Origin: Methyloversatilis sp.
Lineage (GTDB): Bacteria > Pseudomonadota > Gammaproteobacteria > Burkholderiales > Rhodocyclaceae
Reading direction: 5' to 3'
Assembly (NCBI GenBank): GCA_016791045.1
Contig: JAEUNO010000014.1
Coordinates: 1 to 64,000 of the forward strand
Length of the DNA stretch: 64,000 nt
Positions within the stretch are counted from its first letter, which is position 1; every line of letters begins with the position of its first letter. The notes below the pieces were generated by a model that worked only from the letters and a program-made list of their open reading frames with translations, was not told the origin of the DNA and did not search any database. The position numbers and the translations under genes were made by a program. Shown here one piece after another: positions 1 through 64,000 of the stretch.

Positions 1-110
1 AACGGGAGGTCTGGCGGTGGGCCCGGCGGCGGCTCTGGCGGTGACGGTAGCAGGCGTGGCAGTCTCCATGGAAAGCGATATTACTCCACGCTGCCGGCCG
101 GGGGCGGCCG

Positions 111-128
111 ATTGTGGATATCCACAAT
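111..128. promoter_or_regulatory. 18-bp perfect palindrome upstream of dctPQM (probable operator)
   Basis: ATTGTGGATATCCACAAT is a perfect palindrome lying 92 bp before the dctP start. The size and symmetry fit a dimeric repressor such as a GntR-family protein, a group that often controls TRAP transporters, but no regulator gene is in the window. I see no convincing gene in bases 1-110. Confidence 0.5.
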
Positions 129-219
129 GTTTTGCTTGCCCTCGCCGCGGGATACTGCGCCGCGTCGGGAGTGGGTTCCTGGCTCCGTCGTGTCCGATCA
201 TCTCTGGAGGAGAGAAACA

Positions 220-1230
220 ATGAAACTGAAGCTATCCGCGCTGTTCGTTGGTTTTGCCGCTGCGTCGTTCTCGCTCGGCGCCTATGCGCAGCAGCCGATC
301 GTCATCAAGTTCAGCCATGTCGTCGCCGCGAATACGCCGAAGGGCAAGGCGGCAGAATATTTCGCGCAGAAGGCGAACGAACTGACCAAGGGCAAGGTGA
401 AGGTCGAGGTCTACGCCAACTCGACGCTCTACAAGGACAAGGAAGAGATGGAGGCGCTGCAGCTCGGTGCCGTGCAGATGCTGGCGCCGTCGCTGGCCAA
501 GTTCGGCCCGCTGGGTGTCAAGGAGTTCGAAGTGTTCGACCTGCCCTTCATCTTCGACGGCTACACCGACCTGCACAAGGTGACCAAGGGCCCGATCGGC
601 GCCGGCATCCTGAAGAAGCTCGATTCCAAGGGCATCATCGGTCTGGCGTTCTGGGACAACGGTTTCAAGTCCTTCTCGGCCAATACGCCGATCAGGACGC
701 CGGCTGACCTGAAGGCGAAGAAGTTGCGCATCCAGTCGTCCAAGGTGCTCGAAGAGCAGATGCGCAGCATCGGCGCGCTGCCGCAGGTGATGGCGTTTTC
801 CGAGGCCTATCAGGCGCTGCAGACCGGCGTGGTCGATGGCACCGAGAATCCGCACTCCAATATGTATACGCAGAAGATGCATGAAGTGCAGAAGCACATG
901 GCGGTGACCGACCACGGCTACCTCGGCTACGCGGTCATCGTGAACAAGAAGTTCTGGGACGGCCTGCCGGCCGATGTGCGCGGCCAGCTCGATACGGCAA
1001 TGAAGGAATCGACCGAGTACGCGAACAAGATCGCCAAGGAAGAGAACGACGCCTCGCTCGAAGGCATCCGCAAGAGCGGCAAGACGGAAGTCTACGTGCC
1101 GACGGCCGACGAACGTCTGGCGTTCAAGCGCGTCATGGTGCCGGTGCACAAGAAGATGGAAGGCCGCATCGGTCGCGAACTGATCGATGCCATCTACAAG
1201 GAAACGGCATTCGATCCGTCGAAGCTGTAA
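220..1230 (+). CDS. dctP: TRAP transporter periplasmic substrate-binding protein, DctP family
   Basis: This is the extracytoplasmic solute receptor of a tripartite ATP-independent periplasmic transporter: it captures an organic acid and delivers it to the DctQM membrane pair. The 336-residue product begins with a signal peptide (KLKLSALFVGFAAASFSLG, then AYAQQ) and continues with the typical DctP core, including FDLPFIFDGY and GVVDGTENPHSNMYTQKMHE. That last motif closely resembles C4-dicarboxylate DctP proteins, so succinate, malate or fumarate are plausible ligands (inference). An ATG at 112 is possible, but 220 is preferred because GGAGG at 206-210 precedes it and the signal peptide starts there. 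First gene of dctPQM. Confidence 0.93.
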   Translation: MKLKLSALFVGFAAASFSLGAYAQQPIVIKFSHVVAANTPKGKAAEYFAQKANELTKGKVKVEVYANSTLYKDKEEMEALQLGAVQMLAPSLAKFGPLGVKEFEVFDLPFIFDGYTDLHKVTKGPIGAGILKKLDSKGIIGLAFWDNGFKSFSANTPIRTPADLKAKKLRIQSSKVLEEQMRSIGALPQVMAFSEAYQALQTGVVDGTENPHSNMYTQKMHEVQKHMAVTDHGYLGYAVIVNKKFWDGLPADVRGQLDTAMKESTEYANKIAKEENDASLEGIRKSGKTEVYVPTADERLAFKRVMVPVHKKMEGRIGRELIDAIYKETAFDPSKL

Positions 1231-1327
1231 GCCGCTCGCTCCGGTTGCCGCCCGGTCGGGTGGCAACCGGCTGATCCGCCGGGCGCAGGGTTCTCTGCGC
1301 ACCTTTCAAATTTTCGGGGAGACCGCC

Positions 1328-1990
1328 GTGCTCCGCTTGCTCGACCATATCGAGGAGTGGCTGATCACGCTGCTGATTGGCGTCGCCACCATCGTCATTT
1401 TCGTCGCGGTTGTCCATCGCTACGCCAGCGGATACAGCATCCCCGGCGTGCAGGACTGGCTGCTGTCACTGAATCTCAGCTGGGCGCAGGAGCTGTGCAT
1501 CATCCTGTTCGTGTGGATGGCCAAGTTCGGCGCCGCCTACGGGGTGCGCACCGGCATCCACGTCGGCGTGGATGTGCTGATCAACCAGTTGCAACCGGCG
1601 CTGCGCAACAAGTTCGTCATTTTCGGACTGGCGGCCGGCGCGTTGTTCACCGGCATCATCTGTGTGCTGGGCAGTCACTTCGTGTGGGAAAACGGCGCCG
1701 CCTATGCGGTACGCAGCACGATGGGTCTGGACATCGGCGATCTGTACGAAGGACCGACCACCCCCGACCTGGAGTGGCCGACCTGGATGGTCTACATGGC
1801 GATCCCGCTCGGTTCGGGTCTGATGTGCTTCCGCTTCCTGCAGGTGATGACGAACTTCATCCGCACCGGCGAACTGCCGCATCACGATCATGCCCACGTC
1901 GAGGGCATGGACGAGGTCAAGCCCATCCTTGTGGGCGAGGCGGTCGAGAACGCCGAAGAAGCCGAACACGCGAAGGGAGGCCGCAAATGA
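1328..1990 (+). CDS. dctQ: TRAP transporter small permease subunit, DctQ family
   Basis: This is the small four-helix membrane subunit linking the DctP receptor to the DctM permease. The start is taken as GTG 1328, with GGGGAGA just upstream; this puts the first helix (HIEEWLITLLIGVATIVIF) near the N-terminus, as in the family. The motif LSWAQELCIILFVWMAKFGA is characteristic of DctQ. The 220-residue product is longer than many DctQ proteins because of an extra loop around PTTPDLEWPTWM and a charged, histidine- and glutamate-rich tail. The stop overlaps the dctM start (ATGA), implying translational coupling. Confidence 0.9.
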   Translation: MLRLLDHIEEWLITLLIGVATIVIFVAVVHRYASGYSIPGVQDWLLSLNLSWAQELCIILFVWMAKFGAAYGVRTGIHVGVDVLINQLQPALRNKFVIFGLAAGALFTGIICVLGSHFVWENGAAYAVRSTMGLDIGDLYEGPTTPDLEWPTWMVYMAIPLGSGLMCFRFLQVMTNFIRTGELPHHDHAHVEGMDEVKPILVGEAVENAEEAEHAKGGRK

Positions 1991-3273
1991 GCGCCGCCAT
2001 CATCTTCGTCATGCTGCTGGTGCTGATGCTGACCGGCATGCCGGTCTCGATCTCGCTCGGTCTGACGGTACTCACCTTCCTGTTCACGATGACCGACGTG
2101 CCGGTCGAGTCGGTCGCGCTGAAGCTGTTCACGGGTATCGAGAAGTTCGAAATCATGGCGATTCCGTTCTTCATCCTGGCCGGCAACTTCCTGACCCATG
2201 GCGGCGTGGCGAAACGCATGATCAATTTCGCCACCTCGCTGGTCGGCCACTTCCACGGGGGTCTGGGCATGGGTGGCGTAGTGGCCTGCGGTCTGTTCGC
2301 CGCGGTGTCGGGTTCCAGCCCGGCGACCGTGGCGGCGATCGGCGCCATCCTGCTGCCGGCGATGGTGAAGCAGGGCTTCCCGATGAAGTTCGGCGCCGGC
2401 ATCGTCGCCAGTTCGGGCGCGCTGGGCATCCTGATTCCGCCGTCGATCGTCATGGTGATGTACGCGGTGTCGACCAATTCGTCGATCGGCGCGCTGTTCA
2501 TGGCGGGCGTGATTCCGGGTGCGGTGCTGCTGTTCATGCTCGGCTTCACCACCTGGTGGTACGCGAAGAAGAACAACTACCCGCGCATGGCCAAGGCACC
2601 GGTGGCCGATCGCATCAAGGCTTTCCGGGAGTCGTTCTGGGGCCTGATGCTCATCGTGGTCGTGATGGGCGGCATCTACACCGGCATCTTCACGCCGACC
2701 GAAGCGGCGGCGATGAGTGCGGTGTATGCCTTCATCGTGGCGGTGTTCGTGTATCGCGACCTGCCGCTGAAGCGCATCCCGAAGGTGCTGCTCGACTCGG
2801 CCAACATGAGTGCGATGCTGCTGTACATCATCACCAACGCCATCCTGTTCTCCTTCCTGCTCACATCGGAGCAGATCCCGCAGGCGGTTGCGGCCTGGCT
2901 GGTGGACAGCGGTCTGGGGGCCCTGGGCTTCCTGCTGGTGGTGAACATCCTGCTGCTGCTGGCCGGCAACATCATGGAGCCGTCGTCGATCATCCTGATC
3001 ACGGCGCCCATCCTGTTCCCGGTGGCGATGGCGCTGGGCATCGATCCGGTGCACTTCGGCATCATCATCACGGTGAACATGGAAATCGGCATGATCACGC
3101 CGCCGGTCGGCCTCAACCTCTACGTCGGCAGCGGCATCGCGAAACTGGGCATGACAGACATGACCAAGGCGGTCACGCCCTGGCTCATCACAATGCTGAT
3201 ATTCCTGATGATCGTCACCTACTGGCCGTCGCTGTCGCTCTGGCTGCCACGCACGCTGGGCATGATGAGTTAG
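1987..3273 (+). CDS. dctM: TRAP transporter large permease subunit, DctM family
   Basis: This is the large permease that moves the substrate using the sodium or proton gradient. The 428-residue product is hydrophobic from end to end with roughly 12 predicted membrane segments, the normal size for DctM. Family signatures include the N-terminal GMPVSISLGL, GGLGMGGVVACGLFAAVSGSS followed by ATVAAIG, and the C-terminal ITPPVGLNLYVGSGIA. It starts four bases before the end of dctQ and is followed within 35 bases by a strong terminator, so the three genes form a complete operon. Confidence 0.95.
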   Translation: MSAAIIFVMLLVLMLTGMPVSISLGLTVLTFLFTMTDVPVESVALKLFTGIEKFEIMAIPFFILAGNFLTHGGVAKRMINFATSLVGHFHGGLGMGGVVACGLFAAVSGSSPATVAAIGAILLPAMVKQGFPMKFGAGIVASSGALGILIPPSIVMVMYAVSTNSSIGALFMAGVIPGAVLLFMLGFTTWWYAKKNNYPRMAKAPVADRIKAFRESFWGLMLIVVVMGGIYTGIFTPTEAAAMSAVYAFIVAVFVYRDLPLKRIPKVLLDSANMSAMLLYIITNAILFSFLLTSEQIPQAVAAWLVDSGLGALGFLLVVNILLLLAGNIMEPSSIILITAPILFPVAMALGIDPVHFGIIITVNMEIGMITPPVGLNLYVGSGIAKLGMTDMTKAVTPWLITMLIFLMIVTYWPSLSLWLPRTLGMMS

Positions 3274-3306
3274 CGGGCATTCCGTTGTTCCGTGTTGCAA
3301 CAGGCT

Positions 3307-3336
3307 AAACGCCGCACCAGGGTGGTGCGGCGTTTT
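3307..3336 (+). terminator. Rho-independent terminator of dctPQM
   Basis: A 12-bp stem (AAACGCCGCACC pairing with GGTGCGGCGTTT) has a five-base loop and ends in a short T run, 34 bases after the dctM stop. Confidence 0.85.
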
Positions 3337-3479
3337 GCTTTCTCATTATTGATTCAAGCCCGGCGCTCCACCGGTCGTTATCTGCAGAACGAGCCGGACG
3401 GCGCATCGCAACGAGAAGTCAAAACTAAACAAGCGCCGCTCCGTTGTTGGCCATCAATCTTGCTTCCGAGGAGGAATAC

Positions 3480-4645
3480 ATGAGAAATCAGCTCAGCGTT
3501 CGAAAGGCGTTCATTTTTCATTCACTGCTGGCGAGCGTCGTCTGCATGACGGCAGCGGCCGTACAGGAAGTCTTTTCCCCGGCATCACCGGCCTGATCGT
3601 CAGTGGCGTGCTCTGCACGACGATCGTCGTCGGCGTGGGGCTGTGGTTCGGAAACGGCTTTGGCCGGCGTGCCGAAATGGTCGTCAATGCGCTGCACAGC
3701 CTTGCCGAGGGGAAGCTCAACCACAAGCTCAGTCTGTCCGGCAAGGATGATTTCGCCTGGCTGGGCTACGAGTACAACCAGGCATGCAAGTCCTTCCGCA
3801 AGCTGATCGAGAAGATGACAGTGCTGTCATCGACGCTGACGCAGTCGGCCGAGGACCTGTCGCAACTGACCATCACGGCGAACCAGAACGGCACCAAGCA
3901 GTCGGATCGCATCCGTACCGTCGCTGAAGCGATGGAGGAAATGACGGCGTCGGCGCGTCAGGTCGCCGCCCTGTCGGCGGACATGGACAGCATCGTGCGC
4001 AGTACGGGTGACAGCACGCGCAGCGGCAAGACCGACCTTGAACACTCGATGGAAGGCGTCAGCCGCATCGCGGTCGAGATGGAAGAGTCGCTGACCGTGA
4101 TCGAACGGCTGGTGAAGGATTCCGAGGAGATCGCGAAGATCAACGACGTGGTCAAGGAAATTTCGGACCAGACCAATCTGCTGGCGCTGAACGCCGCGAT
4201 CGAAGCCGCTCGTGCCGGTGAACAGGGCCGTGGCTTCGCCGTGGTGGCCGACGAGGTGCGCAAGCTGGCACAGCGCACGCAGGGCTCGACCGCCGACATC
4301 GAACACATCGTCGCCAAGATCCGTCACGACGCGAAGGAAACCGTGGAACGTGTCGGACAGGCCAGCGAGCGGGTCAGCGGTGCGGTCAAGACCTCGCGCG
4401 GTGCGGTCGACACCTTCACCGACATCCTGCAGCGCATGGACGAACTGGTCAGCAAGTCCGGCGAAGTTGCACTGAGCATGCAGGAACAGGACACCACGGC
4501 GCACGCCATCCTGCGCAATGCGGGCGAACTTTCGGCGCTGTCGGAAGACAACGCACGCGGCGTATCGCTGACCGCCACGCAGGGCGAATCGCTGGCCGCG
4601 TCGGCACGCGAACTCGAAGGCAGCCTGCGTACCTTCCAGGTCTGA
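3480..4645 (+). pseudogene. Methyl-accepting chemotaxis protein interrupted by a frameshift
   Basis: A good ribosome site (GAGGAGG, about 3468-3474) precedes ATG 3480. That frame encodes a membrane segment ([21 protein letters not shown]) but stops at TGA 3594-3596. The rest of the receptor continues in another frame: second membrane segment [24 protein letters not shown]-like linker, then the cytoplasmic signalling domain with its conserved tip ([38 protein letters not shown]). One missing base in the TTTTCCCC run at 3573-3580 would join the frames into a 388-residue protein. Even repaired it would have almost no periplasmic loop, so it would not be a classical ligand-binding receptor. The downstream frame alone (from 3608) could yield a 345-residue fragment. 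A sequencing error cannot be excluded. Confidence 0.8.
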
Positions 4646-4663
4646 CCCGCTCCCGTCCGATAC

Positions 4664-4697
4664 AAAGGCCCGTCGGTGCATGCCGGCGGGCCTTTTT
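4664..4697. terminator. Bidirectional terminator between chemoreceptor and cytochrome gene
   Basis: AGGCCCGTCGG pairs with CCGGCGGGCCT across a six-base loop and is followed by five T residues on the plus strand. It sits between convergent genes and could serve both. Confidence 0.75.
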
Positions 4698-4726
4698 CCT
4701 TGTCGGCGCCCCTTTGCCGGGGCCGC

Positions 4727-5212
4727 TCAGCGGCTGCGCGAATCGACGTAGGTCTTGATGGCCCACACGGCTTCCTGCTTCAGGATGCCGTCCCATGCGG
4801 GCATGTGTTCGACACCCAGAATGTATTTGCCCTGCTTCACCGTGGTCACGAAATAGTGATCGACATCGGCCAGGCAGCGCGTCTTCAGCGCCTCGTCCTG
4901 CACCTTCCTGCAGTAGCGCTGCAACCTGCGCAGCGGCGGGGCAGGGTGGCCCTTGGCATTCATGTCCGGGCCATGGCATTTCGAACAGGTTTCGTTGTAC
5001 AGCGTGCGCCCGACCGCGGCGATCGTCTCGTCGTCACGATAAGGGTTGGCGTCGCGCCACGCGTCGCCCAGTGCAGGCAGCGACGAGGTGTCGGTCAGCG
5101 GCGCCGGCGGGCGCTCCGCGAGAGCGGCACCCGCAAGCAGGAAGAGCGCAGTGGCGAGCAGCGGTGCGAACATCGGGGCCAGCAGTCGGTATGTCATGTC
5201 GGGTCTCGGCAT
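4727..5212 (-). CDS. Periplasmic c-type cytochrome, PedF/cytochrome c-550-like
   Basis: This is a small single-haem cytochrome that probably takes electrons from the nearby PQQ dehydrogenase and passes them to the respiratory chain. The product (161 residues, or 156 from the second Met at 5197) has an export signal ending ALAERPP and one haem-binding site, CSKCH. A later methionine in HMPAWDGILKQEAVWAI is a candidate axial ligand. It closely resembles the cytochrome at 14294, sharing the DANPYRDD/KENPYRGD and final WAIKTYVDSR/WAIRSYLDTR blocks, so the two are paralogues. It lies 12 bases after the pentapeptide gene and probably belongs to the same transcript. Neither candidate start has a strong ribosome site. 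Confidence 0.85.
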   Translation of the reverse strand: MPRPDMTYRLLAPMFAPLLATALFLLAGAALAERPPAPLTDTSSLPALGDAWRDANPYRDDETIAAVGRTLYNETCSKCHGPDMNAKGHPAPPLRRLQRYCRKVQDEALKTRCLADVDHYFVTTVKQGKYILGVEHMPAWDGILKQEAVWAIKTYVDSRSR

Positions 5213-5224
5213 CGTTGATCGGGC

Positions 5225-5824
5225 TTACCAGTCCACCGGACAGCCGTCGCAGCCTTCGAAGCTCACGTTGAGGAACACGGCAAAGCGGGTGAAGCAGTTC
5301 TTCATGACGGCGTTGCGGAAGTCGGCTTCCTGGAACTTGGTTTCGTGCATGTTCACGTCGATCAGCCGGGCGCCGTTCAGCCGCACGTGGGTGGCGCGGG
5401 CGGCTTCCATGTTCGCCATCGACAGGTCGGCATTGCTGAGGTCGGCGCGGAACATGCGCGCGAACTCGAGATCGGTGGCAATGAGCCGGGCGCCGCGCAG
5501 CGACGCGGCCGGGATGTTCGCCTTCTGTACCTTCGCAGCGCTCAGATCGGCGCCGTCCAGCATGGCGCCTGCCAGATTGGCACTGCGCAGGTCGGCACGC
5601 ACCAGTTTTGCACCCGTCAGATCGGCGCCCGCGAGATCGCGCAGCGAAAGGTCGGCGTGACTGAGATCGACGCCGGGGCAGCGGGTGTAGGGCCAGATGG
5701 GGCAGCCATTGATGACCAGCACTTCTTCATGTGCGCTTTCGCCGGGCGGCGCATCGACCGCCTGGGTTGGACCGGTCAGGCTGCCAGGCAGTACAAGGAG
5801 GGCGAGCATGCGCAACAGCTTCAT
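5225..5824 (-). CDS. Exported pentapeptide-repeat protein
   Basis: The 199-residue product starts with a signal peptide (MKLLRMLALLVLPGSLTG) and then carries about 20 pentapeptide repeats of the A(D/N)LXX type, for example ADLSLRDLAGADLTGAKLV, which would fold as a right-handed beta-helix. The N-terminal part contains INGCPIWPYTRCPG and the C-terminal end CDGCP, so the mature protein has several cysteines. It lies between a PQQ dehydrogenase and its likely cytochrome. As I recall, pentapeptide genes also sit near quinoprotein alcohol dehydrogenases in Pseudomonas; the role is unknown. The ATG at 5824 is chosen because the signal peptide begins there; upstream codons look non-coding. Confidence 0.85.
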   Translation of the reverse strand: MKLLRMLALLVLPGSLTGPTQAVDAPPGESAHEEVLVINGCPIWPYTRCPGVDLSHADLSLRDLAGADLTGAKLVRADLRSANLAGAMLDGADLSAAKVQKANIPAASLRGARLIATDLEFARMFRADLSNADLSMANMEAARATHVRLNGARLIDVNMHETKFQEADFRNAVMKNCFTRFAVFLNVSFEGCDGCPVDW

Positions 5825-5961
5825 GGGCGTATCCCGAAAAGAATCCTGATCGTCACGGTCCCGGGTGCGACGGGCGCTGCCCGGGTGACTTCGACGGGTA
5901 GTCCAGCGGAGGAGTGGCCGCTGTTTTCCCGGGTTCGGACGCGACGACCAGGAACAAGGAA

Positions 5962-5985
5962 GCGGGCCGCCGAACGACGGCCCGC
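5962..5985 (-). terminator. Hairpin downstream of the calcium-type PQQ dehydrogenase
   Basis: GCGGGCCG pairs with CGGCCCGC around an eight-base loop, and the minus strand continues TTCCTTGTT. It lies between the dehydrogenase and the pentapeptide gene, so it may terminate or reduce transcription there. Confidence 0.6.
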
Positions 5986-6023
5986 CTGAGGAGGACACAA
6001 CGGGGCGCAGCGGCCCCGCTACA

Positions 6024-7886
6024 TCAGCGTTTCGGCAGCTTGAAGGCCCAGAAGGAGCCGCCCTGATTCACCTGCTTGGTCAGTTCGGCCATGTCGCCAC
6101 CCCACAGCGGCACGGCGCCACCGTAGCCGGATGCGATGCCGATGTACTGTTCGCCGTCCTGTTCCCACGTGATGGGGACCGAAACGACGCCGGAACCGGT
6201 CTGGAATTTCCAGACTTCCTTGCCGGTTTTCGCGTCGAAGGCCTTCACGTAGCCATCCGACGTACCCGTGAACAACAGGCCGCCGGCAGTGGTCAGCGTA
6301 CCGGCCCACAGCGGGAACTGCTCCTTGTGTTCCCAGGCGATCTTGCCGGTCTTCGGGTCGATCGCACGCAGGATCCCCACGTGATCGTCGAACAGCTTCT
6401 TGATGCGGAAGCCCTGGCCAAGGTAAGCCGCGCCTGCCTTGTAGGTGACGTTCTCCGCCCAGTAGTCCATCGCCCAGTGGTTGCCCGGAATGTAGAACAG
6501 CTCGGTCGCCGGGCTGTACGACATCGGCATCCAGTTGGTGCCGCCGAGGAAGGGCGGTGACACGAAAATGCTTTCGCCCTTCTCTTCACCGGCCTTCGGC
6601 TTCGGCGGGTACTGGCTTTCGACCACATTGGGCATGCCGGTCTTCAGGTCGAAGCCCTTGGTCCAGGTGATGCCATCGACGAATGGCCAGGCGCCGATCA
6701 GCGCGGACTGCTTCCACGGGTAGCCGGCGCCGGTGGCGAGCTTTTCGCGGTCGGTCACGAAGAAGTAGCCGTTGCGGTCGGCGTGCGCCGATGCCTTCAC
6801 CAGCTTGCCGGTCTTCGGGTCCTTGTATTCGAACAGCAGCACGGAATTGTTGCCGGAGAAGTCCCAGGCGTCATTCGGCGTATGCGAGAAGAAGCCCTTC
6901 AGTTCGCCGCTCGATGCATCGACGTAGGCCTGGCCGGACGTGAACAGGCTGGGCCATTTGGACGGGCTGTCGCCTTCCTTCGTGCGCTTCCAGGTGTTCC
7001 ACGGCGCCGGATTGCCGGTACCGATCACGACCATGTTCTGTTCGACGTCGAACGAGGCGGTCTGCCAGGGGGCTCCACCGCCATGACTCCAGGCTTCGAC
7101 CTTGCCGGTCGGCGAGCTGGGGTCATCCGGCCAGCTGGGTGCCTTGGCGTCACCGGTCGGCGTGCTGTCCTTGCCATTCAGGCGGCCCATGTGGCCTTCG
7201 ACCATCGGGCGTGCCCAGATTTCCTCGCCGGTATCGACGTCGCGGGCAAACAGATAGCCGATCACGCCGAATTCGTCGCCCGACGAGCCATGCACCAGCA
7301 TCACGCGGCCGCTCTTCTGGTCCTTCACGACAAACGGCGCGCCGGTCATCGTGTAGCCGACCTTGTGGTCGCCCCACTTCTTCGACCAGACGACCTTGCC
7401 CGTGTCCTTGTTCAGCGCGACCATGCCGGCGTCCAGCGTGCCGAAGTACACCTTGTCGCCGTAGATGGCGGCGCCGCGATTGACCACATCGCAGCACGGG
7501 CGGATGTCGTCGGGCAGGCGGTGCTCATAGGTCCACAGCCGCTTGCCGGTCTTCGCTTCGACGGCATACATGCGCGAGTACGAACCGGTGATGTAGATGA
7601 CGCCGTCGTGCACCAGCGCCTGCCCCTGCTGGCCACGCTGCTTTTCGCCGCCGAAGGAGTAGGACCAGGCGGGGGAGAGCGCCGCTACGGTTTTCGTGTT
7701 GATCTGCTTCAGCGGGCTGTGACGCTGGGCCTTCATGCCGAGGCCGTAGGTCAGTACGTCGCCGGTCGTCTTGTCATCGTTGACGATGTCTTCCCAGCTC
7801 ACCGTCTTTGCGGCGTGGGCCGGGCTGGCCAGCAGCGCGCCGAGCGCGATGCAAAGTGCCGGGTTCTTCAGTGAAAACGTTTTCAT
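6024..7886 (-). CDS. exaA: PQQ-dependent alcohol dehydrogenase, calcium-type (ExaA/PedE-like quinoprotein)
   Basis: This periplasmic quinoprotein oxidises a primary alcohol to the aldehyde and passes electrons to cytochrome c. The 620-residue product has a signal peptide ending SPAHAAKT and the eight-bladed propeller repeats of the family (DXKTGK...W). Visible active-site features are adjacent cysteines C131-C132 in PCCDVVNRG, candidate metal ligands E205 (SSGDEFGVIG) and N292 (GTGNPAPWN), and the catalytic aspartate D342 in TPNDAWDFSGNN. The residue two after D342 is Ser344, as in calcium-dependent ExaA/PedE; lanthanide enzymes have Asp there. The start at 7886 is supported by GAGGAG upstream. 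Substrate (ethanol, methanol or other) cannot be read from the sequence. Confidence 0.93.
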   Translation of the reverse strand: MKTFSLKNPALCIALGALLASPAHAAKTVSWEDIVNDDKTTGDVLTYGLGMKAQRHSPLKQINTKTVAALSPAWSYSFGGEKQRGQQGQALVHDGVIYITGSYSRMYAVEAKTGKRLWTYEHRLPDDIRPCCDVVNRGAAIYGDKVYFGTLDAGMVALNKDTGKVVWSKKWGDHKVGYTMTGAPFVVKDQKSGRVMLVHGSSGDEFGVIGYLFARDVDTGEEIWARPMVEGHMGRLNGKDSTPTGDAKAPSWPDDPSSPTGKVEAWSHGGGAPWQTASFDVEQNMVVIGTGNPAPWNTWKRTKEGDSPSKWPSLFTSGQAYVDASSGELKGFFSHTPNDAWDFSGNNSVLLFEYKDPKTGKLVKASAHADRNGYFFVTDREKLATGAGYPWKQSALIGAWPFVDGITWTKGFDLKTGMPNVVESQYPPKPKAGEEKGESIFVSPPFLGGTNWMPMSYSPATELFYIPGNHWAMDYWAENVTYKAGAAYLGQGFRIKKLFDDHVGILRAIDPKTGKIAWEHKEQFPLWAGTLTTAGGLLFTGTSDGYVKAFDAKTGKEVWKFQTGSGVVSVPITWEQDGEQYIGIASGYGGAVPLWGGDMAELTKQVNQGGSFWAFKLPKR

Positions 7887-8153
7887 CCTGACTCCTCTTT
7901 CAGTGTGATGTGTCGTGTCGGCGTCGCGGCTCGCCATGGCATCCGGGTGACAGGCTGCGACACGCACTGCAGCGTAGGCAGGCCAGTCACAAGCTGTTGG
8001 TAGAAAATTCCCGCTGAAGCAGGGAGTCGGTCCCGGTTTTGGCGGGTGTCCCATGGTTGAACACCTTGATGTCGCGACCTGAGACAGCCGCATGGCGTTA
8101 AGCTCGCGCCCTGGGGTACCGGCGGCTCATGTGCCGCAGGCCGATGCAGTCGA

Positions 8154-8168
8154 TGGCCCTCGACTTGC
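8154..8168 (+). promoter_or_regulatory. Sigma-54 promoter of the SoxYZ-like/hydrolase operon
   Basis: TGGCCCTCGACTTGC has GG (8155-8156) and GC (8167-8168) separated by exactly 10 bases, the required -24/-12 spacing, and matches TGGCAC-N5-TTGC except at one position. It lies 57 bases before the start codon at 8225. The rest of the 338-bp divergent gap (7887-8224) shows no gene, and no equivalent site was seen facing the minus-strand dehydrogenase. Confidence 0.75.
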
Positions 8169-8224
8169 TTGCCGGAACAGGGCGCTGTACTGACACAAAG
8201 ATCGAAAACGAGGAGTGGATCCCG

Positions 8225-8974
8225 ATGAAGCAGTTATTGATGGCCTTCGCGCTGGCGCTGGGGCTGTGCGCAGCCGCGGGCGCAGCCGACCCGCTGGGTT
8301 CGTCGCGCTGGCCCGACCTGCAGCGCGAATATGCCGGCAATGCGCCGGTCACCTTCGATTCGCGGGTCGAGGTGCTGGCACCCAAGGTGGCTGAGGATTC
8401 GATGAACGTGCCGGTCACGATCAAATTCCGGAACCTGCCTGATGTGAAGCGGGTGCTGGTCGTCGCGGACTTCAACCCCATCGTCAAGGTGCTGGACTAC
8501 CAGCCGCTGCTGGCGCAACCCGGTCTGTCCTTCCGCATCAAGCTGCAGCAGGCCAGCCCGATCCGTGCGCTGGTGCAGACCGGTGACGGCAAGTGGTATG
8601 CGGGCGGCGTGTGGGTCGATGCGGCAGGCGGCGGCTGCACGGCGCCCAGCACGGGTCGCAGCGCGCCGGACTGGACCAGCACGCTGAACCAGGTGCAGGC
8701 GCGTGTGTTCCACGACGGCCAGAACCAGCGCGTGCGGCTGCGCATCATGCATCCGATGGATACCGGCCTCGCGCCGGGCATTCCGGCCTTCTACATTGAA
8801 CAGCTGGCGGTCGAGGACGCCAGTGGCGAGGCCATGCTGCGCATGGAAACCTTCGAACCGCTGAGCGAAAATCCGGTGTTCTCGTTCGACCTGCCGGATA
8901 CCGGCAAGGCGGCGTTGCGCGTGGTCGGGCGCGACAACAACGGCAACCGCATCGACGCGATGGTGCAGCCATGA
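8225..8974 (+). CDS. Quinoprotein dehydrogenase-associated SoxYZ-like carrier protein
   Basis: This periplasmic protein fuses a SoxY-like and a SoxZ-like domain and occurs next to PQQ dehydrogenases. The 249-residue product has a signal peptide (QLLMAFALALGLCAAAGA), a SoxY-like half ending in the glycine-rich cysteine motif AAGGGCTAPS, where SoxY carries its substrate thiol, and a SoxZ-like half (RLRIMHPMDTGL). In sulfur oxidation SoxYZ carries a covalently bound intermediate; here the cargo is unknown. GAGGAG precedes the start at 8225. It overlaps the hydrolase gene by four bases (ATGA) and stands behind a sigma-54-type promoter. P. putida pedH has, from memory, the same two genes beside it. 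Confidence 0.85.
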   Translation: MKQLLMAFALALGLCAAAGAADPLGSSRWPDLQREYAGNAPVTFDSRVEVLAPKVAEDSMNVPVTIKFRNLPDVKRVLVVADFNPIVKVLDYQPLLAQPGLSFRIKLQQASPIRALVQTGDGKWYAGGVWVDAAGGGCTAPSTGRSAPDWTSTLNQVQARVFHDGQNQRVRLRIMHPMDTGLAPGIPAFYIEQLAVEDASGEAMLRMETFEPLSENPVFSFDLPDTGKAALRVVGRDNNGNRIDAMVQP

Positions 8975-9942
8975 TCGGGCGCTTCCTGCTCGCCCTGGTG
9001 CTTGCCGGTGGAGCGCTGCTGGCGCAGGCGGCCGATCCAGCTGTCACGGACCGTTTCGATTACGGCCTCGTGCCGCAGAAGATCGCCGACAACAGCTGGG
9101 CGTTCATCGGTCGCACCGAGGACATCACCCGCGCCAATGGCGGCAACATCGTCAACACCGCCTTCGTCGTGACCGCCGACGGCGTCGTGGTGATCGACAC
9201 CGGTCCGTCGCGCCGCTACGGCGAGCAGATGCGGGCGGCGATCGCCCGCGTGACCGACCGTCCGGTCATCCGGGTGTTCAACACGCATCAGCACCCGGAT
9301 CACTTCCTCGGCAACCAGGCCTTCGCAGGCGTGCCCACAGCGGCGCTGCCCGCCGCCCAGGCCGGCATGCGCGAGCAGGGCGGGGCATTCGCCGACAATA
9401 TGTACCGCATGGCCGGTGACTGGCTGGCAGGTACCGAAGTCAGCGTGGCGGATCAGGCGGCACAGGCCGGGCGACAGACGATAGGCGGACACGACTTCGA
9501 GTTGATCGCGCTGGAAGGCCATACCGGCGGCGATCTGGCGGTTTTTGACCGCACCACCGGTGTGCTGTACGCCGGAGACCTGATCTTCCTCGACCGCGCA
9601 CCGACCACGCCGCACGCCTCGCTCGGCCACTGGCGCACGGCGCTCGACACGCTGGCCGCACTCCCGGTGAAGCGCACCCTGCCCGGTCATGGTCCGGTGC
9701 ATGACGACAGTCGCGGCATCGGCCAGACGCGCGACTGGCTCGATTGGCTCGACGACACACTCAATCGCGCGGCGACCAGCGGCATGGACATGGCGGAAGT
9801 GATGGTGCTGCCGCTGCCCGAGCGCTTTGCCGGGATGCCGCTGGCGCGCAGCGAATTCGAACGCTCGGTGACGCACCTGTACAGCCGCTACGAACAGCAG
9901 ACACTGAACACTGCCGCACCCTCCCGGTTGAAACAAAAATGA
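8971..9942 (+). CDS. Quinoprotein relay system zinc metallohydrolase (metallo-beta-lactamase fold)
   Basis: This periplasmic metallo-beta-lactamase-fold hydrolase is related to SoxH. The 323-residue product has a signal peptide (RFLLALVLAGGALLAQAAD) and the metal-binding series HQHPDH, then GHTGGD, GDLIFLDRAP and LPGHGPVHDD. It is co-transcribed with the SoxYZ-like carrier (ATGA overlap), so it probably acts on whatever the carrier holds. The reaction is not known. The pair sits directly upstream of the lanthanide-type dehydrogenase, separated from it by a hairpin and that gene's own sigma-54 promoter. Confidence 0.85.
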   Translation: MIGRFLLALVLAGGALLAQAADPAVTDRFDYGLVPQKIADNSWAFIGRTEDITRANGGNIVNTAFVVTADGVVVIDTGPSRRYGEQMRAAIARVTDRPVIRVFNTHQHPDHFLGNQAFAGVPTAALPAAQAGMREQGGAFADNMYRMAGDWLAGTEVSVADQAAQAGRQTIGGHDFELIALEGHTGGDLAVFDRTTGVLYAGDLIFLDRAPTTPHASLGHWRTALDTLAALPVKRTLPGHGPVHDDSRGIGQTRDWLDWLDDTLNRAATSGMDMAEVMVLPLPERFAGMPLARSEFERSVTHLYSRYEQQTLNTAAPSRLKQK

Positions 9943-9957
9943 ACACCTGACCTGTTT

Positions 9958-9980
9958 CGCGCCGCTCGCAAGGCGGCGCG
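9958..9980 (+). terminator. Hairpin after the metallohydrolase gene
   Basis: CGCGCCGC pairs with GCGGCGCG around a seven-base loop, 15 bases past the stop codon. No T run follows, so termination may be partial. Confidence 0.5.
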
Positions 9981-10005
9981 ACCGTATTTCCGCCTCGTTT
10001 GTACT

Positions 10006-10020
10006 TGGCCCGCTTCTTGC
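10006..10020 (+). promoter_or_regulatory. Sigma-54 promoter of the lanthanide-type PQQ dehydrogenase
   Basis: TGGCCCGCTTCTTGC has GG at 10007-10008 and GC at 10019-10020 with the required 10-base gap, and matches the consensus TGGCACG-N4-TTGC except at one base. It ends 70 bases before the start codon at 10091. Confidence 0.85.
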
Positions 10021-10090
10021 GATCCCCTGTCGCCGATCTAGGGAAAGCATCCCGGCAATCAAGAGACAAACTCACCACTGAGGAGGAAGT

Positions 10091-11845
10091 ATGAAAGGTT
10101 TGCGTACCACGACGCTGTCCGGCGTCCTGCTGTCTGCATTCGCTGCGCTGGCTGCGCCGCAGGTCATGGCCGGCGTCACCGACAAGGACATCGAAGCCGA
10201 CGGCAAGACCACGACCAGCATCCTGTCGTGGGGCATGGGCACGGAAGGCCAGCGCTACAGCCCGCTCGACAAGATCAACGTCAAGAACGTCAAGAACCTG
10301 GTTCCGGCCTGGTCCTTCTCCTTCGGTGGTGAAAAGCAGCGCGGCCAGGAGTCGCAGCCGCTGATCATCAACGGCAAGATGTACGTGACCGGTTCCTACT
10401 CGCGCCTGTACGCGCTGGACGCCAAGACCGGCACCAAGCTGTGGCAGTACGAACACCGTCTGCCGGACGGCATCATGCCGTGTTGCGACGTGGTGAATCG
10501 CGGCGCCGCCGCCTATGGCGACCTGGTCATTTTCAGCACGCTGGACGCGCAGCTGGTCGCGCTTGACCAGAACACCGGCAAGGTCGTGTGGAAGGAAAAG
10601 ATCGACGACTACCAGGCGGGTTACTCGAACACCGCCGCGCCGATCATCGCCAAGGGCCTGCTGCTGACCGGTGTGTCCGGTGGCGAATTCGGCGTCATCG
10701 GCCGCGTCGAAGCGCGCGACCCGAAGACCGGCAAGCTGGTGTGGGTCCGCCCGACCGTCGAAGGCCACATGGGCTACAAGTACGACGCGGCCGGCAACAA
10801 GACCGAAAACGGCATCAGCGGCACGCTGAACGCCACCTGGACCGGCGACCTGTGGAAGACCGGCGGCGCAGCCACCTGGCTGGGCGGCAGCTACGATTCG
10901 AAGACCGGTCTGGCCTATTTCGGTACCGGCAACCCGGCACCGTGGAACAGCCACCTGCGTCCCGGCGACAACCTGTTCTCCTGCTCGACCGTGGCCATCG
11001 ATGTGGCCACCGGCCAGATCAAGTGGCACTTCCAGGGCACGCCGAACGACGGCTGGGACTACGACGGTGTGAACGAATTCGTCACCTTCGACATGAACGG
11101 CAAGCGGATGGGCGGCAAGGCCGACCGCAACGGCTTCTTCTACGTGCTGGATGCCAGCACCGGCAAGTTCGAGCGCGGCTTCCCGTTCGTGAACAAGATC
11201 ACCTGGGCCAAGGGCCTGGACGCCGAAGGCAAGCCGATTTTCGATCCGGCCAACCGCCCCGGCGATCCGGCCAAGGGTGCTGACGGCAAGAAGGGCGAAT
11301 CCGTGTTCTCGGTACCGTCCTTCCTGGGCGGCAAGAACCAGATGCCGATGGCCTACAGCCCGGATACCGGCCTGTTCTACGTGCCGGCCAACGAGTGGGG
11401 CATGGAAATCTGGAACGAGCCGATCACCTACAAGAAGGGTGCGGCCTACCTGGGCGCCGGCTTCACGATCAAGACCATCGAGGACAAGTACATCGGCGCC
11501 CTGCGTGCGGTGGATCCGAAGACCGGCAAGATCGTGTGGGAAGTCACCAACAATGCGCCGCTTTGGGGTGGTGTGATGACAACCAAGGGCGGCCTGGTGT
11601 TCTGGGGCACCCCGGAAGGCTTCCTGAAGGCAGCTGACGCGAAGACGGGCAAGGAAGTGTGGTCATTCCAGACCGGCACCGGCGTTGTGGCGCCCCCGAT
11701 CACGTGGGAACAGGACGGCGAGCAGTACGTCGCGGTCGCGACCGGCTGGGGCGGCGCAGTGCCGCTGTGGGGCGGCGACGTCGCCAAGAAGGTGAACTAC
11801 CTGAATCAGGGTGGTTCGATGTGGGTGTTCAAGCTGCACAAGTAA
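10091..11845 (+). CDS. PQQ-dependent alcohol dehydrogenase with lanthanide-type active site (PedH/XoxF-like signature)
   Basis: This second periplasmic quinoprotein alcohol dehydrogenase has 584 residues and a signal peptide ending PQVMAGVT. It shares the architecture of the enzyme at 6024, including C131-C132 (PCCDVVNRG), E199 (SGGEFGVIG) and N281 (GTGNPAPWN). The key difference is at the catalytic aspartate: [12 protein letters not shown] places D323 two residues before a second aspartate, D325. That extra acidic ligand is the established marker of lanthanide-dependent enzymes such as XoxF and PedH. It also lacks the insert found in the other enzyme around residues 235-265. A GAGGAGG site precedes ATG 10091, with a sigma-54-type promoter further upstream. 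Metal use and substrate are inferred. Confidence 0.92.
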
Positions 11846-11858
11846 TCAGCAGGACGGA

Positions 11859-11885
11859 CCAATGCAGGCACGACGCTTGCATTGG
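11859..11885 (+). other. Hairpin in the 3-prime region of the dehydrogenase transcript
   Basis: CCAATGCA pairs with TGCATTGG around an 11-base loop, 13 bases after the stop. It has no T run and lies upstream of the real terminator; it could stabilise the 3-prime end of the mRNA. Confidence 0.45.
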
Positions 11886-11950
11886 TTCCTGTGCCGTGTC
11901 TGTTTCAGTGTTTTCAGGCGCGGCATCTCTTCAGCAGGACATGGCTCTTT

Positions 11951-11978
11951 AGCCGGCTCACAAGGCCGGCTTTTTTTT
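11951..11978 (+). terminator. Rho-independent terminator of the lanthanide-type dehydrogenase
   Basis: AGCCGGC pairs with GCCGGCT around a short loop and is followed by a run of eight T residues. It separates this gene from the convergent regulator. Confidence 0.85.
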
Positions 11979-12006
11979 GCCTGTGATCTGCCGCCCGACT
12001 TGCCTG

Positions 12007-13968
12007 TCAACCTTCCTTGAGCTTGCGGTAGAGCGTGGTGCGGCTGATCCCGAGTTCGCGCGCCGTCGCCGCGACGTTGCCGTCGTTGCGCGACAGCGAC
12101 TCGCGGATGGCGCGCAGGGTCAGGCTGTCCAGATCGCAGGGCGCCGCGACGCCCTGCGCGCCCTCGGGCGCGAGCCCGCTGCCGACAGGCTGATGGTCCA
12201 GTTCATCGATGAAGTCATCCGGCAGGTGAGGCCGGCCGATCACGCCATCGTCGGCCGCCATGACGCCGGCGGTGCGCAGCAGATTGGCCAGCTGACGCAT
12301 GTTGCCGGGCCACGGATGGCGCTCGAACAGCGCGAGCACCTCGTCATCGATGCTCAGGCCGCGTGGAATCGACGACTCGCTGTCGAGAATGCGCTGCACC
12401 AGCGCACGCAGATCACTGCGTTCGCGCAGCGGCGGCAGCATGACGGTCAGCCCGTTGAGCCGGTAGTAGAGGTCGGCGCGGAACATGCCCTGGGCGACCA
12501 GATCGCGCAGCTTGCGGTGGGTGGCGCAGATGATGGACAGATCGACCGGCGTGGCGCGGCCACTGCCCAGCGGCACCACATTGCGTTCCTGCAGCACGCG
12601 CAGCAGGCGTGCCTGCAGCGCGAGCGGCATGTCGCCGATCTCGTCCAGGAACAGTGTGCCGCCATCGGCCTGCATGATGCGGCCAGCGTAGCCTTTGCGC
12701 CGGGCACCGGTGAACGCGCCATCTTCATAGCCGAACAGCTCCGATTCGATCAGGCCATCCGGAATCGCGGCGCAATTGACCGCGACAAAGTTCTGGTCGC
12801 GACGCGGGCCTTCGTCGTGAATGGCGCGCGCCAGCAGTTCCTTGCCGGTACCGGTCTCGCCCTGGATCAGCACCGGGATGTCTCGGCCGAGCACGCGTTT
12901 GACCTTTTCCACGACCGCATTCATCTGTGCGTCGCCGGTGCTCAGCCGCTCCAGGCCGCGGTTGTCATCGGCCGGCAGGCGCGGCGCCGTACCGGCGTCG
13001 TGACGCGGAACGTCCATGCTGAACACGCGTGCCGGCGGGCGTGCCTGCACCCCCGGCCGCGGCCGCCCGAACAGTGTGCGGCCGCCGAACAATCGCAGTT
13101 CGATGATGTCGGTGCCCCGCATCAGCGGGTCGTACAGCGCGCTCAGCGACTTGTCGAACATCGACGAAAAGCTGTGATTCATCAATTCCGCATGGCTGCG
13201 GCCGATCAGCCGGCAGGCGCTGCGATTGGCCGACAGCACGCGGCCTTCCTGGTCAAACGCGAGCAGCGCCTCGAACACCGTGCCGATCAATTCGTGCTGA
13301 ACATGGCAGTGCAGCAGAAAACCTTCCGGAAAGGCATGCGCGAACAACTGATTCTCGATCGTCTGAACAGCCAGATTGATCAGCGCCAGACTGTGGTGCG
13401 ACGGCGTACGCGAATCGCCGGTCACATCGAGCACGCCCAGCATGCGGCTGCACGGATCGAAAATCGGCGATGCCGAGCAACTCAGGAAGTGATTGGCGGA
13501 AAAGAAATGCTGCGAGCCGTGCACCGACACCGGCGCCTGTTCGACCAGCGCCGTGCCGATCGCATTGGTGCCCTTGCTTTCTTCCGACCACTCCACGCCC
13601 GGCGACAGCGCGACTTTCGACGCGCGGTCGAGAAAGCTCTGGTCGCCGACCGAATGGATGATGAACCCGGACGCGTTGGTCAGCACGATCATGCTGCCGG
13701 AGCGGGCGATCTGTGCATACAGGCCGTTCATGACCGGCGCCGCATGCTTGAGCAGGCATTCGTTGCGCTCGCGTTCGGTCAGCAGAACGTCGCGGCGCGC
13801 GCGCTCGACCTCCTTGCTGCAGCTGTCGGCGTCGAGGCCGCGACTGATGCAGCGGCTCCAGGATGTCTCGATCAGGGTCGGCAGCACGCCCGCGGGGACT
13901 TCGCCCTCGCTGCGCATGATTTCGTGGGCCTGCGCACTGCGCACGCCGTCAGTCGTTGTCAAATCCAT
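12007..13968 (-). CDS. Sigma-54-dependent transcriptional activator, AcoR-like (GAF, AAA+, Fis-type HTH)
   Basis: This enhancer-binding protein would activate sigma-54 promoters. The 653-residue product has an AcoR-like N-terminal sensory region with a GAF-type domain (SKGTNAIGTALVEQ, HFFSANHFLSCS), a PAS-like stretch, then the AAA+ domain with Walker A GETGTGKE, the sigma-54 contact loop YEDGAFTGARR and Walker B GGTLFLDEIGD, and a C-terminal Fis-type helix-turn-helix (NVAATARELGISRTTLYRKL). The start at 13968 is favoured over 13992 because GGAGGAG lies just upstream. With sigma-54-type promoters before three genes around it, it is the natural candidate to control the alcohol-oxidation island. 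Its signal is unknown; the GAF domain suggests a small molecule. Confidence 0.9.
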   Translation of the reverse strand: MDLTTTDGVRSAQAHEIMRSEGEVPAGVLPTLIETSWSRCISRGLDADSCSKEVERARRDVLLTERERNECLLKHAAPVMNGLYAQIARSGSMIVLTNASGFIIHSVGDQSFLDRASKVALSPGVEWSEESKGTNAIGTALVEQAPVSVHGSQHFFSANHFLSCSASPIFDPCSRMLGVLDVTGDSRTPSHHSLALINLAVQTIENQLFAHAFPEGFLLHCHVQHELIGTVFEALLAFDQEGRVLSANRSACRLIGRSHAELMNHSFSSMFDKSLSALYDPLMRGTDIIELRLFGGRTLFGRPRPGVQARPPARVFSMDVPRHDAGTAPRLPADDNRGLERLSTGDAQMNAVVEKVKRVLGRDIPVLIQGETGTGKELLARAIHDEGPRRDQNFVAVNCAAIPDGLIESELFGYEDGAFTGARRKGYAGRIMQADGGTLFLDEIGDMPLALQARLLRVLQERNVVPLGSGRATPVDLSIICATHRKLRDLVAQGMFRADLYYRLNGLTVMLPPLRERSDLRALVQRILDSESSIPRGLSIDDEVLALFERHPWPGNMRQLANLLRTAGVMAADDGVIGRPHLPDDFIDELDHQPVGSGLAPEGAQGVAAPCDLDSLTLRAIRESLSRNDGNVAATARELGISRTTLYRKLKEG

Positions 13969-14224
13969 GCTCTCCTCCGAACCCTGAACCACGCGCGATG
14001 GCCGGTGATGCCGACTCTGGCGTGTGACGCGAAGGGCGACCGATAGTGCCCCGCAAACCGTTCATGCAAGATAGTAAGGCCTGGAGCCCCTTGCACCTAG
14101 GGCGTACGCGCAGATGTGCTCCTGGGGCATCATGTCGTCCGGCTGTATGCGGACCCGCCGCGCCGCGCGTTGTCGTCGTTGCCGCACCCGGATATTGCCG
14201 GTCGGCAAACCGCGAAGTTTAACG

Positions 14225-14239
14225 TGGCACGCATCCTGC
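14225..14239 (+). promoter_or_regulatory. Sigma-54 promoter of the second cytochrome c gene
   Basis: TGGCACGCATCCTGC has GG at 14226-14227 and GC at 14238-14239 with a 10-base gap; the -24 half is a perfect TGGCACG. It ends 55 bases before the start codon at 14294. The rest of the 325-bp gap facing the regulator shows no gene. Confidence 0.8.
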
Positions 14240-14293
14240 TAACGAGTTGGGGTCGCATATTGTGTTGCAGTAACGGATATTTACGGAGGAGTG

Positions 14294-14734
14294 ATGAAAG
14301 CAGATAACCGGATTTTCAAGGCAACGCTGGTCTGTACCGCGTTGATTACGTTGGGCGCGGCGACCACGATGCGCGTCGAGGCACACGGCGATGTGGTGCC
14401 GCAGTCGGTCGATGTCAGTGCGCTCAAGCCGCTCGGCGCGGAGTGGAAGAAGGAAAACCCGTACCGCGGCGACAAGGAAGCCATCCGCATCGGTACCTCG
14501 GCCTACAACCAGAACTGCGCGCGCTGCCACGGACTGGAAGCCATCAGCGGCGGTATCGCACCGGATCTCCGGATGTTGCCGCTCGACGCCGAAACGGACG
14601 ATTACTTCATCAACACGGTCCGCCGCGGACGCGTGCGCAACGGCGCGGTTTATATGCCGCCGTTCGAGGGCATGATGGCGCAGGAAGCCATGTGGGCCAT
14701 CCGCAGTTATCTCGACACGCGCTACGAACCGTAA
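14294..14734 (+). CDS. Periplasmic c-type cytochrome, PedF-like paralogue
   Basis: This single-haem cytochrome is a probable electron acceptor for the quinoprotein dehydrogenases. The 146-residue product has an export signal ending RVEAHGDV, the haem motif CARCH, and a later block MPPFEGMMAQEAMWAIRSYL carrying the likely methionine ligand. It is a paralogue of the cytochrome at 4727. ATG 14294 is chosen over GTG 14291 because GGAGGA at 14285-14290 is better spaced for it. Its sigma-54-type promoter suggests regulation with the lanthanide-type dehydrogenase, while the other copy lies beside the calcium-type enzyme, so each dehydrogenase may have its own cytochrome (inference). Confidence 0.87.
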   Translation: MKADNRIFKATLVCTALITLGAATTMRVEAHGDVVPQSVDVSALKPLGAEWKKENPYRGDKEAIRIGTSAYNQNCARCHGLEAISGGIAPDLRMLPLDAETDDYFINTVRRGRVRNGAVYMPPFEGMMAQEAMWAIRSYLDTRYEP

Positions 14735-14741
14735 GCGCCGA

Positions 14742-14762
14742 TGCAACGCTGTCTGCGTTGCA
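14742..14762 (+). terminator. Short hairpin after the cytochrome gene
   Basis: TGCAACGC pairs with GCGTTGCA around a five-base loop, eight bases after the stop. There is no T run, so it may be a weak terminator or a structural element. Confidence 0.4.
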
Positions 14763-14764
14763 GG

Positions 14765-14797
14765 TGTCCAGATGTCCAGATTCTGGACATCTGGACG
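14765..14797. promoter_or_regulatory. Four-copy TGTCCAGA palindromic element upstream of the aor operon
   Basis: Two tandem copies of TGTCCAGA (14765-14772 and 14773-14780), a single T, then two inverted copies (14782-14789, and 14790-14797 with one mismatch) form a 15-bp perfect inverted repeat with a one-base centre (14766-14796). It lies about 160 bp before aorA. The modular build suggests an operator binding two dimers rather than a terminator. Confidence 0.5.
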
Positions 14798-14957
14798 CAT
14801 TGAACACACCCGCCGCACTCAATCCCCTCGTTGACTCGCCGAAAGGCCTCCCGCGAGGAAAATCCGGGCGCTAAAATATGAAGCGTTTTTCATAGCCGGC
14901 GCACCCGTGCGTCGAACCACACAAAGATTTGCCCAGAATGTGGAGGAGCGACTGAAC

Positions 14958-15428
14958 ATGCAGAAATCACTACATATAGACCCCTCGAAATGCACCAGCT
15001 GCCTGCAGTGCGAAATGGCCTGTTCATTCGAGAACTACGGGGTCTTCAACAATTCGCTGTCGCGCATCAAGGTGTTCGAGTTCCACCACACCGGCGCCAA
15101 GGTGCCTTACACCTGTACGCAGTGTGACGAAGCCTGGTGCATGCACGCCTGTCCGGTCGAGGCGATCAAGCTCGACAAGACCAATGGCGCCAAGGTCGTG
15201 CTCGAGGATGTCTGTGTGGGCTGCAAGGTGTGCACGATCGCCTGTCCGTTCGGCACCGTGAATTACGTCGCCGAAACCGGCAAGGTCCAGAAGTGCGATC
15301 TGTGCGGTGGCGACCCGGCCTGTGCCGAAGCCTGTCCGACCGGTGCCATCACCTATGTCGATGCCAACTGGACCGGGCTGGAACGCATGCGCCAGTGGGC
15401 CGACAAGCTCGGCAACCCGTCTGCCTGA
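14958..15428 (+). CDS. aorA: Ferredoxin-like four-cluster iron-sulfur subunit of aldehyde oxidoreductase (AorA-like)
   Basis: This polyferredoxin subunit would move electrons between the tungsten subunit and the FAD subunit. The 156-residue product has 16 cysteines in four groups that would bind four [4Fe-4S] clusters: C12-X2-C-X2-C-X3-C at the start, CTQCDEAWCMHACP, CVGCKVCTIACP, and CDLCGGDPACAEACP. Its size and spacing match AorA of the bacterial AorABC enzyme from Aromatoleum. ATG 14958 follows AGGAG at 14944-14948. The catalytic gene starts 20 bases downstream. Confidence 0.9.
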   Translation: MQKSLHIDPSKCTSCLQCEMACSFENYGVFNNSLSRIKVFEFHHTGAKVPYTCTQCDEAWCMHACPVEAIKLDKTNGAKVVLEDVCVGCKVCTIACPFGTVNYVAETGKVQKCDLCGGDPACAEACPTGAITYVDANWTGLERMRQWADKLGNPSA

Positions 15429-15448
15429 CCACCGAAAGGGATACTGAC

Positions 15449-17296
15449 ATGGCATGGACCCGTAAAATCCTCCGCGTAAATCTGACCGACCGCACCTGTA
15501 CGAGCGAGCCGCTCAACATGGAGTGGGCGCACGACTATCTGGGTCAGCGCGGTCTGGCGACGAAATACCTGGCGTCGGAAATCGATCCGAAGGTCGATCC
15601 GCTGTCGCCGGACAACAAGATCATCTGGGCGACCGGCCCGCTGACCGGCACGATGGCCTCCACCGGCGGCCGCTATTCCGTCGTCACCAAGGGCCCGCTG
15701 ACCGGCGCGATCGCCTGTTCGAACTCCGGCGGCTACTTCGGCGCCGAACTGAAGTTCGCCGGCTGGGACATGGTCATCATCGAGGGCCGTGCGTCAAGCC
15801 CGGTCTATCTGTCGATCGAGAACGACAAGGTCGAACTGCGCGATGCGTCCCATCTGTGGGGCAAGACCGTGTGGGAAACCGAAGGCCAGATCAAGTCGGA
15901 ACACCAGGACCCTCAGATCCGCGTGTCCTGCATCGGCCGCACGGGCGAGAACGGAGTGCTGTACGCCGCCATCGTCAATGACCTGCATCGTGCCGCCGGC
16001 CGCTCGGGCGTCGGCGCCGTCGCCGGGTCGAAGAACCTGAAGGCGATCGCGGTGCGCGGCACGCTCGGCGTCGGCAACATTGCCAACCCGAAGGAGTTCA
16101 TGAAGGTCACCTTCGAGAAGAAGAAGATCCTCAAGGAAAACGCGGTCACCGGTCAGGGACTGCCGACCTACGGCACGCAGGTGCTGATGAACGTGATCAA
16201 CGAAATCGGCGCCATGCCGACGCGCAACCACAAGGATGTGCAGTTCGAAGGCGCGCGCAAGATTTCGGCCGAAGCGATGCACGAGCCGCGCGAAAGCGAC
16301 GGCAAGGCGCAATTGATCAACAACCAGGCCTGTTTCGGCTGCACCATCGCCTGTGGCCGCATCTCCAAGATCGACGCCACGCACTACACCGTGGTCAACA
16401 GCCCGAAGTACTGGGGCGCATCCGGTGGTCTGGAATACGAAGCGGCGTGGGCGCTGGGCTGTGCCAATGGCGTCGATGATCTCGATGCGCTGCAGTACGC
16501 CACCATGCTCTGCAACGAAGACGGCTTCGACCCGATTTCCTTCGGCGCGACCATTGGTGCGGTGATGGAACTGTACGAAATGGGTGTGCTGACGAAGGAA
16601 GAGATCGGCATCGAAGCGCCTTTTGGATCCGCCAAGGCGCTGACCTACCTGACCGAAATCACTGCGCGCGGCGAAGGCTTCGGCAAGATCATCGGCCTCG
16701 GTTCGAAGCGTCTGTGCGAAAAGTACGGCCATCCGGAGCTGTCGATGTCGGTCAAGGGCCAGGAATTCCCGGCCTACGATGCGCGCGCGGTACAGGGCAT
16801 GGGCCTGACCTACGCAACATCGAACCGCGGTGCCTGCCACCTGCGTTCGTACACGATTTCGTCCGAAGTGCTGGGCATTCCGGTCAAGACCGATCCGCTG
16901 ACCACCGAAGGCAAGCCGGCCCTGGTCAAGGCGTTCCAGGACGCGACAGCGGTGGTCGATTCGACCGGCCTGTGCGTATTCACGACCTTCGCCTGGGCGC
17001 TTTCGGACATCCAGCCGCAGTTGCAGGCGGCGTGCGAAGGCGATTGGTCGATGGAAAAGCTGGACCTGATGGGCGAGCGCATCTGGAACATGGAGCGCCA
17101 GTTCAACAACGCAGCCGGCTTCACCCGCAAGGACGATGACCTGCCGGCCCGCCTGAAGACGGAAGCCGCCAAGGTCGGTCCGGCCAAGGGCCTGGTATCG
17201 GGTATCGACAAGATGATTCCCGAGTACTACGACCTGCGTGGCTGGGATACGGAAGGCCGTCCGACCGCCGAGACCGTCGCCCGCCTGGGCCTGTGA
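15449..17296 (+). CDS. aorB: Tungsten-type aldehyde:ferredoxin oxidoreductase catalytic subunit (AorB-like)
   Basis: This enzyme oxidises aldehydes to carboxylic acids using a tungsten or molybdenum bis-pyranopterin cofactor and one [4Fe-4S] cluster, in the cytoplasm. The 615-residue product is the usual AOR length. The N-terminal domain carries the typical LGQRGLATKYLASEI and WATGPLTGTMASTGGRYSVV blocks. The cluster motif is C295-X2-C298-X3-C302 (ACFGCTIACG) with C509 (STGLCVF) as likely fourth ligand. Its place next to alcohol dehydrogenases suggests it clears the aldehyde product. Metal identity (W rather than Mo) is inferred from the family. Confidence 0.93.
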   Translation: MAWTRKILRVNLTDRTCTSEPLNMEWAHDYLGQRGLATKYLASEIDPKVDPLSPDNKIIWATGPLTGTMASTGGRYSVVTKGPLTGAIACSNSGGYFGAELKFAGWDMVIIEGRASSPVYLSIENDKVELRDASHLWGKTVWETEGQIKSEHQDPQIRVSCIGRTGENGVLYAAIVNDLHRAAGRSGVGAVAGSKNLKAIAVRGTLGVGNIANPKEFMKVTFEKKKILKENAVTGQGLPTYGTQVLMNVINEIGAMPTRNHKDVQFEGARKISAEAMHEPRESDGKAQLINNQACFGCTIACGRISKIDATHYTVVNSPKYWGASGGLEYEAAWALGCANGVDDLDALQYATMLCNEDGFDPISFGATIGAVMELYEMGVLTKEEIGIEAPFGSAKALTYLTEITARGEGFGKIIGLGSKRLCEKYGHPELSMSVKGQEFPAYDARAVQGMGLTYATSNRGACHLRSYTISSEVLGIPVKTDPLTTEGKPALVKAFQDATAVVDSTGLCVFTTFAWALSDIQPQLQAACEGDWSMEKLDLMGERIWNMERQFNNAAGFTRKDDDLPARLKTEAAKVGPAKGLVSGIDKMIPEYYDLRGWDTEGRPTAETVARLGL

Positions 17297-17316
17297 TCGG
17301 GCACTACCCCTGACCT

Positions 17317-17340
17317 CGCCGCGCCCTTCGGGGCGCGGCG
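17317..17340 (+). other. Strong intercistronic hairpin between aorB and aorC
   Basis: CGCCGCGCCC pairs perfectly with GGGCGCGGCG across a TTCG tetraloop, a very stable RNA hairpin. There is no T run, and aorC begins 19 bases later, so it is more likely an mRNA-stability or attenuation element than a full terminator. Confidence 0.65.
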
Positions 17341-17359
17341 CATTTCGACTGGAACAAAC

Positions 17360-18631
17360 ATGAAACACGTGATCATCGGCAACGGCCCGGCCGGCGTGGT
17401 GGCCGCAGAGGCGCTGCGCCGCGCGGACGCTTCGGCCGACATCGTCATGATCGGCGATGAACCTGAGCGGCCGTATTCGCGCATGGCCATTCCCTATCTG
17501 CTGGTCGGCAACATCGAAGAGAAGGGCACCTGGCTGCGCAAGACCGACGGCCACTTCGAGTCGCTGCGCATTCGCGAAGTGCTCGGGCGCGCCAAGTCGG
17601 TCGACACCGTCAGCCGTACGGTTCATCTCGAGGACGGCACCGCACTGCCTTACGACAGGCTGCTGATCTGCACCGGGTCGCACCCGCTTCGCCTGCCCGT
17701 ACCGGGCATCGATTCGCCCAATGTTCACAGCTGCTGGACGCTTGAAGATGCGCGCCACATCGCCGCCAAGGCAAAGAAGGGTGCGCGCGTGCTGCAGATC
17801 GGCGCCGGCTTCATCGGCTGCATCATCATGGAGGCGCTGGCCTCGCGCGGCGTGAAGCTCGACATCGTCGAAATGGGCGACCGCATGGTGCCGCGCATGA
17901 TGACGTCCAAGGCGGGCAGCATGATCGCGCGCTGGGTCGAACAGAAGGGTGTGACCGTCCATACGAAGGCGCGTGTCACGGCGATCCGTCAGGACGGCGA
18001 TGCCCTGGTCGCCACGCTCGGTGACGGCAAGGAAGTGGTGGCCGACCTGATCATCGCAGCCGCAGGCGTCAAGCCCAATGTCGCTTTCCTCGAAGGCAGC
18101 GGCGTCGCCTGCGCGACCGGCATCCTGATCGACGAACGATGCGAAACCAATGTGCCGGGCGTGTTTGCCGCGGGCGACGTGGCGGAAGCGATCGATTTCT
18201 CGACCGGTGAACGCCTGGTCAACGCCATTCAGCCGAACGCAGTGGATCAGGGCCGCATCGCGGCCATGAACATGGCCGGTCGCAGCACGCAATCGCAGGG
18301 CACCATGGCGATCAACGTACTCGACACGCTGGGTCTGATCTCCGCATCCTTCGGCCAGTGGTGGGGTGCCGACGGTGGCGATGCGGTCGAAATGATCGAC
18401 GACAAGCGCTTCCGCTACATCAGCCTGCAGTTCAAGGAAGATGTACTGGTCGGCGCGACGTCGATCGGCCTGACCGACCACGTCGGTGTGCTGCGCGGTC
18501 TGATCCAGACGCGCACGCCGCTCGGTACCTGGAAGGAACGCCTGATGCAGGACCCGCTGCGCGTCATGGAAGCCTATCTGTCGAGCGCCCAGGCGCAGAG
18601 CGCTGCGCCGATCGCCGGGGTTGCGCACTGA
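17360..18631 (+). CDS. aorC: FAD-dependent NAD(P)-linked oxidoreductase subunit (AorC-like)
   Basis: This pyridine-nucleotide-disulfide-type flavoprotein probably transfers electrons between AorA and NAD. The 423-residue product has an N-terminal FAD-binding fold (KHVIIGNGPAGVVAAEALRR), a second nucleotide-binding fold (VLQIGAGFIGCIIMEALASR) and the late FAD motif TNVPGVFAAGDVAEA. It lacks the redox-active CXXXXC pair of true disulfide reductases, as expected for a ferredoxin or rubredoxin reductase-like member. It follows aorB by 63 bases and matches the third subunit of AorABC. Confidence 0.87.
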   Translation: MKHVIIGNGPAGVVAAEALRRADASADIVMIGDEPERPYSRMAIPYLLVGNIEEKGTWLRKTDGHFESLRIREVLGRAKSVDTVSRTVHLEDGTALPYDRLLICTGSHPLRLPVPGIDSPNVHSCWTLEDARHIAAKAKKGARVLQIGAGFIGCIIMEALASRGVKLDIVEMGDRMVPRMMTSKAGSMIARWVEQKGVTVHTKARVTAIRQDGDALVATLGDGKEVVADLIIAAAGVKPNVAFLEGSGVACATGILIDERCETNVPGVFAAGDVAEAIDFSTGERLVNAIQPNAVDQGRIAAMNMAGRSTQSQGTMAINVLDTLGLISASFGQWWGADGGDAVEMIDDKRFRYISLQFKEDVLVGATSIGLTDHVGVLRGLIQTRTPLGTWKERLMQDPLRVMEAYLSSAQAQSAAPIAGVAH

Positions 18632-18633
18632 CG

Positions 18634-18888
18634 ATGCGGGTGACGCTGAAGCTCTATGCCTCGCTGTCGGATCATCTGCCGGACGAGGCGAAGCGCACCA
18701 ACGAGTGGCCGATGGAGGTCGCCGACGGCACCACCGTCGGCGACCTGATCGATCGCCATCAGCTGCCCAAGCGGCTGGTTCATCTGGTGCTGGTGAATGG
18801 TCATTACATTCCGCCAGCCAGCCGCGAAGCGCATCCGCTGGTCGAGAATGACGTACTGGCCATCTGGCCGCCGGTGGCCGGAGGGTGA
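18634..18888 (+). CDS. MoaD/ThiS-like ubiquitin-fold sulfur carrier
   Basis: This 84-residue protein of the MoaD/ThiS family ends in the Gly-Gly tail needed for thiocarboxylation (WPPVAGG). MoaD-type proteins donate sulfur to the dithiolene group of the pyranopterin that holds tungsten or molybdenum. It starts two bases after aorC and probably serves cofactor assembly for this AOR. Motifs along the fold include LKLYASLSDHLP, GTTVGDLIDRHQLP, HLVLVNGHYIPP and ENDVLAIWPP. Confidence 0.88.
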   Translation: MRVTLKLYASLSDHLPDEAKRTNEWPMEVADGTTVGDLIDRHQLPKRLVHLVLVNGHYIPPASREAHPLVENDVLAIWPPVAGG

Positions 18889-18890
18889 GC

Positions 18891-19193
18891 ATGGCGTTTC
18901 CGCTGAAGCCGGCCGAACTGGAGTCGGGGTGCGTCGAGCGCGTCATGAGCATCGGTCGCGCCGAATTCTTCGACATGCTGCCCGGCGCGGTCGGTCTGCC
19001 ACTGGTGCATCGTGGCGAGCAGGTCAGCGGCAAGACCTGGCGACTGACGGCCGAGGAACTGCCTGCGCTGAACATCGGCCTGCTCAGCCTTCCAAGATTG
19101 CGCGTGCAGATCGAGTTTCCGTCCCGCGATGGCGCCGTGATGCAGGATTTCATGGCGCGCTTCGACCGCCACTTCCAGCGCGGCGGCGGCTAA
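18891..19193 (+). CDS. Small conserved-looking protein of the aor operon, unknown function
   Basis: This 100-residue soluble protein contains SGCVERVMSIGRAEFFDMLPG and ends ARFDRHFQRGGG. It has no membrane segment, signal or cysteine pair, and I do not recognise a named family. It follows the MoaD-like gene by two bases; ATG 18891 is chosen over GTG 18885 because GGAGGG at 18880-18885 is well placed for it. Aromatoleum aor operons also carry extra small genes after aorC, so a role in cofactor insertion or enzyme maturation is plausible but unproven. Confidence 0.7.
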   Translation: MAFPLKPAELESGCVERVMSIGRAEFFDMLPGAVGLPLVHRGEQVSGKTWRLTAEELPALNIGLLSLPRLRVQIEFPSRDGAVMQDFMARFDRHFQRGGG

Positions 19194-19239
19194 TTTGCCG
19201 CCGGTGTCGCCCAAGCCGGGCGGCTCGGGGTATCATTCG

Positions 19240-19346
19240 GCGTGGCGGGTCTCCCCGCATCGTGGCGCGGTGAATCTGGTCAGGTCCGGAAGGAAGCAGC
19301 CACAGCTGCTCACCATGAGTGCCGGGGGTCAGGCTCGCCACCCCTC
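19240..19346 (+). ncRNA. ffs: Signal recognition particle RNA, small bacterial (4.5S) type
   Basis: The apical signature GTCAGGTCCGGAAGGAAGCA (19279-19298) is the conserved SRP RNA domain that binds Ffh. The flanking ends (GTGGCGGGTC near 19242 and GGCTCGCCAC near 19332) pair to close the rod, and a T run at 19348-19353 ends it. TATCAT at 19231-19236 is a candidate -10 box. The gene lies just before dnaX, a common arrangement in proteobacteria. Ends are approximate. Confidence 0.92.
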
Positions 19347-19403
19347 CTTTTTTGCTGGATCCGTCTCCCGGGTTTCCATCCTTCCCCTCCCGCCAGCGTT
19401 CCG

Positions 19404-21113
19404 ATGAGTTATCAGGTTCTAGCGCGCAAGTGGCGTCCCCGCAGCTTCGACACGCTGATCGGTCAGGACCACGTCGTGCGCGCGCTGACCCATACCCTGG
19501 AACAGCAGCGCCTGCATCACGCCTATCTGTTCACCGGCACGCGCGGCGTCGGCAAGACGACGATCGCCCGCATTCTCGCCAAGAGCCTGAACTGCGACAC
19601 CGGCATCACGGCGAAACCTTGCGGCGTCTGTGCCGCCTGTACCGAGATCGACGCCGGTCGCTTCGTTGACTACGTCGAGATGGACGCTGCGTCCAACCGC
19701 AGCGTCGACGACATGGCGGCCCTGCTCGAAAAGGCGGCTTACGCCCCGGCGCGCGGCCGCTACAAGGTCTACATGATCGACGAAGTCCACATGCTGACCG
19801 GTCACGCCTTCAACGCGATGCTGAAGACGCTCGAAGAGCCGCCCGAGCATGTGAAATTCATCCTCGCGACGACCGATCCGCAGAAGATTCCGGTCACGGT
19901 GCTGAGCCGCTGCCTGCAGTTCAACCTGAAGCAGATGCAGCCGGACGCGATCGTGCGTCACCTGTCCGCCGTGCTCGACGCCGAACAGGTCGAGTACGAG
20001 CCGGCGGCACTGCGGCCGATTTCCAAGGGCGCTGCCGGATCGATGCGCGACGCGCTGTCGTTGCTCGACCAGGCGATCGCCCATGGTGCCGGCCGGCTGA
20101 TCGAGCAGGATGTGCTCGACATGCTGGGCACCGTCGGTGACGAACACCTCTACCTCGTGCTCGATGCGCTCATCGCCGGCGACGGCGCCGCATTGATGGT
20201 GCTGACCGAACAGATGCGCGCGCGCAGCGTCGATTTCGATCAGGCGCTGCGCGAGCTGGCCGTGCTGCTGCACCGTGTCGCCATGGCGCAGCGGGTGCCC
20301 GACGCCATCACCGATGAGGCCGAGCGCGTGCGTCTGGCGCCCTACGTCGCGGCGATGGATGCCGAATCGGTGCAGCTGGCCTACCAGATCGTCGTGCAGG
20401 GCTGCAATGATCTGCCGATGGCGCCCGACGAGGTGACCGGCTTTTCAATGACCTTGCTGCGCCTGCTGGCGTTCCGTCCCGACACGCCGCCGCCGCTGGC
20501 GGCCACGCCGCGCGGTCAGAGTGCCGCGCTGCAGGCGCCACCGCGCGTGGCCCGCGCCAGCGCGCCGCTGCCGCCGGTCGTCGCGCCGACGCCAGCCGTC
20601 GCGCTCGTGCCGGTCGAGCGCGAACCGCTCGCCCAGGTATCCGCGTCGCCGCACGTCGAGGCACCTTCGGCGTTTGCGTCCGATGCGGTGCCTTCGCCCG
20701 CGCCCGCGGAAGTCCAGGCCGTCGGTGCGGTGCTGCACTCCAACGAAGAATGGCATGCACTGGTCGACCGGCTCGACATCGTGGCGCTGACGCGCCAGCT
20801 CGCGCACCAGTGCGAATGGCTGGGCAGCGACGGCGGACGCATCCGCCTGCGCCTGCCGCGCGAGATGGCACATCTGGTCAGCAGCGCGCAGGACAAGTTG
20901 CGCGCCGCCGTGCAGGCTGCGCTCGGCGTGCCCGTGCAACTGCAGTTCGAACACGGTGCCCCGGTGTCGCAGACCGTGGCGCAGCGACTGTCCGCCGAAC
21001 AGCAGGCGCGCGAGCAGCAGGCGCGCGAGGCGATGCGGAACGACCCCTTCGTTCAGCAGGTCATTGAACAGTTCGATGCCCGGCTGATCGAAGACTCGAT
21101 AAAACCACTTTGA
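19404..21113 (+). CDS. dnaX: DNA polymerase III subunit gamma/tau
   Basis: This is the clamp-loader ATPase of the replicative polymerase. The 569-residue product starts [20 protein letters not shown] and contains Walker A (GTRGVGKTT), a zinc-binding cysteine cluster (NCDTG...[10 protein letters not shown]), Walker B ([12 protein letters not shown]) and sensor 1 ([18 protein letters not shown]). A proline- and alanine-rich linker (around residues 350-440) joins domains III and V, typical of tau. I saw no A-rich slippery site like that of E. coli. It is followed by ybaB and recR, the standard dnaX-ybaB-recR cluster. Confidence 0.96.
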
Positions 21114-21123
21114 GGATCGCACC

Positions 21124-21447
21124 ATGATGAAAGGTGGCATCGGTGGCCTGATGAAACAGGCCCAGCAGATGCAGGAAAACATGAAGAAGATGCAGGACCA
21201 GCTGGCGACCGTGGAGGTCGAGGGCCAGTCCGGTGCCGGCATGGTGAAGGTCGTCATGACCTGCAAGCACGACGTGCGTCGCGTCAGCATCGACCCGTCG
21301 GTCATGGATGACCGCGAAATGCTCGAAGATCTGCTCGCCGCCGCGGTGAACGACGCAGTGCGTCGGGTCGAGGCGACCACGGCAGAGAAGATGGCCGGCT
21401 TCACGTCCGGCCTGAACCTGCCGCCCGGCTTCAAGCTGCCGTTCTGA
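21124..21447 (+). CDS. ybaB: YbaB/EbfC family nucleoid-associated DNA-binding protein
   Basis: This small dimeric DNA-binding protein has 107 residues. It begins with [20 protein letters not shown], a helical segment typical of YbaB, and continues with [20 protein letters not shown] and ending [10 protein letters not shown]. It lies 10 bases after dnaX and 16 before recR. Two adjacent ATG codons (21124, 21127) are possible starts. Confidence 0.95.
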
Positions 21448-21463
21448 TTCCCGTGCTGCGCGG

Positions 21464-22057
21464 ATGACGCCGGGTGTACTCGACGAGCTGGTGAACGCCC
21501 TGCGCTGCCTGCCATCGGTCGGCCCGAAAAGCGCGCAGCGCATGGCGTTTCATCTGCTGCAGCGCGATCGGCAGGGCGCCGAAAAGCTGGCCCGCGCGCT
21601 CGGCCAGGCGTTGACCCGGCTGCACAATTGCGTGCGCTGCAATACCTTCACCGAACTTGAGGTGTGCGAGCGCTGTGCCTCGCCGCGCCGCGATGCGTCG
21701 CTGCTGTGCGTCGTCGAAAGTCCGGCTGACATGCTGATGATGGAGCAGACGCAGAGCTATGCCGGCCTGTATTACTGCCTGATGGGGCGCATCGCGCCGC
21801 TGGAAGGTGTCGGCCCGCGCGAACTGCGTCTCGAGCGCCTGCTGGAACGTGCGGCCGATCCGCAGGTGACCGAAGTCATTCTGGCCACCAATTTCACCAA
21901 CGAAGGCGAAGCCACCGCGCACTACCTGGGCGAAATGCTGCGTGCGCGCGGCCTCGCAGTAAGCCGCATCGCGCGTGGCCTGCCGGTCGGTGGCGAACTG
22001 GAACACACCGACATCGGCACCATCGCCCAGGCGCTGTCGGAGCGCCGGCCGGCATGA
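21464..22057 (+). CDS. recR: Recombination mediator protein RecR
   Basis: RecR acts with RecO in loading RecA on gapped DNA. The 197-residue product has the N-terminal helix-hairpin-helix ([20 protein letters not shown]), a four-cysteine zinc finger ([16 protein letters not shown]) and the TOPRIM domain ([31 protein letters not shown]). Full length for the family. The stop overlaps the start of the CoA transferase gene by four bases. Confidence 0.96.
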
Positions 22058-23268
22058 GTGATCCGGCTGTCAGACCGCTGTCCGGCGTGAAAGTGGTCGA
22101 ACTGGGCACCTTGATCGCCGGCCCGTTCGCGTCGCGCATCCTGGCCGAATTCGGCGCCGAAGTGGTCAAGATCGAGTCGCCCGATGGCGGCGATCCGCTG
22201 CGCAAGTGGCGCCTGCTCTATGAAGGCACGTCGCTGTGGTGGTTCGTGCAGGCGCGCAACAAGAAATCGGTCACGCTCAACCTGAAGCACCCGGACGGTC
22301 TGGACGTGCTGCGTCGTCTGCTGGCCGACGCCGACATACTGGTTGAAAACTTCCGCCCGGGCGTGCTCGACAAGCTGGGCCTGCCGGAAGCCGTGCTGCG
22401 CGAACTCAATCCCTCGCTGGTCATCGTCCGCCTGTCGGGATTCGGCCAGACCGGCCCGATGGCAGAACAGCCCGGTTTCGGCGCCATCGGCGAATCGATG
22501 GGCGGCCTGCGCTACATCACCGGTTTCCCGGACCGACCGCCGGTCAAGGTCGGCATTTCGATCGGCGATTCGATCGCCGCACTGTGGGGCGTCATCGGCG
22601 CGCTGATGGCCCTGCGCCACCGCGATGCCACCGGCGGGCGCGGCGCGGGGCAGGGCCAGACCGTTGACGTCGCCCTGTACGAGGCCGTTTTCGCGATGAT
22701 GGAAAGCATGTTGCCGGAGTTCGACGTGTTCGGCTTCATCCGCGGCCGGACCGGCAACATCATGCCCGGCATCACGCCCTCGAACACCCACACTGCGCGT
22801 GACGGCCGCCACATCATCATCGGCGGCAATGGCGACGCGATCTTCAAGCGCCTGATGGGGGCCGTCGGTCGCGCCGATCTCGCCGCCGACCCCTCGCTCG
22901 CCGACAACGCCGGTCGCGACGCGCGACGCGACGAAATCTATGCACTGATCGACGCCTGGGTCGCCGGGCGCGATGGCGACGAAGTGCTGCGCGTGCTGGG
23001 CGAGGCCGACGTACCGGTCAGCCGGGTCTATTCGATCGAGGACATCGTCGCCGATCCGCAGTATCTCGCGCGCGCAATGTTCGAAACGCTGGAACTGCCG
23101 GACGGACGACCATTCAAAGCGCCAGCGGTGATGCCGCGGCTGTCGGAAACGCCCGGGGGGACGGACTGGATCGGTCCGGAACTCGGCGCGCACACCGACG
23201 AGGTACTTACCGGACTTGGCATCGACCCGGCGCGCATCGCGCGCATGCGAGAACAGGGTGCGCTGTGA
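22054..23268 (+). CDS. CaiB/BaiF (class III) CoA transferase
   Basis: This 404-residue formyl-CoA-transferase-type enzyme would move CoA between carboxylic acids. Family features visible are [20 protein letters not shown], the [11 protein letters not shown] block, [29 protein letters not shown] and the likely catalytic aspartate in [15 protein letters not shown]. The acyl donor and acceptor cannot be told; the sequence resembles SUGCT-type members. It overlaps recR by four bases and is therefore probably co-expressed with it. Confidence 0.88.
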
Positions 23269-23332
23269 GCCGATACGCCGCTCTACGGGCCTGCATCGCG
23301 CGGTTCCGTCGCATCTGAAGGCAGTCAGGGGT

Positions 23333-23361
23333 TTAAAGCAGTGGTCGCTTGGGGGTATAAT
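23333..23361 (+). promoter_or_regulatory. Probable sigma-70 promoter of petABC
   Basis: A perfect -10 box TATAAT (23356-23361) lies 17 bases after a weak -35 TTAAAG (23333-23338), 40 bases before the petA start. Confidence 0.6.
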
Positions 23362-23401
23362 CGCAGGTTGCGCAGAATCAATTGTTTCGACGGGGTGAAG
23401 C

Positions 23402-24010
23402 ATGAGTGGCAATGAGAAAAAAATGGATTGCGGGCGCCGCAATCTGCTCGTGGCAACCGCCTGTGCGGGTGGCGTCGCAGGACTTGCAGTCGCAGTTCCC
23501 TTTCTGACCAGTCTGGCGCCTTCGGAACGCGCGAAAGCGGCCGGCGCTCCGGTAGAGGTGGATGTATCCAAACTCGCTCCGGGCGAAATGACCACCGTCG
23601 AGTGGCAGGGCAAACCGGTCTGGATCCTGCGTCGCACGCCGGAACAGCTCGAAGCCCTCACGAAGATCGAGGAAAAGCTGGCGGATCCCAAATCGGAACG
23701 CAACCCGTCCGAATTCACACCCGAATACGCCCGCAACGTGCAGCGCGCTCGCGAAGATCGCGCCGAGTTCGCGGTGCTCGTGGCGATCTGTACCCATCTC
23801 GGCTGTTCGCCTTCGGGCCCGTTCGCATCGGGTTCGAACGCACAGCTCGGCGACGTCGCCGGATTCGTGTGCCCCTGCCACGGTTCGAGCTTCGACCTCG
23901 CAGGTCGCGTATTCAAGGCAATGCCGGCGCCGGACAACCTCGCGGTGCCGCCGTACATGTTCCTGTCCGACAGCCGAATCCTGGTCGGCCAGGACACCAA
24001 GGAGGGTTGA
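23402..24010 (+). CDS. petA: Ubiquinol-cytochrome c reductase, Rieske iron-sulfur subunit
   Basis: This is the Rieske [2Fe-2S] protein of the cytochrome bc1 complex, which passes electrons from quinol to cytochrome c1. The 202-residue product has a twin-arginine N-terminal membrane anchor (CGRRNLLVATACAGGVAGLA), consistent with Tat export of a folded Rieske protein. The cluster ligands are visible as CTHLGC and CPCHGSSFD. First gene of petABC, which would also receive electrons upstream of the cytochromes used by the PQQ enzymes. Confidence 0.96.
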   Translation: MSGNEKKMDCGRRNLLVATACAGGVAGLAVAVPFLTSLAPSERAKAAGAPVEVDVSKLAPGEMTTVEWQGKPVWILRRTPEQLEALTKIEEKLADPKSERNPSEFTPEYARNVQRAREDRAEFAVLVAICTHLGCSPSGPFASGSNAQLGDVAGFVCPCHGSSFDLAGRVFKAMPAPDNLAVPPYMFLSDSRILVGQDTKEG

Positions 24011-24013
24011 GCG

Positions 24014-25294
24014 ATGGCAGGCGAAAAGGTTGTAACGACTACCGGCCTGCTGGGCTGGATCGACCAGCGTTTCCCGCTGACGTCGATGTACAAGGAACAT
24101 CTGGCGGAGTACTACGCGCCGAAAAACTTCAACTTCTGGTACTTCTTCGGTTCGCTTGCACTGCTCGTGCTGGTGATCCAGGTCGTCACCGGCATCTTCC
24201 TGGTGATGCACTTCAAGCCTGACGCATCGCTGAATGCCTCGGGCGTGCCGGTGGCCTTCGCCAGCGTCGAATACATCATGCGCGACGTGCCATGGGGCTG
24301 GATGATCCGCTACATGCACTCGACCGGCGCTTCGGCGTTCTTCGTCGTCGTCTATCTGCACATGTTCCGCGGGCTGATGTACGGCTCGTACCGCAAGCCG
24401 CGCGAACTGGTGTGGATCTTCGGTTGCGCGATCTTCCTGCTGCTGATGGCAGAAGCCTTCATGGGCTACCTGCTGCCGTGGGGACAGATGTCGTACTGGG
24501 GGGCCCAGGTCATCATCAACCTGTTCTCGGCCATTCCGGTGATCGGCAACGACCTGTCGATCTGGCTGCGTGGCGACTATGTGATCGGTGACGCAACGCT
24601 GAACCGCTTCTTCTCGTTCCACGTGATCGCCGTGCCGCTGGTGCTGATCGGTCTGGTTGCCGCGCACATCATCGCGCTGCACGAAGTCGGTTCGAACAAT
24701 CCGGACGGTGTGGACATCAAGAAGCACAAGGACGCAAAGGGCATTCCGCTCGACGGCATTCCGTTCCACCCGTACTACACGGTGAAGGACATCGTCGGTG
24801 TCGTGGTCTTCCTGATCTGCTTCTCTGCGGTCGTGTTCTTCGCGCCCGAGTTCGGCGGCTACTTCCTGGAATACAACAACTTCATCCCGGCCGACCCGCT
24901 GAAGACGCCGGCCCACATCGCGCCGGTGTGGTACTTCACGCCGTTCTATTCGATCCTGCGCGCCAACACGGTGAATTTCTTCTGGGTCGATGCGAAGCTG
25001 TGGGGCGTGATCTTCATGGGCCTGTCCGTGATGATCTTCTTCCTGCTGCCCTGGCTCGATCGTTCGCCGGTGAAGTCGATCCGCTATCGCGGCCCGATCT
25101 ACAAGGCGGCGCTGACCATCTTCATCATTGCCTTCCTGATCCTGGGTTACCTGGGTGTGCAGGCACCGACGCCGATGGGCACGCTGGTGTCGCAGATCTG
25201 CACGATCATCTACTTCCTGTTCTTCATCGCGATGCCCTGGTACACCGCGATCGACAAGACGAAGCCCGTACCTGATCGCGTGACCGGACACTGA
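24014..25294 (+). CDS. petB: Ubiquinol-cytochrome c reductase, cytochrome b subunit
   Basis: This is the membrane core of the bc1 complex. The 426-residue product has about eight or nine membrane segments. Haem-ligand histidines are visible in YMHSTGASAFFVVVYLHMFR and in FHVIAVPLVLIGLVAAHIIA. The quinol-site motif appears as PVWYFTPFYSILRA, close to the usual PEWYF. AGGAGG at the end of petA serves as its ribosome site, with a three-base gap. Confidence 0.97.
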   Translation: MAGEKVVTTTGLLGWIDQRFPLTSMYKEHLAEYYAPKNFNFWYFFGSLALLVLVIQVVTGIFLVMHFKPDASLNASGVPVAFASVEYIMRDVPWGWMIRYMHSTGASAFFVVVYLHMFRGLMYGSYRKPRELVWIFGCAIFLLLMAEAFMGYLLPWGQMSYWGAQVIINLFSAIPVIGNDLSIWLRGDYVIGDATLNRFFSFHVIAVPLVLIGLVAAHIIALHEVGSNNPDGVDIKKHKDAKGIPLDGIPFHPYYTVKDIVGVVVFLICFSAVVFFAPEFGGYFLEYNNFIPADPLKTPAHIAPVWYFTPFYSILRANTVNFFWVDAKLWGVIFMGLSVMIFFLLPWLDRSPVKSIRYRGPIYKAALTIFIIAFLILGYLGVQAPTPMGTLVSQICTIIYFLFFIAMPWYTAIDKTKPVPDRVTGH

Positions 25295-25308
25295 AAGCCA
25301 GACAGATC

Positions 25309-26067
25309 ATGAAACAACTCAAAAACCTGTTTCTGGGCGCCCTGTTCGCCCCCTTGGTTGCGATGGCCGCCGGCGGTCACGTACAGCTCGATCGCGCACC
25401 GACCGAGAAATTCCGTGATGCCCTCGCGATCCAGCGCGGCGCGCAGATGTTCGTCAATTACTGCCTGAACTGCCACTCGGCCTCGTACATGCGTTACAAC
25501 CGCCTGAACGACGTCGGTCTGACAGACGAGCAGATCAAGGACAACCTGCTGTTCGCTGCCGACAAGGTCGGTGAAACGATGCGTGTCGGCATGACGCGTG
25601 CCGACGGCATCAAGTGGTTCGGTGCAGCACCGCCCGATCTGAGCGTGGTCGCGCGTTCGCGCGCCTCGGCTGATGGCAGCGGCGCAGACTGGCTGTACAC
25701 CTACCTGCGCGGCTTCTATCGCGACGACGCCCGCCCGACCGGCTGGAACAACACGGCCTTCGCCAACGTCGGCATGCCGCACGTCCTGTATGAACTTCAG
25801 GGCGAGCAGACTGCGAAGCACGTCAAGGTGTCCGATGGTCACGGCGGTGAAGTTGATTCGCTGCAGATCGAACTGACGAAGCCGGGCAAACTCAGCAAGA
25901 CCGAGTACGATTCGGCGATCGGCGATCTGGTTGCCTACCTTGTTTTCATGGCGGAACCTGGTGCCGAAAAGCGTCGCCAGACCGGCCTGCTCGTCATCCT
26001 CGGTCTTTCCGTCCTGCTCACGCTGGCATACCTGCTCAAGCGCGAGTACTGGAAAGACGTCCATTAA
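25309..26067 (+). CDS. petC: Ubiquinol-cytochrome c reductase, cytochrome c1 subunit
   Basis: This haem c subunit accepts electrons from the Rieske protein. The 252-residue product has a cleavable signal (FLGALFAPLVAMAAGG), the haem motif CLNCH followed by SASYMRYNRL, and a C-terminal membrane anchor (TGLLVILGLSVLLTLAYLLK) ending REYWKDVH. It completes petABC and is followed by sspA, the order seen in many betaproteobacteria. Confidence 0.96.
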   Translation: MKQLKNLFLGALFAPLVAMAAGGHVQLDRAPTEKFRDALAIQRGAQMFVNYCLNCHSASYMRYNRLNDVGLTDEQIKDNLLFAADKVGETMRVGMTRADGIKWFGAAPPDLSVVARSRASADGSGADWLYTYLRGFYRDDARPTGWNNTAFANVGMPHVLYELQGEQTAKHVKVSDGHGGEVDSLQIELTKPGKLSKTEYDSAIGDLVAYLVFMAEPGAEKRRQTGLLVILGLSVLLTLAYLLKREYWKDVH

Positions 26068-26173
26068 TCAAATACGCCCGAAAGTCATGCAAGCTCTCGG
26101 TCATCGCGAAGCGACCCCATCACGCGTTCGTCGCGTGGTGCGGGATGCCGAGTACTCCTGGGGTGTCAACACG

Positions 26174-26770
26174 ATGATGAATCTGTACTCGGGGACCACC
26201 GATCCCTTCTCCCATCGCTGCCGTATTGTCCTCTACGAAAAAGGCATGGATTTCCAGGTCATCGATGTCGACCTGTACAACAAGCCTGAAGACATCGCGG
26301 TCATCAATCCCTACAACCGCGTGCCGGTGCTGGTTGATCGAGACCTCATCCTGTACGACTCGAACATCATCAATGAGTACATCGACGAGCGCTTTCCGCA
26401 TCCGCAACTGATGCCGCCGGATCCGATCATGCGGGCCCGCGCACGTCAGCTTCTGCATACGGTCGAGAACGAACTGTTCTCGCACATCGAGGCGCTGGAA
26501 AAGAATGCGCGTACGGCTGACAAGTCGCGCGCGCACCTGCGGGATCGTCTGACCGAGCTCACGGCGATCTTCGCCAAGCAGAAGTACATGCTGGGCGAGG
26601 AATTTTCCATGTTGGACGTGGCCATTGCTCCATTACTATGGCGACTTGACCACTACGGTATCGAACTTCCCAAGTCTGCTGCACCTCTGATGAAGTACGC
26701 TGAACGTATCTTTTCCCGTCAGGGGTTCATCGATGCGCTTACGCCGTCCGAAAAAGTGATGCGTCGCTAG
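26174..26770 (+). CDS. sspA: Stringent starvation protein A (glutathione S-transferase fold)
   Basis: SspA is a GST-fold, RNA-polymerase-associated protein. The 198-residue product begins MMNLYSGTTDPFSHRCRIVL, the family N-terminus; the usual catalytic residue is absent, as in other SspA proteins. Motifs INPYNRVPVLVDRDLILYDS and NEYIDERFPHPQLMPPDP are typical. An in-frame ATG at 26087 would add 29 residues, but the family length favours 26174, although no strong ribosome site precedes it. Confidence 0.93.
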   Translation: MMNLYSGTTDPFSHRCRIVLYEKGMDFQVIDVDLYNKPEDIAVINPYNRVPVLVDRDLILYDSNIINEYIDERFPHPQLMPPDPIMRARARQLLHTVENELFSHIEALEKNARTADKSRAHLRDRLTELTAIFAKQKYMLGEEFSMLDVAIAPLLWRLDHYGIELPKSAAPLMKYAERIFSRQGFIDALTPSEKVMRR

Positions 26771-26797
26771 GCTGTCCGGAGTATTCGTTCAAACTGC

Positions 26798-27235
26798 ATG
26801 GATGTGATGAGTTCCGTTTCCACCAAGCCCTATCTGCTCCGTGCGCTGTTTGACTGGTGCGCGGATCAGGGGCTTACGCCCTATATCGCGGTCGTCGTCG
26901 ACGAGCGCGCGGGCGTCCCGCGCCAGTACGTGAAGGATGGCCAGATCATCCTGAACATCGGGCGTGAAGCGGTCCACCAGCTGGTCATGGGCAATGAATT
27001 GATCACCTGCTCGGCCCGTTTTGGCGGCGTCGCGCAGGAATTGACCATTCCGGTCGACTGCGTTGCCGCGATCTACGCGCGCGAAAACGGTCACGGCATG
27101 GCATTCGAAGTCACGCCGGGGCAAACCGTTCGCGCAGATGTGGCACCGGTGGCGGCTTCCGAACGAAGTGAGCAGCCCGTGCTGACCACACCGGACAAGC
27201 CGGTCGGCCGCTCGCACCTGCGCCGCATCAAGTAG
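26798..27235 (+). CDS. sspB: ClpXP protease specificity-enhancing factor SspB
   Basis: SspB is an adaptor that brings ssrA-tagged proteins to ClpXP. The 145-residue product (142 if the ATG at 26807 is used) has the SspB fold ([43 protein letters not shown]) and ends in a flexible tail with the short basic ClpX-binding end GRSHLRRIK. It follows sspA by 27 bases, the normal pairing. Confidence 0.94.
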
Positions 27236-27380
27236 AACGCCTCCCGCGCCGCGGTTGCGTGGCGCTCGCGAATCCCGCATCCCCGCTGTCGAGCACCCGG
27301 AGTCCGGAAAGCGCATTGCCGACCGAACAGGCGTCGTACGCGGTAAAATCCTGTTCCTTTCCGTTTCAGCCCCTCCGCCG

Positions 27381-28349
27381 ATGAAAACGACCTTTCTCGA
27401 TTTTGAACAGCCGATCGCCGAACTTGAGGCGAAAATCGAGGAGTTGCGTTTCGTGCAGGACGATTCGGCGGTCGATATCTCGGAAGAGATCGCCCGGCTG
27501 GAAGCAAAGAGCCAGTCGCTCACCAAGGATATCTACGCCAAGCTCACGCCCTGGCAGATCGCCCAGGTGGCGCGCCATCCGCAGCGTCCGTATTCGCTCG
27601 ATTACTTCCGCCTGATGTTCACCGAGTTCCAGGAACTGCACGGTGACCGTTCGTTCGCCGACGATCATGCCATCGTCGGTGGCATCGCCCGCTTCAACGG
27701 CCACGCCTGCATGGTGATCGGTCACCAGAAGGGGCGCGACACCAAGGAAAAGATCCATCGCAACTTCGGCATGCCGCGTCCCGAGGGTTACCGCAAGGCG
27801 CTGCGCCTGATGAAGCTGGCCGAAAAATTCGGCATGCCGGTGTTCACCTTCATCGACACGCCGGGCGCCTACCCCGGCATCGACGCCGAAGAGCGCGGCC
27901 AGTCCGAAGCCATCGGTCACAACCTCTACGCAATGGCCGAACTGCGGGTGCCCATCATCGCCACGATCATCGGCGAGGGGGGCTCTGGCGGCGCACTGGC
28001 GATCGCCGTGGCCGACACGCTGATGATGCTGCAGTACTCGACCTATTCGGTCATTTCGCCGGAAGGCTGTGCGTCCATCCTGTGGAAAAGCGCCGACAAG
28101 GCGGCCGATGCCGCCGAAATCATGGGCATCACCGCGTCGCGCCTGAAAACCCTGGGGCTGATCGACAAGGTCGTCAACGAACCCGCAGGGGGCGGCCATC
28201 GCGACCACGCCACGGTTGCCGCATCGCTCAAGCGCGCACTGGCCGAAGCTCAGCGGCAGCTTGCCGATCTCACCCCGACCCAGCTGGTGGAGCGCCGCAT
28301 CGAGCGACTGATGTCCTATGGCAAATTCAAGGAGCAGGCTGTCGCCTGA
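27381..28349 (+). CDS. accA: Acetyl-CoA carboxylase carboxyltransferase subunit alpha
   Basis: This is the alpha subunit of the carboxyltransferase that makes malonyl-CoA for fatty acid synthesis. The 322-residue product is full length, starting [21 protein letters not shown]. Hallmarks are [38 protein letters not shown] and [16 protein letters not shown]. It overlaps tilS by 32 bases. Confidence 0.97.
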
Positions 28350-29682
28350 CCTGTCCGGCCCGATTGCCGCCGCGCTCGCGGCGCACTGCACCGACGGCAG
28401 CCGCCTGTTGCTCGGCTACAGCGGTGGACTCGATTCAACCGTACTGCTGCACGGCCTGGCGTTGTTGCGTGCGCAGCACGGCTGGCGGCTCGAATGTGCC
28501 CATGTCCACCATGGCCTCAGTCCGAACGCCGATCGCTGGGCGGATTTCTGCGCCGCGCAGTGTCAGATGCTCGATCTGCCGTTCAGCGTGCTGCATGTCG
28601 AGGTGTCGCGTGTCTCGCCCGACGGACTCGAATGTGCCGCTCGCGACGCGCGCTATGCGGCGCTGTACGCGCATGCGCGTGACCGCGGCCTCGATACGCT
28701 GCTGACCGCCCACCACGCCGACGATCAGGCGGAAACGCTGCTGCACAACATGGTGCGCGGCGCCGGACTGCTCGGGCTCGCCGGCATGCCCGCATGGCGC
28801 GCCGCCGATGGCGATCGCGTCGCCACGCTGCGGCCGCTGCTCGGCGTGCCGCGCAGCGCGCTCGAAGCCCATGCGCAGGCGCACGGCCTGAACTGGATCG
28901 ACGACGAATCCAATGCCGACACCCGCTACGCACGCAATTACCTGCGCCGCGACGTGCTCCCCGTTCTGGCTGCGCGCTGGCCGCGTGCCGCCGAGTCGAT
29001 GGCCGGCGTCGCGCGACGCCTGGCCGAAGCGCAGACCCTGCTCGACGGGCTCGCTGCGCGCGACGTCGAATCCCTCACGGAAGCCACGCCGTGGGGCCGC
29101 TGCTACCGACTCGATGGGCTGATCGCGCTCGATGCCGCGCGCCAGCGCAATCTGCTGCGCTGGCTGCTTCGGCAGCACGGCGCGCGCACATTGCCCAATG
29201 AACCCTGGCTGGACGAGTGGCGTCGTCAACTCGCCGTCGCGCAGGCCACCTCGGCCTGTCCGGTGGCGCACGCCGGCGTGGCGGGCATCAGCCATCGCGG
29301 CGCGCTGTGGCTGATGCCCGACTTCGATCCGCCTGCCGAGCGGAAGTGGTCGGGCGAGCCGATGCAGACATGGGGGGCCGGGCAGATCCGTTTCGAACCG
29401 GTCAGCGGGCAGGGGCTGGCAGCCTCGGTGGTTGCGCAGGCGCAGGTCACGGTGCGTGCCCGGGCGCCCGGCGACCGTCTGCCGCGCGGTCCGGGGCGGC
29501 CGCGTGCCGGCATCAAGCAGATTGCGCAGGAATGCGGGCTGCCGTCCTGGTTGCGCGATCGCGTCCCCATCGTGTGCGTCGACGGGCGTCCGGCCTGGAT
29601 GCCCGGTTGCGACATCGCGCCGCCCTTCGTTGCGGCGGCCGATGAGGCCGGGTGGTTGCCGCGCTGGCACCCGGCCGGCTGA
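28318..29682 (+). CDS. tilS: tRNA(Ile)-lysidine synthase
   Basis: TilS modifies the anticodon C34 of the minor isoleucine tRNA to lysidine, using ATP and lysine. The 454-residue product has the PP-loop YSGGLDST, the family block [22 protein letters not shown], the TilS substrate-binding middle domain and a C-terminal domain with [20 protein letters not shown]. The start at 28318 lies inside accA in another frame; a later start is possible because the PP-loop is at residue 34. Confidence 0.93.
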
Positions 29683-29788
29683 CTGACGTTCCGATATCGG
29701 CCGACCGTGCAGCGCTGCCATGTGACTGTCGCACGTCGGCCTTATCATGCGCTGTCCCGAAACCGGCCCGTCGCGTCATCCTTCCGAC

Positions 29789-30484
29789 ATGAGTTCCACG
29801 ATCACACCGCGCCGAGCCGCGCTGGCGCGGATTCTGCCGTTCGCGCTCTACATCCTGTTCCTCATCATCGCCGCGCCGCTCGCAGACGTGCTCGGCGTCG
29901 ACCCGCGCTGGATGTATGCGCTGCAGATCACCTGCGTGATCGCTGCACTGGCGGTGTTCAGCCGCGAGTACATCGAACTGCGCCCCGCTGCGCCGGCTGC
30001 TCAGCCACCGCTGTCCGGTGTGTCCGCGTGGCTGGCCGCCGTGGCGCTGGGCATCGCGGTCTGGGCGCTGTGGATCTGGCTCGATTTCCCGCCGTTCGCG
30101 TTCAAACCGGGTGACGGATACAAGCCGCTCGACGACGCCGGCGCGCTGATCATGACGCTGGTCGTCATCCGCATTTTCGGTGCCGCGGTCGTCGTGCCCA
30201 TCATGGAAGAACTGTTCTGGCGCTCCTTCATCATGCGCTGGCTCGACAACCCGAACTTCCTGACCGTCGTGGCGCAGTCGGTTACGCTGCGCAGCGTGCT
30301 GTTCAGTTCGATCGCGTTCGGATTCGAGCACGGCCAGTGGGCGGCCGGCATCGTTGCCGGCCTCGTCTATGGCTGGCTGTATCGCGCCACCGGACGCCTC
30401 TGGCTGCCCATCGTGTCGCACGGCGTGACCAACCTGCTGCTCGGCCTGTGGGTCATCCATTCCGGCCAGTGGCAGTTCTGGTGA
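29789..30484 (+). CDS. CPBP/CAAX protease-like membrane protein of the PEP-CTERM type
   Basis: This intramembrane metalloprotease of the CPBP family has 231 residues and about six membrane segments. The active-site pattern is present: EELFWRSFIMRW (EEXXXR type), FEHGQW and SHGVTN. It resembles the CAAX-protease-related proteins found with exosortase/PEP-CTERM systems, and a PEP-CTERM protein lies at 48840. A start at 29747 is possible, but the ATG at 29789 lies before the first hydrophobic segment. Confidence 0.82.
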   Translation: MSSTITPRRAALARILPFALYILFLIIAAPLADVLGVDPRWMYALQITCVIAALAVFSREYIELRPAAPAAQPPLSGVSAWLAAVALGIAVWALWIWLDFPPFAFKPGDGYKPLDDAGALIMTLVVIRIFGAAVVVPIMEELFWRSFIMRWLDNPNFLTVVAQSVTLRSVLFSSIAFGFEHGQWAAGIVAGLVYGWLYRATGRLWLPIVSHGVTNLLLGLWVIHSGQWQFW

Positions 30485-30550
30485 CGCGTGCCGGGTCAAG
30501 CCGGGCGGGCCTGCGACCGTTAAAGGAGAACTGTCCCTGGATGTTCCCGG

Positions 30551-31273
30551 ATGCCGGCCACCACAAACCCGTCGATATCGCTGCCCCGCCGCCTGCTTCG
30601 CGCGCGCGGCTGGGTCGCGTGCGCGCTCATGGCGGTCCTGGCCGTCGGTGCAGCGCAGGCCACCGCCTTCTCCTATCAGGGTTATCTGCTGGCCGTGCGC
30701 GCTGAACTGCAACAGCGCATGGACGCGCGATTCGGCAGCAAGGCCGGGCCGCGCATGGCCGAACTGGCCGAATCGCTCAACGCCGCCAGCCAGATTGCCG
30801 ACGAGGCGCTGCGCGTCGAGCGCATCAACCAGATCGCCAACCGCGCGCGCTACGTGACCGATCCGGTGCTGTGGAAATCGGAAGACTACTGGGCCACGCC
30901 GGTCGAATTCTCCGCGGTCGCCGCCGGCGATTGCGAAGACTACGCGCTGGCCAAGTACTTCGCGCTGCGCGAACTGGGCATGCCGGCCGACAAGCTGCGC
31001 ATCACCTACGTGCGTCTGCTGCGCGAGGGCCGGCTGGAGAACCACATGGTGCTCGCCTACTACCCGGACCCCGGTGCCGAGCCGTGGGTGATGGACAACC
31101 TCGAAAAGCGCTTCATGCCGGCGCGCGAGCGGCCCGACCTGACGCCGGTCTACAGCTTCAACGATGACCGCGTCTGGAAGGTGCAGGGCGGCGGCGACCG
31201 CGAACTGGGTTCGCCGCAGCAACTGCGCAAGTGGCGCGAACTGCTCGACCGTGTGCGTGCGGAGGTGAAGTGA
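30551..31273 (+). CDS. lapG: Periplasmic transglutaminase-like cysteine protease, LapG-type
   Basis: LapG proteases cut large surface adhesins to release cells from biofilms. The 240-residue product has an N-terminal signal or anchor (VACALMAVLAVGAAQATAF) and the catalytic triad Cys128 (AAGDCEDYALAK), His165 (LENHMVLAYY) and Asp182 (WVMDNLEKR). It overlaps the lapD gene by one base (TGATG), so the protease and its controller are translationally coupled. The adhesin substrate is not in the window. Confidence 0.9.
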   Translation: MPATTNPSISLPRRLLRARGWVACALMAVLAVGAAQATAFSYQGYLLAVRAELQQRMDARFGSKAGPRMAELAESLNAASQIADEALRVERINQIANRARYVTDPVLWKSEDYWATPVEFSAVAAGDCEDYALAKYFALRELGMPADKLRITYVRLLREGRLENHMVLAYYPDPGAEPWVMDNLEKRFMPARERPDLTPVYSFNDDRVWKVQGGGDRELGSPQQLRKWRELLDRVRAEVK

Positions 31274-33201
31274 TGAACAGCCTGCGCGTGCGACTGCTGG
31301 CGGCATTGCTCGGCGTCGGTGTGGCGGCTTTCATCGCGGCACTGCTGACCGCGCTGTGGGTGTCGCGCGATCGCGTCGAGGCACAGATGGCCAGTCAGGC
31401 GCAATCGATCGCGCTGTCGCTGACCGTCGCACTGACGGCCGGGGGCGAGCCGTCGCTGCAGAACGCCGAAAGTCTGGTCGAGCCGGTGTTCGACCAGAGC
31501 TATCTGCGGCGCATCGCGGTGCGTGATGCGCAGCAGCGCATCGTGGCCAGTCGCGAAGCGCCTGCCCGGCTTGCCGGTGGCGCGCCGCAGTGGTTCGTCG
31601 ACCTGCTGCCGCTGGCGTCCGGCGCCCAGACGGCCGACATCATGGCCGGCTGGCGCATCGCCGGCAGCGTTCTGGTCGAACCGCATCCGCACTGGGCCTA
31701 CCTTCAATTGTGGACGGTCGCGCAAACCCTGCTGATCTGGATGGGCGGCGGGCTGGCTGCCGCCTGCGCGCTCGGTCTGGCCGCGTTGCGCTGGGGGCTG
31801 AGGCCGCTGCGTCGCGTCCAGCGCTCGGCTGTCGCGGCCGCTTCGCGCAAGTTCATGCCGATCGACGAAGCCCGGGTGCCGACCGAACTGCAACCGCTGG
31901 TCGGCGCCTTCAACCGCATGCTGGGTGCGCTGGCGCAGGCGCTCGACGCCGAATCCTCCCGCGCCGAACGCTTCCGCGATCAGGCGCTGGTCGATGAACT
32001 GACCGGACTGGCGAACCGCCGTGGCTTCCGTGCGGCCCTTGAGGCGCGCATCGAAGCCGGTCAGCGCAGCGGCTGGCTCGCGCTGCTGCGCATCGAAGGG
32101 CTGGAAGACCTGAATCATCGTTACGGCCGGCAGACGGTTGACGACCTGCTGACCGAATCCGCCCAGTACATCCGCGACGCGGCCGATGGCGGCCTGTGCG
32201 GTCGGGTCGAAGGCGCCTGTTTCGCGCTGCTTGTCGATGCCGCCGAGGCGCCGGCGCGACAGGTGCTCGCGGCGCTGCGCACGCGCCTGAACGGGCTGGC
32301 GCGTGCCGCCGGCACCGATGATCCCGCGGCCTGGCGGGGCGGTGCCGCCGACTGCGGCACCGACGGTGACGCCGCACGCTGGCTGGCCGCAGCTGACCGT
32401 GCGCTGCACCTGTGGCTGCCGGGCGACACGCAGGAATTCCCGCTGGCCCATGCACAGGACATCGAATCGGCGGGCGGTGCGGTACGCGGCATCGTGCGCG
32501 ATCTGATCGGCCAGGGGCGCATCGCCTTCGCGTCGCAGGCCACGCGTGGGCTCGATACCAGCGGCCTCGCCGGCGCGCTGCATGTCGAGTTGCGCGCTGC
32601 GCTCGATGCCGGCGACCGCTTGATCCGCGCCGCCGAATACATGACCTACGCCGGCGAAGCCCGCGTATCGGCTGCGCTCGACAGCGCCTGCCTGATGCGC
32701 GCGCTGGAACATGCGCAGGCGCGACGCGACGGTCTGGCGACCGTGGTGAATGTCAGCGCCGCGGCGCTCGGCGATCCGGACATCCTGCGCTGGGTCGGCG
32801 GCTATCGGCACGACGCGCGTCGCGGCAGTTTCATCCTCGAGTTTTCCGAAGTCGCCCTGCTGGGTGACCCGGACGCAGCGGAAGCGTTTGCCCAGCTGGC
32901 GCAGTCGCGCGGGCTGGCGATCGGCATCAAGCACTTCGGCCTGCATGCCAACGCACTGAGCCTGTTGCGGCGCCTGCGGCCGCAACACGTGAAGTTCTCG
33001 GTCACGTTGACCCGAGAAGCCCTGCTCAATCCGGATTCGGGCGCCTACGTGTCCTCGCTGACCGGCATCGCCTCCGCGCTGTCCATCCTGCCGGTCGCGG
33101 TCGCGGTGGAACATGCCGAAACCCTCGCTGCACTGCACGCGCTGGGTTTCCGGGGCGTTCAGGGCGAGGCGGTGGCGGCGGAAATCCTGCCGCTGCGCTG
33201 A
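31273..33201 (+). CDS. lapD: LapD-type c-di-GMP receptor with degenerate GGDEF and EAL domains
   Basis: This inner-membrane protein would hold LapG inactive when c-di-GMP is high. The 642-residue product has a first membrane helix (LLAALLGVGVAAFIAALLTALWV), a periplasmic LapD/MoxY-type domain, a second helix near residue 155, a HAMP segment, then GGDEF and EAL domains. Both enzymatic motifs are lost: the GGDEF site reads RVEGACFALL and the EAL site is replaced by ALHVELRAAL. That pattern marks a receptor, not a cyclase or phosphodiesterase. Coupled to lapG upstream. Confidence 0.9.
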   Translation: MNSLRVRLLAALLGVGVAAFIAALLTALWVSRDRVEAQMASQAQSIALSLTVALTAGGEPSLQNAESLVEPVFDQSYLRRIAVRDAQQRIVASREAPARLAGGAPQWFVDLLPLASGAQTADIMAGWRIAGSVLVEPHPHWAYLQLWTVAQTLLIWMGGGLAAACALGLAALRWGLRPLRRVQRSAVAAASRKFMPIDEARVPTELQPLVGAFNRMLGALAQALDAESSRAERFRDQALVDELTGLANRRGFRAALEARIEAGQRSGWLALLRIEGLEDLNHRYGRQTVDDLLTESAQYIRDAADGGLCGRVEGACFALLVDAAEAPARQVLAALRTRLNGLARAAGTDDPAAWRGGAADCGTDGDAARWLAAADRALHLWLPGDTQEFPLAHAQDIESAGGAVRGIVRDLIGQGRIAFASQATRGLDTSGLAGALHVELRAALDAGDRLIRAAEYMTYAGEARVSAALDSACLMRALEHAQARRDGLATVVNVSAAALGDPDILRWVGGYRHDARRGSFILEFSEVALLGDPDAAEAFAQLAQSRGLAIGIKHFGLHANALSLLRRLRPQHVKFSVTLTREALLNPDSGAYVSSLTGIASALSILPVAVAVEHAETLAALHALGFRGVQGEAVAAEILPLR

Positions 33202-33235
33202 CCGTCCTTTTCCGGTGTGCGGTCGGCTGCGCGCC

Positions 33236-33937
33236 TCAGTGCAGTGCCAGTCCGGGACGGCTGGCGGAATCGGCCGCCGCCAGGTTCAGATGCAGCAGCC
33301 GTGCCGGCGCACCGACCCGTTCGCACCGGCGTTCGGCCCCGAACACCCGGAAGCCGAACGCGCGCTGGTAATAGCGCACATGACGCGGATTGACCTCGAT
33401 CACGGCATCGGTCGCCTCGAGCGACACGCGGCCCAGCTGCAGCGCACGCCGTATCAGTTCGAACGCCAGATCGATGTCCTGCCCGGTGCGCACCAGCGCA
33501 TCGCGATCGATGGCAAAGCGCGTGTATTCGATCAGCCGGCAGCCCTGCTCGCGCAACGCGCCGACGTGTTCCGCGAAGCCGGTTTCGGCGTGCAGGCGCT
33601 GCGTGTCACCGCAGCGTACCGTCACTGTGCCGACCAGGCGGCCGGCCCAGCGCGCCAGCAAGGTCGTTTCGCCGTGGGTCGATTCGGGCCGCTGCGCCGG
33701 ATAACCGCGCCGGCCGTAGCAGCGTTCGACCAGTGCCGCGGCGGCGGCCAGATCAGCCTCGCTGCTGGCGAGCGGAAACTCGAAGTCGGCGCACGGCGCG
33801 CGATGCGCGATCGGCGCACAGGCCGTCGGCGTCGCAGGCGCGCGCTGGATCAGGGCCAGCTGCGGCGTCGGGCGGGCGAACGGAAACGCATGGAAACGGG
33901 GGTCGTTGGCAGCGTGGTGCAGAACTGGGGGTGTCAT
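33236..33937 (-). CDS. N-acyl amino acid synthase FeeM-like acyltransferase (GNAT fold)
   Basis: This 233-residue GNAT-fold protein resembles FeeM and autoinducer-synthase-like enzymes that join an acyl chain to an amino compound. Recognisable features are ALVERCYGRRGYP, ARWAGRLVGTVTVRCGD, EYTRFAIDRDAL and IEVNPRHVRYYQRAFGFRVF. The product is not known. An exosortase-associated acyltransferase is an alternative assignment. ATG 33937 is preferred to the upstream 34033; no strong ribosome site is present. Confidence 0.72.
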   Translation of the reverse strand: MTPPVLHHAANDPRFHAFPFARPTPQLALIQRAPATPTACAPIAHRAPCADFEFPLASSEADLAAAAALVERCYGRRGYPAQRPESTHGETTLLARWAGRLVGTVTVRCGDTQRLHAETGFAEHVGALREQGCRLIEYTRFAIDRDALVRTGQDIDLAFELIRRALQLGRVSLEATDAVIEVNPRHVRYYQRAFGFRVFGAERRCERVGAPARLLHLNLAAADSASRPGLALH

Positions 33938-34154
33938 CCTGGGGCCTTGTGCGGTGTGACCCGCGCTGTCGCGGGACTGTGTCATTCGGCAAACCGGTCC
34001 GCGTCCGTGATGTGTGACCTTGCCGAGCCGCAAAGCTAGAGGATCCCCGTTGCAATCGCTTGATCGTCAGGTGACGGTTTTCTTGCTGTGACGCGTGGTC
34101 CCGCAATGGTCCGGTCGCGCAGTTGCAGCCGTCCTGTGCGCTGGCCGATGTCCG

Positions 34155-35024
34155 CTAATGCAGCGTCGCCGCCACGTCCATCCACACGGTGCCGTCGTCG
34201 CCCGTGCGCGCATGCAGGCCCATGCTGCCGAGCACGGCCATGATGCGCGTCGCCAGCATGCTCATCTGCAGCGCACGCGCGTCACCCTCGCCGGCGGCTG
34301 CGCCCGCGAGCAGGGCCGCGATGCGCGGCCATTCGCGGCCGATCAGTGACGCGTCGATCCCGGCTTTCAGTTCGGGTGCGATGTCCGCCGCGCTGCGCTG
34401 CAGCCCGGCGAGATAGCCGAGACTGAACGCCACCGTCTGCATCAGATGCGTCAGCCGCGCCATCGCCAGGCCGGTCAGCGTGTCCAGATCGCCGTCCGCA
34501 CGGTAGTCGGCCAGGGCGCGCCGACTGGCGTCCGGCAGTTCGTCGAGCAGGCGCAGCAGATGCGGCAGCAGCAGATCGGCGCCAGTCGGCAGCGACCAGG
34601 CGCTGGCGCGGTTGGCGCGGTATTCGTCCAGCATCAGGCGGGCGATCGGCGCGAACTGCGCGGCGAGTGCGTCGCCGGCTGCTTCGCCTGCGGGCGCCTG
34701 CGCCAATGCCAGTTCGCCACGCCACAGTTCGCGGTGCAGCGCATGCACCAGCTGCAGCACGTGTTCAGGTTCGCCCGCCAGCGACTGTTCGACGAACGGC
34801 GCCGACAGCGTGATCGTGAATCCACCCGCTTCGTCATCGCGCGACAAAGGCGGTGCGCTACCGGCGTGACCTGCCGCGTCGTCGCGCAGCACCAGCACCC
34901 GCAGATGCGCCGCATCGAGACCGCGGTCGCGTTCGTACAGACGGGCGAGCAGCACCGACAGGCTGGTGCGCAGCGTTTCCGCTGCTGTCTCGGCGCGCAG
35001 GCACTGCAGTTCGATCAAGGGCAT
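34155..35024 (-). CDS. Hypothetical protein, leucine- and alanine-rich
   Basis: I do not recognise this 289-residue soluble protein. It starts MPLIELQCLRAETAAETLR and is mostly helical, with long alanine- and leucine-rich stretches and the C-terminal end GLHARTGDDGTVWMDVAATL. There are no cysteine clusters, membrane spans or nucleotide-binding motifs. The opposite strand lacks a credible competing gene, and the codon pattern fits real coding. Its 5-prime end faces a repeat array, which is where its promoter should be. Confidence 0.65.
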   Translation of the reverse strand: MPLIELQCLRAETAAETLRTSLSVLLARLYERDRGLDAAHLRVLVLRDDAAGHAGSAPPLSRDDEAGGFTITLSAPFVEQSLAGEPEHVLQLVHALHRELWRGELALAQAPAGEAAGDALAAQFAPIARLMLDEYRANRASAWSLPTGADLLLPHLLRLLDELPDASRRALADYRADGDLDTLTGLAMARLTHLMQTVAFSLGYLAGLQRSAADIAPELKAGIDASLIGREWPRIAALLAGAAAGEGDARALQMSMLATRIMAVLGSMGLHARTGDDGTVWMDVAATLH

Positions 35025-35085
35025 CGCTAAGGGCTGTCGTTTTACGGGCGAGGGAGCATAGCGCCTGGTCGCGCAAGCGTCCAAC

Positions 35086-35745
35086 CCGCGAGTCGATCGT
35101 GCGCAGGCGCGTGTTTGGAGGACGGAATCGCGAGCGGAGCTCGCTCCTACAAAGATCGCGGCGCACCTGTAGGAGCGACCCCCGGTCGCGATCGGCGCGT
35201 CGATCGTGCGCCAGCGCGTATTCGGAGGGTCGAATCGCGAGCAGGGCTCGCTCCTACAGAAAACCGCGCTGCCCCTGCAGGAGCGACCCCCGGTCGCGAT
35301 CGGCGCGTTGATCGTGCACAGGCGCGTGTTCGGAGGGTGGAATCGCGAGCGGGGCTCGCTCCTGCAAGAACGTGCCTCCGCTGCAGGAGCGACCCCCGGT
35401 CGCGATCAGTGTGTTGATTGTGCGCAGGCGCGTGTTGGGAGGGCGGGATCGCGAGCGGGGCTCGCTCCTGCAAGAACGTGCCTCCGCTGCAGGAGCGACC
35501 CCCGGTCGCGATCGGCGCGTCGATCGTGCGCCAGCGCGTATTCGGAGGGTCGAATCGCGAGCAGGGCTCGCTCCTACAGAAAACCGCGCTGCCCCTGTAG
35601 GAGCGACCCCCGGTCGCGATCAGTGTGTTGATCGTGCGCAGGCGCGTGTTTGGAGGGCGGGATCGCGAGCGGGGCTCGCTCCTACAAGAACGTTCCCCCC
35701 TGTAGGAGCGACCCGTGGTCGCGATCGACACGTCGATCACGCATA
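35086..35745 (+). repeat. Palindromic repeat array 1, six units of 105-108 bp
   Basis: Each unit contains two inverted palindromic elements: TAGGAGCGACCCCCGGTCGC and the opposite-facing GCGAGCGGGGCTCGCTCCTA, with a spacer containing GATCGTGCGCAGGCGCGTGT. TAGGAGCGACC-type elements begin at 35170, 35278, 35384, 35490, 35598 and 35703. It fills most of the 824-bp gap between two divergent genes, and nothing else is recognised there. The apparent open frames are by-products of the repeat. Confidence 0.9.
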
Positions 35746-35848
35746 TGCCGGCAGGTCCGCGAAAGCTTGCTCGTTTTGAGCGGGTAGTGCGTGCGGCGCA
35801 CACGGCGAGCACACGATGTCGCGCGCTCGGGGATAATCGCGGCGGGCG

Positions 35849-38800
35849 ATGACAGACGGAACGGGCACGGTCATGAAGGCAGGCGGCGGCAAGCTTTGGG
35901 CGGGATTGTTCGTGCTGGCGGCCGCGGTCGCGACCGGGCTGTGGTGGCAGACGACGCGCAGCCCGGATGCGCCGATCGCCGCCATCGGTGACGACCCGGA
36001 CACCCCGTTCGCGGTGCTGCGCTGCGACGCGCGCAGCCGCGAAGCGGGGCCCGCGCTGGCGGTCACCTTCAGCCGGCCGCTGGCACGCAAGCTGCCGCTG
36101 GGCGAATTGATGACGGTCACCGATCTGGGTGACAGCGAATCGCGGGAGGCCGGCGGCAAGGTGGTCGGCAACTGGTATCTGGGCGACAACCCGCGCATCG
36201 CCTATTTTTCCGGTGTGCTGCCGAAGCGGCGCTATCGCATCGATGTGGCCGTCGGCGTCGCGTCGCGCGCCGGCGATCAGCTCGTCGGCACCCACCAGTG
36301 CGAAACCCTGGTCGAAGACATGCCGCCGGCGTTCTTCTTCGCCAGCCGTGGCACGGTGTTGCCGGCCGGGCAGAACGGCGGCCTGCCGGTGGTCACCATC
36401 AACACGCCCGAAGTCGACGTGCAGTTCCTGCGCGTCGAGCCGGCCCAGCTGCCGGCCTTCCTCGACAAGGTGTATGGCATCCGCCGCAGCGCCGACCAGG
36501 ATGCGGCGCAGGGCGAGGGCGAAGGGGAATACGAAGGCGAGTACTACGACGGCGGCACCGTCGACCTGCGCGGCCGCACCTCCGGCTGGTACATCGACCA
36601 GCTGAAGGACCTGTCGTCCAGCGTCTATCTGGGCCGCTTCCAGACCGACGACAAGCGCGACCGCCGGCACGTGAGCTTCCTGCCGGTCGAGCACATCAAG
36701 GAACTGCGCGAGCCGGGCGTGTATGTCGCGGTGATGAACGTGCCGGGCAGTTTTTCCGGCGACTACCAGACCACCTATTTCTACGTCAGCGACATCGGCC
36801 TGCACCTGCATCGCAACGGCAGCCGCGTCGATGCCTTCGCCACGTCGCTGCGCTCGGGCGCGGCGCTCGACGGCGTCGAGTTCGAAGTGCTGGACGGCGA
36901 CGGCAAGCGCGTCGCCTCGGTCAAGGCCGAAGGCGACGGCCGCGCCACCTTCGACGCCGTGCCGGCCGACGCCCGGCTGGTGATCGCGCGGCGCGGCCGC
37001 GAGCTGTCGGTCGTGTCGCTGGGCGAAGCCGCGCTCGACCTGTCCGAATTCGACACCGCCGGCCTGCTGCCGACGAACAACAAGCTGTTCGTGTGGAGCG
37101 GGCGCGACCTGTACCGGCCGGGCGAAAGCTTTGACGTGTCGGTGCTGGCGCGCGACGCCGACGGCAAACCGGTGGCTGCGCAGCCGCTCAGCGTGCTGCT
37201 CAAGCGCCCCGACGGGCGCACCGTCAGTCAGCGCATGTGGCAGCCATCGGGCGAACAGCCCGGTTACTTCCGCCACACGCTGGCGATACCCGGCGACGCC
37301 CAGACCGGCGCCTGGACGCTGGAACTGCGCGCCGATCCCGGAGCAAAAAGGCCGGACGCGGTCATGCGTTTCAAGGTCGAGGAGTTCCTGCCCGAGCGCA
37401 TGAAGCTGGCGCTGACCAGTGCGGAGGGTGTGCTGACCGATGGCGCGCCGTTCGACATCGCCGTGCAGGGCGACTACCTGTTCGGCGCGCCGACCGCCGG
37501 CAACCGCCTGCTCGGCGCACTCGCCACCGAGCGCCTGCGCTTTGCGCTGCCGCAGAAGCCCGGTTTCATCTTCGGCGACTTCGCCGACGACGCGCTCAAG
37601 GGTCGGCGCGAGCTGGAAGAAACCGCGCTCGACGACAGCGGTGCGGCACAGCTGGCGGTGCCGTACGACCCGGGTACCGCGCGCTCGCCGCTGCGCCTGC
37701 GCACCAGCCTGAGCCTCCTCGAATCCGGCGGCCGGCCGGTGGTGCGCTCGCTGGAGCGCGCCTGGTGGCCGGCGCCCGCGCTGATTGGCGTGCGTCCGCT
37801 GTTCGAGGCCGACGTGGCGCGCGAATCGTCGCTGGCCGAATTCGAGGTCGGCCGCTTCCTGCCCGACGGCACGCCGGCCGCGCTTGACAAGGCCAACGTG
37901 CGGCTGTTCAAGGAAGAACGGCAGTACTACTGGCGTTTCGATGACCAGCGCGGCTGGCACTCCGGCTTCAGCGACGCCGACGAACTGGTCGACAGCCGCA
38001 CCATTGCGCTGAAGACGCAGGGCAAGCTCGCCTTCCCGGTCACCTGGGGCAGTTACCGGCTGGAGATCGACGACCCGCAGCACGGGCTGACGATGCGCTA
38101 CCGCTTCTACGCCGGCTGGGGCGCGCAGGGCGACGAGGCGCTCGGCAACCGGCCCGACCGCGTGCAGATCCGTCTCGAAGGGGCGCCCTTCCGCGCCGGC
38201 GACACGGTGAAGGCGCACCTCACGCCGCCGCACGACGGCGAGGCGCTGGTGCTGATCGAGGGCGACCGCGTGCTGTGGGCCAGACGCGTCAAGGTGAGCG
38301 CCGCCGGCACCGCCATCAATCTGCCGCTGGACGCAAGCTGGAACCGCCACGACCTCTATGTCTCCGTGCTCGCGTTCCGGCCGGGCAGCGAAGGCAGCCG
38401 CGTGACACCGGCGCGTGCGCTCGGGCTCGCCCACATTCCGCTGGCGCGCGAAGACCGCCGGCTGAAGGTGGCGCTGGAGGCGCCGGCCAAGGTCGAGCCG
38501 GAAACGAAAACGACGGTGAAGGTGAAGGTCGACGGCGCGACCGGCCAGCAGGCCTGGGTCACGCTGTCGGCGGTCGATCAGGGCATCCTGAACATCACGC
38601 AGTTCGCCACCCCCGACCCGCATGGCTATTTCTTCGGCAAGCAGCGCTACGCCCCGGATCTGCTCGACATCTACGGCCGGCTGATCGAAAAGATGGATGG
38701 CACGCGCGGCAAGCTCAAGTGGGGCGGCGACGCCGGCATGCGCGATTCGCAGAGCATGCCGAAGAAGGTGAAGCTGGTCGATCTGTTCTCCGGCCCGGTG

Positions 38801-40930
38801 AAGCTCGACGACAAGGGCGAGGCGAACATTTCGCTCATGCTGCCCGACTTCAACGGCAGCCTGCGCCTGATGGCCGTCGCCTCCACACCGGATCGCTTCG
38901 GCCGCGGAGAGCGCGAGCTGGTCGTCGCCGCGCCCATCGTGGCCGAACTGTCCACGCCGCGCTTCATCGCGCCGGGCGACCGCGCCACCGTGGCGCTCGA
39001 AGTCACCAATCTGACCGACGCGTCGCAGCAGATCCGCCTTGCGCTGGCCGCCGAGTCGCCCGCGCGCATCGCCGACGGCACCCGCACGCTGACGCTGGCG
39101 CCCAAACAGCGCGACACGCTCCGCTTCGCCGCCGAGGCGGTCGAAGCGGAGGGGCTTGCGCGACTGACGCTGACGCTCGACGCCACCGGCGGTGTCAAAC
39201 CCATCCACATCGAGCGCGCAGCCGCGCTGCAGGTCACGCCACCGGTCGCCCTGCAGCGACAGATACGGCGCGTGAAGATCGACGCCGGTGCGCGCCACGT
39301 CGTCGATGCGTCGGTGCTCGACAGCTTCTGGCCGGCGTCCGCGTCACTCAACGTGACCGCCGCATCGAGCCCGCCGCTGAATATCCGCGAACAGGTGCGC
39401 GGCCTGCTGCGCTATCCGTACGGCTGCGCCGAACAGACGGTCAGTGCCGCGTGGCCGCACGTCATCATCGACGAAGCGTATGCCGCCGAACTCGGCCTGA
39501 AGCCGCACACCCGCGCCGAGCGTGCCGCACTGGTCGAAGCGGCGATCGGCCGGCTGGCCGGCATGCAGGGCACGCAGGGCGGCATGACGATGTGGGGCGG
39601 CGGCGGCGAATACGAGTACTGGATCACCGCCTATGTCGCCGGCTTCCTGATTGACGCGCGTGAAGGCGGCTTCACCGTGCCCGAGAATTTCGCCCGGCGC
39701 ATGCAGGACTGGATGCTGAAGGAATTCCAGCTCGCCCCGTCGCAGATGCCGCGCCTGCCGGTGCGCACGCTTGCCCAGCCCGCTCAGCCAGGTGAAGCCG
39801 ATCTGGTGCGCGGGGCGCACACCCGCTTCGCCAACGCAGCGCATCTGGGGTATGTGCTGGCGCGCGAGCAGCGCGCGCCACTCGCGACGTTGCGCCTGCT
39901 GCACGACGAACACCGGCAGCTGGCGAAGTCGCCGCTCGCGCTGGCCCACCTGGGTCTGGCGCTGAAGCTCATGGGCGACGAGGCGCGTTCGCGCGTCGCG
40001 CTCGACGAGGCGCTCGGCCGGCCCTACGGCCTGAGCGGCAACGACAACGAGTACGAATGGCTCGGCGACTACGGTAGCCCGCTGCGCGACCGCGCCATGC
40101 TGTACGCGCTGCTGTCGCGCCATGACGTGAAGCTCGACCGCGCCGCCAACCTGCTGTTCGAACTGTCGGCCGACAGCGCGCAGCGGCGGTGGCTGTCCAC
40201 GCAGGAACAGATCGCGCTCGTCATGGCCGGCCGCGCCGCAGGGCTGGGCGCCGGCAAACCCTGGGCACTGCAGGTCGAAGGCGGCGAGCGCTACGGCGGC
40301 GCGAAGCCGATGATGCTGCCGGTCGACGCCACGGCCGCGCGGCGCGGCGTCACGCTGCTCAACACCGGTGACGCCCCGCTGTACGTCGAAGTCGAATCCA
40401 GCGGCTACCCGAAGGCCACGCCGCCGCCCGAAAACCGTCTCGGCAGCGTGCAGCGCAGCTGGTTCGACGCCGATGGCCGGCCGTGGGACGGCCGCGCGCT
40501 GAAGGTGGGGGATCTCATGCTGGTGCGGGTCGAAGTGAAGCCGACGCGCCGCGCCGACGACGCCCTGCTGGTCGACCGCCTGCCCGCCGGGCTCGAGATC
40601 GAGAACCAGAACCTGTCGCAGGGCCCGCAGGCGTCGGAGTTCGCGCTGCAGCTGCCGAACGGCCAGTCGCTGCGCGTTGCCGACACGCTGACCGACAACC
40701 GCGTGAAGCACCGCGAGTTCCGCGACGACCGCTACGTCGCCGCCCTCAAGCTCGACAGCGCGCCGATCAACCTTATATATATGGTGAGAGTCGTCACCCC
40801 GGGCCGCTACACCGTACCCGGCACCTTCATGGAAGACATGTACCGGCCGGAACTGCGCACCGTCGGCGAGCCGGGCCAGGCGGTGGAGGTGGTGGACGTG
40901 GCGCCGGTTGCCGGGCGCCGGAGCGAATGA
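35849..40930 (+). CDS. Bacterial alpha-2-macroglobulin (thioester protease trap)
   Basis: This very large envelope protein is thought to trap foreign proteases in the periplasm. The 1693-residue product has an N-terminal membrane anchor (LWAGLFVLAAAVATGLWWQ) without a lipobox, several macroglobulin domains, a bait-like region, and the intact thioester motif GCAEQT with Cys near residue 1193, followed by the helical thioester domain (EYEYWITAYVAGFLIDA) and receptor-like C-terminal domain. Many homologues are paired with penicillin-binding protein 1C, which is absent here. Starts at 35849 or 35873 are possible. Confidence 0.93.
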   Translation: MTDGTGTVMKAGGGKLWAGLFVLAAAVATGLWWQTTRSPDAPIAAIGDDPDTPFAVLRCDARSREAGPALAVTFSRPLARKLPLGELMTVTDLGDSESREAGGKVVGNWYLGDNPRIAYFSGVLPKRRYRIDVAVGVASRAGDQLVGTHQCETLVEDMPPAFFFASRGTVLPAGQNGGLPVVTINTPEVDVQFLRVEPAQLPAFLDKVYGIRRSADQDAAQGEGEGEYEGEYYDGGTVDLRGRTSGWYIDQLKDLSSSVYLGRFQTDDKRDRRHVSFLPVEHIKELREPGVYVAVMNVPGSFSGDYQTTYFYVSDIGLHLHRNGSRVDAFATSLRSGAALDGVEFEVLDGDGKRVASVKAEGDGRATFDAVPADARLVIARRGRELSVVSLGEAALDLSEFDTAGLLPTNNKLFVWSGRDLYRPGESFDVSVLARDADGKPVAAQPLSVLLKRPDGRTVSQRMWQPSGEQPGYFRHTLAIPGDAQTGAWTLELRADPGAKRPDAVMRFKVEEFLPERMKLALTSAEGVLTDGAPFDIAVQGDYLFGAPTAGNRLLGALATERLRFALPQKPGFIFGDFADDALKGRRELEETALDDSGAAQLAVPYDPGTARSPLRLRTSLSLLESGGRPVVRSLERAWWPAPALIGVRPLFEADVARESSLAEFEVGRFLPDGTPAALDKANVRLFKEERQYYWRFDDQRGWHSGFSDADELVDSRTIALKTQGKLAFPVTWGSYRLEIDDPQHGLTMRYRFYAGWGAQGDEALGNRPDRVQIRLEGAPFRAGDTVKAHLTPPHDGEALVLIEGDRVLWARRVKVSAAGTAINLPLDASWNRHDLYVSVLAFRPGSEGSRVTPARALGLAHIPLAREDRRLKVALEAPAKVEPETKTTVKVKVDGATGQQAWVTLSAVDQGILNITQFATPDPHGYFFGKQRYAPDLLDIYGRLIEKMDGTRGKLKWGGDAGMRDSQSMPKKVKLVDLFSGPVKLDDKGEANISLMLPDFNGSLRLMAVASTPDRFGRGERELVVAAPIVAELSTPRFIAPGDRATVALEVTNLTDASQQIRLALAAESPARIADGTRTLTLAPKQRDTLRFAAEAVEAEGLARLTLTLDATGGVKPIHIERAAALQVTPPVALQRQIRRVKIDAGARHVVDASVLDSFWPASASLNVTAASSPPLNIREQVRGLLRYPYGCAEQTVSAAWPHVIIDEAYAAELGLKPHTRAERAALVEAAIGRLAGMQGTQGGMTMWGGGGEYEYWITAYVAGFLIDAREGGFTVPENFARRMQDWMLKEFQLAPSQMPRLPVRTLAQPAQPGEADLVRGAHTRFANAAHLGYVLAREQRAPLATLRLLHDEHRQLAKSPLALAHLGLALKLMGDEARSRVALDEALGRPYGLSGNDNEYEWLGDYGSPLRDRAMLYALLSRHDVKLDRAANLLFELSADSAQRRWLSTQEQIALVMAGRAAGLGAGKPWALQVEGGERYGGAKPMMLPVDATAARRGVTLLNTGDAPLYVEVESSGYPKATPPPENRLGSVQRSWFDADGRPWDGRALKVGDLMLVRVEVKPTRRADDALLVDRLPAGLEIENQNLSQGPQASEFALQLPNGQSLRVADTLTDNRVKHREFRDDRYVAALKLDSAPINLIYMVRVVTPGRYTVPGTFMEDMYRPELRTVGEPGQAVEVVDVAPVAGRRSE

Positions 40931-40934
40931 ACAT

Positions 40935-40959
40935 GAACGGCGCGCAGTGCGCGCCGTTC
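40935..40959. terminator. Bidirectional hairpin between alpha-2-macroglobulin and carbonic anhydrase
   Basis: GAACGGCGCGC pairs with GCGCGCCGTTC around a three-base loop, between the convergent stop codons. No T run follows. Confidence 0.65.
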
Positions 40960-40970
40960 GGCCGGCCAGG

Positions 40971-41615
40971 TCAATCCAGCGACTTCAGCGCCAGATCGTA
41001 GTTGTCGCGCAGTTCTTCCTCGTTGCCCGCTTCCATGCGCAGATCGCGCACCAGGCCGTCCTTCAAACCGTAGATCCAGCCGTGCACGCGCACTTCCTGG
41101 CCGCGTGCCCAGGCGTCGCGGATCACCGTGGTTTCACAGACGTTCACCGCCTGTTCGATCACGTTCAGTTCGCACAGGCGGTTTTCCTGCAGTTCGCCTT
41201 CGGCCACCGCGTCGAGCAGGGCGCGGTGGTGGTTGCGCACGTCCTGCACATTGCGCAGCCAGTTGTCGATCAGGCCGAAGCGCATGTCGTGCAGCGCGGC
41301 GCGCACGCCGCCGCAGCCGTAGTGGCCGACCACCAGGATGTCCTTCACCTTCAGCACGTCGACCGCGTACTGCATGACCGACAGGCAGTTCAAGTCGGTC
41401 TGCACGACCAGGTTGGCGACATTGCGATGCACGAACACTTCGCCCGGAATCAACCCGACGATCTGGTTCGCCGGCACGCGGCTGTCGGAACAGCCGATCC
41501 ACAGGTATTCGGGGCTTTGCAGCGTGGCCAGATGTTCGAAGAACTTCGGATCATCGGCCTGCATCCGCGCCGCCCACTTGCGGTTGGCTTCGAATAGTTG
41601 ATCAGTTTTCTTCAT
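40971..41615 (-). CDS. can: Beta-class carbonic anhydrase
   Basis: This enzyme interconverts CO2 and bicarbonate in the cytoplasm, supplying bicarbonate to carboxylases such as acetyl-CoA carboxylase. The 214-residue product shows all zinc ligands and catalytic residues: Cys42-X-Asp44-X-Arg46 (GCSDSR), and His98-X2-Cys101 (GHYGCGG). Length and end (NEEELRDNYDLALKSL) match the E. coli Can type. Confidence 0.95.
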   Translation of the reverse strand: MKKTDQLFEANRKWAARMQADDPKFFEHLATLQSPEYLWIGCSDSRVPANQIVGLIPGEVFVHRNVANLVVQTDLNCLSVMQYAVDVLKVKDILVVGHYGCGGVRAALHDMRFGLIDNWLRNVQDVRNHHRALLDAVAEGELQENRLCELNVIEQAVNVCETTVIRDAWARGQEVRVHGWIYGLKDGLVRDLRMEAGNEEELRDNYDLALKSLD

Positions 41616-41822
41616 GATGTGTGCTCCCGGGTATCAGCGCGAATTATATCGTCGGCCCGGAAGCTGCACGGATTCGACCGGTCATCGCCGCTTGCCGGGC
41701 GCCACGACAGTCGTTCACGACGCACAGTGTCACCTGTCGCCCGCGTGGCGCGGCATGACGAGGGCGCCGTCCGTCAGACGGCTGCCGTCTTCGCGCCTTG
41801 GGCACGCGCGCAGCTTTTTGAT

Positions 41823-41853
41823 TTATCGAAACACTTATTGTTTTATTGAAAAC
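41823..41853 (+). promoter_or_regulatory. AT-rich operator/promoter region of the Xre-RES module
   Basis: TTATCGAAAC (41823-41832) and TTATTGAAAAC (41843-41853) are direct repeats 20 bp apart, two helical turns, in an AT-rich block that contrasts with the surroundings. TATGCT at 41862-41867 is a candidate -10. Such repeats suit autoregulation by the Xre antitoxin. Confidence 0.5.
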
Positions 41854-41902
41854 GTTCGAGTGCTATGCTGACATTTCCATCCCGATCCGACAGGAGCCGC
41901 CC

Positions 41903-42298
41903 ATGGGCGCCGTTGCAGACAAGGGTATCAGCGCTTCCGAAGACCGCGGCGCGCTGGCCCGCATGGTCATGACCTTGCTTGATCACTGGAATCTATCCAC
42001 CGAAGACCAGGCCGCGCTGCTGGGCATCGCCGCCAGCAATCGCGCCGCGCTGGCGCGCTACCGGCGCGGCGAGCCGATCGGCACCAGCCGCGACCAGTAC
42101 GAGCGGGTCGGTCATCTGCTGGGCATCCACAAGAATCTTCGACTGCTGTTTCCGCAGAACCGCGACCTCGTCTATCGCTGGATCAGCACCCGCAACCGCG
42201 CCTTCGACAATCTGAGTCCGGTCGAGGTGATCCGTGAATGGGGTTTCGCCGGCCTGCTGATGGTGCGTGCCTATCTCGACCGGGCGCGCGGTCAGTGA
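41903..42298 (+). CDS. Xre/MbcA/ParS family antitoxin
   Basis: This 131-residue antitoxin would neutralise the RES toxin. The N-terminal half is a helix-turn-helix ([40 protein letters not shown]) and the C-terminal half is the MbcA/ParS toxin-binding domain ([20 protein letters not shown]). ATG 41903 has AGGAG at 41892-41896. Its TGA overlaps the toxin start (GTGA), so the pair is coupled. The AT-rich repeats upstream are probably its operator. Confidence 0.9.
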
Positions 42299-43026
42299 GC
42301 CTCGGGGACCTGTTCGCCCGCCTCGCGCTGGCCGAAGTCCAGCGCGACGTGTTCCGCAACATCGTGTCGCTGCGCACCTCGCAGGATCTGTTCGACGACC
42401 TCACCGACGACCCGGCCGAATGGGCGCTCGCGCAGAAGGTCGAAGGCGACGCCAAGCCGCCGCCCTACCGTTCGCCCACGCCGGTGCTGCACCGTCCGTT
42501 CGAAGACGCCGAGTGGTTCAACGCCATCGCCTGGCCGTTCCAGAACTGGCAGGCCAGCCGCTATTCCGACGGGCGCCACGGCGTGTGGTACGGCTCGGAG
42601 TCGGTCGAGACGACGGTCTATGAATCCGCCTGGCACTGGCGTCAGGGTCTGCTCGCCGACGCCGGTTTCGAGCGCGAATCGGTGGTGGCCGAGCGCAAGG
42701 TGTATGCCGTGGGCTGTGCCGCCGCGCTGCTCGATTTCCGACCGCTCACGGGCGACTGGCCGGCGCTGCTGCATCCGGCCGATTACAGCTTTGCGCAGTC
42801 GGTCGGCGCGCGCATCCACCGCGAAGGTCACCCTGGCCTGCTGGTGCAGTCGGTGCGCCGGCCCGAGGGCGAGAACTTCGCCGTATTCAATCCGGCCGTG
42901 CTGTCGGCCCCGCGCCATTACCTGCAACTCGGCTACCGGCTCGACGGCGACTGCATCGTCGTCGAAAAGACGCCGGGCCTGGCCTGGTTCGGCATCGAAG
43001 CGGGGGATTTCGGGCGGCGTGCCTGA
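42295..43026 (+). CDS. RES-domain toxin
   Basis: RES toxins degrade cellular NAD. The start is taken as GTG 42295, overlapping the antitoxin stop, giving 243 residues that begin [20 protein letters not shown]; an ATG at 42238 would extend it into the antitoxin gene. RES features seen are [20 protein letters not shown] (conserved Tyr, Glu), [20 protein letters not shown] and the late [17 protein letters not shown]. The frame is open and apparently intact. Confidence 0.88.
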
Positions 43027-43176
43027 GGCTGTCGAAGCTGGATCGCTGTTTGCCTGCGTTGTGAATCCCTCAGCAAGGGATACGATTTTCGGGGGCAAGC
43101 CCAGCCAGTGATACAACGACGAAGCAGCTGCGCATCCGTGTTTTTGACGCCGAACGCTCAAGCGCAGCGTTGAGGC

Positions 43177-43653
43177 TCATTGGCCGCTCCATTCCTGCAC
43201 GACGCGCAAGGAGCGCTCCGTACCCGGCCAGAGAAGAACTCGATAGCGGTCGTCCCCCTCGAGGCCATCGTCGGAGAGCGAGTCCAGCCGGGAGAAGAGC
43301 GCGAGCACCTGGTAGTGCCCCGGGTTGATCCGCCAATTCAGCACCGGCCCGCCCGTGCATTCATGAACTTGAAGATGACCCGATGGCAACTCCAGCGAGC
43401 ATTCAACGATGTGGTCGACCTCGCTGGCGTCAAATTGGGGCGCCGAGGAATGCAACGCCACTTCGACAGGAACGCTCATGTTGCGGACGGGGCATATCAC
43501 TACAACGTTCGGCGCCACCTTGGCCCGGCGCGCAATATCCGCATCTGTCCAGTCTTCAGGTGCTGGAGGATTCACCTGTCCGTCCTGGACATAGAACTGG
43601 TGGTAATCCGCGAAGACTTCAATCGTCTCTCGCTGGATACAGGAAGTCGTCAT
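43177..43653 (-). CDS. ComJ-like protein (possible nuclease inhibitor or immunity protein)
   Basis: The 158-residue product starts MTTSCIQRETIEVFADYHQF. The segment ADYHQFYVQDGQ followed by PEDWTDADIARR resembles Bacillus ComJ (SYHQF...WTDEAI), an inhibitor of the DNA-entry nuclease; this comparison is from memory. There is no signal peptide or membrane segment. No partner nuclease is adjacent; it lies between a RES toxin and a broken ParE-type toxin, which fits an immunity-type role. No good ribosome site precedes the ATG at 43653. Confidence 0.6.
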   Translation of the reverse strand: MTTSCIQRETIEVFADYHQFYVQDGQVNPPAPEDWTDADIARRAKVAPNVVVICPVRNMSVPVEVALHSSAPQFDASEVDHIVECSLELPSGHLQVHECTGGPVLNWRINPGHYQVLALFSRLDSLSDDGLEGDDRYRVLLWPGTERSLRVVQEWSGQ

Positions 43654-43782
43654 GAGCTGTAACGTCGTAGGTGAGGGGCAGCCGGAGCAACGAAGCTGCG
43701 AAGGGTACCGGCAAGCGCTGCTTGATGGCGGTCCCTCTCGACCGGCAGGTCGGGCGCTTGCGCGCAGAAGCTTCCGCGGCCT

Positions 43783-44076
43783 TTAGTGGCGACCACGCCA
43801 GTAGCCTGGCTTGCGACGCTGATGCGCGATGGCAATGACTCGGATTTCTTCCGGAAGCAGCAAGTAGACGATGCTGTATGGAAAGCGGCGCAGAGGCATG
43901 CGGCGGTTTGTGCCGCGCCAAGATGCGCCGAGTTCTGGCTGCATGCGAAGCAGCTCTACCGAGCGCTCAAACTCGGCGATAACTGCAAAGCCAAGCTCGA
44001 TATCCGATTGCTGCGCCTAAAAGCGGGCACCCGCAATGAGTTCTTCCTCCGCCTCGGCCGCGATAGATATCTTCAC
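43783..44076 (-). pseudogene. ParE/RelE-type toxin inactivated by an in-frame amber codon
   Basis: Reading from GTG 44076 (overlapping the antitoxin TGA as GTGA), the frame encodes KISIAAEAEEELIAGARF, then TAG at 44017-44019, then continues in the same frame as AQQSDIELGFAVIAEFERSV and RRFPYSIVYLLLPEEIRVIA to a stop at 43783. Family members have a Tyr or Trp at the amber position (RFY/RWY), so a single TAC or TAT to TAG change explains it. Apart from the stop, the 97-codon toxin looks complete. ParE poisons gyrase and RelE cuts mRNA; which applies is unclear. Confidence 0.82.
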
Positions 44077-44297
44077 TGAAGCGATTGCTTGGCGCGTGCA
44101 ATGGCTTCCTCGATTGGAGAGACTGACATGCGGCCAGCCTCAACTTCGATGACGCGACGCTCAATCTCGACCGCCCAAGCGTCTTCGACTTCTCGCTCGG
44201 TAGCCAGGCTTGCGAGAAGGTGATCGGCCAGAGCTGCGCGATCTTCAGGGGACAACTGGAGAGCTTCGGCTTCGATCGATGCCAGCGGACTGGGCAT
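44073..44297 (-). CDS. Addiction module antitoxin component
   Basis: This 74-residue protein of the putative addiction module family has the core LQLSPEDRAALADHLLASLA and the tail with VEAGRMSVSPIEEAIARAKQSL. It is intact, with ATG 44297 before the conserved start MPSPLASIEAEAL and GGAG-like bases a few positions upstream. Its stop overlaps the start of the toxin relic. With the toxin interrupted, the gene may be a leftover or act on other toxins. Confidence 0.82.
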   Translation of the reverse strand: MPSPLASIEAEALQLSPEDRAALADHLLASLATEREVEDAWAVEIERRVIEVEAGRMSVSPIEEAIARAKQSLQ

Positions 44298-44433
44298 GGT
44301 GATACTCCTGGGAACAAGTACCCGCGCTGTCTGACGGGGTGGCCAGGACGACGCCCAACGAGGCTGTAGAAAAACGCTGTTCTTGAGCATTTTTGCGCGC
44401 TGCATCGCCCCGGGGTATCGCGGACGCCCCGGG

Positions 44434-45180
44434 TCAGGCCGGCTTCACGATGACCTGATTCAGGATTCCGATCACCCCGTCTATCGTCACGGCCAGTTCG
44501 GCGGCGCGGGCGCGCAGGGCTTCGGAGGGGGCGGTGCCGCTGAGGATGACCTTGCCGTCCAGGGTTGCGACGTCGATGTCGAGCGCAGCCAGTTCGGCGT
44601 CTTTCTCGATCAATGCTTCGATCTGTGCGGTGATGACGGCGTCGTCGACCGGCGGAGCGGCGTCGGCGGGTTGTCCGGCGGCGGTTGTCGGGAGGTCGTC
44701 GGCGGCCATGGGGGCCGTCTGCGGCCCGGACGTCGACACGGGGGGCGATTGGGGCCGCGAAGCAGGGCGAGAGTCGGGCAGCGAGTCGGGTCGTGAATCG
44801 GGCCGCATCCCGGTCGCCCATCCCGCCTGTGCCGCTTCGGCAGCCTCGCGTTCCGCTTCGGCACGCGCAAGTTGTGCGTCGCGGCGGATGGCGGCGCGGC
44901 GTTCGGCGCTGGCGTTGATGTCGGCTTCGTATGCGACGCGGCCGGCTTGGGCCTTGACGTCTTCGGCCACCTGTTCGGTCTGGTTCAGCACGATCGCCAG
45001 CTCCTTGTCGACCGTGGGTTCGCTGAGCGCCACCGGTTCTTCCTTCGGGCCGCAGGCGCTGAGCATCAGGCCCAGCAGCACGGCGCCCGTGCAGCGCGCG
45101 AGCGAAGCACGTGTGCCGGCGAAGGGTGAGGCGGCGTTGGGCGGGGCGGCCGCCTGGCCGCGGGTCTGAACGTTCGGCAT
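44434..45180 (-). CDS. BON-domain lipoprotein with proline-serine-rich linker
   Basis: This predicted outer-membrane or periplasmic lipoprotein has 248 residues with lipobox LSAC in GAVLLGLMLSACGPKEE. After a helical charged region (RRDAQLARAEAEREAAEAAQ) comes a low-complexity linker with repeated PDSRP units (RPDSRPDSLPDSRPASRPQS), then a C-terminal BON domain (VITAQIEALIEKDAELAALD, LDGKVILSGTAPSEALRARA). BON domains bind phospholipid and occur in OsmY-like envelope proteins. It lies upstream of, and on the same strand as, another BON lipoprotein gene in reverse order, a probable duplication. Confidence 0.85.
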   Translation of the reverse strand: MPNVQTRGQAAAPPNAASPFAGTRASLARCTGAVLLGLMLSACGPKEEPVALSEPTVDKELAIVLNQTEQVAEDVKAQAGRVAYEADINASAERRAAIRRDAQLARAEAEREAAEAAQAGWATGMRPDSRPDSLPDSRPASRPQSPPVSTSGPQTAPMAADDLPTTAAGQPADAAPPVDDAVITAQIEALIEKDAELAALDIDVATLDGKVILSGTAPSEALRARAAELAVTIDGVIGILNQVIVKPA

Positions 45181-45280
45181 GTCATCTCTCCTCGGGCAAG
45201 AAAATGAGTCAGGACGTCGTTTCAGCCGCGACCGGGGCGGTGCCGCCCGGTCTGCGCGCGACTGGCGATCTGTCGCGGTG

Positions 45281-45784
45281 TCAGCCGGCGGTCACGACCA
45301 GCTGGTTGTCGATGCCGAGCACGCCCTTGACCGAAATGGCCAGTTCGGCGGCGCGGGCGCGGGCGGCTTCGGTCGGGGCGGGGCCGCTCAGCGTGACCTT
45401 GCCGTCGCGGGTGTCGACGTCGATCTTGATGGCGCTCAGATCCGGGTCGCCGGCGAGGCGGGCCGACACGGCGGCGGTGATGGTGGCGTCGTCGATGCGT
45501 TCGCCCATTTCGGTGGCGGTTTCACTGGCCGACGCCTTCACGTCGCCCGCGACCTCGCCCGCCTTCTCCTGCGCCCGGTCGGCAGCGGCTTCGGCGCGTT
45601 CGCCCAGTTCATCGGCCTTCTTTTCGGTGGCGGCGATGGCGCTGTCGAGCTTCTGGCCAATGGTCGCGTCCTGTTCCGGCTGACCGCAGGCGGCGAGCGT
45701 CAGCGCGAGGGCGGCAGCGCTGGCAAGGCGGAAGGCCGGCGTCATCAGGGTGCGGCGTTGCGGGTTGTCGGTGAGGGTGTTCAT
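45281..45784 (-). CDS. BON-domain lipoprotein
   Basis: This 167-residue envelope lipoprotein has lipobox LAAC (AALALTLAACGQPEQ), an alanine- and glutamate-rich helical stretch (ELGERAEAAADRAQEKAGEV) and a C-terminal BON domain (DDATITAAVSARLAGDPDLS, TRDGKVTLSGPAPTEAARAR). The BON domain closely resembles that of the neighbour at 44434 (GVLGIDNQLVV versus GVIGILNQVIV). Role probably in envelope stress; inferred from the family. Confidence 0.86.
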   Translation of the reverse strand: MNTLTDNPQRRTLMTPAFRLASAAALALTLAACGQPEQDATIGQKLDSAIAATEKKADELGERAEAAADRAQEKAGEVAGDVKASASETATEMGERIDDATITAAVSARLAGDPDLSAIKIDVDTRDGKVTLSGPAPTEAARARAAELAISVKGVLGIDNQLVVTAG

Positions 45785-45986
45785 GGGTGTTCTCCTTGCG
45801 TAAGTAGGGTGGCTTCAGGCTTGCGCTTCAGCCATGGCGTCACTGTAGGCGGGCGGGGCGGCGCTGCCTGTCGGTGCAGCCGACACCCCGTGTAGGACGA
45901 CGCGGACCTGATCCGCTCGCACTGCGGTGACGCGGCAGGCCGGCGCTGTGGTCAAATCGCAGCTGTTTCCACGTCAGCCATCCGAC

Positions 45987-47762
45987 ATGAGCGCCGTCCG
46001 CTACCGCATCACGCCCAGCCATCCCGAAGCCCACCTGTTCGAGGTCGAGATCGATATCGCCGATCCGGCGCCCGACGGCCAGCGGTTGTCGCTGCCGGCC
46101 TGGATTCCCGGCAGCTACATGATTCGCGAGTTCGCGCGCCACATCGTGCGCATCGAAGCGCGCGACGGCATCCGCGCGGTGCCGCTGACCAAGATCGACA
46201 AGCACACCTGGCAGGCCGCGCCGTGCGAGGGCGTGCTGCGCGTGCGCTACGAGGTGTATGCGTGGGACCTGTCGGTGCGCGCCGCGCATCTCGACACCAC
46301 GCACGGCTTCTTCAACGGCTCCAGCGTGTTCCTGATGGTGCACGGCGCCGAGCAGCAGCCGTGCGAGGTGGACATCCGCCCGCCCGCCGGGCGCACCTAC
46401 AAGGAATGGCGGGTGGCGACGACGCTGCCCGAGGCGGGCGGGCGCGCCGGTGCCAGGCGGCACGGCTTCGGGCTTTACCGCGCGGCGGGTTACGACGAGC
46501 TGATCGATCATCCGGTCGAAATGGGCAGCTTCGCGCTGCACACCTTCAAGGCCTGCGGCGTGCCGCACGAGGTGGCGATCACCGGCCACCACGACATCGA
46601 CGCCGCGCGCCTGTGCGAAGACCTGCGCCGCATCTGCGAGTGGCAGATCCGGCTGTTCGGCGAGCCGGCGCCGTTCGAGCGCTACGTGTTTCTGGTCATG
46701 GCGGTCGGCGATGGCTACGGTGGGCTGGAGCACCGGTCGAGCACCGCGCTGCTGTGTTCGCGCAACGACCTGCCGGCGCCCGGCGCCGGCGCGATGTCGG
46801 ACGCGTATCGCGGCTTTCTCGGCCTGTGCAGCCACGAGTATTTCCACTCGTGGAACATCAAGCGCATCAAGCCGGCTGCGTTCGAGCCCTACGACCTGTC
46901 GCGCGAAAACTACACTCGCCTGCTGTGGGCCTTCGAAGGCTTCACCTCGTACTACGACGATCTGGCGCTGGTGCGCTCGGGCGTCATCACGCAGGACGAC
47001 TACTTCAAGCTGCTGGCCAAGACGGTCACCCAGGTGATGCGCGGCGGCGGCCGGCTCAAGCAGAGCCTGGCCGATTCGTCGTTCGACGCCTGGGTGAAGT
47101 ACTACCGTCAGGACGAGAACGCGCCCAATGCCATCGTCAGCTACTACACCAAGGGTGCGCTGGTCGCGCTGGCGCTCGATCTCACGCTGCGCAGCAAGAC
47201 GCGCGGCGCCGTGTCGCTCGACGACGTGATGCGCCGCCTGTGGCTCGAACACGGCCAGACCGGTATCGGCGTGCCGGAAGACGGCGTGCGCCGCGCCGCC
47301 GAAGCGGTGAGCGGGCTCAAGCTGAAGAAGTTTTTCGTCGAGGCGACCGAAGGCACGGAAGACCTGCCGCTCGACGACCTGCTGCGCGCAGTCGGTGTCG
47401 AGCTCACCTTCGAAGCCGCCGGCACCTCGCCGGTGCTCGGTGTGAAGACCGCCAACGAGGGCGACACCGTGAAGCTCACCCAGGTGCTCGACCACGGCGC
47501 CGCACAGCGCGCCGGCCTGTCTGCCGGCGATGTGCTGGTCGCGCTCGACAACCTGCGCATCACCGCCGGCTCGCTCGACAACCTGCTCAAGCGCCGCCAG
47601 CCGGGCGACGAAGTCAAGATCAACGCCTTCCGCCGCGACGAACTGATGAAATTCCGCGTCCGCCTCGACCCCGCCCCCGCCGATCAGGCGAAGATCGCCC
47701 CCGCCCCCCGCGTCAGCGCCCCGGCAAAAGCACTGCTGAAACAGTGGCTCGGCCGGGGTTGA
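45987..47762 (+). CDS. M61-family glycyl aminopeptidase with PDZ domain
   Basis: This cytoplasmic zinc metallopeptidase has 591 residues. The zinc motif HEYFHSWN followed by IKRIKP and the downstream glutamate in LLWAFEGFTSYYDDL are the M61 signatures; the N-terminal beta domain (YRITPSHPEAHLFEVEIDI, WIPGSYMIREFARHI) is typical. A C-terminal PDZ domain (DHGAAQRAGLSAGDVLVALD) follows. No signal peptide. ATG 45987 (MSAVRYRITPSH) fits homologues better than 45927. Confidence 0.92.
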   Translation: MSAVRYRITPSHPEAHLFEVEIDIADPAPDGQRLSLPAWIPGSYMIREFARHIVRIEARDGIRAVPLTKIDKHTWQAAPCEGVLRVRYEVYAWDLSVRAAHLDTTHGFFNGSSVFLMVHGAEQQPCEVDIRPPAGRTYKEWRVATTLPEAGGRAGARRHGFGLYRAAGYDELIDHPVEMGSFALHTFKACGVPHEVAITGHHDIDAARLCEDLRRICEWQIRLFGEPAPFERYVFLVMAVGDGYGGLEHRSSTALLCSRNDLPAPGAGAMSDAYRGFLGLCSHEYFHSWNIKRIKPAAFEPYDLSRENYTRLLWAFEGFTSYYDDLALVRSGVITQDDYFKLLAKTVTQVMRGGGRLKQSLADSSFDAWVKYYRQDENAPNAIVSYYTKGALVALALDLTLRSKTRGAVSLDDVMRRLWLEHGQTGIGVPEDGVRRAAEAVSGLKLKKFFVEATEGTEDLPLDDLLRAVGVELTFEAAGTSPVLGVKTANEGDTVKLTQVLDHGAAQRAGLSAGDVLVALDNLRITAGSLDNLLKRRQPGDEVKINAFRRDELMKFRVRLDPAPADQAKIAPAPRVSAPAKALLKQWLGRG

Positions 47763-47827
47763 TTGCGGGATAGCGGCGGTATCGTCGACGCGCTGCGATC
47801 CGTGCGGTGATCACACGACATCGCTCG

Positions 47828-48345
47828 TTCGGAGACGGCTCGCGATTCCGTCCTCCAAACACGTATCTGCGCACGATCAACGCACCAATCGCGACCGGGG
47901 GTCGCTCCTACAGGGGCGGCGCGGTTTTTGTAGGAGCGAGCCCCGCTCGCGATCCCACCCTCTGAACACGTGCCGGCGCATGATCAACGCACCGATCGCG
48001 ACCGGGGGGCGCTCCTGCCGGTGCGGCACGTTCTTGTAGGAGCGAGCCCCGCTCGCGATCCCACCCTCTGAACACACGCCGGCGCACGATCAACGCACCA
48101 ATCGCGACCACGGGTCGCTCCTACAGGTGCGGCACGGTTTTTGTAGGAGCGAGCCCTGCTCGCGATTCCGCCCCCTGAACACGCGCCGGCGCATGATCGA
48201 CGCGCCGATCGCGACCACGGGTCGCTCCTACAGGGGTGGCACGTTCTTGTAGGAGCGGGCCCGGCTCGCGATCCCGTCCTCCAAACACGCGCCGGCGCAT
48301 GATCGACGCGCCGATCGCGACCACGGGTCGCTCCTGCAGGGGGCC
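47828..48345 (-). repeat. Palindromic repeat array 2, five units of 106-107 bp, inverted orientation
   Basis: This is the same unit family as arrays 1 and 4, but oriented on the opposite strand. TCGCTCC-type elements occur at 47902, 48009, 48115, 48222 and 48328, spaced 107, 106, 107 and 106 bp. It lies between convergent genes. The frames across it are repeat by-products. Confidence 0.88.
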
Positions 48346-48510
48346 GCACGGTTCTGTGGATACTCCGGTTGCCGTCAATTCTCCTGAGAGGGGATTTGAC
48401 AACGGTGACGCGGAATCGAAGGGTGTGTTGTTGCGTATGCAAGCCCGGATGCGGGTGAGCATTTTGCGCATGAGCGAACATTGCGCCTGGATCTTTTCTT
48501 CCAAGCGCGA

Positions 48511-48657
48511 TCAGTCGCTGATGAAGGCACGTCCGTGTTCATCGTGCAGGGACGCACTCAGCGAAGGCATGAACAAGGCGGCGCGCTGCAAGCGTTCTAT
48601 GCGTTGATCAAGTCGCGCGATCCGCTCTTCGTCGTCCTCGATGAACGGCAACATCAT
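48511..48657 (-). CDS. Possible small charged coiled-coil protein or gene remnant
   Basis: A 48-residue frame reads MMLPFIEDDEERIARLDQRI and continues with a heptad-like, charged helix ending HGRAFISD. After its TGA the same frame continues plausibly (SRLEEKIQAQCSLMRKMLTR) before entering the repeat array, so this may be the 5-prime part of a larger gene cut by a stop. No strong ribosome site and no family recognised. Confidence 0.3.
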   Translation of the reverse strand: MMLPFIEDDEERIARLDQRIERLQRAALFMPSLSASLHDEHGRAFISD

Positions 48658-48699
48658 CGCCCTGGCTCGCCGCCCGTGGAGCCGGTCGGCCATGCAGGG

Positions 48700-48780
48700 C
48701 CGACCGTGGGACGGCTCCTGCGAAAACCGCGACGGTGTTGCCCTTCGCAGGAGCGGACCCTGTCCGCGATCGACGCGTTG
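48700..48780 (+). repeat. Isolated variant of the palindromic repeat family
   Basis: CGACCGTGGGACGGCTCCTGCG and, 40 bases on, CGCAGGAGCGGACCCTGTCCGCG form one inverted pair like the array units but with altered loops (GGACCCTGTCC in place of GACCCCCGGTC). The remaining sequence between 48350 and 48839 shows nothing else beyond the small frame noted. Confidence 0.55.
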
Positions 48781-48839
48781 AAGACACGGCTTGGCTTGTC
48801 TGCGGGTCAGGCGGCCTTCCCCGCGCCGCATCGCGCTGT

Positions 48840-49412
48840 TCAGCGGCCCAGCTTGCGCGCGGCGCTGACGCCGATCAGACCGATGCCGGCGAGCATGAGC
48901 ATCCACTCGCGCGGTTCCGGCACGGCGGGGGTCGTGGCGAGGTCGAGGGTGAAGCGGTCGCCGGCGGAGAGGCCGGAAAAGCCGATGCGCCAGTCGACCA
49001 GACCGTCTTCGATGAAGGGGTTGCCGAAGTAGAACTCGGCCACCGGTGCGCCGGCGAAGTAGTCGCTGGACAGCAGCTCGCCATTCACCGTGGTGGCCCG
49101 CAACGAGCCGGCGAACACCGAGATCGGCGCGCCACCGGTTGTCAGCGTGAAGGACCCGATGCCGAAGCCGCTGACGTCGCGCAGGATGGCGTTCACGTCG
49201 ACGCCACCGGCCGTGATGTCGTCGGCGTCGAGCACGAAGCTGAAGCTCAGCGGATCGTTGTTCAGCAGTGAAATGTCGAGTGCGATGAACGACGGCGTGC
49301 TGAACGACGCGTCAAGCAGGTTGCCGTTCAGCGTGGCGCTTTCCAGCGTGACGGCGTGGGCGGGCAGGGCGATCGAGAAAGCAGCGCAGAGGGCGGGCAG
49401 GAGCTTGTTCAT
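48840..49412 (-). CDS. PEP-CTERM sorting domain protein
   Basis: This 190-residue exported protein has a signal peptide (NKLLPALCAAFSIALPAHAV), a beta-rich middle of unknown function, and the exosortase sorting tail: VPEPREWMLMLAGIGLIGV followed by SAARKLGR, that is a PEP motif, a membrane helix and a basic end. Such proteins are processed by an exosortase, often for cell-surface delivery alongside exopolysaccharide. The exosortase itself is not in the window. ATG 49412 chosen for the signal peptide. Confidence 0.9.
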   Translation of the reverse strand: MNKLLPALCAAFSIALPAHAVTLESATLNGNLLDASFSTPSFIALDISLLNNDPLSFSFVLDADDITAGGVDVNAILRDVSGFGIGSFTLTTGGAPISVFAGSLRATTVNGELLSSDYFAGAPVAEFYFGNPFIEDGLVDWRIGFSGLSAGDRFTLDLATTPAVPEPREWMLMLAGIGLIGVSAARKLGR

Positions 49413-49575
49413 CGGACGTATTCCGGAAGGTGGCGAGATTGGCCCGGACGATAGAGCGCGCATGTGACAGCGGCGTGTCGTTTGGCTGAACCTGCGGTCA
49501 ACAATCCGTCATCGGTGTGTCACCCGCGCTCACCACACTCCGCGGCGTTCATCGTCCATCGCCCGGAGTGCTTCC

Positions 49576-51255
49576 ATGCCCAGCAACATGTTTTCCCGCC
49601 GCGACTTCATGCGCGGCGTCGGTGCCGGCGCGCTCGCCGGTTCGGCCGTCGTCCGCTCGGCCAGTGCGCTGGCCGCGCCCGGCAGCCTGTTCCAGCACGG
49701 TGTGGCGAGCGGCGATCCGCTGACCGACCGCGTCATCATCTGGACCCGCGTCACGCCGACCCGCCCGGGCACGGTCGCCGTGCTGTGGGAGGTGGCGCTC
49801 GACGCCGCCTTCGCGCGCATCATCCGCCGCGGCCGCGTGCTGACCGGCGCCGACATCGACTACACGGTGAAGGCCGACGTGCTCGGCCTGCCGGCGAATG
49901 CCCGCCTGCACTATCGCTTCCGCGCCGAGGGCCAGCTGTCGCCCGCCGGGCGCACGCGCACGCTGCCGGCCGGCGCCATCGAGCAGATCAAGCTGGCTGT
50001 GCTGTCCTGTTCCAACTTCCCGGCCGGCTACTTCAACGTGTATGCCGAAGTGGCGAAGCTGAACGATCTGCACGCCGCTGTGCATCTGGGCGACTACATC
50101 TACGAATACTCGCGCAGCGGCTACGCTTCGCAGGACGCCGCCGCGCTGGGCCGCGTGTCCGAGCCGGCCGACGAAATCATCACGCTGGACGACTACCGCA
50201 TCCGTCACGCGCAGTACCGCACCGACGTCGATCTGCAGGCGATGCACGCCGCACTGCCGGTCATCGCGGTGTGGGACGACCACGAAATCACCAATGACAC
50301 CTGGCGCGAAGGCGCGGAAAACCATACCGAAGGCGTCGAAGGCGTGTTCGCCGAGCGCCGCGCCGCGGCCATCCGTGCGTATCACGAGTGGATGCCGACC
50401 CGCCTGCCGGATCCGGCGCGCCCGGACCGCATCTACCGCAGCTTCCGCTTCGGCAACCTGCTGTCGCTGCACATGCTGGACACCCGGGTCATCGGTCGGG
50501 ACCCGCAGATGGATTACGCAGACTATTTCGGCGCGAGCGGCTTCGACACCGCGCGCTTCACTGCCGACCTGACCGACCCGAACCGCACGCTGCTCGGTGC
50601 CGAACAGAACGACTGGCTCGGCCTGCAACTGGCGCAGTCGGACACCACCTGGGACATGCTCGGCCAGCAGGTGCTGATGGGCCGCATGAACATTCCGGCG
50701 CCGCTGGTGCTGGGCCAGGTCAGCTTCACGCAGTACAGCGCGCTGCTGTTCAAGGCGCAGACCGCACCGGCGACGCTGACGCCGCAGGAAGAGGCGGTGC
50801 TCGCGCAACCGGCCATTCCGTACAACCTCGATGCGTGGGACGGCTACGCCATCGCCCGTGAAACCCTGCTCGGCACCGCTCGCGCGCTGGACAAGAACCT
50901 GGTCGTGCTGGCCGGCGATACGCACAACGCCTGGGCCAGCGATCTGACCGATTTCGCGGGCAACCGCGTCGGCGTCGAATTCGCCACGTCGTCGGTCACC
51001 TCGCCCGGCTTCGAAGCGTACTTTCCGGCCGAAAACCCGCTCGCCGTCGCCGCCGGCCTGACCCAGATCATCGGTCCGCTGCAGTACGCCGACACCGCCC
51101 GCCGCGGCTTCATGCTGGTCACCGTCACCGCGCAGGCCTGCCGCGCCGAATGGCGCTATGTCAGCACCGTGAAGAGCCGCAGCTACACCGTGGCGACCGG
51201 CCCCGCACTGCGCATGCTCCCGGGCGCTGCAAACCGTCGTCTGATACCGGGCTGA
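49576..51255 (+). CDS. phoD: Alkaline phosphatase D (PhoD-type phosphodiesterase/phosphatase)
   Basis: This Tat-exported phosphatase scavenges phosphate from organic esters. The 559-residue product starts with a twin-arginine signal (FSRRDFMRGVGAGALAGSAV), then an N-terminal domain (FQHGVASGDPLTDRVIIWTR) and the metallophosphatase core with metal-site motifs HLGDYIYEYS, WDDHEITND and VLAGDTHNAWASDL. Full length for the family. Confidence 0.93.
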   Translation: MPSNMFSRRDFMRGVGAGALAGSAVVRSASALAAPGSLFQHGVASGDPLTDRVIIWTRVTPTRPGTVAVLWEVALDAAFARIIRRGRVLTGADIDYTVKADVLGLPANARLHYRFRAEGQLSPAGRTRTLPAGAIEQIKLAVLSCSNFPAGYFNVYAEVAKLNDLHAAVHLGDYIYEYSRSGYASQDAAALGRVSEPADEIITLDDYRIRHAQYRTDVDLQAMHAALPVIAVWDDHEITNDTWREGAENHTEGVEGVFAERRAAAIRAYHEWMPTRLPDPARPDRIYRSFRFGNLLSLHMLDTRVIGRDPQMDYADYFGASGFDTARFTADLTDPNRTLLGAEQNDWLGLQLAQSDTTWDMLGQQVLMGRMNIPAPLVLGQVSFTQYSALLFKAQTAPATLTPQEEAVLAQPAIPYNLDAWDGYAIARETLLGTARALDKNLVVLAGDTHNAWASDLTDFAGNRVGVEFATSSVTSPGFEAYFPAENPLAVAAGLTQIIGPLQYADTARRGFMLVTVTAQACRAEWRYVSTVKSRSYTVATGPALRMLPGAANRRLIPG

Positions 51256-51280
51256 TCTGGCAGCGCGCGGCTTTGAAGAG

Positions 51281-51650
51281 GCGATCCACCGATCGCGAAT
51301 CGGCGCCCTGTAAGGTGAAGGCGCTGGATCGACGTGGGTATTCGCGATCAATGGATCGCTCCTACAGGTGTTGCACCGGGCGAAGGTGGTAGCGACGGCG
51401 ATTTCTTGCAGGAGCGATCCACCGATCGCGAATCGGCGCCCTGCAAGGTGAAGGCGCTGGATCGACGTGGGTATTCGCGACCAATGGATCGCTCCTACAG
51501 GTCTTGCACCGGGCGACGGTGGTCGCGACGGCGATGTCTTGCAGGCGCGATCCACGGATCGCGAATCGGCGCCCTGCAAGGTGAAGGCGCTGGATCGACG
51601 CGGGGCATTCGCGATCAATGGATCGCTCCTACAGGGGGGGCATCAGGTCG
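51281..51650 (+). repeat. Palindromic repeat array 3, different family, 133-bp period
   Basis: GCGATCCAC(C/G)GATCGCGAAT occurs at 51281, 51414 and 51547, exactly 133 bp apart, each followed by CGGCGCCCTGCAAGGTGAAG and, facing back, AATGGATCGCTCCTACAG. It shares the GGAGCGAT core with arrays 1, 2 and 4 but the loops and spacers differ. It fills the 421-bp gap between convergent phoD and the pirin gene, and I see nothing else there. Confidence 0.88.
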
Positions 51651-51676
51651 CGATCGTCGCGGCCTCCGTGCGTGAT

Positions 51677-52558
51677 TCAGCCCGGCAGGGGGATGAATTC
51701 CGCATTGTCGTGTGGCGGCAACGCGATGCGACCGGCCTGCCAGTCGGCCTTGGCCTGGTCGATGCGTTCCTTGCGCGACGACACGAAGTTCCACCAGATG
51801 TGTCGCGGGCCGACCGGCTCGCCGCCGAGCAGCATGACGGTCGAAGGCTCGACCGCCTGCAGCGAGCCCTTTGCGTCGCGCGCAAGCACGGCCATCTGGC
51901 CGGCGGTGAAGGTGTGGCCGGCGACGTCGATGCTGCCCGACACGACATAGAGGGCCCGCTCGGCATGCGCCTCGGGCAGCGCCAGACGCGCGCCCGGCTG
52001 CAGTGCGGCATGCACGTAGAACAGCGGTGAATGCGTTCTGACCGGGCTGCGCAGGCCGTAGGCCTCGCCTGCGATGAGGCGCATCCAGACGCCGTTATCC
52101 TCGGCCACCGGCAGCGCGTCGGCGGCATAGGTGTCGAACGCCGGATCGCATTCTTCGTCCGTCTCCGGCAAGGCCACCCAGGACTGCAGCAGCTCCAGGC
52201 CGCCGCCGGCGAATGACGCCGGGTGCTCGAAGCGCTCCGAATGCGAAATGCCGCGCCCGGCGGTCATCCAGTTCACCTCGCCCGGGCGGATCACCTGCGT
52301 GACGCCCAGGCTGTCGCGATGCGTCATCTGACCGCCGAGCAGATAGCTCACCGTCGACAGGCCGATGTGCGGATGCGGTCGCACGTCGGCGGCGCGCACG
52401 GCGTCGGCGGCAATGGTCAGCGGCCCGGCGTGGTCGAGGAAAATGAAGGGGCCGACCATGCGGTGCTTCGAATACGGCAGCACGCGGCGCACCACGAGGC
52501 CATTGCCCAGGTCGGCGTGGCGCGCGGCGATGACGATTTCGATCGGGCTGTCGTTCAT
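51677..52558 (-). CDS. Pirin family protein
   Basis: This bicupin protein has 293 residues. The N-terminal cupin carries the pirin metal-binding pattern: RPHPHIGLSTVSYLLGG, MTHRDSLG and MTAGRGISHSERF (two His, another His, Glu). Pirins are variously quercetinases or redox-linked regulators; the substrate is unknown. ATG 52558 (MNDSPIEIVIAARHADLG) fits family starts; 52630 would add an unlikely extension. Confidence 0.92.
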   Translation of the reverse strand: MNDSPIEIVIAARHADLGNGLVVRRVLPYSKHRMVGPFIFLDHAGPLTIAADAVRAADVRPHPHIGLSTVSYLLGGQMTHRDSLGVTQVIRPGEVNWMTAGRGISHSERFEHPASFAGGGLELLQSWVALPETDEECDPAFDTYAADALPVAEDNGVWMRLIAGEAYGLRSPVRTHSPLFYVHAALQPGARLALPEAHAERALYVVSGSIDVAGHTFTAGQMAVLARDAKGSLQAVEPSTVMLLGGEPVGPRHIWWNFVSSRKERIDQAKADWQAGRIALPPHDNAEFIPLPG

Positions 52559-52702
52559 GGGGGGGGTCCGGAAGGCGTGTCGAAGGCGGATGGTAGGTCG
52601 GCCCGCGGGCGCCGTGTTACATCCGGACATGCTTCAGCGTGAAATGCATCGCGACATTCCGGGTCCATCAGCCACATGCCTACAAAAACGGGAGGACTCA
52701 GC

Positions 52703-53494
52703 ATGAACACATGGACAAAGGGCGCGCTGGTCATCGTGGCAGTGGCCGGCGCGGCTGCGCTGTATACATATATGCAGAAGGAATCGACGATTGCCGATTC
52801 ATCGCCGGTGGCGGTGGCGCCGCCAGCCGAACCTGCGCCGTCGGAAACGCCGGTCGAGGTGCCGAATTATCCGATCGCACCGCCGCCCGACGCGGCTCCG
52901 GCGTCACCCGATGCCGCCCCGGTTGACAGCGACGCCGTGATGCGCAACGGACTGGCTGGCCTGTTCGGCGCCGCGTTCGACAAGTACTTCAGCTCGACCG
53001 ACATCGTGCGGCGCATCGTCGTGACCATCGACAACCTGCCGCGCGAACGGGTGACGCGGCGGCTGATGCCGGTCAAACCGGTGCCCGGTGGACCCGTGAC
53101 CGCGGGCAGCGGCGACACGCTGACGCTCGACGCCGCCAATGGCGCGCGCTACGACGTGTATGTGCAGCTGGCCGACATGGTACCCACCGCGCAACTGGTT
53201 GATCTGTACGTGCGCCACTACCCGATGTTCCAGCAGCAGTACGTCGAGCTGGGCTACCCGAATGGCTATTTCAACAACCGCCTGGTCGAAGTGATCGACC
53301 ACCTGCTCGCCACGCCGGTCGTGCCCACACCGATCCGGTTGAAGCAGCCCAAGGTGCTCTACACCTTTGCCGACCCGGAACTGGAAAAGCTGTCGGAGGG
53401 GCAGAAAATCATGCTGCGCATGGGGGAAGCCAACGCGGAACGCGTCCGCGCCAAGCTCACCGACATCCGCGCCGCCGTGACGCGCCAGCCCTGA
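52703..53494 (+). CDS. DUF3014 membrane-anchored protein
   Basis: This 263-residue protein has an N-terminal membrane anchor (GALVIVAVAGAAALYTYMQ), a proline/alanine-rich linker (APPAEPAPSETPVEVPNYPI) and a conserved domain with TIDNLPRERVTRRLMPVKPV, YPMFQQQYVELGYPNGYFNN and IRLKQPKVLYTFADPELEKL, matching DUF3014. Function unknown. ATG 52703 is chosen because GGAGG precedes it by six bases. Confidence 0.85.
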   Translation: MNTWTKGALVIVAVAGAAALYTYMQKESTIADSSPVAVAPPAEPAPSETPVEVPNYPIAPPPDAAPASPDAAPVDSDAVMRNGLAGLFGAAFDKYFSSTDIVRRIVVTIDNLPRERVTRRLMPVKPVPGGPVTAGSGDTLTLDAANGARYDVYVQLADMVPTAQLVDLYVRHYPMFQQQYVELGYPNGYFNNRLVEVIDHLLATPVVPTPIRLKQPKVLYTFADPELEKLSEGQKIMLRMGEANAERVRAKLTDIRAAVTRQP

Positions 53495-53504
53495 GCGAGC
53501 CCAC

Positions 53505-54838
53505 AAAAGCCGCGCTGCCCCTGTAGGAGCGACCCCCGGTCGCGATTGGTGCGTCGATCGTGCGCCGGCACTTGTTCAGAGGGCGGGATCGCGAGCAGGG
53601 CTCGCTCCTGCAAAGACCGCGCTGCCCCCGTAGGAGCGACCCCCGGTCGCGATCAGCGCGTCGATCGTGCGCCGGCGCGTGTTTGGAGGGCGTAATCGCG
53701 AGCGGGGCTCGCTCCTACAAGAACGTGCCGCACCTGTAGGAGCGACCCCCGGTCGCGATTGGTGCGTCGATCATGCGCCGGCACGTGTTTGGAGGGCGGA
53801 CGCGCGAGCGGGGCTCGCTCCTGCAAACACCGCGCTGCCCCGGTAGGAGCGACCCCCGGTCGCGATCGGTGCGTCGATCGTGCGCCGGCACGTGTTTGGA
53901 GGGCGGAATCGCGAGCGGGGCTCGCTCCTGCAAAAACCGCGCTGCCCCTGTAGGAGCGACCCCCGGTCGCGATTGGCGCGTCGATCGTGCGCCGGCACGT
54001 GTTTGGAGGGTGGAATCGCGAGCGGGGCTCGCTCCTACAAGAACGTGCCGCACCTGTAGGAGCGACCCCCGGTCGCGATCAGCGCGTCGATCGTGCGCCG
54101 GCACGTGTTCAGAGGGCGTAATCGCGAGCTGGGCTCGCTCCTACAAGAACGTGCTGCCCCTGTAGGAGCGACCCCCGGTCGCGATCCGCGCGTCGATCAT
54201 GCGCCGGTGCGTGTTTGGAGGACGGAATCGCGAGCAGGGCTCGCTCCTACAAGAACGTGCGACCCCTGTAGGAGCGACCCCCGGTCGCGATTGGCGCGTC
54301 GATCGTGCGCCGGCGCGTGTTTGGAGGGCGGGATCGCGAGCGGGGCTCGCTCCTACAAAAACCGCGCTGCCCCTGTAGGAGCGACCCCCGGTCGCGATCG
54401 GTGCGTTGATCGTGCGCCGGCGCGTGTTCAGAAGGTGGGATCGCGAGCGAGGCTCGCTCCTACAGGGACGGTGCCTCGGCTGTAGGAGCGACCCCCGGTC
54501 GCGATGCGCGCGTCGATCAACCGCCGGCGCGTGTTAGGAGGGGGGAATCGCGAGCGGGGCTCGCTCCTGCAAGAACGTGCTGCCCCTGTAGGAGCGACCC
54601 CCGGTCGCGATTGGTGCGTCGATCGTGCGCTGGTGCGTGTTCAGGGGGACGGAATCGCGAGCGGGGCTCGCTCCTACAAGAACGTGCGACCCCTGTAGGA
54701 GCGACCCCCGGTCGCGATTGGCGCGTCGATTGTGCGCCGGTGCGTGTTCGGAGGGTGGAATCGCGAGCAGGGCTCGCTCCTACAAAAGCCGTGCTGCCCC
54801 TGTGGGAGCGGACGCCGTCCGCAATTCGCACATCGGTC
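53505..54838 (+). repeat. Palindromic repeat array 4, twelve full units of 106-107 bp
   Basis: TAGGAGCGACC elements begin at 53524, 53631, 53737, 53844, 53951, 54057, 54163, 54269, 54376, 54483, 54589 and 54696, with a degenerate thirteenth at 54803 (TGGGAGCGGACGCCGTCC). Each unit holds TGTAGGAGCGACCCCCGGTC, a GATCGTGCGCCGGCACGTGT spacer, and the opposing GCGAGCGGGGCTCGCTCCTA. All units face the same way. The array occupies nearly all of the 1.4-kb gap; no gene is supported in it. Confidence 0.93.
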
Positions 54839-54902
54839 ACGTAACGTTGTGCACGGCGACTGTTCGTTAAGCTGCACCTTTCGAATCTGGCTGGAGACGG
54901 CG

Positions 54903-55622
54903 ATGCATGACGTGAAGGCGCTGGTATTCGATGTGTTCGGCACGCTGGTCGACTGGCGCACGGCGATCGCGCGCGAGGCGGAAATGCTGCTCGGGCGAGC
55001 CGGCATCGACGTGGACGGGCCGGCGCTGGCGGATGCCTGGCGCGCGGAATACCAGCCGGCGATGGAAGAGGTCAGGGCGGGCCGGTTGCCCTTCATGAAG
55101 CTCGACGCGCTGCACCGGCGCAATCTCGACATCGTGCTGACCGCGTTCGGCGCCGAGCGCGCAGACGAGGCTACGCGACATGCACTCACGCTGGCCTGGC
55201 ACCGTCTCGACGCCTGGCCCGACGTGGCCGCCGGGCTTGCCGCACTGCGCCCGCATTACCGGCTCGCGCCGTGTTCCAACGGCCACATCGCGCTGATGGT
55301 CGATCTGGCGCGACGCAACGACTTCCCGTGGGACGCCATCACCGGCGCCGAACTGGCGCGCGACTACAAGCCCAAGGCCATCGTCTACCGCTCGGCCGCC
55401 GACGCCTTCGACCTCGCCCCCGGACAGACGATGATGGTCGCCGCCCATTCGTCCGACCTGGCCGGTGCCGCGGCCGCCGGGTTGCGTACCGCCTTCATCG
55501 CCCGCCCGGACGAGCACGGCCCGGGACGTGGCGAATCGAAACCCGGGGTGCCGGTGGATATCGCGGTCGACAGCGTCATCGAACTCGCACACGCGCTGCA
55601 AGGCGCCGTCAGGTCGCGCTGA
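54903..55622 (+). CDS. Haloacid dehalogenase type II (HAD superfamily)
   Basis: This 239-residue HAD hydrolase has the L-2-haloacid dehalogenase motifs: nucleophile Asp in LVFDVFGTLVDW, motif II LAPCSNGHIALMVDL, the lysine in LARDYKPKAIVYR and motif III VAAHSSDLAGAAAAGL. The substrate may be a 2-haloacid or a phosphorylated compound. GGAGA precedes ATG 54903, which lies 65 bases after the repeat array. It overlaps the convergent nuclease gene by 14 bases at its 3-prime end. Confidence 0.88.
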   Translation: MHDVKALVFDVFGTLVDWRTAIAREAEMLLGRAGIDVDGPALADAWRAEYQPAMEEVRAGRLPFMKLDALHRRNLDIVLTAFGAERADEATRHALTLAWHRLDAWPDVAAGLAALRPHYRLAPCSNGHIALMVDLARRNDFPWDAITGAELARDYKPKAIVYRSAADAFDLAPGQTMMVAAHSSDLAGAAAAGLRTAFIARPDEHGPGRGESKPGVPVDIAVDSVIELAHALQGAVRSR

Positions 55623-56643
55623 CCGCGGCCGCTGCATCGTCCCGACGCATGCCGAGGCGCTGACGGCAGCGCGGATAGGCCGTGCAGCCCCAGAAATCGG
55701 GACGCCCCTCGCGTCCCGCGACGGCCTTCATCTTCTGTCCGCATTTCGGGCAGGTCGGCGTGCCGTAGTCGCCGGCGGTGGCAAAGCGCAGCAGTGCTTC
55801 GGCAGAGGCGGCGGGCAGACGATTGATCATCATCAGGAACATGTCGCCATCGATCAGCGTGATGCGGTTGCTGCGCGCGAACGCCCTGGCGTCGTCGGAA
55901 AACCGGCTGCTCGTCATGAAGAAGGCCTTGGCGACCTTTTCATGCGTCATGACGCCGAGCAGTTCGCGCACCGGCTTCACGCCGACGAAACGTTCGCCCC
56001 AGGCCTTGCACTGCACGATCGAGGTGGCGCGGTCCGAGTCGTCCTGGAACAGGCGGACGTCGATGCCGCCGTCCGGGCCGAGCGGCGTGGTGACGCTCCG
56101 GACGCCCTTGATTTCGTAGAACTTCTGGCACAGGTCTTCGAAGCGCTTCCACTCGATGGCGCGCATCAGTTCGATCGACCACGCCTCGGTGGAGGGCGCA
56201 GCAGAAGATGAGGGTGAGGATGCCGGCGCGGGCGACGGCGCTGCACCTGGCGCAGCCGCGCGGGCGCCCGGCGCACCGACCGCCTCCGGCCCCGACACGG
56301 ATCCGGAGCGGTTCGAGGCCACGCCATCGGCGGGCGCACGCCTCGGCCGCGATGCCCGGTCTGCCGGTTCGGGCGATGGTGCCGCGCCGGCGCGCATCAC
56401 GACCGTCTTCACGAACACGAGCGCGCCGAGCAGGAAGCAGATGCCGGCAAGCAGCCAGGCCATGTTCGACAGCGCCGTCGCAACGGTCGTGAGGATGGGG
56501 TTGTCCTTCCACATCGAAGGCAGGATCTGCTTGAAGCCGACGAGGATGGCGACGCCGAAGATCACGCTGACGTACCAGGGCGAATCGAGCAGCAGCGCGA
56601 CCAGACCTGTGTCCTTGTTTCTGCGGCGGCGTTGGCTGGCCAT
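55609..56643 (-). CDS. Membrane-anchored Mrr-like restriction endonuclease with zinc ribbon
   Basis: This 344-residue protein combines two membrane helices (SPWYVSVIFGVAILVGFKQI and the segment around MAWLLAGICFLLGALVFVK), a low-complexity Pro/Ala/Ser linker, an Mrr-type nuclease domain (RFEDLCQKFYEIKGV, catalytic Asp in LGPDGGIDVRL and QCK in SIVQCKAWGERF), and a C-terminal topoisomerase-type zinc ribbon (CPKCGQKM...FWGCTAYPRC). Mrr domains cut modified or foreign DNA; membrane anchoring is unusual for restriction. ATG 56643 follows AAAGGA. Confidence 0.85.
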   Translation of the reverse strand: MASQRRRRNKDTGLVALLLDSPWYVSVIFGVAILVGFKQILPSMWKDNPILTTVATALSNMAWLLAGICFLLGALVFVKTVVMRAGAAPSPEPADRASRPRRAPADGVASNRSGSVSGPEAVGAPGARAAAPGAAPSPAPASSPSSSAAPSTEAWSIELMRAIEWKRFEDLCQKFYEIKGVRSVTTPLGPDGGIDVRLFQDDSDRATSIVQCKAWGERFVGVKPVRELLGVMTHEKVAKAFFMTSSRFSDDARAFARSNRITLIDGDMFLMMINRLPAASAEALLRFATAGDYGTPTCPKCGQKMKAVAGREGRPDFWGCTAYPRCRQRLGMRRDDAAAAVSAT

Positions 56644-56905
56644 GAGTATCCTTTCGCATGCAATGGGAAAAGCCGGATGGAATACTACATCGTCAAGTCG
56701 ATGCGGCCGGGGGATGACTGCCCGCATGTGGTCAGGCGGTGGCCGGTGCCGCGCGACGGCCGACGGTTGCACGACGGGGCGCACCGTCCCGCGGCGCTGC
56801 AGCATGCGGTGCTTTTTCGCTGCGCTACACTGCGCCGGGCAGTCAATTCGAGCGGAGCGCGGCACGCATGAGGCGATTCGGAGGTTTGCACCTGAAGGCG
56901 GCGCG

Positions 56906-57910
56906 ATGACGACGGCACCGCTGTCGCACCACGACATCCTCGCGCTGGTCGAGCCTTTCGTCCGGCGCGGGCGGCCGGTCGATCTGCCTGCGAGCGACCG
57001 GCTCAGGCGGCAGCTGGTGTTCCGGCCGGTCACGCATGGCGACGGGGCGCCCGGCGGCGCATCGCTGGTCGAGGTGCTGAAGCTCGACCAGCCCGCCGCC
57101 GATCGCTACCGGCTGACCCGTACGCTGACGCATGCCTCGGGTGTCGCGGCCCGGCTGGTGGCGGAGGGCGCGCCGCCGGGCGAGCTGCTGGCGCGTGTCG
57201 AGGCGATCGACGTGCAGCGGCAGTTCCGCGCGATCGGGCGCTTCGTCATCGGGTTGTCGTACCGGCTTGGCGGTGGCGACGGGCTGTGGCGCGACGACAC
57301 GGCCGTCGATGCGCCGGTGCTGACCGACGCCGACGTGCGCGGGGCCGGTGTCGCACTGACGATGGAGGTGTCGTCGGTCAAGGGCGTACCGGCCGAACTG
57401 AAACTGGCCGAGGGCGGCGAGGGCGCGGTCGAACTGCCCGACGATCTGCTGGCGGTGCTCGGCCGTGACTGGGACTGCTTTCGCCGCAGTCTGACCGACG
57501 AGGGCGGCTGGCGCGGCACGGTGCGGCTGCGCGGGCGGGGTGTGGCGCGCAGTGCCGATGCCGAACGCAAGCTCGAACAGACGGTGGCCCATCTCGACCG
57601 CACGATGTCGCGGCCGCCCGATGCCTTCCACGCCGACTGGCGCGCGGCGCGCTGGGGCGTGTTCCTGCGCCGCACGATTCCGGTGGCGACCTGCGTCGGG
57701 CTGATCCTCGCGGCGGCGGCCGTGCCGTATTTCGGCATTTCGGAAGATTCGGTCATCCACATGCTGCTGTTCAATTCGCCGCCGCTGCTGCTGGTGCTGT
57801 TTTTCAGCATGCGGGAAATGCCGCGCATCGAACTGCCGCCGTTGCCGCGCCGTCTGAGTGCTGCGGCGTGGCGTGCGCCGTCATCCGTGCAAGCGGTGCC
57901 GATCCACTGA
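56906..57910 (+). CDS. Hypothetical protein with two C-terminal membrane segments, MoxR/VWA operon
   Basis: I do not recognise this 334-residue protein. The first 250 residues look soluble (MTTAPLSHHDILALVEPFVR, then a region with RTLTHASGVAARLVAEGAPP), and two hydrophobic segments follow near the end (VGLILAAAAVPYFGI, MLLFNSPPLLLVLFF). ATG 56906 is in frame and preceded by AAGGCGG. It precedes the MoxR-type ATPase by 25 bases, so it is probably co-transcribed and may be a membrane partner of that chaperone. Confidence 0.7.
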   Translation: MTTAPLSHHDILALVEPFVRRGRPVDLPASDRLRRQLVFRPVTHGDGAPGGASLVEVLKLDQPAADRYRLTRTLTHASGVAARLVAEGAPPGELLARVEAIDVQRQFRAIGRFVIGLSYRLGGGDGLWRDDTAVDAPVLTDADVRGAGVALTMEVSSVKGVPAELKLAEGGEGAVELPDDLLAVLGRDWDCFRRSLTDEGGWRGTVRLRGRGVARSADAERKLEQTVAHLDRTMSRPPDAFHADWRAARWGVFLRRTIPVATCVGLILAAAAVPYFGISEDSVIHMLLFNSPPLLLVLFFSMREMPRIELPPLPRRLSAAAWRAPSSVQAVPIH

Positions 57911-57935
57911 GGTTTCCAGGTTCAAGCGAGGTTCG

Positions 57936-59033
57936 ATGTCTGCCAATCCGATGAACATCCCGCCGGTGTCGGTGGCGGCCGCCAAGGCGGCGCTGATCGA
58001 ACAGTTCGCCGACCCGCTGCTGCGCCGGCGCGCGACCATGCTGTGGGGCTCGCGCGGGGTCGGCAAGTCGTCGGTGGTGCGTCAGGTGGCGGCGCACTTC
58101 GGGGTGCCGCTGGTCGATCTGCGCCTGACCACGATCGAGCCGGTGGATATCCGCGGTGCCATCTATGCCGACGAGGTGCAGGGCAAGACGGTGTGGTTTC
58201 CGCCCGAGTTCCTGCCCGCCGCCGACGCGCCCGACGGCATCCTGTTTCTCGACGAACTGACCGCGGCCGACCAGCGGCTGCAGATTTCCGCCTATTCGCT
58301 GATTCTCGACCGGCGCGTCGGCAACTACCGGCTGCCCGACGGCTGGCAGGTGATCGCCGCCGGCAATGCGAGCTTTCACGGCGCGGTGTGCCATGACATG
58401 GGCACCGCTCTGGCCGACCGCATGTTCCACTTCAACGTGCAGACGGTGATCGACGCCTTCCTGTCGCACGCGCTGGCCATGGGTTTCGCGCCGGAGGTGA
58501 TGGCCTATCTGAAGGTGCGGCCGGACAAGCTCGACGACACGCAGGCGCAGCTTGCGAACGACTATCTGATCGGCGCCAGCCCGCGCGGCTGGGAAGACAT
58601 TTCGAATGTGCTGAAGTCGGGCGTGTCCGAAACGGCGCAGCGGCTGTTCGTGCAGGGCCGCATCGGCGCGGCGAACGCGGCCGAGTTCTTCGGCGTGCTG
58701 CGCGAACTGCGCGCCGGTGCAGACGTGATGCGCCTGCTCGACACGCCGCGTGGCCCGGCCACCGCTGCGCTGCTGCCGCAGACGCTCGACGGCCTGTACG
58801 GCCTGATCTACGGCCTGCTTGCCGCCTGCACCGATGCGCCGCGCATGACGCGCGGGCTCGACATCATCGACCAGCTGCCGGATATCCGGGGCGCGGTGCC
58901 GCTGCCGATCCGCGAGGCGCAGACGCTGGCGATGGAACTGCTGATGCAGAAGGCGCTGGAAGGCGATCTGGCGGCAGCCATCCTCGACAGCCCGGCCTAC
59001 CGGCGCTATGTCGACCAGCGCCGCGATGCCTGA
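57936..59033 (+). CDS. MoxR-type AAA+ ATPase
   Basis: This 365-residue AAA+ ATPase of the MoxR group is a putative metal-insertion or assembly chaperone working with VWA-domain proteins. Walker A is GSRGVGKSS; Walker B is GILFLDELTAADQ; sensor 1 is in VIAAGNASFHGAV, with arginine finger region TALADRMFHFNV. Its stop lies just inside the start of the VWA gene. MoxR was named for its role in methanol dehydrogenase maturation, which is suggestive here, but the group is widespread. Confidence 0.87.
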   Translation: MSANPMNIPPVSVAAAKAALIEQFADPLLRRRATMLWGSRGVGKSSVVRQVAAHFGVPLVDLRLTTIEPVDIRGAIYADEVQGKTVWFPPEFLPAADAPDGILFLDELTAADQRLQISAYSLILDRRVGNYRLPDGWQVIAAGNASFHGAVCHDMGTALADRMFHFNVQTVIDAFLSHALAMGFAPEVMAYLKVRPDKLDDTQAQLANDYLIGASPRGWEDISNVLKSGVSETAQRLFVQGRIGAANAAEFFGVLRELRAGADVMRLLDTPRGPATAALLPQTLDGLYGLIYGLLAACTDAPRMTRGLDIIDQLPDIRGAVPLPIREAQTLAMELLMQKALEGDLAAAILDSPAYRRYVDQRRDA

Positions 59034-60405
59034 GGCCGCCTCGTCGGCGAGCCACTCGCTGTACATCCATCGCGGTACGCGCGCGGTGCAGCGCATGGTC
59101 GAGTTCGCGCCAGCCACCGGCGGGCTGGCGCTGTGGGTGCGCCATCGCGACCTGCCGGCCGATGCCGACACCACGCCGGCGCCGCTCACCACCGACGGCC
59201 ACACCATCTTCTACGGTGCCGCTTTCGAGCGGCTGACTATCGAGGAACAGGCCGCTCGCGTGGCGCACGAGGTGCTGCACATCGCGCTGCGCCACCCGCA
59301 GCGCTTCGTCGAACTGCAGCAGGTGCTCGGCGACGCCGACCTGCAGCTGTTCAACCTGTGTGCCGACGCGCTGATCAACAGCGCGCTGTCGCATCTCGAA
59401 TGGCTGCGTCAGCCGGCCACTGCCGTGCAGCTCGACCGCCTGCTGACGACCGTGCTGGGCATCGACCAGCCGGTCGAGAAATCGCTGCTGGAATGGGATG
59501 TCGAGCGCCTGTACCGGGCCATCGACGACCGCCGGCCGCCGCCGTCGGGCGGGCGCAGCCGTACGCCGCGCCAGCACGGCGGCCAGGACGCCGACACGGC
59601 GGGCGGCGCGAGCACGCCTGCACCGCAGGCGGATGGCACGCAAGCCGCTGCGCGACCCGATGGCCCGAAGTCGGGCCGGGTCAGGGTGCTCGGCTGCGAG
59701 TCGGAACGCGACCTGGTACCCGGCCCCGACACGCGCGGCCCGCCGGAGGCGGAAGCGGAGCAGGCGCGCGAGTGGAGCGAGCGGCTGATCCGCGGCCATG
59801 CCAACGACGGCGCGCATTCGATGCTGCGCACCTTGATCGCCGATCTGCCGCGCAGCCGCACGCCGTGGGAACAGGTGCTGCGCACCCGGCTCGCGCGCAG
59901 CCTGTCGCCGAAGCGCGACCTGTCTTGGTCGCGGCCGTCGCGTTCCTATATCGCCAATCAGGGTCGCGCCGGCCCGCGCCATCGCATGCCGTGGGAACCG
60001 GGCTTCAGCGCTGCGAAGACCGTGCCGCGGCTGGCGCTGATCGTCGATGTGTCGGGCTCGATCGACGATGCACTGATGGCCCGTTTCACGCGCGAGATCG
60101 AAGCCATCAGCCGCCGGCTCGAAGCGGGCCTGGTACTCATCATCGGTGACGACCGGGTGCAGCGCGTCGATCAGTTCGCCGCCGGGCGTGCCGATCTGGG
60201 GGGTCTCACCTTCACCGGCGGGGGCGGCACCGACTTCACGCCGCTGCTCGAAGAAGCCGATCGTCACCGGCCGGACATCGCCGTCGTACTGACCGACCTC
60301 GACGGCCCGGCGCGCTTCCGGCCGCGCTGGCCCGTGCTGTGGGCGGTGCCCGAAGCCGCGCGGCGCGCGCACGTGCCGTTCGGCCGTCTGCTGCAACTGG
60401 ACTGA
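59026..60405 (+). CDS. VWA-like domain protein (DUF2201) with metallopeptidase-like N-terminus
   Basis: This 459-residue partner of the MoxR ATPase has an N-terminal domain with a zincin-like HEVLHIALRH motif, a disordered charged linker (around residues 165-240) and a C-terminal VWA-like domain with the MIDAS pattern LIVDVSGSIDD and later GGGGTDFTPLLEE. MoxR/VWA pairs act together to remodel target complexes. The start at 59026 overlaps the ATPase gene by eight bases; 59008 is also in frame. Confidence 0.85.
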   Translation: MPEAASSASHSLYIHRGTRAVQRMVEFAPATGGLALWVRHRDLPADADTTPAPLTTDGHTIFYGAAFERLTIEEQAARVAHEVLHIALRHPQRFVELQQVLGDADLQLFNLCADALINSALSHLEWLRQPATAVQLDRLLTTVLGIDQPVEKSLLEWDVERLYRAIDDRRPPPSGGRSRTPRQHGGQDADTAGGASTPAPQADGTQAAARPDGPKSGRVRVLGCESERDLVPGPDTRGPPEAEAEQAREWSERLIRGHANDGAHSMLRTLIADLPRSRTPWEQVLRTRLARSLSPKRDLSWSRPSRSYIANQGRAGPRHRMPWEPGFSAAKTVPRLALIVDVSGSIDDALMARFTREIEAISRRLEAGLVLIIGDDRVQRVDQFAAGRADLGGLTFTGGGGTDFTPLLEEADRHRPDIAVVLTDLDGPARFRPRWPVLWAVPEAARRAHVPFGRLLQLD

Positions 60406-60426
60406 TCGCCGATCGGCGGGGGCGCG

Positions 60427-61224
60427 TTACGCGAGCTGGTTCGGCGGATTGCTGTCGGCCGACGGGTCCGCAGCGCCGGCGGGCGCTGCCGGTTGACCGG
60501 CCACATCAGCCTGCGCGGCGCGCAGCACGCCGTTCATGCGGCTCCACATCGACAGCAGATACAGCGATAGGAACAGCGCGATGTAGTACTCGCGCGTTTC
60601 CGGGTCGTAGGTCCAGTAAGGAATGACGGCTTCGGTCGCGTTCTGGTACCAGTAGCCGCAGCGCAGCGCGAGATAGAGCAGGGCGGTCGGCACGACGATG
60701 TCGGTCGGCCAGAACCAGTGGCTGAATGAGGTCGTGTCGGGCGTCGTTCGGCGGATCGCCCGCCACAGTGGCAGGATGATGCCGCCGATCAGCAGCCACC
60801 ATTCGACCACCATGCGCGGTTTCTGGTTGAACCAGGTGCTCACGTTGTGCAGGTTGGTTTCTTTCTGCTTGTTGATTTCACTCATCCGCTCACCGGTTTC
60901 CCAGCCGAAATAGTGCTGGCCCCAGCTGGCTTCCTCGCCGGCGAAATAGAGGCAGGCCAGCGCACAGGCCAGTGCGACCCAGCCGGTTGTCCAGTGCGGC
61001 AGTGCGCGGCGGCGCGCGAACACGATGAAGCCGGCAACGATGGCCGGCAGCAGGACGAGGATGGTGCCGTTCTCGATGATGCCGTAGGGATTGATTTCGT
61101 CGCGCACCGTCATGAGCTCGTACAGGGGCGGCGCGAAGTAGTGGCCGACGAACACCGCGATCAGGACAAGCGGCGGGAACATGCCCCACCACAGCACGGA
61201 CAGGTCACTGTTTTCCCGGTTCAT
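60427..61224 (-). CDS. Multi-pass membrane protein of unknown function
   Basis: This 265-residue protein has about six membrane segments, from WWGMFPPLVLIAVFVGHYFA to YYIALFLSLYLLSMW, and a hydrophilic tail. A striking block between segments, LYFAGEEASWGQHYFGWETG followed by NKQKETNLHN, looks conserved (paired acidic residues, His, Trp) and may be an active or metal site. I recall similar EEXSWGQ/ETNLHN motifs in uncharacterised membrane proteins but cannot name a function. Transcribed alone. Confidence 0.75.
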   Translation of the reverse strand: MNRENSDLSVLWWGMFPPLVLIAVFVGHYFAPPLYELMTVRDEINPYGIIENGTILVLLPAIVAGFIVFARRRALPHWTTGWVALACALACLYFAGEEASWGQHYFGWETGERMSEINKQKETNLHNVSTWFNQKPRMVVEWWLLIGGIILPLWRAIRRTTPDTTSFSHWFWPTDIVVPTALLYLALRCGYWYQNATEAVIPYWTYDPETREYYIALFLSLYLLSMWSRMNGVLRAAQADVAGQPAAPAGAADPSADSNPPNQLA

Positions 61225-61299
61225 CCCCTTGCTCCCTTGCTCGCCGCACGGCTCAAGCGCGGTGTAGTCCCCGCCGTTTCGGCAGGTGTTTTTCCCTCC

Positions 61300-61365
61300 G
61301 TGAATTACAGCACAAAATTAATAGTTACTTAATGTTCCATTCATCATCCCTTAATGATTGAGGGG
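61300..61365 (-). promoter_or_regulatory. AT-rich promoter region of the membrane protein gene
   Basis: This block is distinctly AT-rich against GC-rich flanks, with two direct CTTAATG copies (61328-61334 and 61350-61356) and ATTAATA at 61317-61323 that could provide a minus-strand -10. The remainder of 61225-61484 shows no gene. Confidence 0.35.
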
Positions 61366-61484
61366 GATTTCCATGGGTGCGGGGAGGTATGCGGAGGCGT
61401 CGGGATGTACCGACGCGCCTGTGCCGACGCGGGTCAGGCGGTGCGCTGTTCAGGTCTGGCGGGTGTGCGGCGGGCGGGGGCGGG

Positions 61485-62396
61485 TCAGCCCGTCGCTTCG
61501 GGCTTTGTCAGGCAGGGGATGTGCGACCAGTCGAAACCGGGCAGGAAGGCGAGCAACTGGCCGACGGCGTCCGACTGCGGGCGGTCGCTCAAAACCATGG
61601 CGCGCACCTCGCGTACGAAACGGGCGTCCGGCACGCGGCTGAATGACAGGCCGCCTGTGACCGCGGTCGATTCGGCCATGAAGGCAACGCCGACACCGGC
61701 CCGGACCATGGTCTGCACCCAGTCCTCGCGCGGCGTCTGCTGCACGACCTTCACGTCGACGCCGCGTTCTGCCATCACGCGCTCGATGTAGAGGCTGTAT
61801 TCGCACAGGCTGCGCTGGCAGTAGGCCTCGCCCTGCAGGTCGTTGAGCGACAGGGCCGCCAACTGGCCGAAGCGGTGGGCCGGTCCGTGTGCCACCACGA
61901 AATCCTCGGCATACAGCACCGGTCCGCTGAAGCGCCGGGCGATGGCAAAGGGCGAGGCGAGCAGCGCGACATCGATGTCGCCCTTGTCGAGCGCGTCGAT
62001 CAGCGCCTCCATCGATCCTTCGCGGAACTGGAGGTCAGCCTTGGGGAAGGCCCGCTGGAACGCGAGGAAGGCGGGGAAGATGGCGTTCAGGTCTATCGTG
62101 CAGATGATGCCGATGCGTACGGTTTCCGAGCGGTCCTGCTGCAGGCGGCGCGCCAGCTCGCGCGTCTGGCTGGTCGCGGCATAGATCTGCTGCAGGCTGG
62201 GCAGCATGGAGCGCCCGAAATCCGTCAGGCTGACCGCCACCTTGCTGCGGTCGAACAGCAGTCCGCCCAGCGCGTCTTCCAGCTTCTGTATCGCCTTGGT
62301 GAGTGCCGGTTGCGACACGAAGCAGCGTTCGGCCGCGCGCGTGAAGTTCAAGGTTTCGGCCACGGCGAGGCAGTAGCGGATCTGATAGAGCTCCAC
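61485..62396 (-). CDS. LysR-family transcriptional regulator
   Basis: This 303-residue regulator has an N-terminal winged helix-turn-helix (YCLAVAETLNFTRAAERCFV, SQPALTKAIQKLEDALGGLL) and the LysR effector domain (RIGIICTIDLNAIFPAFLAF, MVRAGVGVAFMAESTAV). The cofactor is unknown. It is transcribed away from the hypothetical gene at 62607; the shared 210-bp gap holds a good LysR-type box, so it may control that gene and itself. Confidence 0.92.
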   Translation of the reverse strand: MELYQIRYCLAVAETLNFTRAAERCFVSQPALTKAIQKLEDALGGLLFDRSKVAVSLTDFGRSMLPSLQQIYAATSQTRELARRLQQDRSETVRIGIICTIDLNAIFPAFLAFQRAFPKADLQFREGSMEALIDALDKGDIDVALLASPFAIARRFSGPVLYAEDFVVAHGPAHRFGQLAALSLNDLQGEAYCQRSLCEYSLYIERVMAERGVDVKVVQQTPREDWVQTMVRAGVGVAFMAESTAVTGGLSFSRVPDARFVREVRAMVLSDRPQSDAVGQLLAFLPGFDWSHIPCLTKPEATG

Positions 62397-62446
62397 GTTT
62401 CACTCCTGTAGAGGGCCTTCGGGCAATAAGCACGGTTTATCGCCCG

Positions 62447-62461
62447 ATGAAAACTTGTCAT
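62447..62461. promoter_or_regulatory. LysR-type binding box
   Basis: ATGAAAACTTGTCAT is ATGA-N7-TCAT, matching the T-N11-A dyad used by LysR regulators. It lies 51 bp upstream of the LysR start. Confidence 0.5.
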
Positions 62462-62606
62462 TTCCGGTGCCGGCGTCCGCTGACGACAATAACTGGTGTG
62501 TCGTTGCGGAATGCCCCTCGCACAGTATGCCCATCCACCTTGACAGTTTGACGGCCTGCGCAGCGGCGCGGCACGCCGATCGCCACCCTGGCGCAGGCGG
62601 CCCACG

Positions 62607-63215
62607 ATGACGCGCACCGCAGACAACGGACTGGAGGGGCTGCAGCGGGCCGTGGCGGCGCGGTCGCTGGGCATCGAAGCGGACGCCGGGCTGACCGATG
62701 CGCTGCTCGCGCGCTACCGGCGGGCACTCGAGCGTCGGATCACCGACGCATTGCGCCGGCGTTCTCCGTGCAGCGCCGACATGCTCGGCCGCCGATGTTT
62801 CCGAGCGCTGGTGCGGCGGCTGGTCGCCGAACGTCGTGGTGTCATCACGCTGCGGCAGGCCGAACAGATCGTGTCCGGCGGCTGGTTCGCGCAGCAGCAG
62901 ACGCTGCAGTCGCTGCCCTGGCTGGGCGAACTGGTTCGGCTGGAAGCCGCGCTCGCCGACATGACGGCCGCACCGATGACGCGGCGCAGCCTGCCCGTGA
63001 AGCTGCTGCATTTCCGTTCGGACTGGGATGTGGTCCGGATCTATGACTGGTGGCGCAGAGGCGGCCGCGGCGCGGTGCCCGCGGCCGGTGCGCGCGTTGC
63101 GGCGATCATCGTGAGTCGCCCGGGGCGCCTGCGCATCGTCCGGCTGCCCTGCGTCCAGCCGCCGCGCGTGTCGGCGACGCACGCCGGTCTCGTAACCACC
63201 CCGCCCGGCGGATAG
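62607..63215 (+). CDS. Hypothetical protein, possibly HvfC/BufC-like (DUF2063 N-terminal domain)
   Basis: This 202-residue protein has an N-terminal half (LLARYRRALERRITDALRRR, SADMLGRRCFRALVRRLVAE, SLPWLGELVRLEAALADM) that resembles the helical DUF2063 domain of HvfC/BufC proteins, which help modify small copper-binding peptides. The C-terminal half is shorter and arginine-rich. No BufA or BufB partner is nearby, so this would be an orphan. Assignment is tentative. Confidence 0.5.
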   Translation: MTRTADNGLEGLQRAVAARSLGIEADAGLTDALLARYRRALERRITDALRRRSPCSADMLGRRCFRALVRRLVAERRGVITLRQAEQIVSGGWFAQQQTLQSLPWLGELVRLEAALADMTAAPMTRRSLPVKLLHFRSDWDVVRIYDWWRRGGRGAVPAAGARVAAIIVSRPGRLRIVRLPCVQPPRVSATHAGLVTTPPGG

Positions 63216-63253
63216 CCGGGGCGGGGCGATCGCGGGAAGGTCGGGCCAGCCGA

Positions 63254-63553
63254 TCAGCCGTTGCCGTCGCCGTAATGCTTTTCGCCCATCCATTCCTTCG
63301 CGTCGAGCATGCCGTCGCCGTTCTTGTCCATCTTGCCGAAGCTCATTTCCATCGTTTTCATGAACTCGGCCTTGCTGACCATCTTGTCGCCATCGCTGTC
63401 CATCTTCTTCATGACCTCCATGGTGCGCATCTTTCCGGAGAAGTCCATGAAATACACGGATGTCTCGTCGGGACCGGCCTGAACGGTGCCGGCGGCGATC
63501 GACAACAGCAGGGTGAGCGACGCGGTGCGCAGCGACTCTTTGAGCGTAATCAT
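63254..63553 (-). CDS. Exported EF-hand calcium-binding protein
   Basis: This 99-residue periplasmic protein has a signal peptide (TASLTLLLSIAAGTVQAGPD) and two EF-hand loops, DSDGDKMVSKAEF and DKNGDGMLDAKEW, with acidic residues in the calcium-ligand positions. AAGGAG precedes ATG 63553. Role may be calcium sensing or buffering; EF-hand loops can also take lanthanides, but that is speculation here. Confidence 0.88.
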   Translation of the reverse strand: MITLKESLRTASLTLLLSIAAGTVQAGPDETSVYFMDFSGKMRTMEVMKKMDSDGDKMVSKAEFMKTMEMSFGKMDKNGDGMLDAKEWMGEKHYGDGNG

Positions 63554-63683
63554 CGGGTGACTCCTTGGTTGACGGGCGGTGACGACCCGAACCGGGAGAC
63601 TGCGCGGGCCATCGGAACGAGTATCCGAAGTGCCGCGCAGGCTGTGAAATACCAAGTTTCGATGATCCGATAACCGGCACCTA

Positions 63684-64000
63684 TCAGGCGGCCCACAGCG
63701 CCCACACCAGCGCGATCAGGATGATGACGTTCAGCCCCACGCTGAGGCCGTGCAGCAGGCCGAAGCGGCGACGGTCGCCGCGGTCGGTCGCGGCATTCAC
63801 GGCCGGGGTGACGCCCCACAGCGAAATGGCGAACAGCACGGTGCTGACGGCGGCCGCCATGCGTACTGAATGCGGCGCGTCGATCACGGCGGCGATCAGG
63901 CAGGCGGCGCCGAGCACCGCGTAGTACTTCGGAAAGAAGTTGCGCACATACACGCTGGCCCACTGCTGCGGCAACACCTTGAAGATGCCGGGCGCAACCG
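63684..64000 (-). CDS. DUF4149 membrane protein, truncated by the window edge
   Basis: The reading frame runs open to base 64000, so the start lies outside the window. The visible part contains VAPGIFKVLPQQWASVYVRN, typical of the TMEM205-like DUF4149 family, and three hydrophobic segments (YYAVLGAACLIAAVI, AAAVSTVLFAISLWGV, VGLNVIILIALVWALW). Function unknown. Confidence 0.75.
   Translation of the reverse strand, partial: VAPGIFKVLPQQWASVYVRNFFPKYYAVLGAACLIAAVIDAPHSVRMAAAVSTVLFAISLWGVTPAVNAATDRGDRRRFGLLHGLSVGLNVIILIALVWALWAA

Follow-up and report, generated by a model that had tools for sequence, protein, structure and literature searches.

The 64-kb window analysed here, i.e. the whole stretch of 64,000 nucleotides, comes from a genome of the methanol-using genus Methyloversatilis, and the gene cluster in Table 1 is best explained, with rather more for this reading than against it, as a two-metal alcohol oxidation locus consisting of a core module and a removable cassette (Table 1). 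The core module would comprise a SoxYZ-like carrier, a zinc hydrolase, a lanthanide (Ln)-type PQQ alcohol dehydrogenase and the cytochrome PedF, followed by a tungsten aldehyde oxidoreductase. Driven by sigma-54 and the adjoining activator, it would oxidise alcohols in the periplasm and the resulting aldehydes in the cytoplasm. The adjoining cassette would contribute a calcium (Ca)-type enzyme, a PedD-like protein and a cytochrome, and TonB receptors and a LanP-like protein would obey the same GGGAN5TCCC operator. The DNA itself shows the genes and their metal-ligand residues, the boxes for sigma-54, and the operator with its places across the genus. This evidence would agree with inverse control by a rare-earth switch, which the initial annotation had thought probable and which may operate here.

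Table 1. Positions of the features in the 64-kb window.
Feature	Position	Strand	Evidence
c-type cytochrome, PedF/ExaB-like, third gene of Ca cassette	4727..5212	-	TIGR04494 97.8 bits, under cut-off 122
Pentapeptide-repeat protein, PedD-like	5225..5824	-	Pfam PF00805 94.8 bits
Ca-type PQQ alcohol dehydrogenase, ExaA/PedE clade, Mdh2 of M. universalis, Ser344	6024..7886	-	profile, structure match, alignment, tree
GGGAN5TCCC candidate operator, 136-148 nt upstream of Ca gene	8022..8034	.	exact copy
TGT-N11-ACA palindrome, copy 1 of pair, 23 bp apart	8047..8063	.	sequence
TGT-N11-ACA palindrome, copy 2	8070..8086	.	sequence
Sigma-54-type -24/-12 promoter candidate, SoxYZ-like/hydrolase genes	8154..8169	+	score 13.5 of 15
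Quinoprotein-associated SoxYZ-like carrier	8225..8974	+	TIGR04557 231.6 bits, cut-off 140
Quinoprotein relay zinc metallohydrolase 1	8971..9942	+	TIGR04558 435.8 bits, cut-off 300
Sigma-54 -24/-12 promoter of Ln-type gene (TGGCCCGCTTCTTGCG)	10006..10021	+	TGGCCCG-TT-TTGC invariant, 13/13 genus genomes
GGGAN5TCCC candidate operator, ~20 nt past -12 box, just beyond predicted Ln-gene transcription start	10041..10053	.	exact copy
Ln-type PQQ alcohol dehydrogenase, PedH/ExaF clade, XoxF3 of M. universalis, Asp323 + Asp325	10091..11845	+	profile, structure match, alignment, tree
Sigma-54-dependent activator: GAF, PAS, AAA+, Fis-type HTH, GAFTGA loop	12007..13992	-	domain matches
Sigma-54 -24/-12 promoter of pedF	14225..14240	+	score 14 of 15
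Cytochrome c-550 PedF	14294..14734	+	TIGR04494 206.8 bits, cut-off 122
AorA, Fe-S subunit of tungsten aldehyde oxidoreductase	14958..15428	+	several 4Fe-4S Pfam domains
AorB, tungsten catalytic subunit	15449..17296	+	closest solved relative 8c0z_A, 1083 bits
AorC, FAD/NAD subunit	17360..18631	+	closest solved relative 8c0z_E, 565 bits
AorD, 84-aa MoaD/ThiS-fold protein	18634..18888	+	Pfam ThiS 41.8 bits, cut-off 22.5
AorE candidate, small 102-aa reading frame	18885..19193	+	reading frame only, no Pfam match

The initial annotation had called the minus-strand enzyme Ca-type for its Ser344 and the plus-strand one Ln-type for its Asp323 and Asp325, and for each the ligand columns, the tree and the solved-structure matches concur with that prediction. 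The minus-strand frame runs from its first ATG at 8093 to 6024; the likely start is at 7886 (MKTFSLKN..., signal-peptide-like), giving a 620-aa form that the Asp342/Ser344 numbering fits. Its NCBIfam TIGR03075 score was 696 bits (cut-off 480), and its closest solved relative was 1flg, ExaA (984 bits). The plus-strand enzyme (584 aa, 51% identical to the other) reached 753 bits with the same model, and was closest to the structures 6zcv and 6zcw (843 and 842 bits, 'quinoprotein ethanol dehydrogenase'), which we take to be P. putida PedH. In an alignment of 124 sequences, the Cys-Cys, Glu, Asn, catalytic Asp and Arg positions were kept in both enzymes, and the diagnostic column told them apart: the plus enzyme has D there, as do PedH and both XoxF chains, whereas the minus enzyme shares its S with ExaA. 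Placing both enzymes in a phylogeny had also been proposed; in a quick tree search, run with no bootstrap, the minus enzyme clustered with ExaA, the 10 Ser rows forming one clade (SH-aLRT 100), and the plus enzyme clustered with PedH, away from ExaA and XoxF (SH-aLRT 88 for the 54-row Asp group including PedH). The choice of metal does hang on a single alignment column, and the plus enzyme might on that account use calcium in vivo despite its second Asp, but we hold this to be very improbable: every ligand column is as in PedH and the XoxF chains, the enzyme clusters with PedH, and the diagnostic Asp is kept in all 80 of its 80 named relatives.

The partner genes that the initial annotation had named (SoxYZ-like carrier, zinc hydrolase, cytochrome PedF) all scored above their NCBIfam cut-offs. 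The novelty it implied for the dehydrogenase pair was not upheld: both genes are already in print for Methyloversatilis, as Mdh2 and XoxF3 of M. universalis (PMC5023235, PMC6028718, in the sections available). What may be new is the regulatory wiring, namely the sigma-54 boxes and the placement of GGGAN5TCCC. In strain FAM5, the locus mdh2 / xoxF3-xoxG3-xoxJ3 / ald is METUNv1_590040-590051 and, by order and name only, Ald maps to AorB, XoxJ3 to a PedG-like protein, XoxG3 to PedF, XoxF3 to the Ln-type and Mdh2 to the Ca-type enzyme. Unlike FAM5, the window has no PedG/XoxJ-like gene between pedF and aorA, where 6 of the 13 genus genomes have one. Expression in FAM5 on methanol versus methylamine was 1.38 fold for Mdh2 and 1.84 fold for XoxF3, both somewhat higher on methanol (last column 0.77 and 0.62), in a comparison that holds no lanthanide contrast; within the portion of PMC5023235 available, the words 'lanthan' and 'sigma' have 0 occurrences.

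Downstream of pedF stand aorA, aorB, aorC and aorD, in the same order as in the AorABCDE operon of Aromatoleum aromaticum (PMC6365974, as far as excerpted), the closest solved relative of both AorB and AorC. The differences are that the operon here lies behind pedF and the Ln-type dehydrogenase, and that AorE, which would be a second MoaD-like protein, is a candidate frame only. AorA is found at the locus in 12/13 genus genomes. The Ln enzyme, repeatedly coupled with a tungsten aldehyde oxidoreductase, would take alcohol to acid by an unusual route through two rare metals. On the cassette side, the TGT-N11-ACA pair was found in 11/11 genus genomes with the Ca gene and in 0/2 without it, and the PedF/ExaB-like cytochrome adjoins the Ca gene in 11/13. 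Among the relatives, a pentapeptide-repeat gene adjoins the Ca-type gene of L050, L064 and L138, and two-component genes also adjoin the Ca cassettes of these three. The Ca cassettes of Aquabacterium and Piscinibacter have a kinase/LuxR pair next to them.

The core module carries the sigma-54 signals. With boxes called at a score of at least 13.5 of 15, one was found upstream of the Ln-type gene in 68/79 named relatives and of pedF in 22/27, before the SoxYZ-like/hydrolase genes in only 7/26, and upstream of the Ca-type gene in 0/5. Control rates were 37/1010 for other ORF upstreams, 54/4611 for random stretches and 28/3950 for shuffles, and the genome has rpoN. The initial annotation had remarked on a different type of regulator, and the neighbour indeed differs from a PedS2/PedR2-like pair in being a sigma-54 activator. 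Present in 13/13 genus genomes (82-100% identical), it carries Walker A, the GAFTGA loop and the Fis-type HTH, its N-terminal part is similar to DhaR, and it has no strongly hydrophobic span. Judging from this last feature and from its GAF and PAS domains, its signal is most likely an alcohol or aldehyde, presumably the substrate of the pathway. Among named relatives, 49 whole genomes have an Ln-type gene and only 9 of these a Ca-type gene as well, so sigma-54 control is not tied to a switch; the four weaker matches were of the Asp type.

Exact copies of GGGAN5TCCC number only two in the window, which is ordinary, because shuffled windows average 0.95; their placement is the point. The site behind the Ln promoter is exact in 10 of the 11 genus genomes having the Ca gene; in G011, and likewise in the 2 genomes lacking that gene, it keeps 7 of 8 letters. 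Among Ca-type upstream regions, 16/24 have an exact copy (9/11 in Methyloversatilis, 7/13 in others) and 23/24 at least 7 of 8 letters; exact copies precede 17/1001 other ORFs. An exact operator within 75 nt after the sigma-54 box was seen in only 9/69 relatives, and its tie to the presence of the Ca gene is weak (3/9 Ca-positive vs 3/40 Ca-negative genomes, n=49). In L028, L052, L056, L064, L083 and L088 the operator follows the box at 0-1 nt, in L009-L011 at 19-20 nt, and in L013, L019 and L084 it lies upstream; at a second Ln-type copy (C41) it is also upstream of the box, not after. Such variation among lineages, together with C41, could mean that the operator works oppositely or by simple co-induction, the regulator activating all targets jointly and the Ln-leader site being an activator site or an RNA element. 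We think this improbable: a protein sitting on a sigma-54 start, or immediately beyond it, would hardly be an activator, and the Ln promoter would already be served by the adjoining activator gene.

Elsewhere in the genus, tandem GGGAN5TCCC sites occur 27 times in 13 genomes, with some in every genome, against 0 tandems in 13 genomes for a reversed-motif control. All 27 precede one of three genes, encoding two TonB receptors (12 and 5) and a two-PepSY protein (10). The operator stands near three kinase/LuxR pairs (C27, C42 and C9): at least one exact site lies between the HisKA_3 kinase/LuxR pair C27 and the next TonB gene in 13/13 genomes, and an exact site stands 60-76 nt before the kinase of C42, a pair with HAMP, again in 13/13. 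The two-PepSY protein, encoded outside the window at C30, has 169 aa, two PepSY stretches and, by eye, a signal-peptide-like start. Aligned with PDB 9vy3, it shares 91 of 147 residues (62%); that entry is named only PepSY/peptidase M4 propeptide protein, and our guess is that it is LanP. LanP (lanpepsy) of Methylobacillus flagellatus is likewise small and of periplasmic type, secreted, of about 19 kDa, with two PepSY domains (PMC11845868, accessible part), and the protein at C30 is a candidate for lanthanide binding.

We give roughly even chances to the following reading. GGGAN5TCCC would be bound by a LuxR-type regulator of the lanthanide response, which would have a genus-wide rare-earth regulon (TonB uptake receptors, the LanP-like protein and its own two-component genes). 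This regulator would activate the Ca dehydrogenase from upstream and, at the Ln dehydrogenase, cover the sigma-54 start. A single promoter would in this way read two inputs together, the substrate by way of the sigma-54 activator and the metal by way of the two-component system. We infer that one of the LuxR-type regulators is the protein on the operator, with which sign it acts at each promoter, and that lanthanide is the signal; the signal may instead be PQQ or alcohol. Both TonB receptors fall far under every NCBIfam cut-off, with weak matches to PqqU and siderophore models, and since the best model of the two-component-linked one is PqqU (122 bits, cut-off 1200), PQQ uptake is a live alternative. 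The enzymes could be alcohol-induced isoenzymes with no rare-earth switch, the operator serving a two-component system dedicated to alcohol, PQQ or a siderophore, whose targets merely look lanthanide-like, and the sigma-54 activator, with its GAF and PAS domains and DhaR-like N-terminal part, sensing alcohol or aldehyde. The operator also precedes ExaA-type genes of the class-level relatives L202 and L203, and PedS2-PedR2 occurs also where PedH is absent (PMC12997753, in the available extract). We judge this unlikely, though by no means negligible: the protein with the tandem operator in 10 genomes has the domain make-up of LanP and is 62% identical to a solved PepSY protein, and in the known switch, PedS2/PedR2, a regulator of the LuxR type likewise controls pedE and pedH in opposite senses. 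Speaking against our main reading, two two-component systems of M. flagellatus, the source of LanP, are reported to have kept their levels with La; by the accessible part of the same paper, how cells choose between a calcium and a lanthanide dehydrogenase is unsettled even in the PedE/PedH case (PMC11845868). Should the operator reading hold, a short DNA word would list, from sequence alone, the genes of a rare-earth regulon in a genus that can be cultured, both TonB receptors and one binding protein would become candidates for lanthanide uptake, and substrate and metal control would converge at one sigma-54 promoter.

The P. putida KT2440 ped cluster shares with the window the clustering of ExaA-type Ca and PedH-type Ln enzymes and the partners PedF, pentapeptide PedD, SoxYZ-like and zinc hydrolase genes. 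Both also point to two-component systems of the LuxR type, here through the shared DNA site only. Unlike in KT2440, the Ln gene here is under sigma-54 with an AAA+ activator adjoining, and no sigma-54 box was found at the relatives closest to P. putida PedH (L195, L196). The window also differs in that probes made from the Aquabacterium kinase and regulator found no two-component pair in its 64 kb at E<=1e-5, and no PedI-type aldehyde dehydrogenase was noticed adjoining, the tungsten AorABC standing downstream instead. In Azospirillum, as far as the source consulted goes, a PQQ alcohol dehydrogenase likewise depends on sigma-54 and LuxR-type control. Two other Azospirillum Ln-type genes (L139, L206) had no sigma-54 box within the scanned 250 nt. 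Unlike in the Azospirillum system, the AAA+ activator gene adjoins the dehydrogenase here.

The initial annotation had read the minus-strand enzyme as calcium-type (Ca-type) and the plus-strand enzyme as lanthanide-type (Ln-type), and this typing proved right. The best solved relative of the minus-strand enzyme was ExaA (1flg, 984 bits), and that of the plus-strand enzyme was 6zcv/6zcw (843 bits), which we take to be P. putida PedH. At seven checked alignment columns, the minus enzyme matched ExaA at 7/7, and the plus enzyme matched PedH and two XoxF chains, also at 7/7. A tree was computed by a quick search on 71 of the 124 collected rows, with long branches among the outgroups: the 10 Ser enzymes formed a single clade (SH-aLRT 100) holding the minus enzyme and ExaA, and the PedH-type rows, 54 in number and every one with Asp, a separate clade (SH-aLRT 88) holding the plus enzyme. 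Solved relatives, alignment columns and the two clades thus agree on the assignment. A recent duplication, with one copy losing its Asp, was rejected, because the Ser and Asp groups are separate and each contains its own Pseudomonas reference.

The first 64,000 bases of contig C45, in a genome of 3.5 Mb and 47 contigs, make up the window, and the closest named relatives over the plus-strand enzyme are two Methyloversatilis MAGs (98% identity). The same genome carries a second PedH-type gene on contig C41. Other PQQ dehydrogenases were also seen there: one on C28 (L090:9662-11446) reads WDYDG but has Asp, not Glu, at the metal-ligand column, and is followed by a solute-binding gene and a cytochrome-like gene (the cytochrome named by eye), while one on C13 (L093:1913-3595) is without the Cys-Cys pair and neighbours a large AcoR-like regulator and acetoin-type dehydrogenase genes (named by eye).

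Genes around the two dehydrogenases in the window (ORFs considered up to 22 kb, called by a simple third-position rule; the three Ca-cassette genes run in one direction)
Feature	Position	Strand	Remarks
PedF-like cytochrome (Ca cassette)	4727-5212	minus	
Pentapeptide, PedD-like (Ca cassette)	5225-5824	minus	
Ca-type PQQ alcohol dehydrogenase (Ca cassette)	6024-7886	minus	620 aa, WDFSG
SoxYZ-like carrier, zinc hydrolase, Ln-type enzyme	8225-11845	plus	
Ln-type PQQ alcohol dehydrogenase	10091-11845	plus	584 aa, WDYDG
Sigma-54 activator	12007-13992	minus	
PedF, AorA, AorB, AorC, AorD, small frame	14294-19193	plus	

The accessory genes are those of the P. putida ped cluster, as the initial annotation had noted and as PMC12997753 describes. 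For M. universalis FAM5, PMC5023235 lists a tungsten aldehyde ferredoxin oxidoreductase, XoxJ3, XoxG3, XoxF3, and Mdh2 with its cytochrome, from METUNv1_590040 to 590051, and this order is the one we found in the genus (aorB, PedG/XoxJ-like, pedF, Ln-type, Ca-type). The PedG/XoxJ-like gene is present in 6 of 13 genus genomes, G012 among them, and absent from the window. In that paper, methanol values are 48,100 for Mdh2 and 1,214 for XoxF3, growth on methanol rather than methylamine raises the aldehyde oxidoreductase (AOR) and xoxF3G3J3 by 1.6-3 fold (last-column values 0.05 to 0.62), a PQQ ethanol dehydrogenase homologue is cited from earlier work as essential for C1 and C2 alcohols in M. universalis, and the string 'lanthan' does not occur. 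PMC6028718 assigns to each Methyloversatilis strain two ExaF/PedH copies and one Ca-dependent ExaA/PedE/Mdh2. These two papers describe both gene types in Methyloversatilis, so the dehydrogenase pair, which our analysis confirms, is already in print. The regulatory wiring as read from the DNA, rather than the pair, may be the new part, and it is directly testable.

We then considered how the locus is distributed. The core module (SoxYZ-like carrier, hydrolase, Ln-type enzyme, activator and pedF) was found in all 13 Methyloversatilis genomes, the Ca cassette in 11, and AOR genes at the locus in 12, the exception being G011. A genome-wide search detected no Ca-type gene in G005 and G007. Among 80 named loci, L009-L011 are Methyloversatilis and have a Ca-type gene; outside the genus, one was found in the locus stretches examined only in L050 (Aquabacterium) and L064 (Piscinibacter sakaiensis). 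At the whole-genome level (50 of the 80 loci selected, 49 genomes searched), 9 of 49 had a Ca-type gene. Counts across relatives are raw, with kinship ignored, and the linkage counts are lower bounds, because many of the 80 loci stop at a contig edge. On these figures, the Ca cassette seems to have been added to the Ln module. In L050, L064 and plasmid L138 it is accompanied by a kinase and a LuxR-type regulator (the last pair typed by Pfam). A weak remnant match (45%) to the cassette cytochrome was seen in G005 (L183, 9257-9376), where the cassette itself is missing; it disappeared at a stricter limit, and may hint at a cassette lost rather than gained later.

Promoters were examined for sigma-54 signatures. 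A -24/-12 box scoring at least 13.5 of 15 was present in the 250 nt upstream of the Ln-type gene in 68 of 79 loci (the 80th was too short), compared to 37/1010 other ORF upstreams, 54/4611 random stretches and 28/3950 shuffles. The box was also found before pedF (22/27), the SoxYZ-like gene (7/26), the activator itself (2/25) and AorA (1/11). None of the five Ca-type upstream regions reached 13.5, the best scores being 12.5 in L050 and 11.5 in L009, L010, L011 and L064; these were read from individual rows, because the two proteins cross-match and the pooled line for alcohol dehydrogenases includes Ln-type genes. Within 4600-15000, no promoter of the sigma-70 consensus type was found for the Ca gene either. 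The element TGGCCCG-TT-TTGC is unchanged in 13/13 genus genomes, the second PedH-type copy on C41 has a sigma-54 box too, and rpoN was found in the genome. A sigma-54-dependent PQQ alcohol dehydrogenase gene in Azospirillum is a precedent. Further away, no box was found in the 250 nt before six alphaproteobacterial Ln-type genes (L139, L140, L205-L208), nor in the relatives closest to P. putida PedH (L195, L196); other class-level relatives scored at least 13.5 (L187, L190, L191, L193), 13.0 (L188), or 12.5 and less (L189, L192, L194, L197, L198). The adjacent activator was set aside as a lanthanide sensor, its domains and hydropathy giving no pointer, although it may still act as one. An inverted-repeat search yielded no upstream activator site common to the promoters of soxYZ, the Ln gene, pedF and the C41 copy. 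Between the Ca and SoxYZ-like genes lies a pair of TGT-N11-ACA palindromes spaced by exactly 23 bp (8047-8063 and 8070-8086), which occurs in 11/11 genus genomes that have the Ca gene and in 0/2 that lack it. The pair was rejected as the activator site, because its presence follows that of the Ca gene rather than that of the SoxYZ promoter.

Another element, the palindrome GGGAN5TCCC (hereafter the operator), has two exact copies in the window, one before the Ca gene (8022-8034) and one in the leader of the Ln gene, some 20 nt past the -12 box (10041-10053). Shuffled windows hold 0.95 exact copies on average (range 0-4), so that placing and conservation matter, not the count. The leader copy matches at every letter in 10 of the 11 genus genomes that carry the Ca gene, and at 7 of 8 in G011, G005 and G007. 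In the 300 nt before Ca/ExaA-type genes, the exact operator was found in 16/24 cases (Methyloversatilis 9/11, others 7/13), and at least 7 letters in 23/24, versus exact copies upstream of 17/1001 other ORFs and 14/79 Ln-type genes. Outside the genus, several Ca-type operators are paired 22 bp apart, exact or at 7/8 letters (L138, L202, L254-L257). An exact operator follows the sigma-54 box within 75 nt in 9 of 69 Ln loci (shuffles, 0.06%), and in 6 of these it is 0-1 nt past the box. A double operator of 34 letters, its gap fixed at 9 nt, failed as a Ca-gene signature, the window reaching only 12 of 15 and 7/79 Ln-type upstreams 12-13; the single 13-letter palindrome was therefore used.

The exact single operator was sought in 219 kb of selected stretches of the window's own genome, and the tandem form genome-wide. 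Tandems numbered 27, with 1 to 3 in each of the 13 genus genomes, against 0 for a reversed-pattern control in the same genomes. All 27 precede a TonB receptor (12), a two-PepSY protein (10) or a TonB receptor adjoining a kinase/LuxR pair (5). In the window's genome, the first TonB receptor is separated from pqqE by some 2 kb and by two PEP-CTERM genes, which come directly after the receptor (contig C29, L267:8271-12691). In all 13 genomes, the kinase/LuxR pair and the TonB gene beside it have at least one exact operator in the gap that precedes the latter, and another exact copy lies 60-76 nt before the kinase gene of the C42 pair (HAMP, HisKA_3, GerE by Pfam). This kinase shows 37% identity to the kinase next to mxaF on C9, where an exact operator lies between mxaF and the kinase of a kinase/LuxR pair. 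The mxaFI methanol dehydrogenase operon appears to be divided over the ends of C9 and C43 (L091, L092), with MxaF reading WDYAG and MxaI recognised by Pfam MDH. The PepSY protein shares 91 of 147 aligned residues with PDB chain 9vy3; LanP, a 19-kDa periplasmic lanthanide-binding protein, likewise has two PepSY domains (PMC11845868). We infer that the operator-bearing set is a candidate lanthanide regulon. An Aquabacterium response regulator, used as a probe, matched many regulators in each genus genome (26-48% identity) and did not single out any one orthologue.

The most economical reading would have two inputs. Substrate would act on the Ln promoter through the sigma-54 activator, and metal through a LuxR-type regulator that would activate the Ca gene from its upstream operator and occlude the Ln transcription start. 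Such a mechanism would follow the inverse logic already described for PedR2. Against it, the operator occurs in loci without a Ca partner, one TonB receptor scores PqqU-like, and there are three candidate LuxR-type regulators, on C42, C27 and C9.

Finally, we looked at the tungsten partner. AorB and AorC resemble the Aromatoleum tungsten enzyme (8c0z), their closest solved protein; aorD is established for the window only. The Ln-type query matched 14 of 369 genomes of the class, G131 solely via its Ca-type gene; the other 13 have a PedH-type gene. AOR was present in 10 of these 13 and in 38 of 356 others (Fisher p 1.2e-7, kinship ignored), or in 9 of 12 when the window's own genome is excluded. 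A literature search, judged by listing and title, returned no paper linking this oxidoreductase with a lanthanide PQQ alcohol dehydrogenase. AorA or AorB was found in 12 of the 80 loci (AorB in 10), either after pedF (L009-L011, L035, and L017 and L019 with AorA only, at the locus end) or upstream on the opposite strand (L028, L045, L052, L053, L056, L074). Between pedF and aorA, the window contains a perfect inverted repeat at 14773-14789, TGTCCAGATTCTGGACA, and a similar TGTCCA...TGGACA repeat is present in 13/13 genus loci.
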